DNA from: a virus | Direction: 5' to 3' (one strand) | DNA: 40,131 nt | IMG/VR virus record: IMGVR_UViG_3300023118_000016 | Location: 1 to 40,131 of that record | Shown here: positions 1-40,131 of the stretch, in pieces | Layout: every line of letters begins with the position of its first letter | Numbering within the stretch: position 1 is the first letter of the stretch | The notes under the pieces: generated by a model | Database searches by the model: none | What the model saw: the letters and a program-made list of their open reading frames with translations, nothing else | What the model was told of the DNA's origin: nothing | Program-made: the position numbers and the translations under genes

Positions 1-127
1 TATATGTTTTATTAATGCCAATAAAAAATTAATTGTAGATAATAAAAGTGTAGATATTAGCAAGAAATCAAGAGTTGAAGTCTTTTTGCTAACTGCCACT
101 TTATAATCGCATCGTACTATATTAAAT
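1..127. repeat. Exact terminal direct repeat, left copy
   Basis: Bases 1-127 are identical to 40005-40131. A 127-base exact end overlap is the signature of a circular contig produced by a de Bruijn assembler using k=127, so the repeat is most likely an assembly overlap and not a biological terminal repeat. Genes read continuously through the join, which supports circularity (a circular or circularly permuted molecule). Confidence 0.93.
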
Positions 128-231
128 AGTGTTTCCTGCTCTGCTATAAATATGATTGCATCGTCAGCATTTTCAAATACTATGCAATTACTTGGGTTGT
201 TTGTCTCAATACATGCGTATACTTTTTTCAT
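1..231 (-). CDS. Small membrane protein crossing the circle join (C-terminus cut by window edge)
   Basis: Reads leftward from ATG 231 and continues through base 1 into the sequence at the other end of the window, where the stop is at 39999-40001. The joined product is 78 residues. The N-terminal half is soluble, with two cysteines, and the C-terminal 25 or so residues are a hydrophobic membrane segment (FLLISTLLLSTINFLLALI) ending in a short basic tail. The start lies inside the 40-residue gene upstream of it. Function is unknown. Small tail-anchored proteins of this kind in phage early operons could alter the host envelope, but nothing in the sequence shows it. Confidence 0.7.
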   Translation of the reverse strand, partial: MKKVYACIETNNPSNCIVFENADDAIIFIAEQETLFNIVRCDYKVAVSKKTSTLDFLLISTLLLSTINFLLALIKHI

Positions 232-328
232 TTCTTTTCTTTTTTAATTTGTTACTCATTCTATAACCTATGATAAATAGGGCTGTGGTGATTAGGAGGG
301 TGAATAGGAATTTTTGGTAGAATTTCAT
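206..328 (-). CDS. 40-residue one-pass membrane peptide
   Basis: ATG 328 overlaps the stop of the preceding gene (ATGA). The product has an N-terminal hydrophobic helix (about residues 7-21, FLFTLLITTALFIIG) followed by a strongly basic tail rich in Lys and Arg, predicting a single membrane pass with the tail in the cytoplasm. The last 23 bases overlap the next gene. No family recognised. The position in an unbroken overlapping gene chain is the main reason to believe it. Confidence 0.55.
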   Translation of the reverse strand: MKFYQKFLFTLLITTALFIIGYRMSNKLKKKRNEKSIRMY

Positions 329-744
329 GGGGTAGTGGTATCTAGGTTTAATTGACTATAAAATTTAGTTGACCAATATGTTTTTGGATTATTAAAATAT
401 TTAATAAACTCAATAACAGCCTCGTATACTGATTCTATTTTATTAGCATATCGCTTTCCATATTCGCTTTGATGAATAACTATTGGCTGTCTATTTTTCT
501 CATACCCCCTAACTACACAATGTGTTCCTTCTATAGCAACGGAAACGCCTATAAGTCCATCAATAAGTGAACTTTCTATTTTCTCAATAACCGGCATTAA
601 CCATTCCCATGAGGTGTGGTAACTCATTTTTTCAGGTTGCGCATAAATACCTGTCCCAAATTTATAGCTTCCGCAATTATCGCATCTGTCGCACTTTGGT
701 ATTTCCATAAATTCAGCTATCAATATATTTTCTTCCTTTTTCAT
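325..744 (-). CDS. Hypothetical protein with N-terminal cysteine cluster
   Basis: 139 residues from ATG 744. Residues 18-24 hold a CDRCDNC cluster that could bind zinc. The middle carries SYHTSWEWLMPVIEKIE, and the C-terminal part is helical (VYEAVIEFIKYFN). I recall similar HTSW-W-LMPV proteins from other Bacteroidota phages, where they have no assigned function. It overlaps both neighbours by the ATGA arrangement, so it is co-translated within the leftward operon. An alternative start at the Met in EFMEIPKC would remove 12 residues. Confidence 0.75.
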   Translation of the reverse strand: MKKEENILIAEFMEIPKCDRCDNCGSYKFGTGIYAQPEKMSYHTSWEWLMPVIEKIESSLIDGLIGVSVAIEGTHCVVRGYEKNRQPIVIHQSEYGKRYANKIESVYEAVIEFIKYFNNPKTYWSTKFYSQLNLDTTTP

Positions 745-896
745 TTCTTTAAATAATCTTCTACGTTAATAAATCTTATACCGTCCCCATTGCAGTAAAT
801 AGCGTCATATTTAAGTTTCTCCAACATCTCTAATACTTCCTGCTCTGTGTAAAACTTTGGCGGTGTGATGGGGTTAAAATCGTTTGTTATGTTCAT
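741..896 (-). CDS. Hypothetical 51-residue protein
   Basis: ATG 896 overlaps the stop of the preceding gene and its own stop overlaps the start of the following gene, both by 4 bases. Contains TEQEVLEMLEKLKYDAIYC, an amphipathic helix, and an acidic-basic C-terminus. No family recognised. The double ATGA overlap supports a real, translationally coupled gene. Confidence 0.6.
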   Translation of the reverse strand: MNITNDFNPITPPKFYTEQEVLEMLEKLKYDAIYCNGDGIRFINVEDYLKK

Positions 897-1180
897 AGGT
901 TGATGTTTAATTCAGTTCCAGTCAGGGCGTGTATGATATTTTGCAAATGATGTAAATACTCAACGGAACAGAGCCAAACAGCGTTGCAAACGCCTACCAT
1001 TTTATACAAATTACCCTTATCTAAATAATATTCACCGTCCAAAATTACTTTCTCTAAAATTTCGGTAGTGAGAGGGATAGGTTCAAATCTGATATACTGT
1101 CTGATTGAATTTATATCAACCTGCAAATATCCATCACCGTAAGTTACCCAGTTATTTACACGCAATTCGTTACTTTTCAT
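893..1180 (-). CDS. Hypothetical protein of the LTGTEL family
   Basis: 95 residues. The C-terminal half has the pattern LTTEILEKV, then VEYLHHLQNIIHALTGTEL, which matches the rightward gene at 11225-11632 (LTPEILQKAGF, then VHTLQNLYYLLTGTEL). The N-terminus begins MKSNELRVNNWV. Proteins with this arrangement are common in Bacteroidota phages and remain without a function. Two divergent copies in one genome, on opposite strands, point to ancient duplication or separate acquisition. ATG 1180 shares one base with the stop of the upstream gene. Confidence 0.75.
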   Translation of the reverse strand: MKSNELRVNNWVTYGDGYLQVDINSIRQYIRFEPIPLTTEILEKVILDGEYYLDKGNLYKMVGVCNAVWLCSVEYLHHLQNIIHALTGTELNINL

Positions 1181-2013
1181 TATGTTGATTTAATTAGGTT
1201 GCGTATTTGATTCAGAAGAAAATTACATTCCTGTTTTAGCAACATGTTTAAGTTTACTTGTTGTGCTGTAGGGTTTCTAATTGTGCTTACGTTGTGTGAT
1301 TTAATCCTTTCTTTAAATACCCTCTCAATACCCATCCATTCCACCTGCTTTGTTTTAGAAGATAGGGCGGCGGTATAACCATCCTTAAACCCTTTTCCCA
1401 ATATTGCTCTTTCTTGCCAATGAAACTGATTCTCAAAATGCGTGTCTGAATTTATAGTGGCGTATGCTTTTGACATGTCATTCAGGTTTACCCCCTCGTC
1501 AATAGCGGGTTCTTTCAACTTTTGTGGTGCGGGATTAGTTTTTTGCTCATTTAGTAGCTTTTCACCTGCTTCAAGTGGACTGCCAGGCTTACTGCGTATT
1601 TCTATACCCTGCATTTTAAAAGCTGATATATCCATATTACAAGGCCACCATTTGCCAGTTGGTTGCTCATAATACTCATACATCCGATAATCAACAGGGG
1701 CTACCTCTTTGCTTTCAGGTGCGGGGAGGGGTGATAGGTATATTTGGCGGGTAAGGCAGTACCCTTGCATTTTATAGTATTTATTAAACTCTGCAAATGT
1801 TGAGAACTTGACATAATCGCTTTTATCTGCTGCTACCCATGAATGCCACGTAGTGCTCCTTAACTGCCAAACCTCCTCCACCTCCCCGCTAAACCCTTTC
1901 GGCAAAGGCGTAAAGCCATCGTTGTAAAAGGCGCCCCTAATTAATGGACTATCCCAGTCTAAAGAAGTGTTTGGAATATACCCCCTGCCTTCTGAAATCA
2001 TTATTATTTTCAT
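1180..2013 (-). CDS. Hypothetical protein, large
   Basis: 277 residues if translation starts at ATG 2013 (MKIIMISEGRGYIPN). A start at 2052 would overlap the 46-residue gene upstream, so the shorter form is preferred. The N-terminal 100 residues are aromatic-rich (DWDSPLIRGAF, QLRSTTWHSW), the middle is a Pro-rich linker (PAPQKLKEPAID), and the C-terminus is helical and polar. The linker between two different regions suggests two domains. No family recognised and no catalytic motif is evident. Confidence 0.65.
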   Translation of the reverse strand: MKIIMISEGRGYIPNTSLDWDSPLIRGAFYNDGFTPLPKGFSGEVEEVWQLRSTTWHSWVAADKSDYVKFSTFAEFNKYYKMQGYCLTRQIYLSPLPAPESKEVAPVDYRMYEYYEQPTGKWWPCNMDISAFKMQGIEIRSKPGSPLEAGEKLLNEQKTNPAPQKLKEPAIDEGVNLNDMSKAYATINSDTHFENQFHWQERAILGKGFKDGYTAALSSKTKQVEWMGIERVFKERIKSHNVSTIRNPTAQQVNLNMLLKQECNFLLNQIRNLIKST

Positions 2014-2017
2014 GTTT

Positions 2018-2158
2018 TTAAATTGTATGTGACCAATTTTCATCTTGCTCATATTCCCAGGTTATTCCATCGGGTACTTCTATAAATGTTCCGTCTAAGA
2101 AATAAACTATTTTTTTTGTTCCTATGCCTACCTCGTGGCAGTGTATTTTAATGCTCAT
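2018..2158 (-). CDS. Hypothetical 46-residue protein
   Basis: ATG 2158 overlaps the stop of the preceding gene (ATGA) and the stop lies 4 bases before ATG 2013 of the next. The product looks like a small beta-rich protein (IVYFLDGTFIEVPDGITWEYE). No family recognised. Its place in the overlapping chain is good evidence that it is translated, and it fixes the start of the next gene. Confidence 0.6.
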   Translation of the reverse strand: MSIKIHCHEVGIGTKKIVYFLDGTFIEVPDGITWEYEQDENWSHTI

Positions 2159-2433
2159 GGTTGTATGGGTGTAATTACATTTAAGTTATTAATGGCCTGT
2201 TTAGCCTTATCAATATTATTGAGCTGTTGCCCCAATTCAGTCCGAACATGTTCAAACAAGGTCTTGGCACCTGCTTCATGTTTCTTTAGATAAGCTTCGC
2301 CCATTTTTGGGTAAAAAACTTCAAGAAATGGCTTAATCCCATAACCTACTATTGCATCTAATGCCCTCGCTTCAACTTCTGTTAATTGAATATTGATTTT
2401 AAATTCTACAGTTGCTATTGTTGCTGTTTCCAT
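2155..2433 (-). CDS. Hypothetical conserved phage protein
   Basis: 92 residues from ATG 2431-2433. Starts with a short beta segment (VEFKINIQLTEVEARALDAI) followed by two predicted helices (KPFLEVFYPKMGEAYLKKHE and the C-terminal Gln- and Asn-rich helix). I recognise the style of sequence from other Bacteroidota phages, always as an unassigned protein. No catalytic residues stand out. Coupled to the next gene by ATGA. Confidence 0.7.
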   Translation of the reverse strand: METATIATVEFKINIQLTEVEARALDAIVGYGIKPFLEVFYPKMGEAYLKKHEAGAKTLFEHVRTELGQQLNNIDKAKQAINNLNVITPIQP

Positions 2434-2475
2434 TGCCTTTTGTTTTATAAATTGTTTTTAGCCCAACCGAGGCAA

Positions 2476-2674
2476 TTATGGCCTACCCATATAATAACTT
2501 GTTAATGCGATGCCGCCAACCTTTATCACCGATTTTCTTTTGGTGAACCTTTCCAGTGTTGATATACCACAAATGCCCAATTCTTTTGTAGGCCAATCAC
2601 CTAATGGAAATTTATTTTCTAATAGCGCTTTTAAAAGCTTTTTTTAATTTACGGGGTAGTTTAAGTGTTTTCAT
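2476..2674 (-). pseudogene. Small gene with a one-base frame break at an A7 run
   Basis: ATG 2674 opens MKTLKLPRKLKK and then runs to a stop after 20 codons. Skipping one base in the A7 run (T7 on the plus strand, 2639-2645) joins this to a clean downstream frame (LLKALLENKFPLGDWPTKEL and on to TSYYMGRP) ending at TAA 2478-2476. The 199-base span is 66 codons plus one base. The downstream part has no ATG that would keep most of it. It is either a pseudogene, a +1 frameshift or transcriptional slippage gene, or an assembly error. Function unknown. Confidence 0.55.
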
Positions 2675-2710
2675 ATCTTTTTTACGTCTAATTCTCTATT
2701 AAAGCAGGGG

Positions 2711-2845
2711 TTACCAGCTAACCGTTAAATTTTGGCCCATCACACATATTGCAAAGCCATTTTTACCAAAACTAAAATTTAGTAATGGAACGTGATAGTA
2801 TCCAGCCTTACTGATGCCAATCATTTGCTTGTATCTTATTTTCAT
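2711..2845 (-). CDS. Hypothetical 44-residue protein
   Basis: ATG 2845 to TAA 2713-2711. Beta-rich with many aromatics (GYYHVPLLNFSFGKNGFAI). No family recognised. It fills a space of the leftward operon that would otherwise be empty and is on the same strand as all neighbours, but length alone makes this a modest call. Confidence 0.45.
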   Translation of the reverse strand: MKIRYKQMIGISKAGYYHVPLLNFSFGKNGFAICVMGQNLTVSW

Positions 2846-2879
2846 AATATTTTCCTCTCTTTCCGCTCATTATAAAGGG

Positions 2880-3032
2880 CTATTTACTATTGCGCTTAAT
2901 ATATTTATCTATTTCGGCTTCGGCTATTTTGGTCATAGGCTGACGATCTGTTTTGCATAGCTTCTGAAACTCTAAATACTTAGCCTCTGGTAAGTATACT
3001 GGGAATGATTTTAATTTTATTTTATCGCTCAT
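2880..3032 (-). CDS. Small ribbon-helix-helix-like protein
   Basis: 50 residues. The layout is a short N-terminal strand (KLKSFPVYLPE) followed by two helices (AKYLEFQKLCK and MTKIAEAEIDKYIKR), which is the general plan of Arc/CopG-type DNA-binding dimers. That makes a regulator of this operon possible, but no diagnostic motif can be verified by eye. ATG 3032 overlaps the preceding stop by 4 bases. Confidence 0.55.
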   Translation of the reverse strand: MSDKIKLKSFPVYLPEAKYLEFQKLCKTDRQPMTKIAEAEIDKYIKRNSK

Positions 3033-3337
3033 GTTAATTTTTGTTGGTCTATATCTATTAATAATTGCTTAACGCAAAAGTCTATTGCGCCTGGCAGGGC
3101 ATTATCTAAATGATTATCTAATGGTAAGCACTGCGCCCTTATTGCCCTTTCATAATCGTGTATAACTTCAATGTACGCAAATTGTCCTTCTTTTGTAATG
3201 TTTACACGACAACCTAATGCAAATACCCGAAGTAACGCAGATGATAATGTTGGCTTGGGTTCGGTTATGCAAACCTTGCAGGGTTCACCATATTTATTTA
3301 GGCAGTGTTCGCCTTTATCTTCGCACTTTGGTATCAT
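3029..3337 (-). CDS. Hypothetical protein with N-terminal Cys/His cluster
   Basis: 102 residues. The first 23 carry C5, H11, C12, C20 and C23, plausible zinc ligands (KCEDKGEHCLNKYGEPCKVC). The remainder is a mixed alpha/beta stretch. No known family recognised. It is the second gene of the leftward operon after the methyltransferase-like gene, separated by about 70 bases. Confidence 0.65.
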   Translation of the reverse strand: MIPKCEDKGEHCLNKYGEPCKVCITEPKPTLSSALLRVFALGCRVNITKEGQFAYIEVIHDYERAIRAQCLPLDNHLDNALPGAIDFCVKQLLIDIDQQKLT

Positions 3338-3410
3338 ATTTCTTATGTTTTATATCGTTTAAAATTAATTTTTATGTGTGATGGGTTGGCTATATTGATA
3401 TGAAACATAA

Positions 3411-4160
3411 CTATTCTATGTTATTTGCTTCGTAAAACGCCTTGCAAAATCCTTTAGGATCTACACTTCTTAACTCTTTTGTGCGTTCTGACTTGCCACC
3501 ATATAGCACATGCATAGGGCTGTCTTTCCAAACCGGCGGTATATATTTCCTATTAGGATTATTAAATTTTCCCCATAACCAAGTTTGTTTATTGTATAGA
3601 TTATTTTCAATTACTTGTTGTAAAAAAACCTTAGAACAACGACTCATTTTACTTTCACCAATTGACATAATTAACCATCTATAGTGCATAGATTCTTTAT
3701 CTATCTGATAGCCTGCAAAATCACATGGGTTAAATTTAAACTGAACCTTACCTAACCATGTGTTAAGTTTGTGTATTCTGCTCATAGGGTTTTCTACCTT
3801 CCAAAACAGTAAATTAAACCTGCTATCAACCCAATCAATTATCTCTTTTGTTTTATCGCAAAGTTTATTCATTTCTTCAGTTCTGCCGTCCTCATCTTTT
3901 TCAGCAAAATGAGCAGCGCCACTCAAAGCATAGTGAGTACAGGGTATAGCCGCTAATATACCAAATACAAATTCACAATTAGGCTCATTATACCGGCATG
4001 TTGACATCCAATCAAATACAGCCTCTTTATAGTCCCATTCTAAAATGTCAATTCCATTTTTAATATCTACCTGGAAAATATGCCAGTTATTACGCAGGTA
4101 TTCTTCATTAGCGTGACCACTATGGTCAAATAGGTCTATTAGTATTCCGTATGTTTTCAT
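3411..4160 (-). CDS. C5-cytosine DNA methyltransferase-like protein
   Basis: 249 residues. Likely transfers a methyl group from SAM to C5 of cytosine in DNA. Seen: a SAM-binding start resembling motif I (LIDLFDHSGHA, about 7-17), the Pro-Cys of motif IV with the catalytic cysteine at 74 (AAIPCTHYALSGAAHF), an ENP at 123-125 where the family has ENV or ENP, then TWLWGKF and a final GFCKAFYEAN typical of the C-terminal helix. About 40 residues (152-192) between the FNPCDFAGY and TWLWGKF segments look inserted relative to relatives I know. There is no adjacent restriction enzyme, so it probably protects phage DNA from host restriction. It is the first gene of the leftward operon, directly behind a strong promoter. 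Confidence 0.72.
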   Translation of the reverse strand: MKTYGILIDLFDHSGHANEEYLRNNWHIFQVDIKNGIDILEWDYKEAVFDWMSTCRYNEPNCEFVFGILAAIPCTHYALSGAAHFAEKDEDGRTEEMNKLCDKTKEIIDWVDSRFNLLFWKVENPMSRIHKLNTWLGKVQFKFNPCDFAGYQIDKESMHYRWLIMSIGESKMSRCSKVFLQQVIENNLYNKQTWLWGKFNNPNRKYIPPVWKDSPMHVLYGGKSERTKELRSVDPKGFCKAFYEANNIE

Positions 4161-4164
4161 AATT

Positions 4165-4195
4165 CAAAGTTAACCATTAATTTCATATTGTCAAT
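4165..4195 (-). promoter_or_regulatory. Bacteroidota-type promoter for the leftward operon
   Basis: On the minus strand ATTG (4195-4192), a 19-base spacer and TAACTTTG (4172-4165), a full match to the -7 element TAnnTTTG. The start codon of the methyltransferase-like gene is 4 bases downstream (ATG 4160), so the mRNA would have almost no leader. Confidence 0.75.
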
Positions 4196-4235
4196 AGCAA
4201 ATTGATATTAAATTAAAAATAAAGAAATATTAAAA

Positions 4236-4243
4236 TAAATTTG
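4236..4243 (+). promoter_or_regulatory. Candidate -7 element of the rightward early promoter
   Basis: TAAATTTG fits TAnnTTTG and is 48 bases before the first early ATG (4292). At the expected -33 position there is only TTAA (4213-4216), so an activator or a phage-specific factor may be needed. The element faces away from the leftward promoter across an AT-rich 40-base gap, making this the probable early control region. Confidence 0.45.
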
Positions 4244-4291
4244 CACATCTCAAAACTATTCCCGTACTTCGTCTTATTAAAAAACAAGAAT

Positions 4292-4465
4292 ATGAAAACA
4301 AACCAGTTTAAAAGAAACAACACACGTCATACGCCAAAACCAATTATTGAAAAAACAATAGGCAGGACTTACACAGAACAAGTGCTTAATCCGCCGCAGT
4401 TCGATGATGATTTAAGGACAATGCACGTTAGAACTTTTGGTATGGCTATAAAGAGGGTGATATAA
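4292..4465 (+). CDS. Hypothetical basic 57-residue protein, first early gene
   Basis: ATG 4292 (a TTG at 4241 would add 17 hydrophobic residues and would lie on the promoter element, so it is rejected). Very basic N-terminus (KTNQFKRNNTRHTPKP) and an acidic middle. No family recognised. It precedes the recombination genes with a 2-base gap, so it shares their transcript. It may bind nucleic acid, judging only by charge. Confidence 0.6.
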   Translation: MKTNQFKRNNTRHTPKPIIEKTIGRTYTEQVLNPPQFDDDLRTMHVRTFGMAIKRVI

Positions 4466-4467
4466 TT

Positions 4468-5016
4468 ATGGAAACGAAAAACACAGGCTTAAGTAAACAG
4501 CCAAAAGTGCAAATCCAATCCCTTGCTAAAGATTTAGGCGTATCTGTAAAAATGGATAACCTAAACACCTTATTAAATACACCTGCACCTAAAGAGTGGA
4601 TTAAGGTGTATCAAGGCAATGAGTATATTCCTATTGACCGCGTTAAAAATAACTTAATCACTATCTTTCAGGATTTTGACTGGTGTATTAAGGATGTAAA
4701 GGTAATAGCAAATAGCATTGTGGTATATGGTACATTATCGGTTATAAACCCTATTACAGGCCGCACAAGGAACTTAGACGGAGTTGGGGCAGTACCTATT
4801 CAATTAAAGGCTGGGGCTAATCCTACGGACTTTACACAGGTAAATGCAACCGCCATACAAAAGAACGCTCCTGCTGCTGAAAGTTTCGCATTTAAGAATG
4901 CTGCTCAAAAATTAGGTAAGCTGTTTGGTGGCGGTTCAGACGGTATTGACTTTGAGCCTAAATATTCAGCAAGTGTAGATATTGAAGCAATTAAAGCAGC
5001 CCATGCAAACGATTAG
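4468..5016 (+). CDS. Rad52-like single-strand annealing protein
   Basis: 182 residues. Probably anneals complementary single strands during phage recombination. Seen: a central beta-rich region (WCIKDVKVIANSIVVYGTLS) with the turn ITGRTRNLDGVGAV, then a conserved helix AAESFAFKNAAQKLGKLFGGG at about 145-165, the arrangement of Rad52/22-type annealing proteins (AFKxAxxxAxxRxLRLFG). The next gene is a YqaJ exonuclease and the one after an SSB, the usual three-gene phage recombination set. Exact superfamily placement (Rad52, Erf or Sak type) is inferred from this pattern and context. Confidence 0.75.
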   Translation: METKNTGLSKQPKVQIQSLAKDLGVSVKMDNLNTLLNTPAPKEWIKVYQGNEYIPIDRVKNNLITIFQDFDWCIKDVKVIANSIVVYGTLSVINPITGRTRNLDGVGAVPIQLKAGANPTDFTQVNATAIQKNAPAAESFAFKNAAQKLGKLFGGGSDGIDFEPKYSASVDIEAIKAAHAND

Positions 5017-5659
5017 CGGAACAGCCAACGATCAGCAAAGGACTGAATCTTGGCACGATGATAGGTTAGGCAAATTCTCCGCCAGTCAAATATACCGATT
5101 AATGACAGAGCCTAAATTAAAGGCTGATAAAGATGCAGGCAACTTATCAGAAGGCGCAATGACGTACATTTATGAGTGTGTCGCTGAATCATTAACAGGC
5201 ATAAGGGCAAAGGAGGAGTTTACATCTAAATACACTGAATGGGGAATAGACAATGAACCAATAGCAAAGAGGGTGTATGAAACTGTTTTTGAAGCTATTG
5301 TTACTGACACAGGCCATATTGCCTATGGAGAACATGCCGGTGGAAGTCCTGATGGATTAGTTGGCGATGATGGCATAGTTGAATTTAAATGTCCATACAC
5401 GATTACCAGCCATTTAGAACACTACTTAAAAGATTTGTCAAAGAAGCCTGAATATTACTGGCAATGCCTGATGTATGTTTTAATAACTGGCCGTAAATGG
5501 ATTGATTTTTTAAGCTGGCATCCTGCATATAAATCCAACATGCAATTAATTAAAAAAAGATTATTACGGGAAACCGTAAAAGAAGATTTGGCTAAATTAG
5601 AGTCTAAATTGAAAAAAGCAATTGAATTAAAAATCGAAATATTAAACAAATTAAAATGA
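5003..5659 (+). CDS. YqaJ-type viral recombinase, 5'-3' exonuclease
   Basis: 218 residues from ATG 5003, which overlaps the annealing protein by 14 bases. Lambda-exonuclease-like PD-(D/E)XK fold. Seen: the N-terminal WHDDRLGKFSASQI that opens YqaJ proteins (usually RxxxIGGSD), then GGSPDGLVG with the metal-binding Asp, and VEFKCP giving the E-x-K catalytic pair, followed by YYWQCLMYVL, the conserved Q-helix. It would resect double-strand ends to supply substrate for the upstream annealing protein. The C-terminus is a Lys-rich coiled coil. Confidence 0.9.
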   Translation: MQTISGTANDQQRTESWHDDRLGKFSASQIYRLMTEPKLKADKDAGNLSEGAMTYIYECVAESLTGIRAKEEFTSKYTEWGIDNEPIAKRVYETVFEAIVTDTGHIAYGEHAGGSPDGLVGDDGIVEFKCPYTITSHLEHYLKDLSKKPEYYWQCLMYVLITGRKWIDFLSWHPAYKSNMQLIKKRLLRETVKEDLAKLESKLKKAIELKIEILNKLK

Positions 5660-5937
5660 TAGTAATTGACATTTGTCTTAGTGACATACCAGCAGAAGCC
5701 CGTATTAAATCTGAAAAGAACGGCAAAGTTTACGCAAAATTCGTTGTAGATGAGCGCAAAGAAAAAGATAAATTCGATAACACACATAGCGTTGCAGTTA
5801 ATCAATCTAAAGAACAGCGTGAAGCAAAAGAAGCAAAAGTTTATGTAGGTTCGGGCAAAGAGTACCTTTTCAACCAGCAAAAGAAAGCCGATTATGTACA
5901 GTTGCCGGATCAGGACGATAGCGGATTGCCTTTTTAA
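5656..5937 (+). CDS. ssb: Short single-stranded DNA-binding protein
   Basis: 93 residues. Overlaps the exonuclease stop (ATGA). Starts with a beta strand set typical of an OB fold (DICLSDIPAEARIKSEKNGKV), has a disordered middle, and ends DQDDSGLPF, the acidic tip with terminal Pro-Phe through which SSB proteins dock partners. It is shorter than bacterial SSB (about 110 residues in the core). Position after the annealing protein and exonuclease supports a role in recombination and replication. Confidence 0.8.
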   Translation: MIVIDICLSDIPAEARIKSEKNGKVYAKFVVDERKEKDKFDNTHSVAVNQSKEQREAKEAKVYVGSGKEYLFNQQKKADYVQLPDQDDSGLPF

Positions 5938-5945
5938 CCACACCT

Positions 5946-5970
5946 CCCCTGCTCTTTAATTAGAGCGGGG
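5946..5970. other. Stem-loop after the SSB gene
   Basis: CCCC-T-GCTCT, loop TTAATT, AGAGC-GGGG: nine base pairs with one bulged T. It lies in the 47-base gap before the next gene. It is followed by TTAAAAAAA and not by a T-run, so it is not a good intrinsic terminator on either strand. It may instead stabilise or process the message. Confidence 0.6.
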
Positions 5971-5984
5971 TTAAAAAAATAGAT

Positions 5985-6200
5985 ATGAAAAAGACACTTA
6001 AAAATATATTACTGGAAAGAACAGATACCATAGAATACCGTTCCATTAGAAAGCAATTAATGAATATTGCACAAAATGGAGGTAATGAATATTATCGTAT
6101 ATCCATACAGGATAAAACAATTACACAACTAAAAAACGAATTATTAACCGTTGAATTAATCGAAGATCATGGCTACAAAAAATACAAAATTAGTTGGTGA
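5985..6200 (+). CDS. Hypothetical 71-residue protein
   Basis: Highly charged, mostly helical (RTDTIEYRSIRKQLMNIAQN, then QLKNELLTVELIEDHGYK). No family recognised. Its 3' end overlaps the next gene by 32 bases, in another frame. The leader AATAGATATGAAA is shared with the gene at 10930. Confidence 0.6.
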   Translation: MKKTLKNILLERTDTIEYRSIRKQLMNIAQNGGNEYYRISIQDKTITQLKNELLTVELIEDHGYKKYKISW

Positions 6201-6471
6201 TAAGCCGGTTTCATACTGGGAAAACCCAGCCAAACAAATTGAGTGGCGGGTGGACATAAATGAAAAACATATTTCTATACCTCTCGAAGAAACGGATAGG
6301 GCTAAAGAGAACTTAATGGTTCAGCATTTTATAAATAACGGGTTCTTTATTCAAACTTGCATCCCATCTACAAAAAATAAAGTTTTTAACCCGGAGATTC
6401 GATTAAAACTACCAGCTGTTAAAATACCTCCGCCAGATGGTAAATACAATGCAATCAGTAGATTTAATTAA
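6169..6471 (+). CDS. Hypothetical 100-residue protein
   Basis: ATG 6169 lies inside the previous gene. Mixed alpha/beta with a WENPAKQIEWRVDINEKHIS segment and a Pro-rich end (KIPPPDGK). No family recognised. The final seven codons and the stop form the left arm and loop of a perfect 20-bp inverted repeat, so the C-terminus is constrained by, or was created by, that repeat. Confidence 0.6.
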   Translation: MATKNTKLVGDKPVSYWENPAKQIEWRVDINEKHISIPLEETDRAKENLMVQHFINNGFFIQTCIPSTKNKVFNPEIRLKLPAVKIPPPDGKYNAISRFN

Positions 6472-6491
6472 AAATCTACTGATTGCATTGT
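6446..6491. repeat. Perfect 20-bp inverted repeat
   Basis: Left arm 6446-6465 and right arm 6472-6491 are perfect reverse complements, around a 6-base loop AATTAA. It covers the stop codon of the gene ending at 6471. No T-run follows, so it does not look like an ordinary terminator. A 19-codon ORF starting ATGCAATCAG (6449) reads through the whole hairpin. Possible roles are an mRNA stability hairpin, a protein or RNase III target, or a scar of a recombination event. Confidence 0.9.
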
Positions 6492-6525
6492 CCGCATTCA
6501 GGCAATAGAGAGTAAGAAAATACAC

Positions 6526-6621
6526 ATGGAGTACGTTAATCGGGCTAAGCATAACATTATAACGAGCGAGGAAATGCTGGATAAAAATATAAGTTGGAAA
6601 TCGTGGGAAGTGGTATTATGA
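6526..6621 (+). CDS. Possible 31-residue protein, perhaps 3' part of a broken gene
   Basis: ATG 6526 encodes MEYVNRAKHNIITSEEML and on to SWEVVL, with the stop overlapping ATG 6618 of the next gene in the ATGA manner used throughout this genome. The frame is open upstream to the inverted repeat (AIESKKIH precedes the Met), and joining it to the mini-ORF from 6449 would need a one-base shift near 6509, so the present form may be a remnant. Confidence 0.4.
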   Translation: MEYVNRAKHNIITSEEMLDKNISWKSWEVVL

Positions 6622-7124
6622 CCGACCAAACAGCAGGAAAACTACCGTGGACAAATGAAGGAAAACTATTACTAATAACATTCAACCGATTAATTAATGA
6701 ATACGGAGGGCGTTTTAGTTGTTGGGCTAAACTAAATAGTGAGCTGCATCCACGAAAGGAAAGAATATTAAAACGCAAAATGAAGCGTACCTATTGGATG
6801 CATAAACATGCAAGATTTGTTTTAGATAATTGCGCAAAGATGACTATTTATGAAATGGCAGAAGAATTAGGAACATCATACCGAAATATAAGCCATATTA
6901 CTAAGGGATTGGGTTTAAGGGGGAGGCCGAGAGTTTTTAATAAAGATGATTATTCCAGTATGAAAAGAAATGAAGTAATGGTTTTAGACTTGCAAACTGG
7001 AATATATTATGATAGTGCACGTTTAGCCAGTAAAGCAACTATGGTTTCCTATGATGCTATAAAAAACGTACTTTGTGGGCGTGGTGGTAGTAAGAAGTGG
7101 CATGGTAGATTTGAACGCTGTTAG
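6618..7124 (+). CDS. HTH protein with C-terminal NUMOD-like DNA-binding module
   Basis: 168 residues from ATG 6618 (a TTG at 6594 adds 8). Two DNA-binding elements can be seen: a helix-turn-helix in the middle (MTIYEMAEELGTSYRNISHI) and a C-terminal module VLDLQTGIYYDSARLASKAT followed by a G-rich end. This has the pattern of NUMOD-type modules found at the ends of homing endonucleases. The GIY-YIG protein at 17748 ends with a similar module (VIDSASGKVYDSAREL). No HNH, GIY-YIG or LAGLIDADG catalytic motif is visible here, so it is either a homing-enzyme derivative that lost its nuclease or a regulator. Confidence 0.65.
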   Translation: MTDQTAGKLPWTNEGKLLLITFNRLINEYGGRFSCWAKLNSELHPRKERILKRKMKRTYWMHKHARFVLDNCAKMTIYEMAEELGTSYRNISHITKGLGLRGRPRVFNKDDYSSMKRNEVMVLDLQTGIYYDSARLASKATMVSYDAIKNVLCGRGGSKKWHGRFERC

Positions 7125-7126
7125 AT

Positions 7127-7330
7127 ATGTATAAAGGCCGTCCACCATCAATGACAGAACAGGCTTGGCAGGAATATAAAGCAGCACAGCCTAAAAAGAA
7201 AGCACCTAAGCCGTATGTGAAGCATTGGTTTGAGGTGGCATATATTAAGGAAAGAAATATACACTGGTTAAACGATATGTTTGCCAGTGATGAATTAAAG
7301 GAAGAAATAATTAAAGTTTATGGAATATGA
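7127..7330 (+). CDS. Hypothetical 67-residue basic protein
   Basis: Starts 2 bases after the preceding stop. Lys/Pro-rich centre (AAQPKKKAPKPYVKHWFEV) and a helical C-terminus. Stop overlaps the next ATG (ATGA). No family recognised. Confidence 0.6.
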   Translation: MYKGRPPSMTEQAWQEYKAAQPKKKAPKPYVKHWFEVAYIKERNIHWLNDMFASDELKEEIIKVYGI

Positions 7331-7500
7331 CAGTACAAGAATTAATTGATGAACTTCAAAAGATTGAAGATAAGAAATTACAAATCCAATATGAAGATAA
7401 TGAATGGGGATACCAGCCGATTACTGGGATATGCAAAGAATCTCCGCACGCTTGGAATAATCCAAACGATCCAGAAAATGATTTTTATTCAATTATATGA
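7327..7500 (+). CDS. Hypothetical 57-residue protein of the VQELI family
   Basis: ATG 7327 overlaps the preceding stop. Begins MTVQELIDELQKIEDK and contains GYQPITGICKE. The start matches that of the gene at 11629 (MNVQELINQLNNIKDK). Small proteins with this N-terminal helix are common in phages of many hosts and usually have no known function. Confidence 0.65.
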   Translation: MTVQELIDELQKIEDKKLQIQYEDNEWGYQPITGICKESPHAWNNPNDPENDFYSII

Positions 7501-7546
7501 TAAATCGAAATGAACAATCCTTAGCCACCGCCATAGTCAACTATAT

Positions 7547-8023
7547 ATGAAACACGAAGAAGCCGACCTGCAAAGAGCATTTTGTAAAAAAATAAAAAAG
7601 CTGTACCCCGATGATAGCTTCTTGCGGCATGAGCGTGAGGGAAAGCGTACACCATTCATGCAAAACTTATTTAATGATATGAATCACGGCATTGATAAGT
7701 TACCTGATTTTGAAGGGTTAATAACGAACGAAGCTTATACAGGTTTTTATATCGAGTTTAAAAAGCCCGGTGAAAAGTGGCTGCTTAAAGATGGAATAAC
7801 TGTAAAGCCTCAATACGCTAATCAATACCGCTGCCATTTACTTTTACGGTCAATGGGTAGGGCTGTGTGGTTTTGTAACCATATAGAAATTGGATTAATG
7901 CTATATGAAGGGTTTAAAAACAACTTAACATACCCCTTGCAGGATTATTTATTGCCGGTTGGCGATGCCGAGAAGAACGCCCTTATAGCTGATGATTTTT
8001 TTGAGGGGAGAGGGATAAAATAA
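7547..8023 (+). CDS. VRR-NUC domain nuclease
   Basis: 158 residues. Seen: an N-terminal helix with Glu (EADLQRAFCKKIKKLYPDD), GIDKLPDFEGLI providing the metal-binding Asp, and FYIEFKKPGEKW giving E-x-K, followed by a conserved Gln (KPQYANQYRCHLLL). This is the order of the PD-(D/E)XK VRR-NUC family, whose phage members act on branched DNA such as Holliday junctions or flaps. It sits between recombination and replication genes, consistent with resolving intermediates before packaging. Confidence 0.82.
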   Translation: MKHEEADLQRAFCKKIKKLYPDDSFLRHEREGKRTPFMQNLFNDMNHGIDKLPDFEGLITNEAYTGFYIEFKKPGEKWLLKDGITVKPQYANQYRCHLLLRSMGRAVWFCNHIEIGLMLYEGFKNNLTYPLQDYLLPVGDAEKNALIADDFFEGRGIK

Positions 8024-8068
8024 AAAAGAAATATCGACAATTGTAAATAAAATTAGTATATTAGCAGT

Positions 8069-8242
8069 ATGGAAAGAACGGAATTAGCACAGATACTTAA
8101 AGACCGTGGCATAAAGCAAACTTGGGTTGCTAATAAATTAGGTATTAAAAGGTCACAAGTAAACCAATGGGTTAAGGAGGTTAATGATATACCTGATAAG
8201 TATAAGGTTGAATTAAATCATCTTCTATTAAAGTCAGCTTAA
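8069..8242 (+). CDS. Small Cro-like helix-turn-helix protein
   Basis: 57 residues, ATG 8069. The core LAQILKDRGIKQTWVANKLG followed by IKRSQVNQWVKE is a textbook Cro/CI-type HTH: helix 2 around QTWVANKLG, recognition helix around RSQVNQWVK. No dimerisation or cleavage domain is present, so it resembles Cro more than CI. It stands alone, with about 45-base gaps upstream of it and 33 downstream before the helicase. It is the only clear transcription regulator among the early genes. TATATTAG 12 bases before the ATG may be a weak -7 element. Confidence 0.75.
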   Translation: MERTELAQILKDRGIKQTWVANKLGIKRSQVNQWVKEVNDIPDKYKVELNHLLLKSA

Positions 8243-8275
8243 TTAACTACCTATTAACTTTTAACATTTGTATAC

Positions 8276-9379
8276 ATGCAACCAGAAAATAACGTAATAC
8301 CATTATCTCAGCACGCAAAAGATCTGGTTGATAAGGTAAATGAAAGCGCCCCAGTAATAAAATCATATCAGGATTTAGCAGACGAGGCTTTTATTCCGCA
8401 GGGCATAGAGATACCAAAACCTGAACTTATATTTGGCTTGGATGGAATACCAGTATTTACTAAAAAATCAATTAGTACACTAAAGGGGAAGGCTAAGGCC
8501 GGTAAAACGACATGTACAGCGTGGGTAACTTCTAATATAATTCAAAAAGGTGTTAATGTACTATGGATTGACACGGAGCAAGGAACATATTATGCATCAA
8601 GAACACAGCACTGGGTTTTACATATTGCAGGAATTACAGAGAGTAGTCATCTTAAATTTTACGATTTAAAAATACATGGGCCAAATCACCGATCTAAAAT
8701 AATTGAAGTATTAATAGAAAGGCATAAGCCTGATTTTATAATAATAGACGGTATAAGGGATTTAGTATTTGACATTAACTCACCGGAGGAAGCCACCAAT
8801 ACAGTAAATATGCTTATGCGCTATGCAGATGTTAACGACTGCCATATACTATCTATTCTACATGAAAATAAAGGATCAGATCACGCAAGGGGGCATTTAG
8901 GTACGGAAATGATAAACAAGTCTGAAACAGTAATAAAAGTAAGCAGCGAAAAAGGAATTACTATTTGTGAGCCCGAATTTACAAGGGGTGAACCATTTTC
9001 AATTTTTGCTTTTCAACGTGACGCCAACGGCTTGCCTCAATTAGTCGACTATCAACCTAAAACATCCAGTGGTGAGAGTAATTCAAGGAAAGCACTTCCA
9101 ATAGATATATCTGAGAAAGATCATTACATGTATCTCAAACAGGCGTTTGGTTCAGACGAAAAATTAGCCTATTCTGAACTATGTACCGCAGTTTCGGCGG
9201 CGTTTGAATTCTATGGTTTAGAAATGGGAATCACCAGAACAAAATCATTTGTCGCTTTCTACTCACAGAACGGATATTTAAATAAACTACAAAAAGAGAG
9301 TAATAAAACATTTTATGAGATAAAAATAAAGAATAAATCAGATGAAAATATCATTAATCAACCAGATCCACCGTTCTAA
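8276..9379 (+). CDS. RecA-fold replicative helicase (AAA_25/RepA-like)
   Basis: 367 residues. Seen: Walker A GKAKAGKTT at 71-79, a WIDTEQG segment at 97-103 with the catalytic Glu, Walker B DFIIIDG at 153-159, and ILHENKGSDHARGHLGTEM, the Q/H-type sensor motif III seen in hexameric DnaB/RepA-type helicases. The N-terminal 70 residues and the C-terminal 100 residues (predicted winged-helix-like) lie outside the ATPase core. The gene is followed by a repeat-rich gap and a primase, the usual helicase-origin-primase arrangement. Confidence 0.85.
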   Translation: MQPENNVIPLSQHAKDLVDKVNESAPVIKSYQDLADEAFIPQGIEIPKPELIFGLDGIPVFTKKSISTLKGKAKAGKTTCTAWVTSNIIQKGVNVLWIDTEQGTYYASRTQHWVLHIAGITESSHLKFYDLKIHGPNHRSKIIEVLIERHKPDFIIIDGIRDLVFDINSPEEATNTVNMLMRYADVNDCHILSILHENKGSDHARGHLGTEMINKSETVIKVSSEKGITICEPEFTRGEPFSIFAFQRDANGLPQLVDYQPKTSSGESNSRKALPIDISEKDHYMYLKQAFGSDEKLAYSELCTAVSAAFEFYGLEMGITRTKSFVAFYSQNGYLNKLQKESNKTFYEIKIKNKSDENIINQPDPPF

Positions 9380-9521
9380 ATGTTTGGTATGGTACGGGCA
9401 TACCAGACTAACTATACTATACTAAAGGTTTGGTTTAGTACACCCTACCCCCTTTATATAAGGGGGTTGTACTGAACCAGACTATTGAACCAAACATTGA
9501 ACTATACCAGACTAACATACC
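9380..9521. other. Candidate replication origin: repeats and hairpins between helicase and primase
   Basis: This 142-base gene-free gap is unusually structured. ATACCAGACTAAC occurs twice exactly (9400-9412, 9504-9516) and in part once (CCAGACTA, 9477-9484). TGGTATG/CATACCA form a 7-bp inverted repeat (9385-9391/9399-9405). A long hairpin consists of AGTACA (9437-9442), ACCCCCTT (9447-9454), loop TATAT, AAGGGGGT (9460-9467), TGTACT (9468-9473). Iterons plus a strong hairpin beside replication genes fit an origin. A control site for primase is the alternative. Confidence 0.55.
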
Positions 9522-10484
9522 ATGATACCACAAAGCACAATAGAATTGATAAAAGAAACCGCAACTGATAATATAGTTGACGTAGTAAGTGATTTTGTTA
9601 AACTTAAAAAACGTGGTAGTCAATGGGTAGGGTTAAGTCCTTTTGCAAATGAGCGCAGCCCATCTTTTTATGTTAAGCCATCGAAGGGTATTTATAAATG
9701 TTTTTCAACTGGTAAAGGTGGTGATATAATCAACTTTCTTCAGGAATGCCAGCAATGGCAATTTGGTGACGCTTTAAAGTATTTAGGTAAAAGGTTTAAT
9801 ATAGATATGGAAAATAACGACTTTGTATTTATTCCTAAAATTAAAGAAGCAGAGCCCGTTAAACAGCCTTCATTAATACATCCTGATGAATTGATAAAAA
9901 GTAAAGCCGATATAAAATTAAATACCTTATATAAATTCCTGATCACTAAATTCACAAAAGAGCAAATAGAAAATGCTTTTTCTATGTATGAGATAGGCCA
10001 TAATTTAGACTGGATCATATTTTGGCAGATTGATATTAACGGATTTATCCGATCAGGCAAGTATATTAAATATAAAATTGATGGGCATAGAGATAAAGAC
10101 CAGCGTACAACATGGCATCATTCAGCTACTAAAGAATACAAACCGGTATATCCTGATTTTAATTTAGTGCAATGCTTTTTCGGGGAACATTTGATTGAAC
10201 CGCTTAAACCAATAGCAATTGTAGAAAGTGAAAAAACAGCCGTTATATGCAGTATTTTAATGCCTAAATATACTTGGCTTGCCTGTGGTTCAAAGAATGG
10301 CTTAAACGTAACTAAATGCGCTGTACTGGCAAATAGAAGTGTAACACTATTCCCAGATGTTGGATGTTATCAGGAATGGTTAGAACAAGCAAGGTTTTTT
10401 AACTTTAATTGCTCCGATATGATTGAACGGTCAGCAAAGCCGGAGCATAAAGGATTAGACATAGCAGACTTTTTATTAACTTAA
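9522..10484 (+). CDS. DNA primase with degenerate zinc-binding domain and TOPRIM-like domain
   Basis: 320 residues. The N-terminal 80 residues align with the CHC2 domain of DnaG (VKLKKRGSQWVGLSPFANER, then YKCFSTGKGGDIINFL), but the zinc ligands are mostly lost: CPFH has become SPFA (39-42) and CFGC has become CFST (60-63), leaving one Cys. The C-terminal part has a TOPRIM pattern: IVESEKTA with Glu 235, and LFPDVG with Asp 279, where metal would bind. Zinc-less primases of this shape occur in Bacteroidota phages and mobile elements. It lies directly downstream of the origin candidate and the helicase. Confidence 0.8.
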   Translation: MIPQSTIELIKETATDNIVDVVSDFVKLKKRGSQWVGLSPFANERSPSFYVKPSKGIYKCFSTGKGGDIINFLQECQQWQFGDALKYLGKRFNIDMENNDFVFIPKIKEAEPVKQPSLIHPDELIKSKADIKLNTLYKFLITKFTKEQIENAFSMYEIGHNLDWIIFWQIDINGFIRSGKYIKYKIDGHRDKDQRTTWHHSATKEYKPVYPDFNLVQCFFGEHLIEPLKPIAIVESEKTAVICSILMPKYTWLACGSKNGLNVTKCAVLANRSVTLFPDVGCYQEWLEQARFFNFNCSDMIERSAKPEHKGLDIADFLLT

Positions 10485-10496
10485 ACCCGTAACCCC

Positions 10497-10679
10497 ATGA
10501 CAACAAAATTCTATTATTCGCAAATTATCAACAGCAAAAGTTCTATGGAATTGGTTAATCAACTGTTGAACGAGGCTACTATGGACGATGATGTTAAACT
10601 AAAAGACTATCAATATTTAGTAACCGTAGCTAAATCGCTCGGCTTTAAATTTGGGAGCGATTATGAATTTACACTTTAA
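10497..10679 (+). CDS. Hypothetical 60-residue protein
   Basis: Helical and acidic (SSMELVNQLLNEATMDDDVK). It follows the primase stop after 12 bases. The stop-linker TTAAACCCGTAA that precedes it (10481-10492) recurs exactly after its own stop (10676-10687). No family recognised. Confidence 0.6.
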   Translation: MTTKFYYSQIINSKSSMELVNQLLNEATMDDDVKLKDYQYLVTVAKSLGFKFGSDYEFTL

Positions 10680-10691
10680 ACCCGTAATAAA

Positions 10692-10907
10692 ATGAAAAAA
10701 GAAGAATGGATAAAAACCAGTAATACCCGACCACCATTTAATAAACCAGTCTTAGGATACTCGCCAATATATGGCAGATCAATTTATACGTATGAACCAA
10801 TTGGGTTGTTTGCTGGTATAGAACACGGTAACTGGCATGATGGAAAACAACTTGGCGTATTGCCTCCTACTCACTGGATGAATTTACCAGAACCGCCTAT
10901 TTTTTAA
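10692..10907 (+). CDS. DUF551-like small protein
   Basis: 71 residues. The frame EEWIKTSNTRPPFNKPVLGY at the start and PTHWMNLPEPPIF at the end match the DUF551 pattern (W-I ... LP ... PVL-Y ... THW-PLPEPP). The family is widespread in phages and has no established function. A second, more distant relative lies at 28126 on the other strand. Confidence 0.75.
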   Translation: MKKEEWIKTSNTRPPFNKPVLGYSPIYGRSIYTYEPIGLFAGIEHGNWHDGKQLGVLPPTHWMNLPEPPIF

Positions 10908-10929
10908 CCCCCATTAACGATAAATAGAT

Positions 10930-11130
10930 ATGAAAGCAGAAATAAAAGAAATTTACTTAAAAATTGAGTTTATCAAAGAAGATGGATCGTTTAAAACTTC
11001 TTTAGACACCCATGCAGAGGTAGCTTTTATTTATAATAAAAAATGGGAGTTCGCTGTAAAAGAGTTTTTTGAAGGGAAGCATACAGAAATAACATCATTC
11101 GATGAATTTAAATACCAATTCGACCTATGA
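10930..11130 (+). CDS. Hypothetical 66-residue protein
   Basis: Begins MKAEIKEIYLKIEFIKEDGS, alternating strands and helices, ending with FDEFKYQFDL. No family recognised. Its first 13 bases (ATGAAAGCAGAAA) are the same as those of the gene at 11225. Stop overlaps the next ATG. Confidence 0.6.
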   Translation: MKAEIKEIYLKIEFIKEDGSFKTSLDTHAEVAFIYNKKWEFAVKEFFEGKHTEITSFDEFKYQFDL

Positions 11131-11228
11131 AAAAACTAAACAACCACATCCAGCAATCCCTACAATACGGATGGGCAGGCGGAATGTATTTTATTATCGG
11201 ATTATTATTTATATTTAGGAAGCCATGA
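11127..11228 (+). CDS. 33-residue membrane peptide
   Basis: ATG 11127 overlaps the previous stop and its own stop overlaps ATG 11225, both as ATGA. One hydrophobic helix (MYFIIGLLFIF) after a polar N-terminus. Too short for family recognition. The two couplings make translation likely. Confidence 0.5.
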   Translation: MKKLNNHIQQSLQYGWAGGMYFIIGLLFIFRKP

Positions 11229-11632
11229 AAGCAGAAACACAAACAGAGCAAACCTACAAAAAAGTAAAGTTTGCACATGAATTAAGGATTAGCAACTATT
11301 ATATATGGTTTCATGAAGAATCGGAATCATACCATAAGGTAGATATAGATTTTCTTAATAACCAATTTGAATATGAAGAATCAGACGGTGATGCTGATCA
11401 ATTTTGTAGAGGATGGTGGGCTGCTCCTGTTGAGTTAACCCCTGAAATATTGCAGAAAGCAGGGTTTGAAGTATTCGATACAGTTGGTGGTTTTCTTTGT
11501 TGGAAAAAAGATAGTTTTAAACTATTGGATAGAAAATTACCCGGTACTAACATGCCGCATGTAAAGAATGTTCACACATTGCAAAATCTATATTATTTAC
11601 TCACCGGCACAGAATTAACAATTGAATTATGA
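11225..11632 (+). CDS. Hypothetical protein of the LTGTEL family
   Basis: 135 residues. Ends HTLQNLYYLLTGTELTIEL and contains VELTPEILQKAGFEVF, the same two landmarks as the leftward gene at 893-1180. This copy has an extra N-terminal part with an acidic stretch (EYEESDGDADQF). Function unknown. Confidence 0.75.
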   Translation: MKAETQTEQTYKKVKFAHELRISNYYIWFHEESESYHKVDIDFLNNQFEYEESDGDADQFCRGWWAAPVELTPEILQKAGFEVFDTVGGFLCWKKDSFKLLDRKLPGTNMPHVKNVHTLQNLYYLLTGTELTIEL

Positions 11633-11778
11633 ATGTACAAGAATTAATAAATCAGCTAAATAATATTAAAGATAAAACAAAAGAGGTTGTTGAAAGTACA
11701 CCTGATGGATATATCATAGTTGATGCCGTTAACATTTGTTCATGGTCGGGGTCTGTTGTATTATCATCAGAGCAGTAA
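11629..11778 (+). CDS. Hypothetical 49-residue protein of the VQELI family
   Basis: ATG 11629 overlaps the previous stop. The N-terminal helix MNVQELINQLNNIKDK matches that of the gene at 7327 (MTVQELIDELQKIEDK), while the C-terminal halves differ. It is the last gene before the packaging module. Function unknown. Confidence 0.6.
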   Translation: MNVQELINQLNNIKDKTKEVVESTPDGYIIVDAVNICSWSGSVVLSSEQ

Positions 11779-11848
11779 TTAAATTATTTTTTCCTTTGCA
11801 ATAAGATTATTTTGTAACTTAGTCCCTAAAACGATATATTAACGATAT

Positions 11849-12241
11849 ATGCCATTTCAACCCGGACATAATTTATCAGCTAACACGAAGTTTACATCTG
11901 AAAGGCAACCGGAATCAAATGGACGCCCCCCAGGCGTTAAAAACCGTTCCACTATAGCACGCAAGATACTGGAAATGAGTGCAATACTCCCAGATGAAAT
12001 GTTCACCAAGCTAAAAGAGAACTTCCCAGATATTGAACAACGCATGACAACGGAAGAAATAGCCACTTTAGTTATACTTGGACAGGCTATTGCAAAAGGT
12101 GATTATAACTCTTACAAGGCTGTTATGGATAGTGCTTATGGAGCGCCAAAGCAGGAAGTTGAGCAAAGCGGGTCATTAGGTATCAATTGGAACGAAACAA
12201 AAACATATGCACCTAACGATAAAACAGACGCAGGCTCTTGA
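11849..12241 (+). CDS. terS: Terminase small subunit
   Basis: 130 residues. Recognises phage DNA and regulates the packaging motor. Seen: a basic N-terminal stretch with the motif NGRPPGVKNRSTIARKIL, which starts many small terminases and DUF5681-type proteins, then helices with EIATLVILGQAIAKGDYNSY and a C-terminal tail. The large subunit starts 35 bases before its stop, as expected for a coupled pair. The 70 bases upstream contain a duplicated ACGATATAT reaching into the start codon. Confidence 0.78.
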   Translation: MPFQPGHNLSANTKFTSERQPESNGRPPGVKNRSTIARKILEMSAILPDEMFTKLKENFPDIEQRMTTEEIATLVILGQAIAKGDYNSYKAVMDSAYGAPKQEVEQSGSLGINWNETKTYAPNDKTDAGS

Positions 12242-13520
12242 TTTATTAGACGGTGATAATAAAACCAGTGAGTTATTATTTGGTGGAGGCGCTGGAGGCG
12301 GTAAGTCTGCGTTTGGTTGTTACTGGCAGCTAAAAAGACGTTTGAAATACCCTGGTACAAGAGGGGTAATAGGCAGGGCATCACTGAAAACACTTAAAGA
12401 AACAACACTTAATAGCTTCTTTCAAGTGTGTGCCATGCAGGGCATAAAGAACAACTCGCACTATACCTACAACGATAATAAATCCATCATAAAATTTTAT
12501 AACGGTTCAGAAATACTTCTAAAGGACTTATTTGCCTATCCAGCAGATCCAAACTTTGATGAATTAGGTTCATTGGAAATTACGGATGCTTTTGTAGACG
12601 AAACAAATCAAATAGTCAGCAAGGCATGGGGGGTTCTTAAATCTCGTATAAGGTATAAGCTTGATGAAAACGGATTAATACCAAAGATATTAGGTACATG
12701 TAACCCTGCTAAAAACTGGGTATATATTGATTTCTATAAGCAATTTAAGAATGGTACGTTACCAGCAAATAAAGCTTTCATACAATCTTTATTAACCGAT
12801 AATCCGCATATATCAAAGCATTACAGAGAAAACCTTTTAACGCTGGATAATAATAGCAAAGAACGTTTATTATATGGTAACTGGGAATATTCTGATGATC
12901 CCGCAGAGTTAATGACCTTTGATAAGATAACGGATATATTTAGCAATTCATTCGTTTTAATAGGTGAAAATTATATCACCGCTGATATTGCCCGTTTAGG
13001 GCGTGACGAAACTGTTATAGGCGTTTGGAGTGGTTTCAGGTTGCTTCATATCGTGGTTATAGCTAAGAACTTAATCACAGAGGCGGCAGCAGAAATAAGT
13101 AAGCTAAGCGTTCAATTTAATGTTCCACTATCTAATATAATTGTCGATGAAGATGGAGTAGGTGGTGGTGTTAAGGATATATTAGGATGTGAAGGGTTTG
13201 TAAATAATTCGTCACCATTGGAGGTTGAAGGAGAAAAAGAAAACTACAACAATCTTAAAAGTCAATGTTATTTTAAGTTAGCAGAATATGTAAATAAGAA
13301 TCTTATATTTGTTAGCGAGCAGAACGCCGATATTAAATCCAAAATTGTTCAGGAATTGGAGCAGGTTAAGCAACACAACATGGACAAGGATGCAAAAAAA
13401 CAGGTTATGCCAAAGGACAAGGTAAAGGAGCTATTAGGACGATCGCCGGATTTATCAGATATGATAATGATGCGGATGTGGTTCGTTTATCGCAAACAAT
13501 TTGATTTATGGTTAGGATAA
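12207..13520 (+). CDS. terL: Terminase large subunit (ATPase-nuclease)
   Basis: 437 residues. Packages DNA into the prohead and cuts concatemers. Seen: Walker A GGGAGGGKS at 26-34, Walker B with catalytic Glu in ITDAFVDET (about 125-133), a coupling segment GTCNPAKN, and RNase-H-like nuclease acidic residues in ADIARLGRDE and IIVDEDGVGGG, with a third Asp near DLSDMIMMR. Length and motif order are those of full-length terminases. Starts inside the small subunit gene. Confidence 0.93.
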   Translation: MHLTIKQTQALDLLDGDNKTSELLFGGGAGGGKSAFGCYWQLKRRLKYPGTRGVIGRASLKTLKETTLNSFFQVCAMQGIKNNSHYTYNDNKSIIKFYNGSEILLKDLFAYPADPNFDELGSLEITDAFVDETNQIVSKAWGVLKSRIRYKLDENGLIPKILGTCNPAKNWVYIDFYKQFKNGTLPANKAFIQSLLTDNPHISKHYRENLLTLDNNSKERLLYGNWEYSDDPAELMTFDKITDIFSNSFVLIGENYITADIARLGRDETVIGVWSGFRLLHIVVIAKNLITEAAAEISKLSVQFNVPLSNIIVDEDGVGGGVKDILGCEGFVNNSSPLEVEGEKENYNNLKSQCYFKLAEYVNKNLIFVSEQNADIKSKIVQELEQVKQHNMDKDAKKQVMPKDKVKELLGRSPDLSDMIMMRMWFVYRKQFDLWLG

Positions 13521-13530
13521 TTTATATTTG
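13500..13530 (+). promoter_or_regulatory. Promoter for the head genes, nearly leaderless
   Basis: TTTG (13500-13503), 19-base spacer, TATATTTG (13523-13530): an exact Bacteroidota -33/-7 pair. The portal ATG begins at 13534, only 3 bases after the -7 element, so transcription would start at or next to the A of the start codon. The promoter overlaps the 3' end of terL. Confidence 0.7.
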
Positions 13531-13533
13531 AAC

Positions 13534-14922
13534 ATGAATATTAAAGGTAGTCTCGCTGTGCTTTTTGAAAAAGCGGTAGCCGTATCATATAAAGCCAGTG
13601 ATGTTGTAGGTTATAATATCTATGGAACTGCCGCAATTGACTGGATGAAAGGCCGGTCAAATATCTACATGAATCGGGGCTATGCCAGCAATGATACGAT
13701 ATATTCAGCGTTAAGGATATTGCTTGATAAGACTACAGAGGCACCTATTATCCTAAATGATGTTATAGACGAAAAGGCACAAAGAAACTTATTACAGATC
13801 AAGTCATTAGACGACCATAGGATAATTAAGCATCGTTTATTATCATTAAAGGCATACGAAGAAGTTAGCAGCGACCCGATAATTGACTTATTAAATAATC
13901 CAAATACCTATCAATCTTCAATTGAGTTTTGGGAATCGTTCTGGGGATGGTATTATGCCTATGGGGATACTTACATATTTGGATTAGAGCCAGGCGAAGA
14001 AAGCAGGAACGCTGGTAAGCCTATTGAGTTGCACATAATACCAGCATCAATAGTAACGAAACAATATGGCGGCGATATTTGGCAACCTACAATAACATAC
14101 CAGTTTACATTAAGGGGAGTAAGGTTTGATTTAAACCAATCGCAAATGTTTAACATGTCACAATGGAATCCAACTACGGAAATGCCATACGGTGACGGGT
14201 TAAGTCCATTACAGGCAGGTGATAAGATAATTACCAAGGCTGGATTATCCGCTGAAGCACAAGCGGCGCAATTCGCTAATGGGGGCAGGATAACAGTATT
14301 AAGCGGCGACCCGTCTAAAGGCTCATTGACACCACAACAAATGGATGCCATGAAGCAGCATATCCAAGACCAAATGAAAGGCGCACACAATAACGGGAAT
14401 AAGGTATTCACCAATGGCTTTGTTAACGCTCAAATGATAGGTGATACTATCCGGGACATGTCAATGATTGAGGGAGATAATGCAGATAGGGCAAGACAGG
14501 CAATTCTGATGGGCGTTGACCCTATTTTAGTAGGAGATAAATCAGCATCCAGTTATAATAATGCGGCTGAAGCCTATAAAGGGCTGGTTCGCAACCGGGT
14601 TGTACCTGCTCTGAATAAACGTGATTTAGCGGTTAGTAACTGGCTAATACCTAAGTTTGGCGGAAAGAACCGTGTGCTAAGGTCTGATATAAGCTACTAC
14701 AGCGAATTACAGCCCGACTACGCTATTGTTTCATCTTATGTGAGCAATCCTAAGCTGGTGTTAAAATCAAACGAAATACGGGTCTTATTTGGCTTCGATA
14801 CCGACGATAACCCGAACTATGAAAAAGCTATTGTTCCGTCCGGGTATATGGACTATGAGGATATATTCACAGACATGACCTCCATTGATGCAGCCATAAA
14901 GAATTACGACGGTGAATATTAG
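13534..14922 (+). CDS. Portal protein (HK97-type family)
   Basis: 462 residues from ATG 13534 (a TTG at 13528 lies within the promoter element). Forms the dodecameric ring at the capsid vertex through which DNA passes. Seen: an N-terminal NRGYASNDTIYSALRILLDK helix, FWESFWGWYYAYGDTYIFGL as in portals (GNaY), NPTTEMPYGDGLSPLQA, and the C-terminal VGDKSASSYNNAAEAYKGLV followed by the NRVVPALNK helix. Between terL and the MuF gene, as usual. Confidence 0.9.
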   Translation: MNIKGSLAVLFEKAVAVSYKASDVVGYNIYGTAAIDWMKGRSNIYMNRGYASNDTIYSALRILLDKTTEAPIILNDVIDEKAQRNLLQIKSLDDHRIIKHRLLSLKAYEEVSSDPIIDLLNNPNTYQSSIEFWESFWGWYYAYGDTYIFGLEPGEESRNAGKPIELHIIPASIVTKQYGGDIWQPTITYQFTLRGVRFDLNQSQMFNMSQWNPTTEMPYGDGLSPLQAGDKIITKAGLSAEAQAAQFANGGRITVLSGDPSKGSLTPQQMDAMKQHIQDQMKGAHNNGNKVFTNGFVNAQMIGDTIRDMSMIEGDNADRARQAILMGVDPILVGDKSASSYNNAAEAYKGLVRNRVVPALNKRDLAVSNWLIPKFGGKNRVLRSDISYYSELQPDYAIVSSYVSNPKLVLKSNEIRVLFGFDTDDNPNYEKAIVPSGYMDYEDIFTDMTSIDAAIKNYDGEY

Positions 14923-15682
14923 GCAATATGCAAAAGACTTCGCCAAACTACACGCAAGATTAGAAAGAAAGGTTGCGCCAATATTTTATGCGGCATTAGT
15001 TAAAACAGTGCAGCCGGTGTTATTATCCCTTAACCCTGATGACTTACTTCAAGCGCCATGGATAGCCGCATATAAAAAAGCTTATTCTACTTACACCATT
15101 GCAGCAGCAGCAGAATACCAACAACTAAAACAAGAAAACCCAATTAAGGATGAAGGGGATATATTGCAGTTTTTTAACGAGCAATGGCGGTTATTAATGC
15201 AAAAGTATGGGAATGATATAGGATGGGACTTTGCAACCGACCTCAATGATACGACTATTAATCAAATACGCCGGGCGATAGCAGACGGTAACGCCAATTA
15301 TGCGACCAATACTGAACTAAGTAGGTTAATAAGAAAATATACATTAGGCGACATTGGCAAAGCCCGTGCGTTAGTAATTGCCCGTACAGAAACAACTACC
15401 GGGGTAAACTTGGCTAAGATTGAGGGCGCTAAGTCTTACTTTGCTGAAATTGGCGAATCACAAGGGTATAAAATGTGGATTAGCCGGGCAGATAGCCACG
15501 TTAGGCATGACCACATGACGGTTAATGAAACAGCAGTGCCATTTGAAGATGAGTTTACAGTAGGTGGTTTTAATGCAAATGTACCAGGAGACCCTAAGTT
15601 ACCAGCTAAAGAACGGGTAAGGTGCAGGTGTACGTTTGTTAGTTTGAGTGCGGCAGGGTATAGGCGAAGGTTTGTAAAATAA
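14912..15682 (+). CDS. MuF-like minor head protein
   Basis: 256 residues, GTG start at 14912 overlapping the portal stop by 11 bases. No in-frame ATG exists near the start. The C-terminal half has the MuF signature: ARALVIARTETTTGVNLAK, then WISRADSHVRHDHMTVNETA and the Cys pair KERVRCRCTF. MuF proteins attach inside the head and in some phages are ejected with the DNA. Length is normal for a MuF without a fused toxin domain. Confidence 0.88.
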   Translation: MNIRQYAKDFAKLHARLERKVAPIFYAALVKTVQPVLLSLNPDDLLQAPWIAAYKKAYSTYTIAAAAEYQQLKQENPIKDEGDILQFFNEQWRLLMQKYGNDIGWDFATDLNDTTINQIRRAIADGNANYATNTELSRLIRKYTLGDIGKARALVIARTETTTGVNLAKIEGAKSYFAEIGESQGYKMWISRADSHVRHDHMTVNETAVPFEDEFTVGGFNANVPGDPKLPAKERVRCRCTFVSLSAAGYRRRFVK

Positions 15683-15686
15683 TAAA

Positions 15687-15716
15687 TTTGTAATTGTAAA
15701 AAAATAATTATATTTA
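15687..15716 (+). promoter_or_regulatory. Promoter before the prohead protease
   Basis: TTTG (15687-15690), 18-base spacer, TATATTTA (15709-15716), one mismatch from TAnnTTTG. ATG 15722 follows 5 bases later, again giving an almost leaderless message. It would boost protease and capsid protein, the most needed head components. Confidence 0.6.
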
Positions 15717-15721
15717 CCGAC

Positions 15722-16387
15722 ATGGAATTAAAAGGCATAACCAGCGAATTAAAAGACGTTGACACATCAAAAGGTATAGCCACCGGGTATTTAGCCCATT
15801 TTGGAAGCCGTGATGAAGCAGGTGACATTATTATGCCGGGTGCTTTTACAAAGACAATCGCTGAAAGAGGGCCTAACGGCAGCAAGTTGATTAAACACCT
15901 TTTAGACCACAAGAAAGATCAGGCGGTGGGTGTTTTCACGGAACTAAAGGAAGATAGCACAGGGTTGTATTATGAAAGCAAAATAGGCACGCATAAATTA
16001 GGTAAAGACTTTTTAGAAATGTGTGCAAGCGGTATTATCAACCAACACTCTATAGGTTTTAACCGTATACGTCAGCAAAAGAAATCAGATGCTACTTATT
16101 TACATGAAATAAAATTAGGCGAAGGAAGCTCATTGCAATTCCTTGCCTGCAATCCAAATACCCCATTTATGGGGCTTAAGTCTGAAGTAGATGTGTTGGA
16201 ATATTTCCAAACATTAGAAGGGGCTATTAAAAGCGGTACTTTTTCAGACGAAACATTTAAAATGCTTATTGAATATTCAGATAGTATACAAAAATCACTC
16301 ATTGAGAAAGCGCCGTCAGTTGACACCCTTTCAGAAAATGCGCCGGTTTTATTAAATCACATTAAAAACGCATTTAAAATCAACTAA
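15722..16387 (+). CDS. Prohead maturation protease (HK97 family)
   Basis: 221 residues. Serine protease that cleaves the delta domain from capsid subunits and then degrades itself. Seen: GYLAHFGSRDEAGDIIMPGA at 22-41, the catalytic His in LLDHKKD (His 63), and the catalytic Ser in NQHSIGF (Ser 110), the S78-type order. It lies directly upstream of the capsid gene with a 3-base gap. Confidence 0.9.
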   Translation: MELKGITSELKDVDTSKGIATGYLAHFGSRDEAGDIIMPGAFTKTIAERGPNGSKLIKHLLDHKKDQAVGVFTELKEDSTGLYYESKIGTHKLGKDFLEMCASGIINQHSIGFNRIRQQKKSDATYLHEIKLGEGSSLQFLACNPNTPFMGLKSEVDVLEYFQTLEGAIKSGTFSDETFKMLIEYSDSIQKSLIEKAPSVDTLSENAPVLLNHIKNAFKIN

Positions 16388-16390
16388 AAA

Positions 16391-17635
16391 ATGGAAATTA
16401 AAGAAATTACAGACGCTATAGATAAAGCATCTGAAGGGTTAAAACTAAAAGCAGAGGGCGCAGAAACAAAAGCATCTGAAGCGTTGTCCGAAGCTAAAGC
16501 AGCGTTGGCGAAAATGGAAACTTCCTCTACTAAAGACGAAGTAAAGTCCATCACAGAGAAATTCGAAGCAGAGATTAAAGAAATGCAGAAGCAGCATGAC
16601 AAATTATCTGCACGTGTAGGTACTGGGTTTGCGGGGAATCAACCACAAGAGCAAAAATCATTTGAACAAGTTGTTTCTGAAACCCTTGAAGCAAATCAGG
16701 AAAAGTTTGAGAAATTCGCACGTAAAGAAACTAAGTCTGTAGAGATTGAATTTAAAGCCGTTGGCGATATGTCAACTGCAAATGTTACTGGCGGGAATCG
16801 TTACGGTCAAGTATTTGCACCAGCGATCATTCAAAACCCTAATCGAAAAGTTCACGTAGAGGATTTACTTCCGGGCGGTAATATTGGTCCCGGTAATAGT
16901 TTTACCTTTATGCGTGAGAACGGACAGGGAGAGGGTGCAATCACACCGGTAGCTGAAGGGGGTTCTAAACCGCAGTTAGATTTAGATTTAATTGAAAGCA
17001 CAGTACAGATTGAAACTATTGCCGGTTGGATTAGGGTTACTCGTAAAGCTATGAGTAACATACCGGGCTTTATGTCATTCCTTAACGCAAGGTTGCCTGA
17101 AAAATTCAAACGTGTTAAGGATGAACAGTTTCTTTATGGGAATGGGACAACCCCTAACATTAAAGGTATTTTAACAGCAGGTAACTTTGTTGCCTCTACT
17201 TATACAACAGCAGTTCCTTTGGTAGAGCGCATAACCGGTGACATCGCAGTTTTAGAAGATACCTACGAACGTGACGCTACAGGTGTTTTAATGCGTCCGA
17301 TTGATATACTGCCATTCTACGAAAACAAAGCTACAGGATCAGGCGAATATGACCTTCCACGTAATGTAACCTTTGTAAACGGTCAGTTATTTATATCTGG
17401 TGTACCGGTTTATATGTCAACAGCAGTACATGCCGGTGATTATGTAGTTGGTGACTGGCAGAACGGCGCACAGGTTCTTACACAAGAGGCTATGCGAATA
17501 GAAATTTTCGAGCAGGACGCAGATAACGTTACTAAGAATAAAGTAACTATCCGTATTGAAGGTAATTATGCCTTGCCGGTTTTTGGCCCTGACTATTTCT
17601 TGAAAGGCTCAACAGCTGCCGTAGTTACTCCATAA
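16391..17635 (+). CDS. Major capsid protein (HK97 fold) with delta domain
   Basis: 414 residues. The first 75 or so residues are an Ala/Glu/Lys coiled coil (KASEGLKLKAEGAETKASEA), the scaffold delta domain. A polar linker (about 78-110) follows and then the capsid fold (GDMSTANVTGGNRYGQVFAP, WIRVTRKAMSNIPGF, YALPVFGPDYFL). Cleavage by the upstream protease is expected near the end of the coiled coil. Followed by a terminator and a homing endonuclease. Confidence 0.93.
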   Translation: MEIKEITDAIDKASEGLKLKAEGAETKASEALSEAKAALAKMETSSTKDEVKSITEKFEAEIKEMQKQHDKLSARVGTGFAGNQPQEQKSFEQVVSETLEANQEKFEKFARKETKSVEIEFKAVGDMSTANVTGGNRYGQVFAPAIIQNPNRKVHVEDLLPGGNIGPGNSFTFMRENGQGEGAITPVAEGGSKPQLDLDLIESTVQIETIAGWIRVTRKAMSNIPGFMSFLNARLPEKFKRVKDEQFLYGNGTTPNIKGILTAGNFVASTYTTAVPLVERITGDIAVLEDTYERDATGVLMRPIDILPFYENKATGSGEYDLPRNVTFVNGQLFISGVPVYMSTAVHAGDYVVGDWQNGAQVLTQEAMRIEIFEQDADNVTKNKVTIRIEGNYALPVFGPDYFLKGSTAAVVTP

Positions 17636-17670
17636 TAACTAATTGGTTAGTTAGTGTTTTCATATCTTAG

Positions 17671-17700
17671 AGCCTCCTTAAATGGGGGCTTTATTATTTA
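17671..17700 (+). terminator. Intrinsic terminator behind the capsid gene
   Basis: AGCCTCC, loop TTAAAT, GGGGGCT (7 pairs including one T-G) followed by TTATTATTT. A second small hairpin AACTAA-TTGG-TTAGTT lies immediately after the capsid stop (17637-17652). Together they would shut or reduce transcription before the homing endonuclease. Confidence 0.7.
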
Positions 17701-17709
17701 TAGATAGAA

Positions 17710-17740
17710 TTGTTTTGTTAGGATGATTTCCATAACTTTA
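17710..17740 (+). promoter_or_regulatory. Promoter of the homing endonuclease gene
   Basis: TTG (17710-17712), 20-base spacer, TAACTTTA (17733-17740), one mismatch from the -7 consensus, 7 bases before ATG 17748. A private promoter behind a terminator is typical for a self-contained homing gene. Confidence 0.5.
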
Positions 17741-17747
17741 CAATAAT

Positions 17748-18428
17748 ATGATAGGTATATATAAGGTCACATCACCAATAGGTAGAATTTACATTGGTCA
17801 ATCTATAGATGTAGAAAAGAGATTGAATTCTTACAAAGCAGGGTGGGGTTATCGGCACTCTATCCGATTAAGGCGTAGTATTGAAAAGCATGGATGGGAG
17901 AAACATACGGTTGAAATATTGATAGAGTGCAAACAGATGGATTTAAACTTTTGGGAAGAATATTTTATAAAAGAACACGATTGCTTTGATACACATCATG
18001 GTTTAAACTTACGTTCGGGTGGTGATAGTCAATTAAATAGTGTTGAAACAAAAATAAGGATGGGAAACTCTCAAAGGGGGAAGATTATTACCGAAGAAAT
18101 GAGAAAAAAACTAAGGTTATATAACTTGGGCAAAAGTAGGCCGCAACACGAAAAAGATAAAATTAGTGCAACTATGAAAGGCCTTGTTAAGTCAGAAATA
18201 CATCTGAAAAATATTAGAAAATCTTTAAAGGAAAGTGAAAAGGCAAAATTAAATGTGAGGAAACTTCATGAAGCCAGAAAAAAGAAAGTCATTGACAGCG
18301 CATCAGGTAAAGTATATGATTCAGCAAGGGAGTTGTTTCAAGTAGAAAATACGGGATGTTCATATTCTCACTTAGTATCCATCCTTAATGGCTCCAAAAA
18401 AAATAATACAACTTATCAATATTTATAA
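17748..18428 (+). CDS. GIY-YIG homing endonuclease (free-standing)
   Basis: 226 residues. Seen: GIYK at 3-6 and IYIG at 14-17, Arg 25, the Glu-containing helix LNFWEEYFIKEHD, then NUMOD3-type repeats (GNSQRGKIITEEMRKKL, GKSRPQHEKDKISATMKGL) and a C-terminal NUMOD-like module (VIDSASGKVYDSAREL). The nuclease would cut phage lacking the gene at a nearby site and spread by repair. It sits between capsid and connector genes with its own promoter and no intron signs, so it is an intergenic homing gene. Confidence 0.92.
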   Translation: MIGIYKVTSPIGRIYIGQSIDVEKRLNSYKAGWGYRHSIRLRRSIEKHGWEKHTVEILIECKQMDLNFWEEYFIKEHDCFDTHHGLNLRSGGDSQLNSVETKIRMGNSQRGKIITEEMRKKLRLYNLGKSRPQHEKDKISATMKGLVKSEIHLKNIRKSLKESEKAKLNVRKLHEARKKKVIDSASGKVYDSARELFQVENTGCSYSHLVSILNGSKKNNTTYQYL

Positions 18429-18442
18429 TTAACTTTAACACT

Positions 18443-18598
18443 ATGAAAGTTAAATTAACAAAACACCATGTTTTAGGCGTAGCCGAACAGGTAATAGAGG
18501 TTTCAGAAGATCAGGCTAACTACTTAATCCGGGTTGGTGCTGCCAAAGAAGTTAAAAAAGAAAACAAGGTTGATAAGACCAAAACAGAAACTAAGTAA
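18443..18598 (+). CDS. Small head-region protein
   Basis: 51 residues, ATG 18443. Pattern MKVKLTKHHVLGVAEQVIEV, EDQANYLIRVGAAKEV and a Lys-rich disordered tail is that of the short conserved protein often found between capsid and connector genes in HK97-type phages, where it is unassigned. Stop overlaps ATG 18598 by one base. Confidence 0.7.
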   Translation: MKVKLTKHHVLGVAEQVIEVSEDQANYLIRVGAAKEVKKENKVDKTKTETK

Positions 18599-19113
18599 TG
18601 CCTGTAACAGAGCCAATAACAGTAGCCGAAGCTAAATTATTCATGCGTATTGATTCAGATTATACGTATGATGATACCGTTATCGAATTGCTTATTTCGG
18701 CGAACAGGGAGTTCTTAGAAGGCGAATTAGGCTTATCATTAGTTCCTAAAACAAACCTTAAATATAAGTTTACGAAGCCATGTTGTGGGCAATGTGTAAA
18801 TACATATATACCATACGGCCCGGTTAACAGTATATCGGCAACTTATATATCAGATGGCGGCGCATACGAATTAGTAAATGCCGGGCCTGATGAATATTAC
18901 CCTTATTATAGGCTAACCAACTCTGTTAACATAACTTATACAGCAGGTGACTGGCGGGGTAATTTCCCAGCGGGGTTAAAGCTGGCGTTATTGATGTTGG
19001 TAGCTACTAATTACGAAAACAGGGAAAATTTTGTGGTAGGTGAAACTGTAAATGAGGTAACTCAAAATGCTTTAAATATGGCGTGGAAGTTTAGCCGTAA
19101 TTTATATTTATGA
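18598..19113 (+). CDS. Head-tail connector (gp6-like adaptor)
   Basis: 171 residues. Begins EPITVAEAKLFMRIDSDYTY and DDTVIELLISANREFLEGEL, the typical N-terminal helices of HK97 gp6/SPP1 gp15-type adaptors, which form a ring below the portal. The C-terminal helix LKLALLMLVATNYENRENF matches too. Gene order with the two following head-completion genes is canonical. Confidence 0.85.
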   Translation: MPVTEPITVAEAKLFMRIDSDYTYDDTVIELLISANREFLEGELGLSLVPKTNLKYKFTKPCCGQCVNTYIPYGPVNSISATYISDGGAYELVNAGPDEYYPYYRLTNSVNITYTAGDWRGNFPAGLKLALLMLVATNYENRENFVVGETVNEVTQNALNMAWKFSRNLYL

Positions 19114-19436
19114 AAGCCGGTAAACTAAACAGCCGTATTGAATTTTACCATTACACCACGCCTACGGACGGGAGCGGCGGTACATTGCCAGAGGTAAAAA
19201 CAGTTGACTTGGCAACCAACGCTAATATTAAGCCATTAGGGCAAGATAGGACGGTGCAGGCTAATCAATCTGAACTTATAGGCGGCTATCAGGTATACGT
19301 GCGTTACAGGCGGGATTTTACGCCATTAAAGACTATGTTTATAGGCTATAAGGATTTAGAATTATCTATATCATCAATTAGCCAGTCAGACGAAGATAGA
19401 GAAATGTGGTTTATCATAGCAATGCGGAATAAATGA
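19110..19436 (+). CDS. Head closure protein (SPP1 gp16-like)
   Basis: 108 residues. Opens MKAGKLNSRIEFYHYTTPTD, GSGG and ends with a strand pair, the pattern of the phage head-tail joining family (GxLxxRIxI). Such proteins close the connector and receive the tail. ATGA overlap with its upstream gene. Confidence 0.82.
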   Translation: MKAGKLNSRIEFYHYTTPTDGSGGTLPEVKTVDLATNANIKPLGQDRTVQANQSELIGGYQVYVRYRRDFTPLKTMFIGYKDLELSISSISQSDEDREMWFIIAMRNK

Positions 19437-19843
19437 AAGGCACAGACGACTTATTGAAGCGGTTAAAGGCGTTGGGGGATGTAGGTCAAGAACTGGCAAC
19501 GGAAATTGAAGGAACGGCTACCGATGTTGAAATAGATGCCATACGAGCAGCGCCGGTTAGTATAGGACAAAAGATAAGTAAGAAAGCCAGTAACGGCGGC
19601 TTGGTTCAACAAATTGAGGTTAACGCTGGTAAAATAGGTGCATATATTGAGTTTGGTACGGGGTCAAGTGCAGCGCAATTAGTACCTACTTTGCCCGATG
19701 AATGGCAGGCAATAGCAAGGCAGTTCTTTATTAATGGGCAGGGGACATTAAAGAGCGCACCTTATTTATACCCGGCATGGGTTAGGCATACTACAGGATT
19801 TGAACAACGGTTAAAGAAAATAATGGAGAAAGCGGTAAAATGA
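19433..19843 (+). CDS. HK97 gp10-like tail completion protein
   Basis: 136 residues. Starts with the helix GTDDLLKRLKALGDVGQELA and contains AAPVSIGQKISKKASNGGL, EFGTGSSAAQLVP and SAPYLYPAWV, in the order of the HK97-gp10 family (RAPVDTG-L, YVEFGT, PFLRPA). It sits at the head-tail junction. Confidence 0.85.
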   Translation: MKGTDDLLKRLKALGDVGQELATEIEGTATDVEIDAIRAAPVSIGQKISKKASNGGLVQQIEVNAGKIGAYIEFGTGSSAAQLVPTLPDEWQAIARQFFINGQGTLKSAPYLYPAWVRHTTGFEQRLKKIMEKAVK

Positions 19844-20088
19844 TTATATCGGGTAAGGATTTATTACACGTAATAAACAGAACAATGAAAAATAAAAACA
19901 AATCATGTAAGGTTGTAAAAAGCAATGGTTATTTACAATTATCCATGCCAAACGGTGATTTGATACCACAACAAACAGGGTTAGTTATAAACAACGTGAT
20001 GGGAGCAAATCCCAAAAGTGATGTTGTGTTAATATCTGTGACTTGCAATATAGAAATGACAGTTGACGAGTTTTTTGCAATAGTTTAA
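19840..20088 (+). CDS. Hypothetical protein inserted in the tail module
   Basis: 82 residues. Pattern: helix (GKDLLHVINRTMKNKNK), short strands (GYLQLSMPNGDLIP), then VVLISVTCNIEMTVDEFF. It does not resemble the structural families expected here and breaks the usual adjacency of gp10-like and tail terminator genes. Coupled by ATGA to the upstream gene and directly abutting the next one. Function unknown. Confidence 0.65.
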   Translation: MIISGKDLLHVINRTMKNKNKSCKVVKSNGYLQLSMPNGDLIPQQTGLVINNVMGANPKSDVVLISVTCNIEMTVDEFFAIV

Positions 20089-20541
20089 ATGAAAGACGCA
20101 ACCACCCAACTTCGCACGTACTACTATAACACATTGCAAGGCATTGTAATTGACGGCTTTGAAATCCCTGTGTATAGCGACGAAGTAAATGATAGTGTTG
20201 CCCCTTATACCCGTAATGAACCGCCCAAATATTACATTATCATTTCCAATCAGAATAGCGCAGACGAAAGCGCAAAATGCAACTTCGCCGAACGTCATAC
20301 GATACAGGTTAATAGTTACACCATATTCCCAGTAAGTAACGGCGGCTATTCAATTGCAGAGGCGATAAACGAAGAGGTGAAAGAGCGTATTTTACTAAAC
20401 ACATCTGGTAATTTCGAGCTACAGGATTATTCTGTTTATCGTTCCCGCATTGATTTATCGAGCAATATATCAGAAAAAACAAAGACACAAAATATATACA
20501 GAAGATTTACTATATTTAACCATTCAATAGCAGAAAAATAA
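20089..20541 (+). CDS. Tail terminator / DUF3168-like protein
   Basis: 150 residues. Contains FEIPVYSDEVNDSVAPYTRN, PPKYYIIISNQNSADES and HTIQVNSYTIF with a following AEAINEEVKERIL helix, the order of tail terminator (gpU-like, DUF3168-related) proteins that cap the tube. Position between gp10-like and tail tube genes agrees. Confidence 0.75.
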   Translation: MKDATTQLRTYYYNTLQGIVIDGFEIPVYSDEVNDSVAPYTRNEPPKYYIIISNQNSADESAKCNFAERHTIQVNSYTIFPVSNGGYSIAEAINEEVKERILLNTSGNFELQDYSVYRSRIDLSSNISEKTKTQNIYRRFTIFNHSIAEK

Positions 20542-20545
20542 AATC

Positions 20546-20998
20546 ATGGCAAATACACCAGTAAACGGTACACAGTACCTATTAAGCACTAAAACAGGCC
20601 CGGTTGTAGAAGGCGAACCAACATGGGTAACTTCGGTTTGTTTAAACAGCGTGACGCTTGACACTACAGGCGATGATATTGACACCTCGTCTAAATGTAC
20701 AGGCGACTGGACTTCAACATTAAACGGCCGAAAAGGCTGGTCTTTAGGCGCTGAAGCCCAAATTATACCGGGCACACCAGATACTGGTACGGTATCGTTT
20801 AATCATTACTTTGCGTTATGGAAAGCGGGAACGGCGTTTGATGCAATGATAGCAAAAGGCCCATTAGCGGAGGATATTATCGTTCGTGGTACTGTACGTA
20901 TAACTTCATTGCCTGCATCGTTCCCCGATAATGATGTGGCAACCTGGACAATGACTTTAACAGGTCAGGGCGAACCAGTAAACACAGTAGAGGCATAA
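20546..20998 (+). CDS. Major tail tube protein
   Basis: 150 residues. Alternating strands with LNSVTLDTTGDDIDTSSKCT, WTSTLNGRKGWSLGAE and a final TWTMTLTGQGEPV, features of TP901-1/lambda-gpV-like tube proteins. Location: upstream of the chaperone and tape-measure genes. Confidence 0.83.
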   Translation: MANTPVNGTQYLLSTKTGPVVEGEPTWVTSVCLNSVTLDTTGDDIDTSSKCTGDWTSTLNGRKGWSLGAEAQIIPGTPDTGTVSFNHYFALWKAGTAFDAMIAKGPLAEDIIVRGTVRITSLPASFPDNDVATWTMTLTGQGEPVNTVEA

Positions 20999-20999
20999 T

Positions 21000-21416
21000 A
21001 TGAATAACAATGCTGAATTAATAGTTAATGGCGACGTTATCGGCTTAACCTTTGGTATGATTGCGTCTGAAGAATTTGTCAGGGCGCAATTAGAACGGGG
21101 TTATACCGAAGAATCCGCAAAATCAGCTAATAATTTGTTAATGATATGCGATGCGATGTACGCTGGGGCTTGCAATTATGCCATGTTAAAACGCAAGCCG
21201 AATCCGGACTATGAAACGTTTGTAAACGCTATTGATGATTTATATTCAAGCGATGAAGGTGTTGTTCAATTAAACAAAGCATGTGGGGTTTGGCAAGAAA
21301 GCAAATTTGGTAAATCACTGGGTATAATTAACGAGAATATAAAAAAAAAGTTAGACGAGTTAAACCAAAGACCATCGACTGGGCAGCAATCCGACAATTT
21401 GCATATAGTCGATTAG
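21000..21416 (+). CDS. Tail assembly chaperone, short form (gpG-like)
   Basis: 138 residues. The N-terminus (AELIVNGDVIGLTFGMIASE) and helical body fit the GTA/gpG chaperone type that coats the tape measure during tail assembly. Near its 3' end is the slippery run at 21341-21350. Ribosomes that do not slip read on to TAG at 21414-21416 and make this short form. Confidence 0.85.
   Translation: MNNNAELIVNGDVIGLTFGMIASEEFVRAQLERGYTEESAKSANNLLMICDAMYAGACNYAMLKRKPNPDYETFVNAIDDLYSSDEGVVQLNKACGVWQESKFGKSLGIINENIKKKLDELNQRPSTGQQSDNLHIVD
21341..21350 (+). promoter_or_regulatory. Programmed -1 frameshift site
   Basis: Nine A and a G, read in the zero frame as A-AAA-AAG at 21344-21350, the same heptamer as E. 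coli dnaX. A second possible slip, A-AAA-AAA, is at 21341-21347. After a -1 slip the frame is open to 21697. A possible downstream stem pairs ATCGACT (21374-21380) with AGTCGAT (21407-21413). Confidence 0.85.
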
Positions 21417-21697
21417 GGTTAACAGTTCATCAGTACGCAGAAGTAAGCCCATACGACTTTGAAATAATGTCACAGGGTTATTACAATGTTGTAAAAGAGA
21501 ACCAAAACGCTGAATGGTACAGGACGAGGGAAATTTGCTGGTTAATATACCGGGCTAATTCAGATCCAAAAACAGCGGTAAAAACACGTGAAGAGTTTAT
21601 GCCAATCGGTCAAAAGCCAGTGGTAAAAAGAAAGATAAATACTAAAAAGCTACAACAATTAGCAGCGGAAATAAACGCCAAACTAAATAACAAATAA
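21351..21697 (+). CDS. Tail assembly chaperone, frameshifted extension (gpGT-like)
   Basis: Continuation of the chaperone in the -1 frame. The fusion would have about 232 residues, 117 from the first frame and 115 from this one. The segment directly after the slip (KTIDWAAIRQFAYSRLGLTV, then VSPYDFEIM) is a typical T-domain start that recruits tape measure. An internal ATG at 21467 would miss this conserved part, so it is not taken as the start. The T-domain ends in a Lys-rich helix. Confidence 0.82.
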
Positions 21698-23460
21698 TGG
21701 CAGATGTAACCCTAACCGCAGAACTCCGAGCCAATATAGACGGTTACGAAAAGAATATTAAGTCTGCCGTAAAGAGCACCGTTGATGGTAGCAAGCAAAT
21801 AGATGCTGCTATAGGTAAGGCTAATCAATCTATTAAGGGTATCAATCCCGCTTCTAATTCCGCAGCGTTCGCATTAACCAATTTAGGCAGGGTTGCACAG
21901 GATGCCCCGTTTGGTTTTATTGGTATACAGAATAACTTAAATCCTTTATTAGAATCATTCCAAAGACTAAAAGAACAAAGCGGATCAACCGGAGCTGCGT
22001 TAAAGGCTTTAGGTGGATCACTAATTGGCCCTGCTGGTTTGGGCTTAGCTTTGTCGCTTGTGTCATCTGCAATTGTGTTATATACACAATATCAGCAACG
22101 TGCAAATGCGGCGCTAAACAATACCAAAAAATCTACAGACGATTATGTAGCCACTTTAGATAACGTTCGTCAGGCACAACTAAAAGGCGAACAATCGGCA
22201 GCGCAGGAAACAACACGCTTAGCCATATTATACAACGCTACTCAAAATACTACCTTATCGCTTAAACAACGTGGTGCTGCTTATGATGAACTGTCAACTA
22301 AATACCCTAAATTCTTTTCTAATACAGCAAAAGAACAAACATTATTAGGGCAAAATACAGAGGCTTATTATAAACTATCTTCTGCAATATTATCAGCCGC
22401 TTATGCCAAGGCTTATGAAGATAAAATAGGGCAAAATACTAACAGGGTATTAGAGGACAGGCAGAAGTTAATTGATTTAACCATAGCCGAAACAAAGGCA
22501 AGAGCGGCTGTCAATAGGCTTGAAGCGTCTGCTAAAGACAATACTAACTATGGAGGCCAGGGTTCAGCAGTAGGGGATTCACAATTTATACAGCAAGCGC
22601 AAGAGAATTTAAATAAGGTATTATCTGCAAAGGAAAATATATTAATAGATATAGGTATTCTCTCCAAACGTAACGATGATTTAGCACGTGCAGCAACCAC
22701 AGCCGAATCAGACGCTAACTTTAAAACTAACGGGCAGTTAGATGATAAGATAGCAAAAACCAAACAGCTAAGATTAGAAAGGCAGCAATTAGAAGAATTA
22801 GGCGCTACAGACTTTTCGGCAAGGTCAGGCATAATTGATCGTAACGGCGCTCCCGTAGTAAAAAGCAATATAACAAATACAACCGAACTGGTTGGGGCAA
22901 GCAAAATATTAGCTGACTATACCGCTCAATATGGCAAGTTAATAGATCAGAAAGCAATATTCTTATCCCAGCAGGAAATTGAAAAGAATAATTTAGGCAT
23001 TGTAAATAACTTATTCGGGCAAGGATTAACCGGGGCATTCGAATCAGCCATACAAGGTACTCAATCCTTTGTCGGCGCAATGGGGCAATTCTTAGGGCAA
23101 TTAATCAGCAAATTAGTTGCGGCGGCACTTGCGGCGGCGGCTTTATCTGCATTATTGTCATTTACTGGCGTGGGTGGATTGTTAGGTATATCTTCCGGCG
23201 CTTCAGGCTTCGGTTCGCTATTTAAGGGACTATCAGGGCTTAATTTCTTAGCAGATGGTGGTATAGCATCCAAGCCAACTTTGGCAATGATAGGAGAGGG
23301 TAAAGAGCCTGAAATAGTAGCACCCTTAAGCAAGTTTGATGCAATGGTAGACAACAGGGCAGGAATGGGCGGTGCAATGACGGTAACACATAAAATAGTA
23401 GGCTCTGATTTACTATTAGTAATCGACCGGGCTAATAAATCGAAAGGGCGTACCAGCTAA
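21697..23460 (+). CDS. Tape measure protein
   Basis: 587 residues. Determines tail length (at about 0.15 nm per residue, close to 90 nm). N-terminal helices with repeated KSAVKSTVDGSKQIDAAIGK pattern, a long coiled-coil centre, a hydrophobic segment (IGPAGLGLALSLVSSAIVLY) and a second near residues 463-505 (LISKLVAAALAAAALSALLS), then LADGGIASKPTLAMIGEGKE, the usual C-terminal signature. Membrane segments suit a role in channel formation during DNA entry. Confidence 0.92.
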   Translation: MADVTLTAELRANIDGYEKNIKSAVKSTVDGSKQIDAAIGKANQSIKGINPASNSAAFALTNLGRVAQDAPFGFIGIQNNLNPLLESFQRLKEQSGSTGAALKALGGSLIGPAGLGLALSLVSSAIVLYTQYQQRANAALNNTKKSTDDYVATLDNVRQAQLKGEQSAAQETTRLAILYNATQNTTLSLKQRGAAYDELSTKYPKFFSNTAKEQTLLGQNTEAYYKLSSAILSAAYAKAYEDKIGQNTNRVLEDRQKLIDLTIAETKARAAVNRLEASAKDNTNYGGQGSAVGDSQFIQQAQENLNKVLSAKENILIDIGILSKRNDDLARAATTAESDANFKTNGQLDDKIAKTKQLRLERQQLEELGATDFSARSGIIDRNGAPVVKSNITNTTELVGASKILADYTAQYGKLIDQKAIFLSQQEIEKNNLGIVNNLFGQGLTGAFESAIQGTQSFVGAMGQFLGQLISKLVAAALAAAALSALLSFTGVGGLLGISSGASGFGSLFKGLSGLNFLADGGIASKPTLAMIGEGKEPEIVAPLSKFDAMVDNRAGMGGAMTVTHKIVGSDLLLVIDRANKSKGRTS

Positions 23461-26045
23461 TGTTTGTTACATTATATAGTTTCGCACAATCGGGTAATCT
23501 ATACAGCGTTTATTACGATACGGATAACCCTACCTATATTAATTATAATTTAATAGGCACTTATGTTGGTACATTGCCACCTCCAACGGCCGGTACACAA
23601 GTAGGCGCTCCGTATTGTTTAGGTACTGATAAGTACGTTTACAAAGCGCAAATAGCTATCCCTTATGCTAATTATACGCTTGAATTAAACTCACCATATT
23701 GCGGATATACACCTCCAGCATGCGACATTGTAGAGGTTAGCTACTCTGTAACCGATGAAACTGACATAGTCGCTAATAACGGCTCTGTAAATATGTTTGC
23801 GGTGTCCTCATTTGGGGGCATTATTTATTATTTATTCAATGCTGATTTATCGGTTGATTTATCCAATACAACCGGTTATTTTACTAACCTTGCGCCTGAT
23901 ACGTATACGATAAAAGCGCAGGATTTAAACGGGTGTTCTGTACAGGAAACTGCCATTGTTTCTCCATTTGATAATACTAAAACACATTATAAGTACCGGC
24001 TATTAACGCCTAACATTGACGGTACTATAACATGGGAGTGTAGGCTATTAGATATGCGCAATAACTATTTAATAGCTGATTATCCTATTGACTTAAAAGG
24101 AGGTGAAACCCCTATTTACATATCGCAAAAGCTAAATGAGGAAGATAAAACAAGTGCCTTCGCTGTAAAAACAGTTGACATACAATTACATTACGACCAA
24201 ACATTTGCCACTGATGAATTTAATTTAGCGCAAGAGCGGCAATGGAAGTGTGAATTGTATAAAAATGGCGTATTAGAGTTTCAAGGTTGGATATTACCCG
24301 ATCAAACGCAGGATTATTATCAGGATGCACCCTATTCTTACACATTGCAGGCTACAGACGGTATTCCATCGTTAAAAGGTAATTCATGGGGTGACGGTTC
24401 AGGGGGAAATGGTTATAGCGCTTCCCAAATACCCCAATACGGCTTAACCGAGTATATGAGGCTGATTAAGCAATGTTTAGACCAATTGGGGTACAACTAC
24501 GGGGATGTTATAATAGCTTCCTCCCTACGCTTTAATAACACCTACAACGCCAATATATGGAGAAACATGGCAACGTGGTCTGATATATTATATTCAAGCG
24601 AAGGCGAGCCAATTAAAACATACGATGCGCTGGAGAAATTAGTTAAAGGTATGCGACTTTGTTTACTCCAACACCGGGATAAGTTTGTATTGTGTAACTG
24701 GAATGACTTATCTTATTTAGGCAACGGATTAAAGTTAGATGAATATATCAAGTCATTTTATGAATTAGACCTATATTTTTCAGGCACGGGATCTATTAAC
24801 CAAATAGGCATAGGCAATCAAGTTGAGCAGCCGGTATTAAATCAGGTAGGGTTTGACTGGCCTATTAAACCTACCAATCCAGTTCAGCCATTGAATTATG
24901 ATAAGGCCTACAATATAAAGGGGAAGGTTGACTTTGATTTATTGGCTTTATTGTATACTAATCCTTCATTTGAGGTAGGAGCGGTTGAGGGGGAATTACC
25001 TATTAATTGGGGTGTTCATGGATCTACACTTAATGCATATCTACATAACACACTGGAAGCCTATGAAGGCGAATGGGTATTTAGATTGCAATGGATAAAT
25101 GAACTTTCATTACAATATGTAGAATTACTTGATGCAGGGTATTATATTGACCAGCCTAACAAGGTTGCAAATATATCAATAAAATGGAGAGAGGGTAACC
25201 ACCCTCCGTTGCCTGACGATGATAATATAACAATAGCGTACAGAGTAATATTTAAAGTACAGTCAAGTGGAAACGTATATATATTTGCAGAGGGCGCTAA
25301 TTTCGAGGACGGTATACCGAAATGGATTCCATATACAGCTTCCATATTTTCGAATAGTAAACAAAGAGTTACTGACTATATTGCATGGAATAGCTACTCA
25401 CAATCAACAACGGCTTTCCCTGAGGATGGATTAGGCTATTTAAATGTATGGCTAAATGCTCCACAAAATTTAAACCCTAATAATGACTTTACGGGTGTAG
25501 GGATGAATATGATAATTGACTATGATATATTTGAGTTATCTATCAACGACGCCAATGAAGCCTACTCTAAACAAACAGGCGAAACGCATTCGGTTAATTC
25601 CATTAATGGCATACCGCAAGCCAATACAAAGGAACTTAGTTTAGACTTCTTTACCTATCCTAATAACAAACGTATAGCCGGTAATATATTTACGCAATTG
25701 CCATACATAGACGGCTTAGTGCAAAACAAATGGAACTACGCATTAAAAACGCTTGACTCGCAGGATAGGTTACCCGCAGCAATAGTTCGTTCCATAGCCC
25801 GCAATTACGGTAGGCCAATGTATATTTATGAAGGCGACTTTAAATCTGATTATGTGCAGTTTTATAGTATGTTTAAATTACGCTTTTACGAGAATAAAAT
25901 ATTCATGCCTATGAGTTTAGAGTTAGATTGCCGTATGGGTATTGGAAAGCTAACTTTATATGAAGTGAGTGACGAAGATATACAGGCACAATACACCTAT
26001 CGTGCTATCTATGAAAAATCGGCACGAAAGAATGTAAATAATTAA
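23460..26045 (+). CDS. Tail tip/baseplate protein with SprB-like repeat
   Basis: 861 residues, ATG 23460 overlapping the tape measure stop. The first 85 residues are aromatic and Gly/Pro-rich. Residues about 88-166 (CDIVEVSYSVTDETD to NGCSVQETAIV) have the beta-sandwich pattern of SprB-type repeats of Bacteroidota surface proteins. Then follows a part common in tail proteins of such phages (LHYDQTFATDEFN, GVLEFQGWILPD, YSYTLQATDGIPSLKG), and a long beta-rich rest. Probably the distal tail or hub protein that contacts the cell. Catalytic motifs are not evident. Confidence 0.75.
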   Translation: MFVTLYSFAQSGNLYSVYYDTDNPTYINYNLIGTYVGTLPPPTAGTQVGAPYCLGTDKYVYKAQIAIPYANYTLELNSPYCGYTPPACDIVEVSYSVTDETDIVANNGSVNMFAVSSFGGIIYYLFNADLSVDLSNTTGYFTNLAPDTYTIKAQDLNGCSVQETAIVSPFDNTKTHYKYRLLTPNIDGTITWECRLLDMRNNYLIADYPIDLKGGETPIYISQKLNEEDKTSAFAVKTVDIQLHYDQTFATDEFNLAQERQWKCELYKNGVLEFQGWILPDQTQDYYQDAPYSYTLQATDGIPSLKGNSWGDGSGGNGYSASQIPQYGLTEYMRLIKQCLDQLGYNYGDVIIASSLRFNNTYNANIWRNMATWSDILYSSEGEPIKTYDALEKLVKGMRLCLLQHRDKFVLCNWNDLSYLGNGLKLDEYIKSFYELDLYFSGTGSINQIGIGNQVEQPVLNQVGFDWPIKPTNPVQPLNYDKAYNIKGKVDFDLLALLYTNPSFEVGAVEGELPINWGVHGSTLNAYLHNTLEAYEGEWVFRLQWINELSLQYVELLDAGYYIDQPNKVANISIKWREGNHPPLPDDDNITIAYRVIFKVQSSGNVYIFAEGANFEDGIPKWIPYTASIFSNSKQRVTDYIAWNSYSQSTTAFPEDGLGYLNVWLNAPQNLNPNNDFTGVGMNMIIDYDIFELSINDANEAYSKQTGETHSVNSINGIPQANTKELSLDFFTYPNNKRIAGNIFTQLPYIDGLVQNKWNYALKTLDSQDRLPAAIVRSIARNYGRPMYIYEGDFKSDYVQFYSMFKLRFYENKIFMPMSLELDCRMGIGKLTLYEVSDEDIQAQYTYRAIYEKSARKNVNN

Positions 26046-26061
26046 TTATATTAGCGTCATA

Positions 26062-27030
26062 ATGGCAAACGAAGTTATAAAGGGTAATGATCTGATTTTA
26101 TACACTGTAATTAACGGTGTTAATAAGGCCATTTGCACGACTAAGGATTGCAAACTAAATATATCAGGCGACTTACTGCCAACTACAACAAAAGACGGTG
26201 GCAAAGGCAGCAGATATGAATATAGCGGTAAATATAATTATAGCCTATCAGTAAGCGGGTTAACTTCATTCATTGATGTAACGCCCTTAGACGCTACATT
26301 TCAAGGTTCATCGGTAGAAAGCGTTACGCCTTATTTAGATGCAGCCAGTCAATTCAAAATAAACGGTGTTGTAATAGATGACTTATACGGTACGGGTACA
26401 ACGCCTGTAATGGCAGGCGTATATGGCCTACCATATTCCATTGAGTTTATTATCCAAAATGCAAGTTCAGAGCCTAATGGTATTTTAGTAGGCATTGTTA
26501 CAAAGAACGGCGAAATTATATATCGTTCTTCTTTGCCAATGACACCCGTAGCAACTTTTGTAAAATCGGGCGTCATACAGCCGGGCGCAAGCTATGAATA
26601 TAGTTGGTATACTACCGTTGGAGCAGCGCCAACCAATATTGATATTCCTGATACTAATACAGAATTTAGTACACACGCTATAAATGTTCAGGAATTTCAG
26701 CAGGCAGTTTTAGAAAGCCGAAAATTACAGTTTTTGTTTAGCTCTAACGATGTTGAATATAGAGGAACGGTGTTAGTACCAACTATTGATATGGATAGCC
26801 CTGATAACGCCGTATCATCATTTAACACGACATTACAGGGCGATGGGGATCTGATACCTACTTTTACAAATGGTGATATTCCTTTACCGACTAATACAGT
26901 AATTATTTATGACCAGTTTGGCGCTATAGTAGCAATTATACCGGCACCGGGGTCATATAATGTTTTAAGATTTGATACTTTAGATTGCAGGGGTTACGCT
27001 AATCCTGATTTAATAATTATGCCAGCATGA
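26062..27030 (+). CDS. Tail-tube-like protein with inserted domain
   Basis: 322 residues. The N-terminal 75 residues (KGNDLILYTVINGVNKAICT, LPTTTKDGGKGSRYEYSGKY) look like the start of a TP901-1-type tube protein, and about 210-275 (QAVLESRKLQFLFSSND, ASSFNTTLQ-type end) looks like its end. The 100 or so residues between them carry a second beta-rich unit. It is separate from the main tube gene at 20546 and lies among tail-tip genes, so it may form a terminal ring or decorate the tip. Inferred from pattern only. Confidence 0.6.
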   Translation: MANEVIKGNDLILYTVINGVNKAICTTKDCKLNISGDLLPTTTKDGGKGSRYEYSGKYNYSLSVSGLTSFIDVTPLDATFQGSSVESVTPYLDAASQFKINGVVIDDLYGTGTTPVMAGVYGLPYSIEFIIQNASSEPNGILVGIVTKNGEIIYRSSLPMTPVATFVKSGVIQPGASYEYSWYTTVGAAPTNIDIPDTNTEFSTHAINVQEFQQAVLESRKLQFLFSSNDVEYRGTVLVPTIDMDSPDNAVSSFNTTLQGDGDLIPTFTNGDIPLPTNTVIIYDQFGAIVAIIPAPGSYNVLRFDTLDCRGYANPDLIIMPA

Positions 27031-27443
27031 TAACAGTTGACGCAAGAATTTTAGAAAACAGTTATACATCGGCTGAATGGGTAGCAAGCAATCCAATATT
27101 GCCTGATAGGGTATTAGGATATGATACTACTGTATTGCGTTATAAAATGGGGGATGGTGTTACCGCTTGGAACTCCTTGCCTTTTTGGAATCCGTCTTTA
27201 AATTTAGCCCCTGTTAAACATACTTATGCTTCAGGTTCTGCTATATCGCAATTCATTGCATTACCCGCAGGATTCCCTGAATCAGCCGACCTCATTTACT
27301 GGGAAGCCGGACAGCGTTTCTATCCGGCTATAACACAGGTATTTTCAGGCAGCACGTTAACAGGATGGAATATTGTCCTAAATGATGACGGAAGCGGGAC
27401 TGGTATTACTGGTGTTGCAGGGGTTGTTTGGGTGAAGCCGTAA
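27027..27443 (+). CDS. Small tail fibre/appendage protein
   Basis: 138 residues, ATGA overlap. The start has the widely found fibre N-terminal motif: ARILENSYTSAEWVASNPIL, LRYKMGDGVTAWNSLPF (RxxTxxEWxxxNPxL ... K-GDG-T-W-LP). The C-terminal part is a small beta domain. Probably an attachment part of the tail. Its stop is 12 bases from the convergent gene at 27456, with no hairpin between them. Confidence 0.75.
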   Translation: MITVDARILENSYTSAEWVASNPILPDRVLGYDTTVLRYKMGDGVTAWNSLPFWNPSLNLAPVKHTYASGSAISQFIALPAGFPESADLIYWEAGQRFYPAITQVFSGSTLTGWNIVLNDDGSGTGITGVAGVVWVKP

Positions 27444-27455
27444 AATCAAAGCTGC

Positions 27456-27752
27456 TTATCGCTTATATTCAGACCACCTCTTAACAGATAGTGAGTTATT
27501 TACATGATCTCTAATTTCATTTAATATAAATTCAGGTATAGGAACTTCGTTTTCTGATACATTACTGTCACGCTTCGAAAGTCTATCATAGCGAGTTAGC
27601 ACCTCAAAATTTATATGCCTTTTAGATGCCTTCACTTGCTGGGTATACCCATTTAAGATGAAAGTTATATTTTCAAAATTTTCAAACATCATAAATGACC
27701 ATGTTGTTTTTAATAAACCATCCTCGGATAATTGTTCTTTGTAGTAATTCAT
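27456..27752 (-). CDS. Hypothetical protein, last gene of the leftward block
   Basis: 98 residues, basic (ends KRWSEYKR) and helical. No family recognised. Its ATG overlaps the stop of the 50-residue gene upstream (ATGA). Converges with the tail gene ending at 27443. Confidence 0.6.
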   Translation of the reverse strand: MNYYKEQLSEDGLLKTTWSFMMFENFENITFILNGYTQQVKASKRHINFEVLTRYDRLSKRDSNVSENEVPIPEFILNEIRDHVNNSLSVKRWSEYKR

Positions 27753-27901
27753 ATTAATTCTAATTGTTTATGTTCAATTTCATATCTTAAATAATGATCT
27801 GGTGCATGGTGTAGGCATATCCAAGCTTCACACACTGCCTTTCCAACATACCGACGCATCTTGTTCGCTCTTTCCTTTTGATATTTTCGGTTAGCTGTCA
27901 T
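27749..27901 (-). CDS. Hypothetical basic 50-residue protein
   Basis: ATG 27901. Strongly basic start (MTANRKYQKERANKMRRYVG) and a Cys-containing middle (KAVCEAWICLHHAPDH) that could hold a metal through C24, C29, H31 and H32. Unrecognised. ATGA overlap with the next gene supports it. Confidence 0.55.
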   Translation of the reverse strand: MTANRKYQKERANKMRRYVGKAVCEAWICLHHAPDHYLRYEIEHKQLELI

Positions 27902-27916
27902 CTTTCCTTATTGGTG

Positions 27917-28117
27917 TTAAGCCTGTTGAGGCGGGTTAAAAAATTCTAAAGCATCTTCAGGCCACCACCAATTATTAACCTCGTAGGCATCCCCGTAAAT
28001 TCGGGTTATTTTCCCATCTACACTTAAATCCATATCCATAACGTGTGATATATATTTAGTGCTTGGAAACCAATTAGTTTTAACCTTATCGCCAATTTTA
28101 AATTTATTCTCTTTCAT
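27917..28117 (-). CDS. Small KOW/SH3-like protein
   Basis: 66 residues. KFKIGDKVKTNWFPSTKYIS, DGKITRIYGDAYEV and WWPEDALEFF suit a small SH3-like barrel as in KOW-type or YopX-neighbour proteins. A similar layout occurs at 38498. Function unknown. Confidence 0.6.
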   Translation of the reverse strand: MKENKFKIGDKVKTNWFPSTKYISHVMDMDLSVDGKITRIYGDAYEVNNWWWPEDALEFFNPPQQA

Positions 28118-28125
28118 AATCTTTC

Positions 28126-28347
28126 TTATATTTTATCGGTGGTGGTGAGGGCTTGTAAGTTTTCAGGCTCATCTATTAATTCAGTCCAAGCATATACATT
28201 ATAACTTGTATGCCACTTATTTAATGGCTTACTGAAATAGGCTACCTTCCTGAACGCACTATATCTATCCCATCCGCAAAATACCAAGTATTCACCACTT
28301 TTTTTTGGCAGCAAGTGGGGGCCGCTCCATTCTCCGTTCGTTTTCAT
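28126..28347 (-). CDS. DUF551-like small protein
   Basis: 73 residues. WSGPHLLPKKSGEYLVFCGW, then KWHTSYNVYAWTELIDEPEN: a central GEYLV strand and terminal W-EL-P, like DUF551 proteins (compare 10692). Its start overlaps the stop of the preceding 56-residue gene. Confidence 0.6.
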   Translation of the reverse strand: MKTNGEWSGPHLLPKKSGEYLVFCGWDRYSAFRKVAYFSKPLNKWHTSYNVYAWTELIDEPENLQALTTTDKI

Positions 28348-28514
28348 TTGGCTGGGGTTAGGTTAATGAACTCTGTTAATATTTTTATAAGTTCTTTTGC
28401 TTGCGGGGTATTAATCAACACACAGTCATCATATTTCCTAATATATATATCACCATCATCATATTGAATACTTGCCACAGACAATCCTCTGTCTTTTATA
28501 TCTGTTTCTTCCAT
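28344..28514 (-). CDS. Hypothetical 56-residue protein
   Basis: ATG 28514, stop overlapping ATG 28347. Two or three strands (VASIQYDDGDIYIRKYDDCV) followed by a helix (AKELIKILTEFINL). No family recognised. Confidence 0.55.
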   Translation of the reverse strand: MEETDIKDRGLSVASIQYDDGDIYIRKYDDCVLINTPQAKELIKILTEFINLTPAK

Positions 28515-28525
28515 TGTAGATAATA

Positions 28526-28735
28526 TTAACCGTTGTATTCAGGTAAATTACTAAACTCTTCTTCGGTCATAAACACAATGCTGATTTTGTATTCTACATT
28601 CTCTCTGTCAGACGGTTCAATATCGCCTAAGTCCATTTCAATATGTTCTGATACCTCACGCATGCTTGCTAAATACAACCCGCCCAAATCAGCGTTATCG
28701 CTAAGGCAGTAGTACATATCCTTTTCGTTTTCCAT
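28526..28735 (-). CDS. Hypothetical acidic 69-residue protein
   Basis: Very acidic (EMDLGDIEPSDRENVEYKIS, then MTEEEFSNLPEYNG). A DNA-mimic role is conceivable on charge alone but not shown. No family recognised. Confidence 0.6.
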   Translation of the reverse strand: MENEKDMYYCLSDNADLGGLYLASMREVSEHIEMDLGDIEPSDRENVEYKISIVFMTEEEFSNLPEYNG

Positions 28736-28758
28736 CTTCTTACTTTTCTATTGATTTG

Positions 28759-29001
28759 TTAAAACTTAATGCCTTGACGTTTACAAAATGAGTTAGCCGA
28801 GTGCTTTGTATAATATCTGATAAAATCAATTGCACTTTCATGTGAATCGAATGAAGCTGTTTCAGAGGCAAAAGAATCATCACTATCTTCTAAAGTACCA
28901 ATTGCTAATATGTTCACCAGTTCAGTACCGTTACTATCCCTGTCACGATATAGCAACACATCTGGAAATTGGCTTTCTGTTTCAATTATTTTAAAGTTCA
29001 T
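28759..29001 (-). CDS. Hypothetical acidic 80-residue protein
   Basis: Alternating strands (PDVLLYRDRDSNGTELVNIL) with an acidic Ser-rich middle (EDSDDSFASETASFDSHESA) and a helix. No family recognised. ATGA overlap with the upstream gene. Confidence 0.6.
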   Translation of the reverse strand: MNFKIIETESQFPDVLLYRDRDSNGTELVNILAIGTLEDSDDSFASETASFDSHESAIDFIRYYTKHSANSFCKRQGIKF

Positions 29002-29273
29002 ATCTTATTTTCTATTTCGGTTAAAGGGTTAAGCTTATTGGTTAATATTTCAGATAAACGATTGTGTAAAGCAGTAGCCCGTTCAATCAATTTAGCATTA
29101 TTGCCACAAGTTGAAGTGCCATATATTTTCATACGTGATTTAATGCGTTCATCTTTGCTAAATATCCATGTTTCATATTGGTAGTATTCACCAAACCACT
29201 CGTTATAATATATAATAGCACTGCTAACCCTTACCTTGTCGGTTATTATTGTACTCGCTATATTCACGTTCAT
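28998..29273 (-). CDS. Hypothetical 91-residue protein
   Basis: The centre reads SAIIYYNEWFGEYYQYETWI and IKSRMKIYGTSTCGNNAKLI, followed by a helix LIERATALHNRLSEIL. Aromatic-rich. No family recognised. Confidence 0.6.
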   Translation of the reverse strand: MNVNIASTIITDKVRVSSAIIYYNEWFGEYYQYETWIFSKDERIKSRMKIYGTSTCGNNAKLIERATALHNRLSEILTNKLNPLTEIENKI

Positions 29274-29292
29274 CTTCTAAATTTTTTTGTTG

Positions 29293-29643
29293 TTAAATGA
29301 GAGGGGTGAGCAATTCAGGGTTTTGGTAGATGTTGCCGATGACTTCTAAATAGTCCGATTTATAGTCGCCTAATTGCCACGACAACTTATTTGGGTTTTT
29401 AAGCACAAAACAGCCTTTCTCGTAAGCAACAGTGTCGATTAGTTCACCTTCATCAATGCTGTATGATTTAACAATATCACCCTCATAAATTTCAACACTA
29501 TGTTTATCTTTAAGGCCGGTGAATTGCATAACATTGTATGTATCCCTGCATATCATTTCGTTAAAATCCCCAAGTGCGTGTACGAATGGGTGCATAACAT
29601 TATTGGTGTGATGCCACGCTCTAAACTTTATTTCTCTTTTCAT
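29293..29643 (-). CDS. YopX family protein
   Basis: 116 residues. MKREIKFRAWHHTNNVMHPF, VMQFTGLKDKHSVEIYEGDI and YLEVIGNIYQNPELL are the three conserved parts of YopX proteins (REIKFRAW ... QFTGLKDKNG-EIYEGDI ... VIGNIYENPELL). The fold is an SH3-like barrel and the role in phages is unknown. A second copy is at 38862. Confidence 0.92.
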   Translation of the reverse strand: MKREIKFRAWHHTNNVMHPFVHALGDFNEMICRDTYNVMQFTGLKDKHSVEIYEGDIVKSYSIDEGELIDTVAYEKGCFVLKNPNKLSWQLGDYKSDYLEVIGNIYQNPELLTPLI

Positions 29644-29665
29644 ATTACTTAATTATTAGTGTTAG

Positions 29666-30013
29666 TTAAAATCTACTTACAAGTGGTTCAATATCTTCAT
29701 TTAAGACATTTTTAATTATCTGCCACGCCTGCATAATATCTCTATCAGCACTTGTTAGTTTATTTTCGCTATCTAAGAAACGAGCCGCTAATCTTAATGC
29801 GTTCTCTATATCCTTAGCTTGATCCTTAATAGTTATTGAAAAATCAGATTGTCTTTCACCTGTTTTTAAATCAACGTTAGCGTTTGAATTAGGGTAAAAG
29901 TTGAAAAAGAAATAGGGTAATATTTTCTCCCAATCTTCACCGTAGTCGACTAATCCAGTATCTTTAAACGATAGATTAGTTTCTGTTTTTTGTTGATTAT
30001 CTGCCAATAGCAA
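29666..30013 (-). CDS. Hypothetical protein with uncertain 5' end
   Basis: 115 residues if the TTG at 30013 is used. The frame is open upstream to about 30083 and encodes a convincing coiled coil (LVKENQKLREDLKRAQVFC) but has no ATG or GTG there. An ATG at 30107, which overlaps the preceding stop, opens a 12-codon frame (MKKQPHLTTQPC) in another phase. So the true gene may start at a non-standard codon or be frame-broken. The body (SITIKDQAKDIENALRLAAR) is helical and unrecognised. Confidence 0.55.
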   Translation of the reverse strand: MLLADNQQKTETNLSFKDTGLVDYGEDWEKILPYFFFNFYPNSNANVDLKTGERQSDFSITIKDQAKDIENALRLAARFLDSENKLTSADRDIMQAWQIIKNVLNEDIEPLVSRF

Positions 30014-30103
30014 CCTCAGGCAAAATACCTGAGCTCTTTTTAAATCTTCTCTTAGCTTTTGGTTTTCTTTAACAAGGTTGCGTGGTTAGGTGGGGTTGTT
30101 TTT

Positions 30104-30259
30104 TCATTTTATATTTTCTAATCTGTTAATTTTACTTTTCAAAAACTTGTTTTCACGTTCAAGTAAGGTTACTCTGTCTGAAACATCCGACACCTTTTTA
30201 ACAAGCATTTTAATTGTGTTTAAAAGCTCGTCATAAAATTCTTCTTGTGCCTCATTCAT
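30104..30259 (-). CDS. 51-residue coiled-coil protein
   Basis: ATG 30259 overlaps the previous stop (TGATG). Heptad-like throughout (LLNTIKMLVKKVSDVSDRVT, LLERENKFLKSKINRLE), so a parallel dimer or trimer is likely. Function unknown. Its stop overlaps the ATG at 30107 discussed with the next gene. Confidence 0.65.
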   Translation of the reverse strand: MNEAQEEFYDELLNTIKMLVKKVSDVSDRVTLLERENKFLKSKINRLENIK

Positions 30260-30420
30260 CAGTACGCTCCCCCATTTTTAATGTTACTGATTTTAGCTTT
30301 TGCTATTATTGCCCACACTAAATGCCACCTGTGCGCATTTTCCATATCATTCTTTTTAATAGCTTTTTTCTCTAATTCAATGGCTGTATCTGCCATTTTG
30401 GATAATTGGCGGTATGTCAT
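30259..30420 (-). CDS. Hypothetical 53-residue protein
   Basis: ATG 30420, three bases after the preceding stop. Helical and basic (ADTAIELEKKAIKKNDMENA, then HLVWAIIAKAKISNIK). No family recognised. Confidence 0.6.
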   Translation of the reverse strand: MTYRQLSKMADTAIELEKKAIKKNDMENAHRWHLVWAIIAKAKISNIKNGGAY

Positions 30421-30423
30421 GGC

Positions 30424-30663
30424 TTATGAATTTGCTTGTATGTAATCTAATATAACTTCGTCTAAATTTTCTTGCAGGTAAGAATATGTATTCCAATTGT
30501 AGTCATAGCTAAAGAAATTGGTTTCCACATGGTTCAACAATGCTTCTTCACTAATCTGCATAGTCACATTGTTTTCGCCTTCATGCGCTTCGTCCCAGTA
30601 CTGAACCGTAAATACACCTTTTTTCTCTGTGATGTTCAGGATGTCAATTTGTGCTGTTTTCAT
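30424..30663 (-). CDS. Hypothetical acidic 79-residue protein
   Basis: Beta-rich start (AQIDILNITEKKGVFTVQYW) and acidic helices (ISEEALLNHVETNFF, ENLDEVILDYIQ). Net charge strongly negative. No family recognised. Confidence 0.65.
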   Translation of the reverse strand: MKTAQIDILNITEKKGVFTVQYWDEAHEGENNVTMQISEEALLNHVETNFFSYDYNWNTYSYLQENLDEVILDYIQANS

Positions 30664-30665
30664 GG

Positions 30666-30779
30666 TTAAAATTTGTTTTGGCCTCCGTTAGATAATATAA
30701 AAAACAATACAGCGATTAATACAATTGATGCTGTGATGACGAATGTTTTTGAGAATTGTAATTTTAGTAGCTTTTCCAT
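30666..30779 (-). CDS. 37-residue membrane peptide
   Basis: ATG 30779. MEKLLKLQFSK then a hydrophobic helix (TFVITASIVLIAVLFFIL) and a short polar tail, so N-in topology. First gene behind the promoter at 30800-30831. Too short for family recognition. Confidence 0.55.
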   Translation of the reverse strand: MEKLLKLQFSKTFVITASIVLIAVLFFILSNGGQNKF

Positions 30780-30799
30780 TTTGTTTGTGTTTGATGATG

Positions 30800-30831
30800 T
30801 AAAGATAAGTTACATATTCGTAACATCCAAA
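30800..30831 (-). promoter_or_regulatory. Promoter with inverted repeat in the spacer
   Basis: On the minus strand TTTG (30831-30828), 20-base spacer, TATCTTTA (30807-30800), one mismatch from TAnnTTTG. The spacer contains GTTAC-ATATTC-GTAAC (30809-30824), a symmetric element that could be an operator. Drives the genes from 30779 leftwards. Confidence 0.6.
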
Positions 30832-30842
30832 TAAATAATGAA

Positions 30843-31019
30843 TTATTTTTTCTTTACCCAGTTATCCGGCTTTACATAGCCAAATGAGGCGAATATTTTG
30901 TTATACATATCGCTGCTTAAAGCGCCATTATTATGTCTGTGCTTTAATACACGGCTTCCTTTAATGTCTTTAAATTCAGCAGTTGCGCTGATTTTTTTGA
31001 ATAGTTCTGTTGTGGTCAT
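30843..31019 (-). CDS. Hypothetical basic 58-residue protein
   Basis: ATG 31019, one base after the methyltransferase stop. Sequence TELFKKISATAEFKDIKGSR, VLKHRHNNGALSS and a KKK end. Basic, maybe nucleic-acid binding. No family recognised. Confidence 0.6.
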   Translation of the reverse strand: MTTTELFKKISATAEFKDIKGSRVLKHRHNNGALSSDMYNKIFASFGYVKPDNWVKKK

Positions 31020-31020
31020 G

Positions 31021-31542
31021 TCAAAATAATTTACTTTGTATTTTTCTTTCTACTGTTATAATTGTGTCATTATGCCACCCACCGTGAGCGACAATTAATA
31101 TTTCTACTATTTCAAATCCGTATTTTTTACCAATACCACCGCTGTTCCACCCGCATGTAATAACAACCCCGCCCGTTTTTACTATACGCCCTATCTCTGA
31201 TTTTTGATTACTCCAGTAACTTGCCTGTGTAGTTTGCATGTTAACAGTTTTACCTAATGATTTATAACACTCGCTTACTTGCCGAGGGCTATATGGAGGG
31301 TCATATAAAACTAAATCAACATGTGCGTCATGGTGTATATGCAGAAAGTCAATTGCATCCATACAATACTGTGTTTTATATTCAGGGTTTAGGTCGTTGC
31401 ATATTTGCGCTATACGGTTCTTATTTGCGAAAGGGTCAATGCTGTATTGATCCTGTTTTATATATCGGTTTATAAGTTCGCCTATAGGCTTAATACCAAA
31501 TGTGTTGCTGTTGGGCATTGCCCATGAACGGTTAATTATCAC
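31021..31542 (-). CDS. DNA adenine methyltransferase (DPPY motif)
   Basis: 173 residues with GTG at 31542 (no ATG upstream before the stop; TTG 31551 is the alternative). Seen: NSNTFGIKPIGELINRYI, then DPFANKNRIA, where SAM would bind, the catalytic DPPYSPRQVSECYKS, and GGVVITCGWNSGGIGKKYGF. This form, with motif IV DPPY and a short length, is a well known phage adenine methyltransferase. No partner restriction enzyme, so defence against host restriction is likely. It overlaps the upstream gene by 11 bases. Confidence 0.85.
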   Translation of the reverse strand: MIINRSWAMPNSNTFGIKPIGELINRYIKQDQYSIDPFANKNRIAQICNDLNPEYKTQYCMDAIDFLHIHHDAHVDLVLYDPPYSPRQVSECYKSLGKTVNMQTTQASYWSNQKSEIGRIVKTGGVVITCGWNSGGIGKKYGFEIVEILIVAHGGWHNDTIITVERKIQSKLF

Positions 31543-31759
31543 AGCGACCAAACCTTTCTATAGCTTTCGCTATCTTTTTATCTGATATCTGAAACTTTAT
31601 TGAATTATCATAAAACCTATCACGTTGTGATTTAGACAAAATAGTGTCAAGGAAATCATTCCATTCACCGTATTTTATTTTAATAAAAGGGTCACTAAAA
31701 GGATCTGCACTTGTTAAGGTGCTTCTGCTTTCATCTATTATGTAGGATTTAGTTTTCAT
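31532..31759 (-). CDS. Hypothetical 75-residue protein heading the leftward block
   Basis: Contains IIDESRSTLTSADPFSDPFI, FLDTILSKSQRDRFYDNSI and a helix DKKIAKAIERFG. No family recognised. It lies between a strong promoter and the adenine methyltransferase, with which its 3' end overlaps, suggesting joint regulation. Confidence 0.65.
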   Translation of the reverse strand: MKTKSYIIDESRSTLTSADPFSDPFIKIKYGEWNDFLDTILSKSQRDRFYDNSIKFQISDKKIAKAIERFGRCDN

Positions 31760-31780
31760 AATCTTTTCTTCTCGTTACAC

Positions 31781-31811
31781 CAAAGATACAACACATATTT
31801 CACACTTGCAA
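31781..31811 (-). promoter_or_regulatory. Strong Bacteroidota-type promoter of the leftward block
   Basis: On the minus strand TTG (31811-31809), a 20-base spacer and TATCTTTG (31788-31781), a full match to TAnnTTTG. The first ATG is 21 bases downstream at 31759. It lies back to back with the tail fibre gene, whose possible -7 element is TATATTTA at 31841-31848 on the plus strand. Confidence 0.75.
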
Positions 31812-31854
31812 CATTTATTTTATTTTATTTTTCGCTCTCTTATATTTATCTTTA

Positions 31855-34800
31855 ATGCCAATGAGAAAGACATTATTCCTACTCCTTTTCCTACCGATAT
31901 TTGCAGCAGCACAGCAAGTGCCAGACAGTCGGGATACAGTACCGGGAACATCATCGCCCATAGTACCACAATTCAGGTATAATAGCTACAATGGTTATAG
32001 AACCACTTATATTTATAACCCTATACTGGGCAAGTATGATTTGTTATTAACGTCAAAGTATGGCAGGGGTATGTTTGAAAGCCTATCCAACAAAACAAAT
32101 ACCATATCGGGAAGCACTACTTCATACCCAAGTGTAAAAGCTGTACAGGATGCTTTATCATTTAAAGCAGACACCTCTTTAGTTAATACTAAAAGCGGGA
32201 TTTCTTCCCAGTACACTACGATACCGGGACAGAAAAGAAAATACAGTCAAACACCGTATACTACCACAGGGAACTTTATGACCGTTAATTCTGCATTTAC
32301 TACAGGTGATATAACTGGATGGACAGCAGCAAATTTAACGGATGCCTCCGCAAACCCATTATATAGCGTTGTTTCTATGTCAGGTAAAAACTGGGTTCGC
32401 ATAGATAACGGGACAGCAGGTGCTACAGGAAATACAGGAACATTAACCGCAACTATATCTGTCCCGGCAGAAAGTAGAAACTCCGTATTAGAAATATCTT
32501 TTTTAATAGGTGGCTTGTTTAATCAGGTTAATGTTAATAATGAAGAATTTACAAGCCTTTACTATAATATAGACCCTGCTAAACCTGAAAGAGTTTATTA
32601 CTATTTCAACCCAAACGGGGCATCTACATTTAATATTAAATTTTCACGTGCTTATGCCAACGCTTTAGTAACAGGTGCATATACCTATATAACAGAGTTG
32701 TTAGTTAAAGAGGCATCATATACTAATATAGACATAGCTAAAGGTATTCCGGCAACTGGTGGAACGATACAGGTTGCAAGATGGATAAACAGTTGGGATG
32801 AAGCTAAACAGGAGAAAATAATAAGCAATAGTAGAAAATTAGGAGGGCTTGTAAGACTGTGGCTTTCAGCGGATATGTTCGCAGCCTATACAATTAAAAA
32901 TAGCCCAACAAAAAGAACGAGTGTTCCAAACGGGAATTTAACAAGTCAATATGTAGCAAGAACAACCGCAAATGTGCCTAATGGATTAGACCCTTCCAAA
33001 ACTTATAAAATGGATTGGATATTTAAAAAGTTGCGGGAATACGGCTTAAAGGTTCACGTATTATTAGGCGCTGGTTTTGGCGACGGTATTGGAAACCCAA
33101 GTTCAACACTAAGCACACAGGGTACTTATGAGTTTTTGGATACAGATACAGATGTACAAAATGGGTTTCTATCCTTGTTTACTACAGTAGTTAATAGGTA
33201 TAAAACTTATGAAAATATAATAGGATGGGAAATAGGGGATGAAGGTTATCCAACATGGTCTTATGATTATTCAGGGGTTAGTAAAGTAACGGGTACTGCA
33301 TATCATCACGGTGTTATGTTTGCAGGTTATAAAGTATTTGAACGATTGGCTTATACTGCAATTAAAACAGCAGACCCGCTTAGACCAGTAATATTAAATA
33401 CGGGCGGTGTCCAATATCAAGTTGGTCAAGGGTTTTTTAATGACAATACTATTTGCGATTGGTATTGCCCATCCGTTTATCCGGGTGCTTTTAGTGTAAC
33501 CCCTGCTTTAATTACGGGCGGCAACACATTTCAGCCAGCACAGGGTTATTCGCAACTATTAACAGGTGTATCTAATAACCAAAGTGTTATTGTATACAAG
33601 CCTACAGGTGTAACATTACCAACTGGATTAACAGATGGGCAGCGTTATTATTTCGTTTCATTAAATGCCTTTAATTTTAAGCTTTCATTAACTCCCGGAG
33701 GATCTGCAATTTCAGTAAGCGGTGGTAGCGGTGAATTTTGGCTTTATATGGATACAGAAGCGGGTGCTGGTCTTTCTGATTACGCTATCAGGCAGGCGAC
33801 ATACAACCCTAAGTTTACTTATTTTTCTGAATATGGTGCATCTATTTTACCTTTTCCAAAATTTTTATATAGAGATGATGCTGTAAATTCACAAATATTA
33901 ATCGGATTATATAAACGCCTATCTAAATTTGGTTCAGCTTCAGCCATCGCCTTTGTTGAGCCTGATTTATATTTTAATGAAACTACTGGTGTGTTTAATG
34001 AGAGTGGAAAAAACCTAATATCTTTTTCCTCGCAAGGAGTAAATTGGTTAGGCTATTCGCCAAACTTAAACACAAGTACGCCAATTAATGACATTAACGG
34101 AACTGAAAAAGCTACCCTATTTAAGTCAGGCACATTTACAAGCGGCTCACTTGCAAAGTTTGATGCCAGTGGAAATATAATAGCAGCAACCCCAGGTGCG
34201 GACTATATTAATAATACTTTAGGTGATGCAAGGTATTTACAACTTTCAGGCGGAACGCTTACAGGGGGCATAACTGGCACTACAGCTAATTTTAGCGGAC
34301 AGGTTGCCGGGCAAACGTTTGTTAATTCATCTTATGGAGGTACCTTAATTGCCGGTGATGCTTCATTTGGCAACGTTAAGGTATCAGCAATTAATAGCGG
34401 CCCGTTTATAGGAGCAACAAGCTATAGAAACGGTGTGCCGGAATTTCAATGGGGTAGTAATGCAGGCGGCACGGCTATCACAAATAACTATTGGAACGGA
34501 TCTTCATGGGCTAATCTATATGCTATCAATTCAAGTGGTGCTAACTTTACTGTACCTGTTACGGCTACTGCGTTCAATGGCAATGCAACGAGTGCAACAA
34601 ACGCTACTACAGTTACTAACGGACTTTACAATACTGGCAGCTATAGCAACCCATCATGGATAACATCTTTAGCCTACTCTAAATTAACAGGCGCACCAAC
34701 AGCAGTAAGTGCATTTACTAATGATGCTGGCTATTTAACTAATATAACTGGGTTAGACCTTACTACTTCGCAAACTATATCCAGCGGTGTTAAAACGTTT

Positions 34801-35244
34801 GCCGTAAGCCCTATTGTACCAACACCAACAACATCGACACAAGCGGCTAATAAAGGATATGTGGATGCAAACATTCCGGCTATAACGCAAGTAAACTCCG
34901 CTACACTTGCAACCGGTTCATCTGTTATAACCTCTTATGCAGTAACAACAACCGGTACATTCAGCATAGGCGGTTACGTTAATATAAACGCTATAACACT
35001 GGGTTCAAGTTCAGGGATAAAATACTTAATCAGTTATACAGATTTAAACGGTGTAGGACAATCGGTTGATTTTTACGCTCCCGGCACAACCAGTTCAACA
35101 TTAAGTACCGCAATAGACCATCCATTTCAGCCCATTGTTTTACGGGCGCAGGGAGGTACAAATATCATAGTAGCAACAAATAATGTAGGGGGTATACCTA
35201 CATTTATTTCATATAACGCAGGAGTAATCATAACTAAATATTAA
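31855..35244 (+). CDS. Tail fibre with signal peptide and glycoside hydrolase domain
   Basis: 1129 residues. Domains in order: a Sec signal peptide (RKTLFLLLFLPIFAAAQ, cleavage near residue 19), a fibre stem (to about 130), a jelly-roll-like carbohydrate module (about 135-295), a TIM-barrel hydrolase like clan GH-A (about 300-690) with WEIGDEG at 458-464 (putative acid/base Glu 463) and FSEYGAS with putative nucleophile Glu 659, then fibre repeats (ARYLQLSGGTLTGGITGT near 792, NPSWITSLAYSKLTGAPT) and a C-terminal head. Residues about 556-632 are a beta module (LPTGLTDGQRYYFVSLNAFN) inserted into the barrel. Probably a receptor-binding depolymerase. The signal peptide is unexpected for a virion protein. 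Confidence 0.8.
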   Translation: MPMRKTLFLLLFLPIFAAAQQVPDSRDTVPGTSSPIVPQFRYNSYNGYRTTYIYNPILGKYDLLLTSKYGRGMFESLSNKTNTISGSTTSYPSVKAVQDALSFKADTSLVNTKSGISSQYTTIPGQKRKYSQTPYTTTGNFMTVNSAFTTGDITGWTAANLTDASANPLYSVVSMSGKNWVRIDNGTAGATGNTGTLTATISVPAESRNSVLEISFLIGGLFNQVNVNNEEFTSLYYNIDPAKPERVYYYFNPNGASTFNIKFSRAYANALVTGAYTYITELLVKEASYTNIDIAKGIPATGGTIQVARWINSWDEAKQEKIISNSRKLGGLVRLWLSADMFAAYTIKNSPTKRTSVPNGNLTSQYVARTTANVPNGLDPSKTYKMDWIFKKLREYGLKVHVLLGAGFGDGIGNPSSTLSTQGTYEFLDTDTDVQNGFLSLFTTVVNRYKTYENIIGWEIGDEGYPTWSYDYSGVSKVTGTAYHHGVMFAGYKVFERLAYTAIKTADPLRPVILNTGGVQYQVGQGFFNDNTICDWYCPSVYPGAFSVTPALITGGNTFQPAQGYSQLLTGVSNNQSVIVYKPTGVTLPTGLTDGQRYYFVSLNAFNFKLSLTPGGSAISVSGGSGEFWLYMDTEAGAGLSDYAIRQATYNPKFTYFSEYGASILPFPKFLYRDDAVNSQILIGLYKRLSKFGSASAIAFVEPDLYFNETTGVFNESGKNLISFSSQGVNWLGYSPNLNTSTPINDINGTEKATLFKSGTFTSGSLAKFDASGNIIAATPGADYINNTLGDARYLQLSGGTLTGGITGTTANFSGQVAGQTFVNSSYGGTLIAGDASFGNVKVSAINSGPFIGATSYRNGVPEFQWGSNAGGTAITNNYWNGSSWANLYAINSSGANFTVPVTATAFNGNATSATNATTVTNGLYNTGSYSNPSWITSLAYSKLTGAPTAVSAFTNDAGYLTNITGLDLTTSQTISSGVKTFAVSPIVPTPTTSTQAANKGYVDANIPAITQVNSATLATGSSVITSYAVTTTGTFSIGGYVNINAITLGSSSGIKYLISYTDLNGVGQSVDFYAPGTTSSTLSTAIDHPFQPIVLRAQGGTNIIVATNNVGGIPTFISYNAGVIITKY

Positions 35245-35249
35245 AAATA

Positions 35250-35501
35250 ATGGAAAACAGACAATTAAAACTCAACATCTTTTCAGCTATCTTTTCAGTA
35301 GTATTAAAGCCTTTAATCAAAGCTGCAAAAGATCAATTTAAAGAACATGCCTTAGAATGTGTCGTTCAGATAATCACCGATTTATTTGATAAGGACGAGG
35401 AAGATACTAAGTTAGTTCCTGATTGCGGCGCAGGCAACCACTGGGACGGAAGCAAATGCATTCCTAATGATCCGCTTCCTCCAGATCCAACACACCCATA
35501 A
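35250..35501 (+). CDS. Hypothetical 83-residue protein after the fibre
   Basis: Helical front (FSVVLKPLIKAAKDQFKEHA) with a Cys, then an acidic part and a C-terminal CGAGNHWDGSKCIPNDPLPP with two Cys that could form a disulphide loop. Five bases after the fibre stop. Might be a fibre-associated or lysis-related protein, but there is no direct evidence. Confidence 0.6.
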   Translation: MENRQLKLNIFSAIFSVVLKPLIKAAKDQFKEHALECVVQIITDLFDKDEEDTKLVPDCGAGNHWDGSKCIPNDPLPPDPTHP

Positions 35502-35502
35502 A

Positions 35503-35850
35503 ATGAGGCGAGTGTACATTATAATTCTTTGCCATTTATATCCGGCCTATATCGTTTTGCACATGATGTTTGGCAATTGGAGTAGATTAAGTCAGGTGGT
35601 TTTTAATATAGTACCTATCGCCGTATTTGGTAGCCTGTTTAAAATATGGGCTACCACTTCGCATATTAAACTGGACAAAATTGAAGCACTCAGCATAAAG
35701 TATCTGTCCTTTATGATAAGCATCATATTTTTTTACTACATACTTTGCATTTTTTCTTCGCCTTATTGGATATATAATCATAATATACAGGCATCAATAT
35801 TTGTTTCCGCTACTTTGTTATTCTATATTTATGCAATGTATGAACAATGA
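35503..35850 (+). CDS. Integral membrane protein, possibly lysis-related
   Basis: 115 residues from ATG 35503. Three to four hydrophobic helices (VYIIILCHLYPAYIVLHMMF; VVFNIVPIAVFGSLFKIW; YLSFMISIIFFYYILCIF; ASIFVSATLLFYIYA). Holins and holin regulators can have this many passes. No family recognised. Sits in a row of membrane genes before the endolysin. Confidence 0.6.
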   Translation: MRRVYIIILCHLYPAYIVLHMMFGNWSRLSQVVFNIVPIAVFGSLFKIWATTSHIKLDKIEALSIKYLSFMISIIFFYYILCIFSSPYWIYNHNIQASIFVSATLLFYIYAMYEQ

Positions 35851-36067
35851 TAATATAACATCCATGCTCTATAATTTTTGGCTTATCATCAGCGGCATAT
35901 TTGGGGCATTAAATTTGCGGTCAATTATATTATACTCAAAAGAACGAAATAAATTAACCAGTGAAATAAATGCAAAGGATACCAAAATAATCATGCTCGA
36001 AGCAAAAATACTATATTTAGAAACTCAACTTGGTTATGACAATAGTGGAAACAGAGATACAAAATAA
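35840..36067 (+). CDS. One-pass membrane protein with coiled coil
   Basis: 75 residues from ATG 35840, which lies in the 3' end of the previous gene. Hydrophobic helix (FWLIISGIFGALNL) then a Lys/Glu coiled coil (KERNKLTSEINAKDTKIIML, EAKILYLETQLG). Layout resembles an inner-membrane spanin or XhlA-like lysis factor, without a recognisable motif. Confidence 0.6.
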   Translation: MNNDNITSMLYNFWLIISGIFGALNLRSIILYSKERNKLTSEINAKDTKIIMLEAKILYLETQLGYDNSGNRDTK

Positions 36068-36335
36068 GTTCATAAAGGGGCTTACATGGAAGCTACTTGG
36101 CTCTATATTAGTAGGAGTAATTAGTATTACTACGTCTATTATAATGGGATTTAACTCGCTTAAAAGCGAAGTGACCGAAATAAAAGGCGATGTTAAGAGT
36201 ATGCGATATGAGTTTAGATCCGCTATTGACAGCGTTAAATATAAGCAGCAGCTAAGAGGCGTAGAAACGGATGCCAAGTTTGAGCGCATTGACGACAAAC
36301 TGAATAGAATAGAGGGCAACACCAATCATAACTAA
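36036..36335 (+). CDS. One-pass membrane protein with coiled coil, second copy type
   Basis: 99 residues from ATG 36036, overlapping the preceding gene by 32 bases. Amphipathic start, hydrophobic helix (LLGSILVGVISITTSIIMGF), then a long coiled coil (LKSEVTEIKGDVKSMRYEFR). Similar plan to haemolysin XhlA proteins. Spanin, holin accessory or unrelated all remain possible. Stop overlaps the convergent small gene's stop. Confidence 0.6.
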   Translation: MTIVETEIQNKFIKGLTWKLLGSILVGVISITTSIIMGFNSLKSEVTEIKGDVKSMRYEFRSAIDSVKYKQQLRGVETDAKFERIDDKLNRIEGNTNHN

Positions 36336-36502
36336 GCCCATATCATTTTCAATACCTCCAAACTCTTAAATATTAGTATTACGTCCGATTTAGTATAATG
36401 TATTAAGTGACTATATAAATAATCTTCTACCGCTTTTATGTCCTCGACGCAGTTAACTCCGTCTAATATGTCGGACACTTCATTGAATGTGTATGCTTTC
36501 AT
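36332..36502 (-). CDS. Hypothetical 56-residue protein
   Basis: ATG 36502 to TAG 36334-36332. Helical (EVSDILDGVNCVEDIKAVED, then YLYSHLIHYTKSDVILIF). No family recognised. A TATATTTA element 4 bases upstream on the minus strand (36514-36507) could be its -7 box. Confidence 0.5.
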   Translation of the reverse strand: MKAYTFNEVSDILDGVNCVEDIKAVEDYLYSHLIHYTKSDVILIFKSLEVLKMIWA

Positions 36503-36558
36503 AAAGTAAATATAAATAGATGGATTGTCATTTTACTACACAGATTGGTATACAAATA

Positions 36559-36588
36559 AACCCCACCCGATAAAGTCGGAATGGGGTT
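36559..36588 (-). terminator. Intrinsic terminator of the methyltransferase gene
   Basis: On the minus strand AACCCCA, inner pairs CCGA-TCGG, and TGGGGTT followed by TATTTGT. The stem has 7 outer and 4 inner pairs. It starts about 20 bases after the methyltransferase stop. Confidence 0.75.
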
Positions 36589-36611
36589 GAAGATTAGGAA
36601 TAACCACAGAC

Positions 36612-37232
36612 CTAATCAGCTTTTTTAAGCGGCTTAAGCAAAGGTTTATATTGACAAAAGTCTGATTTACCTATCCACACCACCCAGCTTACGTCCATTG
36701 TAGGCGATCCTTTTTCACCATTTATACGGGTATGCTCCATAAAGTCTGGTCGCCATGTAAGCGGCAAAATATAAGCTGGCTTGCTTTTCATAAATAGTTC
36801 ATATCTACTTTTTGCATGCCAATATTGTGTTTTTAGTAGCATGCAAACGATTGGAGCAACCTTTAAGGATTCTGTTATAAATTGTTCAGCTAAATTAAAT
36901 GGCGGGTTTGTAATAACTGCATCAAATATACCTCGTTTGGGATCTTTTGGGAAAGAATGTTCAAAGAAGTCTAACACATTACCATAATCAGTTTTAACAT
37001 CTGAACTATAAACATTATGTCCATACTTTTTTATAACTTCCGATATAAACCCTTCTCCACATGCGGGTTCCCATATACGCTTGCACTCATCTTTAGTAAA
37101 GTAAAAAGTTAAATCATTGTGGAGAAAATTCATTAAAGCTTTTGTGGCTTCTTTTGGAGTAGGATAGTGATCTAATTCTTTACGATTGCTTTGATCGCCG
37201 CCGCCTACTATGGCTACTGCTTTATTATTCAT
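36612..37232 (-). CDS. DNA adenine methyltransferase (NPPF motif)
   Basis: 206 residues. Seen: a YPTPKEATKALM start, motif I EPACGEG at 55-61 (SAM binding), and catalytic NPPF at 109-112 in AVITNPPFNLAEQFI, then MLLKTQYWHAKSRYELF. No target-recognition domain is obvious, so specificity is unclear. It is one of three methyltransferases in the genome and stands alone on the minus strand between lysis genes, with its own terminator. Confidence 0.87.
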   Translation of the reverse strand: MNNKAVAIVGGGDQSNRKELDHYPTPKEATKALMNFLHNDLTFYFTKDECKRIWEPACGEGFISEVIKKYGHNVYSSDVKTDYGNVLDFFEHSFPKDPKRGIFDAVITNPPFNLAEQFITESLKVAPIVCMLLKTQYWHAKSRYELFMKSKPAYILPLTWRPDFMEHTRINGEKGSPTMDVSWVVWIGKSDFCQYKPLLKPLKKAD

Positions 37233-37287
37233 TCTTGTGGTTATTTATCACCGGCACTATTGCCAGTTCACAATTATAAACAACCTA

Positions 37288-37318
37288 TTTTATATTCACA
37301 AATTTATTTTTATATTTG
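37288..37318 (+). promoter_or_regulatory. Promoter of the lysis genes, nearly leaderless
   Basis: TTTT (37288-37291, one mismatch from TTTG), 19-base spacer, TATATTTG (37311-37318), a full -7 match. ATG 37322 begins 3 bases later, the same spacing as for the portal gene at 13534. Confidence 0.6.
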
Positions 37319-37321
37319 ACT

Positions 37322-37444
37322 ATGACGCCCATAAGCTACCGAGAGTACCGCCGCCAACGCCGTACAGGCAACTGGTTAATAGCTATAATTGCGGTTATAC
37401 TCTTGATTGTTGGTATTTTGGTGGCATTTTATTATGATAAATAA
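37322..37444 (+). CDS. 40-residue one-pass membrane protein
   Basis: ATG 37322 directly behind a -7 element. Basic front (ISYREYRRQRRTGN) and a hydrophobic helix (WLIAIIAVILLIVGILVAFY) ending YDK. A pinholin or antiholin shape, given the endolysin nearby, but not proven. An overlapping frame from 37210 is rejected because its sequence has no such pattern. Confidence 0.6.
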   Translation: MTPISYREYRRQRRTGNWLIAIIAVILLIVGILVAFYYDK

Positions 37445-37476
37445 AATTATTATATTTACATAAATAAACTAAGCGA

Positions 37477-37653
37477 ATGAAAATTAAAGCAAAGTTCAAA
37501 GGCTCAAATAGTTTGGGCTATGAAAACGGTGAAAATTACAAATTAGAATTTACAGTCAAAGATAACGCAGTTTGGATTATGCGTGAAAATATGACTGGGC
37601 TATGTAAATACGATAGCCTCAAAGCCTTTCTAAATAACTGGCAGGTATTCTAA
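37477..37653 (+). CDS. Hypothetical 58-residue protein
   Basis: ATG 37477. Strand-rich (MKIKAKFKGSNSLGYENGEN; YKLEFTVKDNAVWIM) and a helix YDSLKAFLNNW. A TATATTTA at 37451-37458 may be a -7 box. Its stop is one base before the ATG of the endolysin leader. No family recognised. Confidence 0.6.
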   Translation: MKIKAKFKGSNSLGYENGENYKLEFTVKDNAVWIMRENMTGLCKYDSLKAFLNNWQVF

Positions 37654-37654
37654 A

Positions 37655-37693
37655 ATGATTAGCCGTTACATTAACTTGATAACGGCTTTTTAA
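37655..37693 (+). other. Leader ORF inside a hairpin, overlapping the endolysin start
   Basis: ATG 37655 encodes MISRYINLITAF, and its TAA (37691-37693) shares the A of the endolysin ATG (TAATG). Nearly the whole ORF lies within the hairpin described next. Translating ribosomes would melt the hairpin and could restart on the endolysin. Confidence 0.5.
37661..37691 (+). terminator. Terminator-like hairpin directly before the endolysin
   Basis: AGCCGTTA (37661-37668), an 11-base loop, TAACGGCT (37680-37687) and TTTT: 8 perfect pairs and a T-run, the form of an intrinsic terminator. It ends 2 bases before ATG 37693, so it would either cut off or delay endolysin expression. Confidence 0.7.
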
Positions 37694-38262
37694 TGAATAA
37701 AGACAAGCTATTTACGACACTCCGAGAAATGAACCGGGGTAAACTATCACAGAAACAAGTGGATAGCATTAACGCCATTTTAGATAGCTGTGAAAAGCAT
37801 TTAATATCAGATACCCGACACATCGCTTACATATTGGCAACGGCTCAACATGAAAGCGGATTAACACCTATTGAGGAACACGGTAAAGGCGCAGGGTTGC
37901 CTTATGGTAAGATGTTGGATATAGGCAAAGGCCCAAACAAAAGAGTGGCTTACACAACGCCTAATAAGCTGTATTACGGTCGTGGATTTGTTCAGATAAC
38001 TTGGAAGTCAAATTATGCAGCTTTTGCACGACTATTAGGAGTTGATTTAGTTAATAGACCTGAACTGGCATTGCAAACAGATATAGCTGCGGAAATTATC
38101 GTTATAGGTATGCAAAAAGGAATGTTTACCGGCATCCGTTTAATTGATGCTTTTAACAAATTAGAAACAGATCCTATCGAAGCAAGAGAAATAGTAAACG
38201 GGCATGATAAGGCTGCTTTAATAGCTGGTTATTATAACAAAATATGGGCATCATTACAATAA
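37693..38262 (+). CDS. Endolysin, GH19 family
   Basis: 189 residues. Hydrolyses peptidoglycan glycan strands. Seen: catalytic Glu in ATAQHESGLTPIEE (Glu 54 and a second Glu at 61/62), YYGRGFVQITWKSNY at 94-108, and a NRPELAL motif after it, all in the GH19 lysozyme order. No signal peptide, so a holin has to let it out. Followed by a 3-base gap and a membrane gene. Confidence 0.92.
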   Translation: MNKDKLFTTLREMNRGKLSQKQVDSINAILDSCEKHLISDTRHIAYILATAQHESGLTPIEEHGKGAGLPYGKMLDIGKGPNKRVAYTTPNKLYYGRGFVQITWKSNYAAFARLLGVDLVNRPELALQTDIAAEIIVIGMQKGMFTGIRLIDAFNKLETDPIEAREIVNGHDKAALIAGYYNKIWASLQ

Positions 38263-38265
38263 ATT

Positions 38266-38547
38266 ATGAAATCAATAATAGATTTTCTTCATTCCACTAA
38301 AACCCAGGCTTATTTAGCTTTCACTATCCTTATAGGTGGGGGGTTAATTATTGTATTTGGCAAAGTATCGGAAACTGTTGATAATCGCCTGTTCGATTTA
38401 ATGTTTCTTATTGGTACGTTTTATTTTGGTTCTTCAAAGTCATCTGCAAGTAAAGACGACGCTATTGCCACAATGGCAACTAACGCCTCCAACAATCCTA
38501 CCATTCAGAATGCGGACAATGTTCAGATAGATCAAACAAAGGGATAA
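38266..38547 (+). CDS. Holin candidate
   Basis: 93 residues with two hydrophobic helices (AYLAFTILIGGGLIIVFG; LFDLMFLIGTFYFG) and a polar, Ser/Asn-rich tail, which is the class II holin-like plan. Downstream of the endolysin with a 3-base gap. The type is inferred from shape and position. Its 3' end overlaps the convergent minus-strand gene by 50 bases. Confidence 0.7.
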   Translation: MKSIIDFLHSTKTQAYLAFTILIGGGLIIVFGKVSETVDNRLFDLMFLIGTFYFGSSKSSASKDDAIATMATNASNNPTIQNADNVQIDQTKG

Positions 38548-38731
38548 TCTCCACCTCATAAAAACAGAAGTAAAATTCCATAGACCCCAACTGGACTAAG
38601 CACTTTTTTGTGCCTGTGTCTAAAACTTTTCCTGTCATTCCATAGTAAATACAGTCGCCATAAGTAACATGCACCATATCGCCTATCTTGATGACAGGAC
38701 GGTTGATGTAGCGTTTCATGGGGATGGTCAT
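38498..38731 (-). CDS. Small KOW/SH3-like protein, end of the leftward operon
   Basis: 77 residues. KIGDMVHVTYGDCIYYGMTG, KVLDTGTKKCLVQLGSMEF is a KOW-type pattern (strand, Gly turn, strand). Compare the gene at 27917. The last 17 residues overlap the holin candidate on the other strand, so the exact 3' end rests on the stop found at 38498. Confidence 0.6.
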   Translation of the reverse strand: MTIPMKRYINRPVIKIGDMVHVTYGDCIYYGMTGKVLDTGTKKCLVQLGSMEFYFCFYEVEIIPLFDLSEHCPHSEW

Positions 38732-38865
38732 TTGATCTCACTATGCTCAATTATAGGATTAAACGTATCCTTATGCACCCACTTACAATAGCCAGCGATT
38801 AACCCGCCTAATAAGATGACAGCAAGTCCAAGTTGCTTTAACGTTCTTTTGTTTTTAGTTTTCAT
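38728..38865 (-). CDS. 45-residue membrane peptide
   Basis: ATG 38865 overlaps the YopX stop and its stop overlaps ATG 38731 (ATGA both). Basic start (KTKNKRTLKQLG), hydrophobic helix (LAVILLGGLIAGYC) and a polar tail. No family recognised. Confidence 0.55.
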   Translation of the reverse strand: MKTKNKRTLKQLGLAVILLGGLIAGYCKWVHKDTFNPIIEHSEIK

Positions 38866-39281
38866 AATAATTCAGGATTTTGATATATGTTTCCGATGAC
38901 TTCAAATACAATTTCATGATTTCCAAAAATAGGTTCGCCGTCTTGATACATTTGGTTATTCCCACGAACATTTAGCCAAATTGTATCGTGCCACCTAACT
39001 CTGAATTGAGCGCGTTTTGTATCAAAGAATATTTCTCCGCGTCCTCTACCTACTATATCACCCTCATATATTTCAACTCCGTTTTTATCTTTAAGCCCGG
39101 TGAATTGCATTATAGGATAATTTTCCCCAAATAGTGTATATGATAAATATTGATAATTATGCTTATCAGATGCAAAAATTCCGAATGGCGTTATCCTGTA
39201 GTTTTGTTTTGGTGTATTAGAATATAGCATTTGCTTAATTCCATTAAATTCACTCCATGCTCTAAATTTTATTTCTCTCAT
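38862..39281 (-). CDS. YopX family protein, second copy
   Basis: 139 residues from ATG 39281 (MREIKFRAWSEFNG), the conserved YopX start; an upstream ATG at 39305 would lie within the small membrane gene. Landmarks IMQFTGLKDKNGVEIYEGDI and VFEVIGNIYQNPELL match the copy at 29293. Two divergent copies in separate leftward operons. Confidence 0.9.
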   Translation of the reverse strand: MREIKFRAWSEFNGIKQMLYSNTPKQNYRITPFGIFASDKHNYQYLSYTLFGENYPIMQFTGLKDKNGVEIYEGDIVGRGRGEIFFDTKRAQFRVRWHDTIWLNVRGNNQMYQDGEPIFGNHEIVFEVIGNIYQNPELL

Positions 39282-39360
39282 ATCTTTTTTGTTTGCGTTC
39301 TTCATAAATGGCTATCGCTATTAAAATAGGAAATAGCAGTAAAAGGAGTATGTTTTTCAT
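39262..39360 (-). CDS. 32-residue membrane peptide
   Basis: ATG 39360, TAG 39264-39262. Hydrophobic helix (ILLLLLFPILIAIAIY) then a basic tail (EERKQKRYERNKI). It overlaps the YopX start, suggesting coupled translation. It also overlaps the preceding stop by 4 bases. Confidence 0.5.
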   Translation of the reverse strand: MKNILLLLLFPILIAIAIYEERKQKRYERNKI

Positions 39361-39704
39361 GGTTTGGTGATTGCGTATACTACTTTAAATGGGAATGGCT
39401 CTTTGCCATGAAGTGTTAAATACTTTTTATAAATCATAATCCCGTTGAAGTTTACATAAGGATAATCCAATCCATAAATGGCATAAGCCTTAAGCCATAT
39501 AAAAGTTGGTGTATCGGCATCAATTAAACAATATGCCAATACCTGCACGGTATCAAGTGTGCTGTGTATAGATGGATAACTACCATTAATAAAGTTCGTT
39601 GTTGTAGTGGCTATAGATGCCCCGGTACCCTCTGTGGGTTTAATCTTTTGCGCCTTTACTCCAATGCTACAAAGAAGTAAGGCTATGATTAGTATTATTT
39701 TCAT
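39357..39704 (-). CDS. Secreted or periplasmic small protein
   Basis: 115 residues. Signal peptide of Sec type (IILIIALLLCSIGVKAQ, cleavage near 18/19), with a Cys in the hydrophobic part but not in a clear lipobox. The mature part is beta-rich and Tyr-rich (IWLKAYAIYGLDYPYVNFNG). No family recognised. Small exported phage proteins of early operons sometimes block superinfection. This is inference. Confidence 0.65.
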   Translation of the reverse strand: MKIILIIALLLCSIGVKAQKIKPTEGTGASIATTTTNFINGSYPSIHSTLDTVQVLAYCLIDADTPTFIWLKAYAIYGLDYPYVNFNGIMIYKKYLTLHGKEPFPFKVVYAITKP

Positions 39705-39994
39705 TTCAGTTTAAGTTTATTAGTTAAATTTAAAATTGTTTTTGCCTGCTCCCGTATTATAATAGCATAATTAGGTTCTTCAATCTTACGGATCGCTTTT
39801 TTTAATAGGTACAGGCAATCTTCATAACCCTCTTTATAAGATACGTCTTTGTAAATAGGTTTCATTTTAATAATGGTTTCCAAAACATCATATATGCTCT
39901 TATTATGTGCGTTGATTAATTGAGCGTTTTTATCTTTTTTCCAAGCCGCTCTCATAACATATTTATCTATTAAATCTTCTTTTTCTGTATCCAT
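39701..39994 (-). CDS. Hypothetical 97-residue helical protein
   Basis: ATG 39994. Helix-rich with many charged residues (ALINAHNKS-type middle, YEDCLYLLKKAIRKIEEPNY, EQAKTILNLTNKLKLK). No family recognised. Overlaps the next gene by 4 bases and follows the gene that crosses the circle join. Confidence 0.65.
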   Translation of the reverse strand: MDTEKEDLIDKYVMRAAWKKDKNAQLINAHNKSIYDVLETIIKMKPIYKDVSYKEGYEDCLYLLKKAIRKIEEPNYAIIIREQAKTILNLTNKLKLK

Positions 39995-39998
39995 GATT

Positions 39999-40131
39999 TT
40001 ATTTTATATGTTTTATTAATGCCAATAAAAAATTAATTGTAGATAATAAAAGTGTAGATATTAGCAAGAAATCAAGAGTTGAAGTCTTTTTGCTAACTGC
40101 CACTTTATAATCGCATCGTACTATATTAAAT
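39999..40131 (-). CDS. 3' end of the gene crossing the circle join
   Basis: Stop TAA at 40001-39999, and the rest lies in the repeated 127 bases. Joined to 1-231 it gives the 78-residue membrane protein. Counting it as a separate gene would be a mistake. Confidence 0.8.
   Translation of the reverse strand, partial: FNIVRCDYKVAVSKKTSTLDFLLISTLLLSTINFLLALIKHIK
40005..40131. repeat. Exact terminal direct repeat, right copy
   Basis: Identical to 1-127. Should be removed from one end to obtain the unique circular sequence of about 40,004 bp. Confidence 0.93.

Follow-up and report, generated by a model that had tools for sequence, protein, structure and literature searches.

The fibre gene that closes the tail module in the window (the whole stretch of DNA that was analysed, a 40,131-base virus record) starts with a Sec signal peptide (SP). 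The best explanation of our data is that the product is probably a Sec preprotein that is exported to the periplasm, processed and joined to the tail at lysis. In the textbook view, tailed phages are assembled entirely in the cytoplasm. If the explanation is true, part of the particle would mature in the periplasm and be added at or after lysis, against that view. What the data show directly is the SP with its Q-rule form, the recurrence of such SPs at the fibre position, a homology that links phage 11b to a split fibre, and the annotation, based on mass spectrometry (MS), of SP-bearing proteins as virion proteins in three cultured Bacteroidota phages.

The signal peptide of the window fibre and its surroundings

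The fibre ORF (31855-35244, + strand) is intact, with 1129 codons and no internal stop, and comprises the following parts:

31855..31911, + strand: Sec SP MPMRKTLFLLLFLPIFAAA, predicted cleavage between A19 and Q20 (translation, SP scoring with shuffles, start-codon check)
31912..32121, + strand: mature N-terminal module QQVPDS...PQFRYNSYNGY...SKYGRGMF, common to the fibre-position gene of the relative L002 (BLASTP, alignment)
32713..34080, + strand: central region, TIM-barrel glycoside hydrolase-like by eye (IIGWEIGDEG, FSEYGAS; inspection only)
34090..35241, + strand: C-terminal fibre-like region, rich in G/S/T/N (DARYLQLSGGTLTGGITG..., NKGYVDAN...), with an end domain (translation)

The preliminary description had proposed a Sec SP on this ORF, and translation, SP scoring, shuffling and a check of the start codons confirmed it. 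The N-terminus, MRKTLFLLLFLPIFAAA followed by QQ (in full MPMRKTLFLLLFLPIFAAA followed by QQVPDS), has an n-region of net positive charge, then a stretch of uncharged hydrophobic residues, an A-x-A motif ahead of the cut and glutamine at +1. A positive n-region, a hydrophobic core, small residues at -3 and -1 and Q at +1 are the features of a Q-rule substrate of signal peptidase I. Within the Bacteroidota most substrates of this enzyme carry Q at +1 (mean 71% across species), which is then cyclised (PMC5837995, PMC10653852). The protein is not a lipoprotein, because Q20 rather than a cysteine comes after the cleavage site. All SP calls were made with a rule-based scorer, not SignalP. When the N-terminus of the window fibre was shuffled, an equal score was reached in 5 of 100,000 trials (5e-5), and the shuffled N-termini of 223 ORFs yielded an SP with Q within +1..+3 at a rate of 4.5e-5. 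Between the last upstream stop and this ATG there is no in-frame ATG, GTG or TTG; ATG1 and ATG3 both retain the SP, and the next candidate start, GTG22, lies just beyond the cleavage site. The window fibre may have its start at GTG22, but in the relatives the start codon overlaps the stop of the gene before it and is thereby pinned at the SP.

The record contains a siphovirus tail module, which together with the lysis gene is organized as follows:

21697..23460, + strand: tape-measure protein, no SP (PHROG tape measure, E=3.5e-10)
23460..26045, + strand: tail-tip protein of 861 aa, no SP, used as bait for relatives (best-segment identity to relatives 41-50%)
26062..27030, + strand: tail-tube-like protein, no SP (Phage_tail_2, E=2.8e-4; major tail protein PHROG, 1.2e-5)
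27027..27443, + strand: tail protein of 138 aa, no SP, with an Mtd_N-like N-terminal fibre anchor domain (Pfam Mtd_N, PHROG)
27456-31759, - strand: leftward cluster of small genes between anchor and SP fibre, ~4.3 kb (ORF layout)
37693..38262, + strand: endolysin, GH19-type (PHROG endolysin, E=6e-31; Pfam GH19)

The SP fibre gene is the last of the tail module and lies after the tail tip, the location expected of a tail fibre. The 138-aa anchor protein matched Pfam Mtd_N (E=0.016) and PHROG N-termini of tail fibres and tailspikes (E down to 1.3e-6). It aligns with proteins at the same place in four relatives (L002, L005, L006 and L007), and the anchor proteins of relatives also match PHROG N-termini of tail fibres and tailspikes. 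In L002 the two genes are likewise several kb apart, with small leftward ORFs between them; in others the anchor adjoins the fibre. The endolysin points to release by lysis, and periplasm and virions would then mix. Elsewhere in the window, a 115-aa ORF at 39357-39704 (- strand; MKIILIIALLLCSIGVKA followed by QKIKPTEG) is predicted to encode a second Q-rule exported protein, not in the tail module, and a GIY-YIG homing endonuclease-like ORF (MIGIYKVTSPIGRIYIGQS...) is inserted at 17748-18428 (+ strand), where it separates the capsid gene from the connector genes.

The label 'fibre' in the preliminary description was a guess as far as the protein itself is concerned, as the window fibre matched nothing in Pfam, PHROG or PDB; it gains support from position, from the N-terminal similarity to L002 and from the family evidence given below. 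Homologues of the whole fibre or of its central domain were not found in phages, viral contigs or PDB, nor were prophage relatives with named hosts in two scans of genome contigs. The similarity to the L002 gene is weak and N-terminal only (BLASTP 34% over 74 aa, E=5e-4); it runs from the SP into the mature N-terminus, and the bodies differ. A fixed attachment end with an exchangeable body is the usual fibre pattern, which the two sequences appear to match. For the central region, which had no Pfam profile match and no PDB sequence match, the tentative clan GH-A-like glycoside hydrolase assignment comes from Glu motifs seen by eye, with no match to a family profile. An AF2 model of the mature fibre (single sequence without alignment) had a pLDDT of 34 and was uninformative on the glycosidase fold. 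As part of the best explanation, the window protein is probably the distal, receptor-binding tail fibre of a Bacteroidota siphophage, and probably glycan-active. A periplasmic O-glycosylation motif, D[ST][AILVMT], was dropped as a candidate feature, being enriched in some relatives and not in the window fibre.

Signal peptides on the fibre genes of related phages

Relatives were selected with the tail-tip protein as bait, and thus independently of the SP, which gave viral contigs that are 40-54% identical in the tail tip (L004 being a shorter copy of L003). A survey of related fibre genes for SPs, suggested earlier as a check, was clear in its outcome: all five relatives that cover the region after the tip (L002, L003, L005, L006 and L007) have at least one fibre-like gene there that encodes an SP followed by Q (SP-Q). 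Unlike these genes, those for tape measure, tail tip and capsid encode no SP. In the window and the five relatives together, a strict rule called SP-Q in 11 of the 14 long ORFs (300 aa or more) after the tip and in 1 of the 122 remaining ORFs (Fisher p=9e-13); a twelfth SP-bearing ORF after the tip (L006 13744) was rejected by the strict filter. Residue -1 was A or G and residue +1 was Q in every one of the 13 SP proteins, that of the window included. In several phages (L002:15782-16357, L036:7516-8019, L039, L041:2173-2751, L007) a small SP-Q gene directly follows the SP fibre and perhaps encodes an exported fibre chaperone or tip. Near the tail operon, and not always inside it, we observed a cysteine-rich SP-Q beta-helix/Ig family with a start of the C-G-x-[YF]-x-x-HS type (L003:20476-21963, L006:20143-21453, L007 near 17996-20101, L083:1139-3190).

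A DNA pattern for one type of SP (MKK...xPxFAxAQ) was in addition run over 2.9 million viral contigs, of which 74 matched, with 73 readable ORFs. Since the pattern itself requires Q, the scan is unusable as a test of the Q-rule. Around 25 of the 73 ORFs were large, fibre-like and rich in G/S/T/N, most of them directly after tail genes. In 18 of 28 cases the start overlaps the upstream stop by 1-4 bases, so that translation must begin at the SP, and in several loci the following gene is likewise SP-Q. Among 35 SP fibres there were PHROG tail-fibre and minor-tail matches; the domains identified were GDSL esterases, single SASA esterase and BNR domains and one S74 chaperone domain. SP-fibre bodies can be aligned with fibre and minor tail proteins encoded by Stenotrophomonas, Gordonia and Arthrobacter phages. 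None of the 35, the window fibre included, had a C-terminal sorting domain for type IX secretion (T9SS) in NCBIfam or Pfam. The pN/pS of ~0.24 in the SP of a second group of SP phages is biased by the search pattern and was not used as proof. The scan also recovered proteins of other kinds. Fourteen of the 73 ORFs encode nuclease-like proteins of ~144 aa (DGDTV...YYGEAK.SWC; staphylococcal-nuclease-like by eye), e.g. L024:2249-2683 (- strand), L043 and L062, which are putative phage-encoded exported nucleases. Twelve (L021, L027 and L034 among them) encode a 133-aa protein (DTVKIPAPVAKQIVKDL...) that has a hydrophobic segment in its C-terminal part and is possibly spanin-like.

Virion proteins with signal peptides and a split fibre

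The virion status of SP proteins in cultured phages was taken from GenBank notes ('structural protein ... experimental MS/MS proteomics'). In Cellulophaga phages phi10:1, phi19:1 and phi39:1, 10 of the 11 SP-bearing proteins of the tail operon are so annotated: all four of phi10:1 gp091-094 (SP-Q), phi19:1 gp101-103 (SP-Q; gp102 is a pectate lyase and gp103 a 'tail fiber') and gp104 (SP followed by K), and phi39:1 gp25-26 (SP-Q). The ten are not all independent, because gp093 and gp102 are 97% identical, and periplasmic contamination of the virion preparations may be a source of the annotation, although the SP-like ORFs that these phages have elsewhere than in the tail operon carry no virion annotation. 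The MS/MS data therefore indicate that the SP proteins are virion fibres and not only free enzymes. This bears on the free depolymerase considered in the preliminary description. In one form of that idea the fibre is exported, is freed at lysis and works as a depolymerase or adhesin, removing capsule or debris to the benefit of the progeny, with no part in the virion. Several relatives do have esterase, lipase, pectate-lyase-like or peptidase domains, and the one protein of the 11 that is not MS-annotated, phi10:1 gp095 (SP-Q), is pectate-lyase-like. Against a purely secreted enzyme stand the ten annotated proteins at the same locus, the bodies, which are homologous to fibre and minor tail proteins from other phages, the fact that most relatives have no other long fibre-like genes after the tail tip, and the missing T9SS domain for passage of the outer membrane. 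We consider this role unlikely.

Flavobacterium phage 11b, whose tail tip is 43% identical to that of the second group of SP phages and which has the same family and tail operon, encodes a single-chain fibre without SP, gp46. Residues 1-147 of gp46 match an SP-less anchor gene of 225 aa directly upstream of the L018 SP fibre (45%, E=9e-36), and residues 162-769 match that SP fibre from its residue 68 (29%, E=3e-43). The break lies at the same point in L080, near gp46 residue 142, and L012 and L064 match gp46 from that residue on. The SP fibre therefore corresponds to the distal part of a fibre that is one chain elsewhere; the split may have originated in either direction, by fission or by fusion.

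Proposed export and loading at lysis, and comparison with known systems

Virion presence together with a conserved, cleavable-looking SP leaves two routes: the fibre is exported and loaded afterwards, or it keeps an SP that is never used. Along the second route, which the preliminary description had put forward as a hydrophobic attachment helix, the protein would stay in the cytoplasm and the helix would pack into the tail tip. This would keep to the usual cytoplasmic assembly, and hydrophobic N-termini can serve in attachment, but the invariant A/G at -1 and Q at +1 are the mark of the host's signal peptidase I in Bacteroidota and would be pointless in a buried helix, and the downstream partner often bears the same SP, which makes this reading improbable. 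Export is favoured, because the Q is strict and neighbouring products appear to be exported too. Export might instead serve to control infection: a periplasmic fibre would act on receptor and cell debris, by masking or destruction, so that progeny are spared or superinfection is blocked, and loading would be secondary. Other phage-encoded exported proteins, e.g. T5 Llp, block receptors, and late-operon timing and glycan-active domains would allow such a role, but it is very unlikely in view of the missing outer-membrane export signal, the MS annotation as virion proteins and the conserved anchor-like mature N-termini, which would be superfluous.

Under the favoured explanation, export followed by loading, SecYEG would move the preprotein across the inner membrane, signal peptidase I would cut after AAA and the exposed glutamine would probably be cyclised to pyroglutamate. 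Having no type IX signal, the fibre would remain in the periplasm, where it would fold and trimerise, in some relatives beside an exported partner from the following gene. Head, tail and short SP-less anchor proteins would meanwhile assemble in the cytoplasm, and lysis would mix the two pools so that the fibre could dock on the tail. Of the options in the preliminary description, which included an outer-surface loading step, loading after export fits best, with lysis as the simplest meeting point because there is no outer-membrane route. From the evidence above we infer cleavage, periplasmic folding and docking at lysis, and a window fibre that behaves like the Cellulophaga ones. Possible gains would be oxidising folding, active enzymes kept away from the cytoplasm, and the stability provided by an N-terminal pyroglutamate (PMC10653852).

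The virion finds in three cultured relatives suggest that SP-tagged fibres first pass out of the cytoplasm and are added to the particle later. The broader proposition is that a group of Bacteroidota tailed phages builds its virion in two compartments, with head, tail and short anchors made in the cytoplasm, and distal fibres, some with partners, sent by Sec to the periplasm and joined only at lysis; we regard the case for it as evenly balanced. This idea is directly testable in cultured phages. If it is true, expression and study of such fibres would need cleavage, oxidising folding and exported partners. An SP-Q gene after the tail tip would also flag the fibre genes of Bacteroidota phages that have no other annotation. 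We rejected the notion that the trait is universal in these phages, as SP-less fibres are common among cultured ones; the fibres of seven (phi12:1, phi18:1, 11b, snork6-1, B124-14, RAP44 and FCL-2) lack an SP, and export is therefore dispensable in the phylum.

In the open literature (subscription journals fell outside the search) we found no description of exported virion fibres, which we provisionally take to be new. One paper (PMC6199706) states that SPs are absent from the phage retroelement-target proteins that it examined. The closest published remark concerns phages of P. gingivalis, which have Q-rule SP genes of unknown function that were read as modifiers of the host outer membrane (PMC10367356); these are phage SPs as found here, but unlike here they were not read as fibres. 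The Cellulophaga SP virion proteins resemble the window fibre in being fibre-like tail-operon products with a Q-rule SP, encoded after the tail tip, although the relation is distant or undetectable by sequence and their GenBank notes omit the SP. Conventional Mtd_N-like fibres likewise have an anchor domain and a fibre-like body, but combine them in one SP-less chain, whereas in the SP phages the anchor is a separate protein and the fibre has its own SP. Phage 11b gp46 is like the SP-phage pair in tail operon, anchor and body, and differs in being one polypeptide without SP.

Follow-up and report, generated by a model that had tools for sequence, protein, structure and literature searches.

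A probable intrinsic terminator abutting the endolysin start codon in a phage lysis cassette

In a 40,131-nt stretch of DNA from an IMG/VR virus record (the whole of which is called the window here), a hairpin with a T-run lies between a gene for a 58-aa protein and the gene for a GH19-type endolysin. This element is likely to be the intrinsic (Rho-independent) terminator of the 58-aa gene, with the lysin of this compact genome starting right behind the T-run. The 12-codon open reading frame that runs across the hairpin is most likely coincidental: an AT-rich gap ending in TAATG would yield such a frame as a by-product.

The cassette is read from the plus strand in the order small membrane protein (from 37322), 58-aa gene (from 37477), hairpin, lysin (from 37693), and holin-like gene (from 38266). 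The first of these, a 40-aa protein (37322..37444), is a candidate member of the lysis cassette with one membrane helix predicted by eye and no match in Pfam or PHROG. The 58-aa gene (37477..37653, stop codon TAA at 37651-37653), which lies directly 5′ of the hairpin, has homologues of 46-49% identity in other gene contexts in L006, L007, and L276 and, on this comparison, is a genuine coding gene; no hairpin stands behind any of these homologues (0/3, read by eye), and a search of host genomes, run without a positive control, returned no relatives. The 189-aa lysin (37693..38262; Pfam PF00182, phrog_181 endolysin) has its ATG at 37693-37695 backed by alignment, the N-termini of relatives lining up from 37693, which also rules out a downstream start at 37729. 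The 93-aa holin-like membrane protein (38266..38547) has a 79% identical relative in L034 that sits directly 3′ of a different, lysozyme-like lysin; by this comparison, the cassette is mosaic, with exchange of the lysin around a constant holin. The top-scoring cellular relatives of the lysin come mostly from Mucilaginibacter genomes, from which we infer that the host probably belongs to the Bacteroidota.

Two observations concern the DNA just 5′ of these genes. The sequence TATATTTG (37308-37322), which fits the Bacteroidota -7 element TAnnTTTG, precedes the ATG of the 40-aa gene by 3-4 nt. It recurs 5′ of the L209 lysin (upstream of 2001), where a terminator-like hairpin is also present, 36 nt 5′ of the lysin. 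A 38-bp block around GGCACTATTGCC (37228-37265), just 5′ of the start of a minus-strand methyltransferase gene, is 87% identical to L001 2722-2758. Its flanking genes differ from those of L001, and the block is possibly a shared promoter or operator.

The hairpin itself (37661..37687, plus strand) has arms AGCCGTTA (37661-37668) and TAACGGCT (37680-37687) that form eight Watson-Crick pairs, four of them G-C, around an 11-nt loop. It leads into a run of five T (37687..37691), the first of which is also paired in the stem; the tail score of this run is 3.35, and the 99th percentile of all 15-mers in the window is 3.48. The stem begins 7 nt after the stop codon of the 58-aa gene and its 3′ end is 5 nt short of the lysin ATG at 37693, with the T-run reaching to 1 nt from it, so that the 8-bp stem and T-run of the original prediction stand, but not its placement of the hairpin 2 bases before the ATG. 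Folding of 37645-37720 as RNA gives -15.4 kcal/mol (z -3.87; 0/200 shuffles equally stable) and a single dominant hairpin, identical in the MFE and centroid structures, with the lysin ATG weakly paired in the MFE. When the window was shuffled 200 times with dinucleotides preserved, plus-strand hairpins of such quality with a T-run were expected at a mean of 0.055 per window, against the one observed, and the hairpin is therefore unlikely to be a product of chance. It is absent from the output of a generic hairpin scan because that scan limited loops to 8 nt. No known RNA family was credibly matched at the hairpin (two snoRNA matches both fell below the gathering score), and no promoter was recognised by eye within the stem or hairpin. 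A role as a bidirectional terminator for the minus-strand methyltransferase gene was considered and rejected: the hairpin lies on the wrong side of that gene and the minus-strand T-run is weak.

The same stem is found widely in other phages. In IMG/VR, the exact pattern AGCCGTTA-N5..15-TAACGGCTTTTT, that is, the stem with a loop of 5-15 nt and then TTTTT, occurs at 91 sites in 78 viral contigs, compared with 2 contigs for a control in which the second arm was reversed to abolish pairing. Most of these sites (83/91) are outside ORFs and 47/91 have a stop codon on their own strand within the 60 nt before them; these counts are not independent, since the 78 contigs include near-duplicates. Related phages carry numerous AGCC..GGCTTTTT hairpins in similarly stop-proximal positions. 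A stable, G-C-containing stem followed by a T-run, which recurs outside ORFs and behind stop codons in many phage contigs, bears the signature of an intrinsic terminator as judged by sequence, and the earlier description of the hairpin as terminator-like is borne out.

Close packing of such an element against a start codon is rare, yet found at unrelated genes. A survey of 1.2 Mb of phage sequence, either related or AT-rich, gave 162 perfect hairpins of the same class. Of these, 148 fall outside ORFs, and for two of the 148 (in L131 and L139, at unrelated genes) the next start codon is no more than 10 nt away. A further hairpin, with a G-T pair, stands behind a capsid gene in L112, between co-oriented genes, and its T-run is immediately 5′ of the next ATG; this is one of the closest likenesses to the present case, at a different locus and with no ORF across the hairpin. 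No ORF ends on the abutted start codon in L112, none that has a start codon does so in L131, and only GTG/TTG frames of 7-9 codons do so in L139. Given the rarity of abutment (2/148), the hairpin may have some special role at the lysin site.

Other elements of the window deserve mention in their own right. A terminator-like hairpin at 17671-17690, which follows the major capsid gene at a distance of 36 nt, resembles a partial terminator after the capsid gene, and stop-proximal hairpins like it are present in L102, L104, L108, and L115. The ORF behind the capsid gene (17748-18428, MIGIYKVTSPIGRIYIGQS) has, by eye, the look of a GIY-YIG homing endonuclease. At 6447-6490, where the ORF 6169-6471 ends, a perfect 19-bp inverted repeat CAATGCAATCAGTAGATTT with a 6-nt loop and a T-rich minus-strand tail is a candidate operator, terminator, or other palindromic element.

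Relatives of the lysin were sought in viral contigs (with the lysin and with a lysin profile), in genome contigs, and in the 301 genomes of a family around a Mucilaginibacter genome, of which a selection of loci was read. No other case of a hairpin abutting the lysin start was found in any of the three sets. The same arrangement of hairpin and leader, which it had been proposed to look for in relatives, is present in the window alone among 75 distinct GH19 lysin starts and absent in the other 74, short of the conservation looked for in a leader-peptide attenuator. In L001, where the lysin is 82% identical, there is no 58-aa gene and no hairpin, a membrane-protein gene overlaps the lysin start directly, and the region upstream is unrelated to that of the window. 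Terminator-like hairpins do occur farther 5′ of lysins, at 36 nt in L209, 24 nt in L263, and 51 nt in L268. At many lysin relatives, the start overlaps the stop codon of the upstream gene, an arrangement that suggests stop/start coupling is common among them.

The 12-codon ORF MISRYINLITAF (37655..37693) is exactly as first described: the TAA of the 58-aa gene is followed by one base, A37654, and then by the leader ATG (37655-37657), the frame spans the hairpin, and its own TAA (37691-37693) overlaps the lysin ATG as TAATG. Such frames are ordinary in this sequence. An ATG ORF of 5-30 codons ends on the start codon at 21/617 gene starts in the window and related phages; the window accounts for five of these, the leader included, and the other four are at unrelated starts. 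Across the same set, overlap with an out-of-frame stop codon is seen at 394/617 gene starts. The short leader ORF is thus no more than chance expects. Compared with gene starts, its ATG context ranks at the 15th percentile, and compared with all ATGs in the window at the 59th; the leader is kept in no relative found, and the fold of 37645-37720 offers no alternative antiterminator pairing. With a frame at base rate, a weak ATG, and absence from 74 other lysin starts, the idea that the leader gates the lysin and delays lysis finds no backing here. Reinitiation at the leader ATG, one base past a stop codon, is physically possible. A programmed -1 frameshift from leader to lysin on the T-run (TTT TAA), which by the reading frames alone would yield a fusion, was dismissed: it is unsupported, and the alignment with relatives places the N-terminus of the lysin at the lysin ATG.

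If the hairpin is a terminator, polymerases that halt there would release an RNA whose 3′ end lies near the lysin ATG, while those that read through would produce an mRNA for the lysin and the holin-like protein. The gap between hairpin and lysin ATG is too short for a promoter; lysin transcription would therefore have to cross the hairpin, and termination would be partial. Lysin production would thus require a terminator that is either leaky or suppressed by ribosomes. Partial termination is also what would probably be expected of a short T-run and a four-GC stem placed 7 nt from the 58-aa stop codon. Ribosomes completing the 58-aa gene, only 7 nt from the stem, could weaken termination further, and a leader would then be unnecessary. 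In Escherichia coli, a terminating ribosome has a strong effect of this kind: shortening the distance between stop codon and terminator from 28 bp to 5 bp lowered the efficiency of the terminator from ~90% to <10% (Li et al., PMC4824070). The arrangement studied there is like the present one in having the stem a few nucleotides past the stop codon, with the T-run after it, and it differs in that tR2 and E. coli were used for the measurements, and not a lysin or the present host; the extension to a likely member of the Bacteroidota is by analogy, and coupling there may differ.

The main competing account would have the lysin gated by translation: ribosomes leaving the 58-aa gene restart on the leader, open the hairpin, and restart again at TAATG. 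Opening the hairpin would both suppress termination and expose the lysin start, and lysin would then come only from mRNA under heavy translation. The exact junctions TAA-A-ATG and TAATG suit this account, as do a fairly structured lysin start region (-6.8 kcal/mol, rank 71/619) and the frequent overlap of upstream stop and lysin start in relatives. Coupling through UAAUG is, moreover, proven at the lysis gene of RNA phage GA, which is translated in dependence on the coat gene (PMC9955659); the overlap is of the same type, although the upstream ORF in GA is the coat gene with no terminator, and here it is a 12-codon frame. Similarly, the coupled starts of f1 gene VII/IX and MS2 coat/lysis have nearby hairpins that ribosomes open (reviewed in PMC12548453), structures described as translation blocks and not as transcription terminators. 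Against gating stand the base-rate occurrence of the leader, its weak start context, its pairing with such a hairpin at a single lysin start of the 75, the other terminator/ATG abutments that do without a comparable leader, and the ability of a 58-aa ribosome to open the hairpin unaided. We consider gating unlikely, and decidedly unlikely the stricter version in which the terminator, set between the lysin and a small gene of the lysis region (the 58-aa gene) and suppressed by ribosomes that travel from that gene through the 12-codon relay ORF, acts as a translation sensor; were it true, relay ribosomes would reach the lysin start and lysin would appear only while translation of late mRNA is heavy. 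A hairpin chiefly blocking translation of the lysin start is more improbable still. The model for it is T4 gene e, where a hairpin at the start site of the lysozyme gene delays synthesis (PMC3014915), and the stem 5-32 nt 5′ of the ATG with a T-run reaching it gives the same general picture. In T4, however, the start region itself is sequestered and late promoters bypass the structure, whereas here the stem is upstream with a T-run, and no promoter is recognisable within the hairpin from which a transcript without the 5′ arm could be made and translated. The start region is also not among the most structured (71/619), and a terminator is the better match for the T-run and for a stem that recurs elsewhere. 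The original prediction knew of no lysin control of quite this form; its elements are published, in the UAAUG of GA and the T4 e hairpin, and it is their combination that is weakly evidenced.

A further reading, compatible with the terminator explanation, treats the 58-aa gene and terminator as a moron-like unit inserted between the membrane-protein gene and the lysin. L001 speaks for it, its membrane-protein gene meeting the lysin directly with neither 58-aa gene nor hairpin between, as do the unrelated contexts of the 58-aa relatives. But a promoter of its own is just a weak match by eye (TATATTTA near 37450), the unrelated upstream region of L001 means that the ends of an insertion cannot be set, and none of the three 58-aa relatives has the hairpin behind it. 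The insertion is a possibility, less likely than not.

On the preferred reading, that of an intrinsic terminator of the 58-aa gene, the case displays how tightly a phage terminator can be packed against the start of the next gene. Its parts and principles are already known, and as it stands it is a detail of annotation; if translation of the upstream gene does set the level of read-through, it would give the phage a simple means of tuning the amount of lysin.
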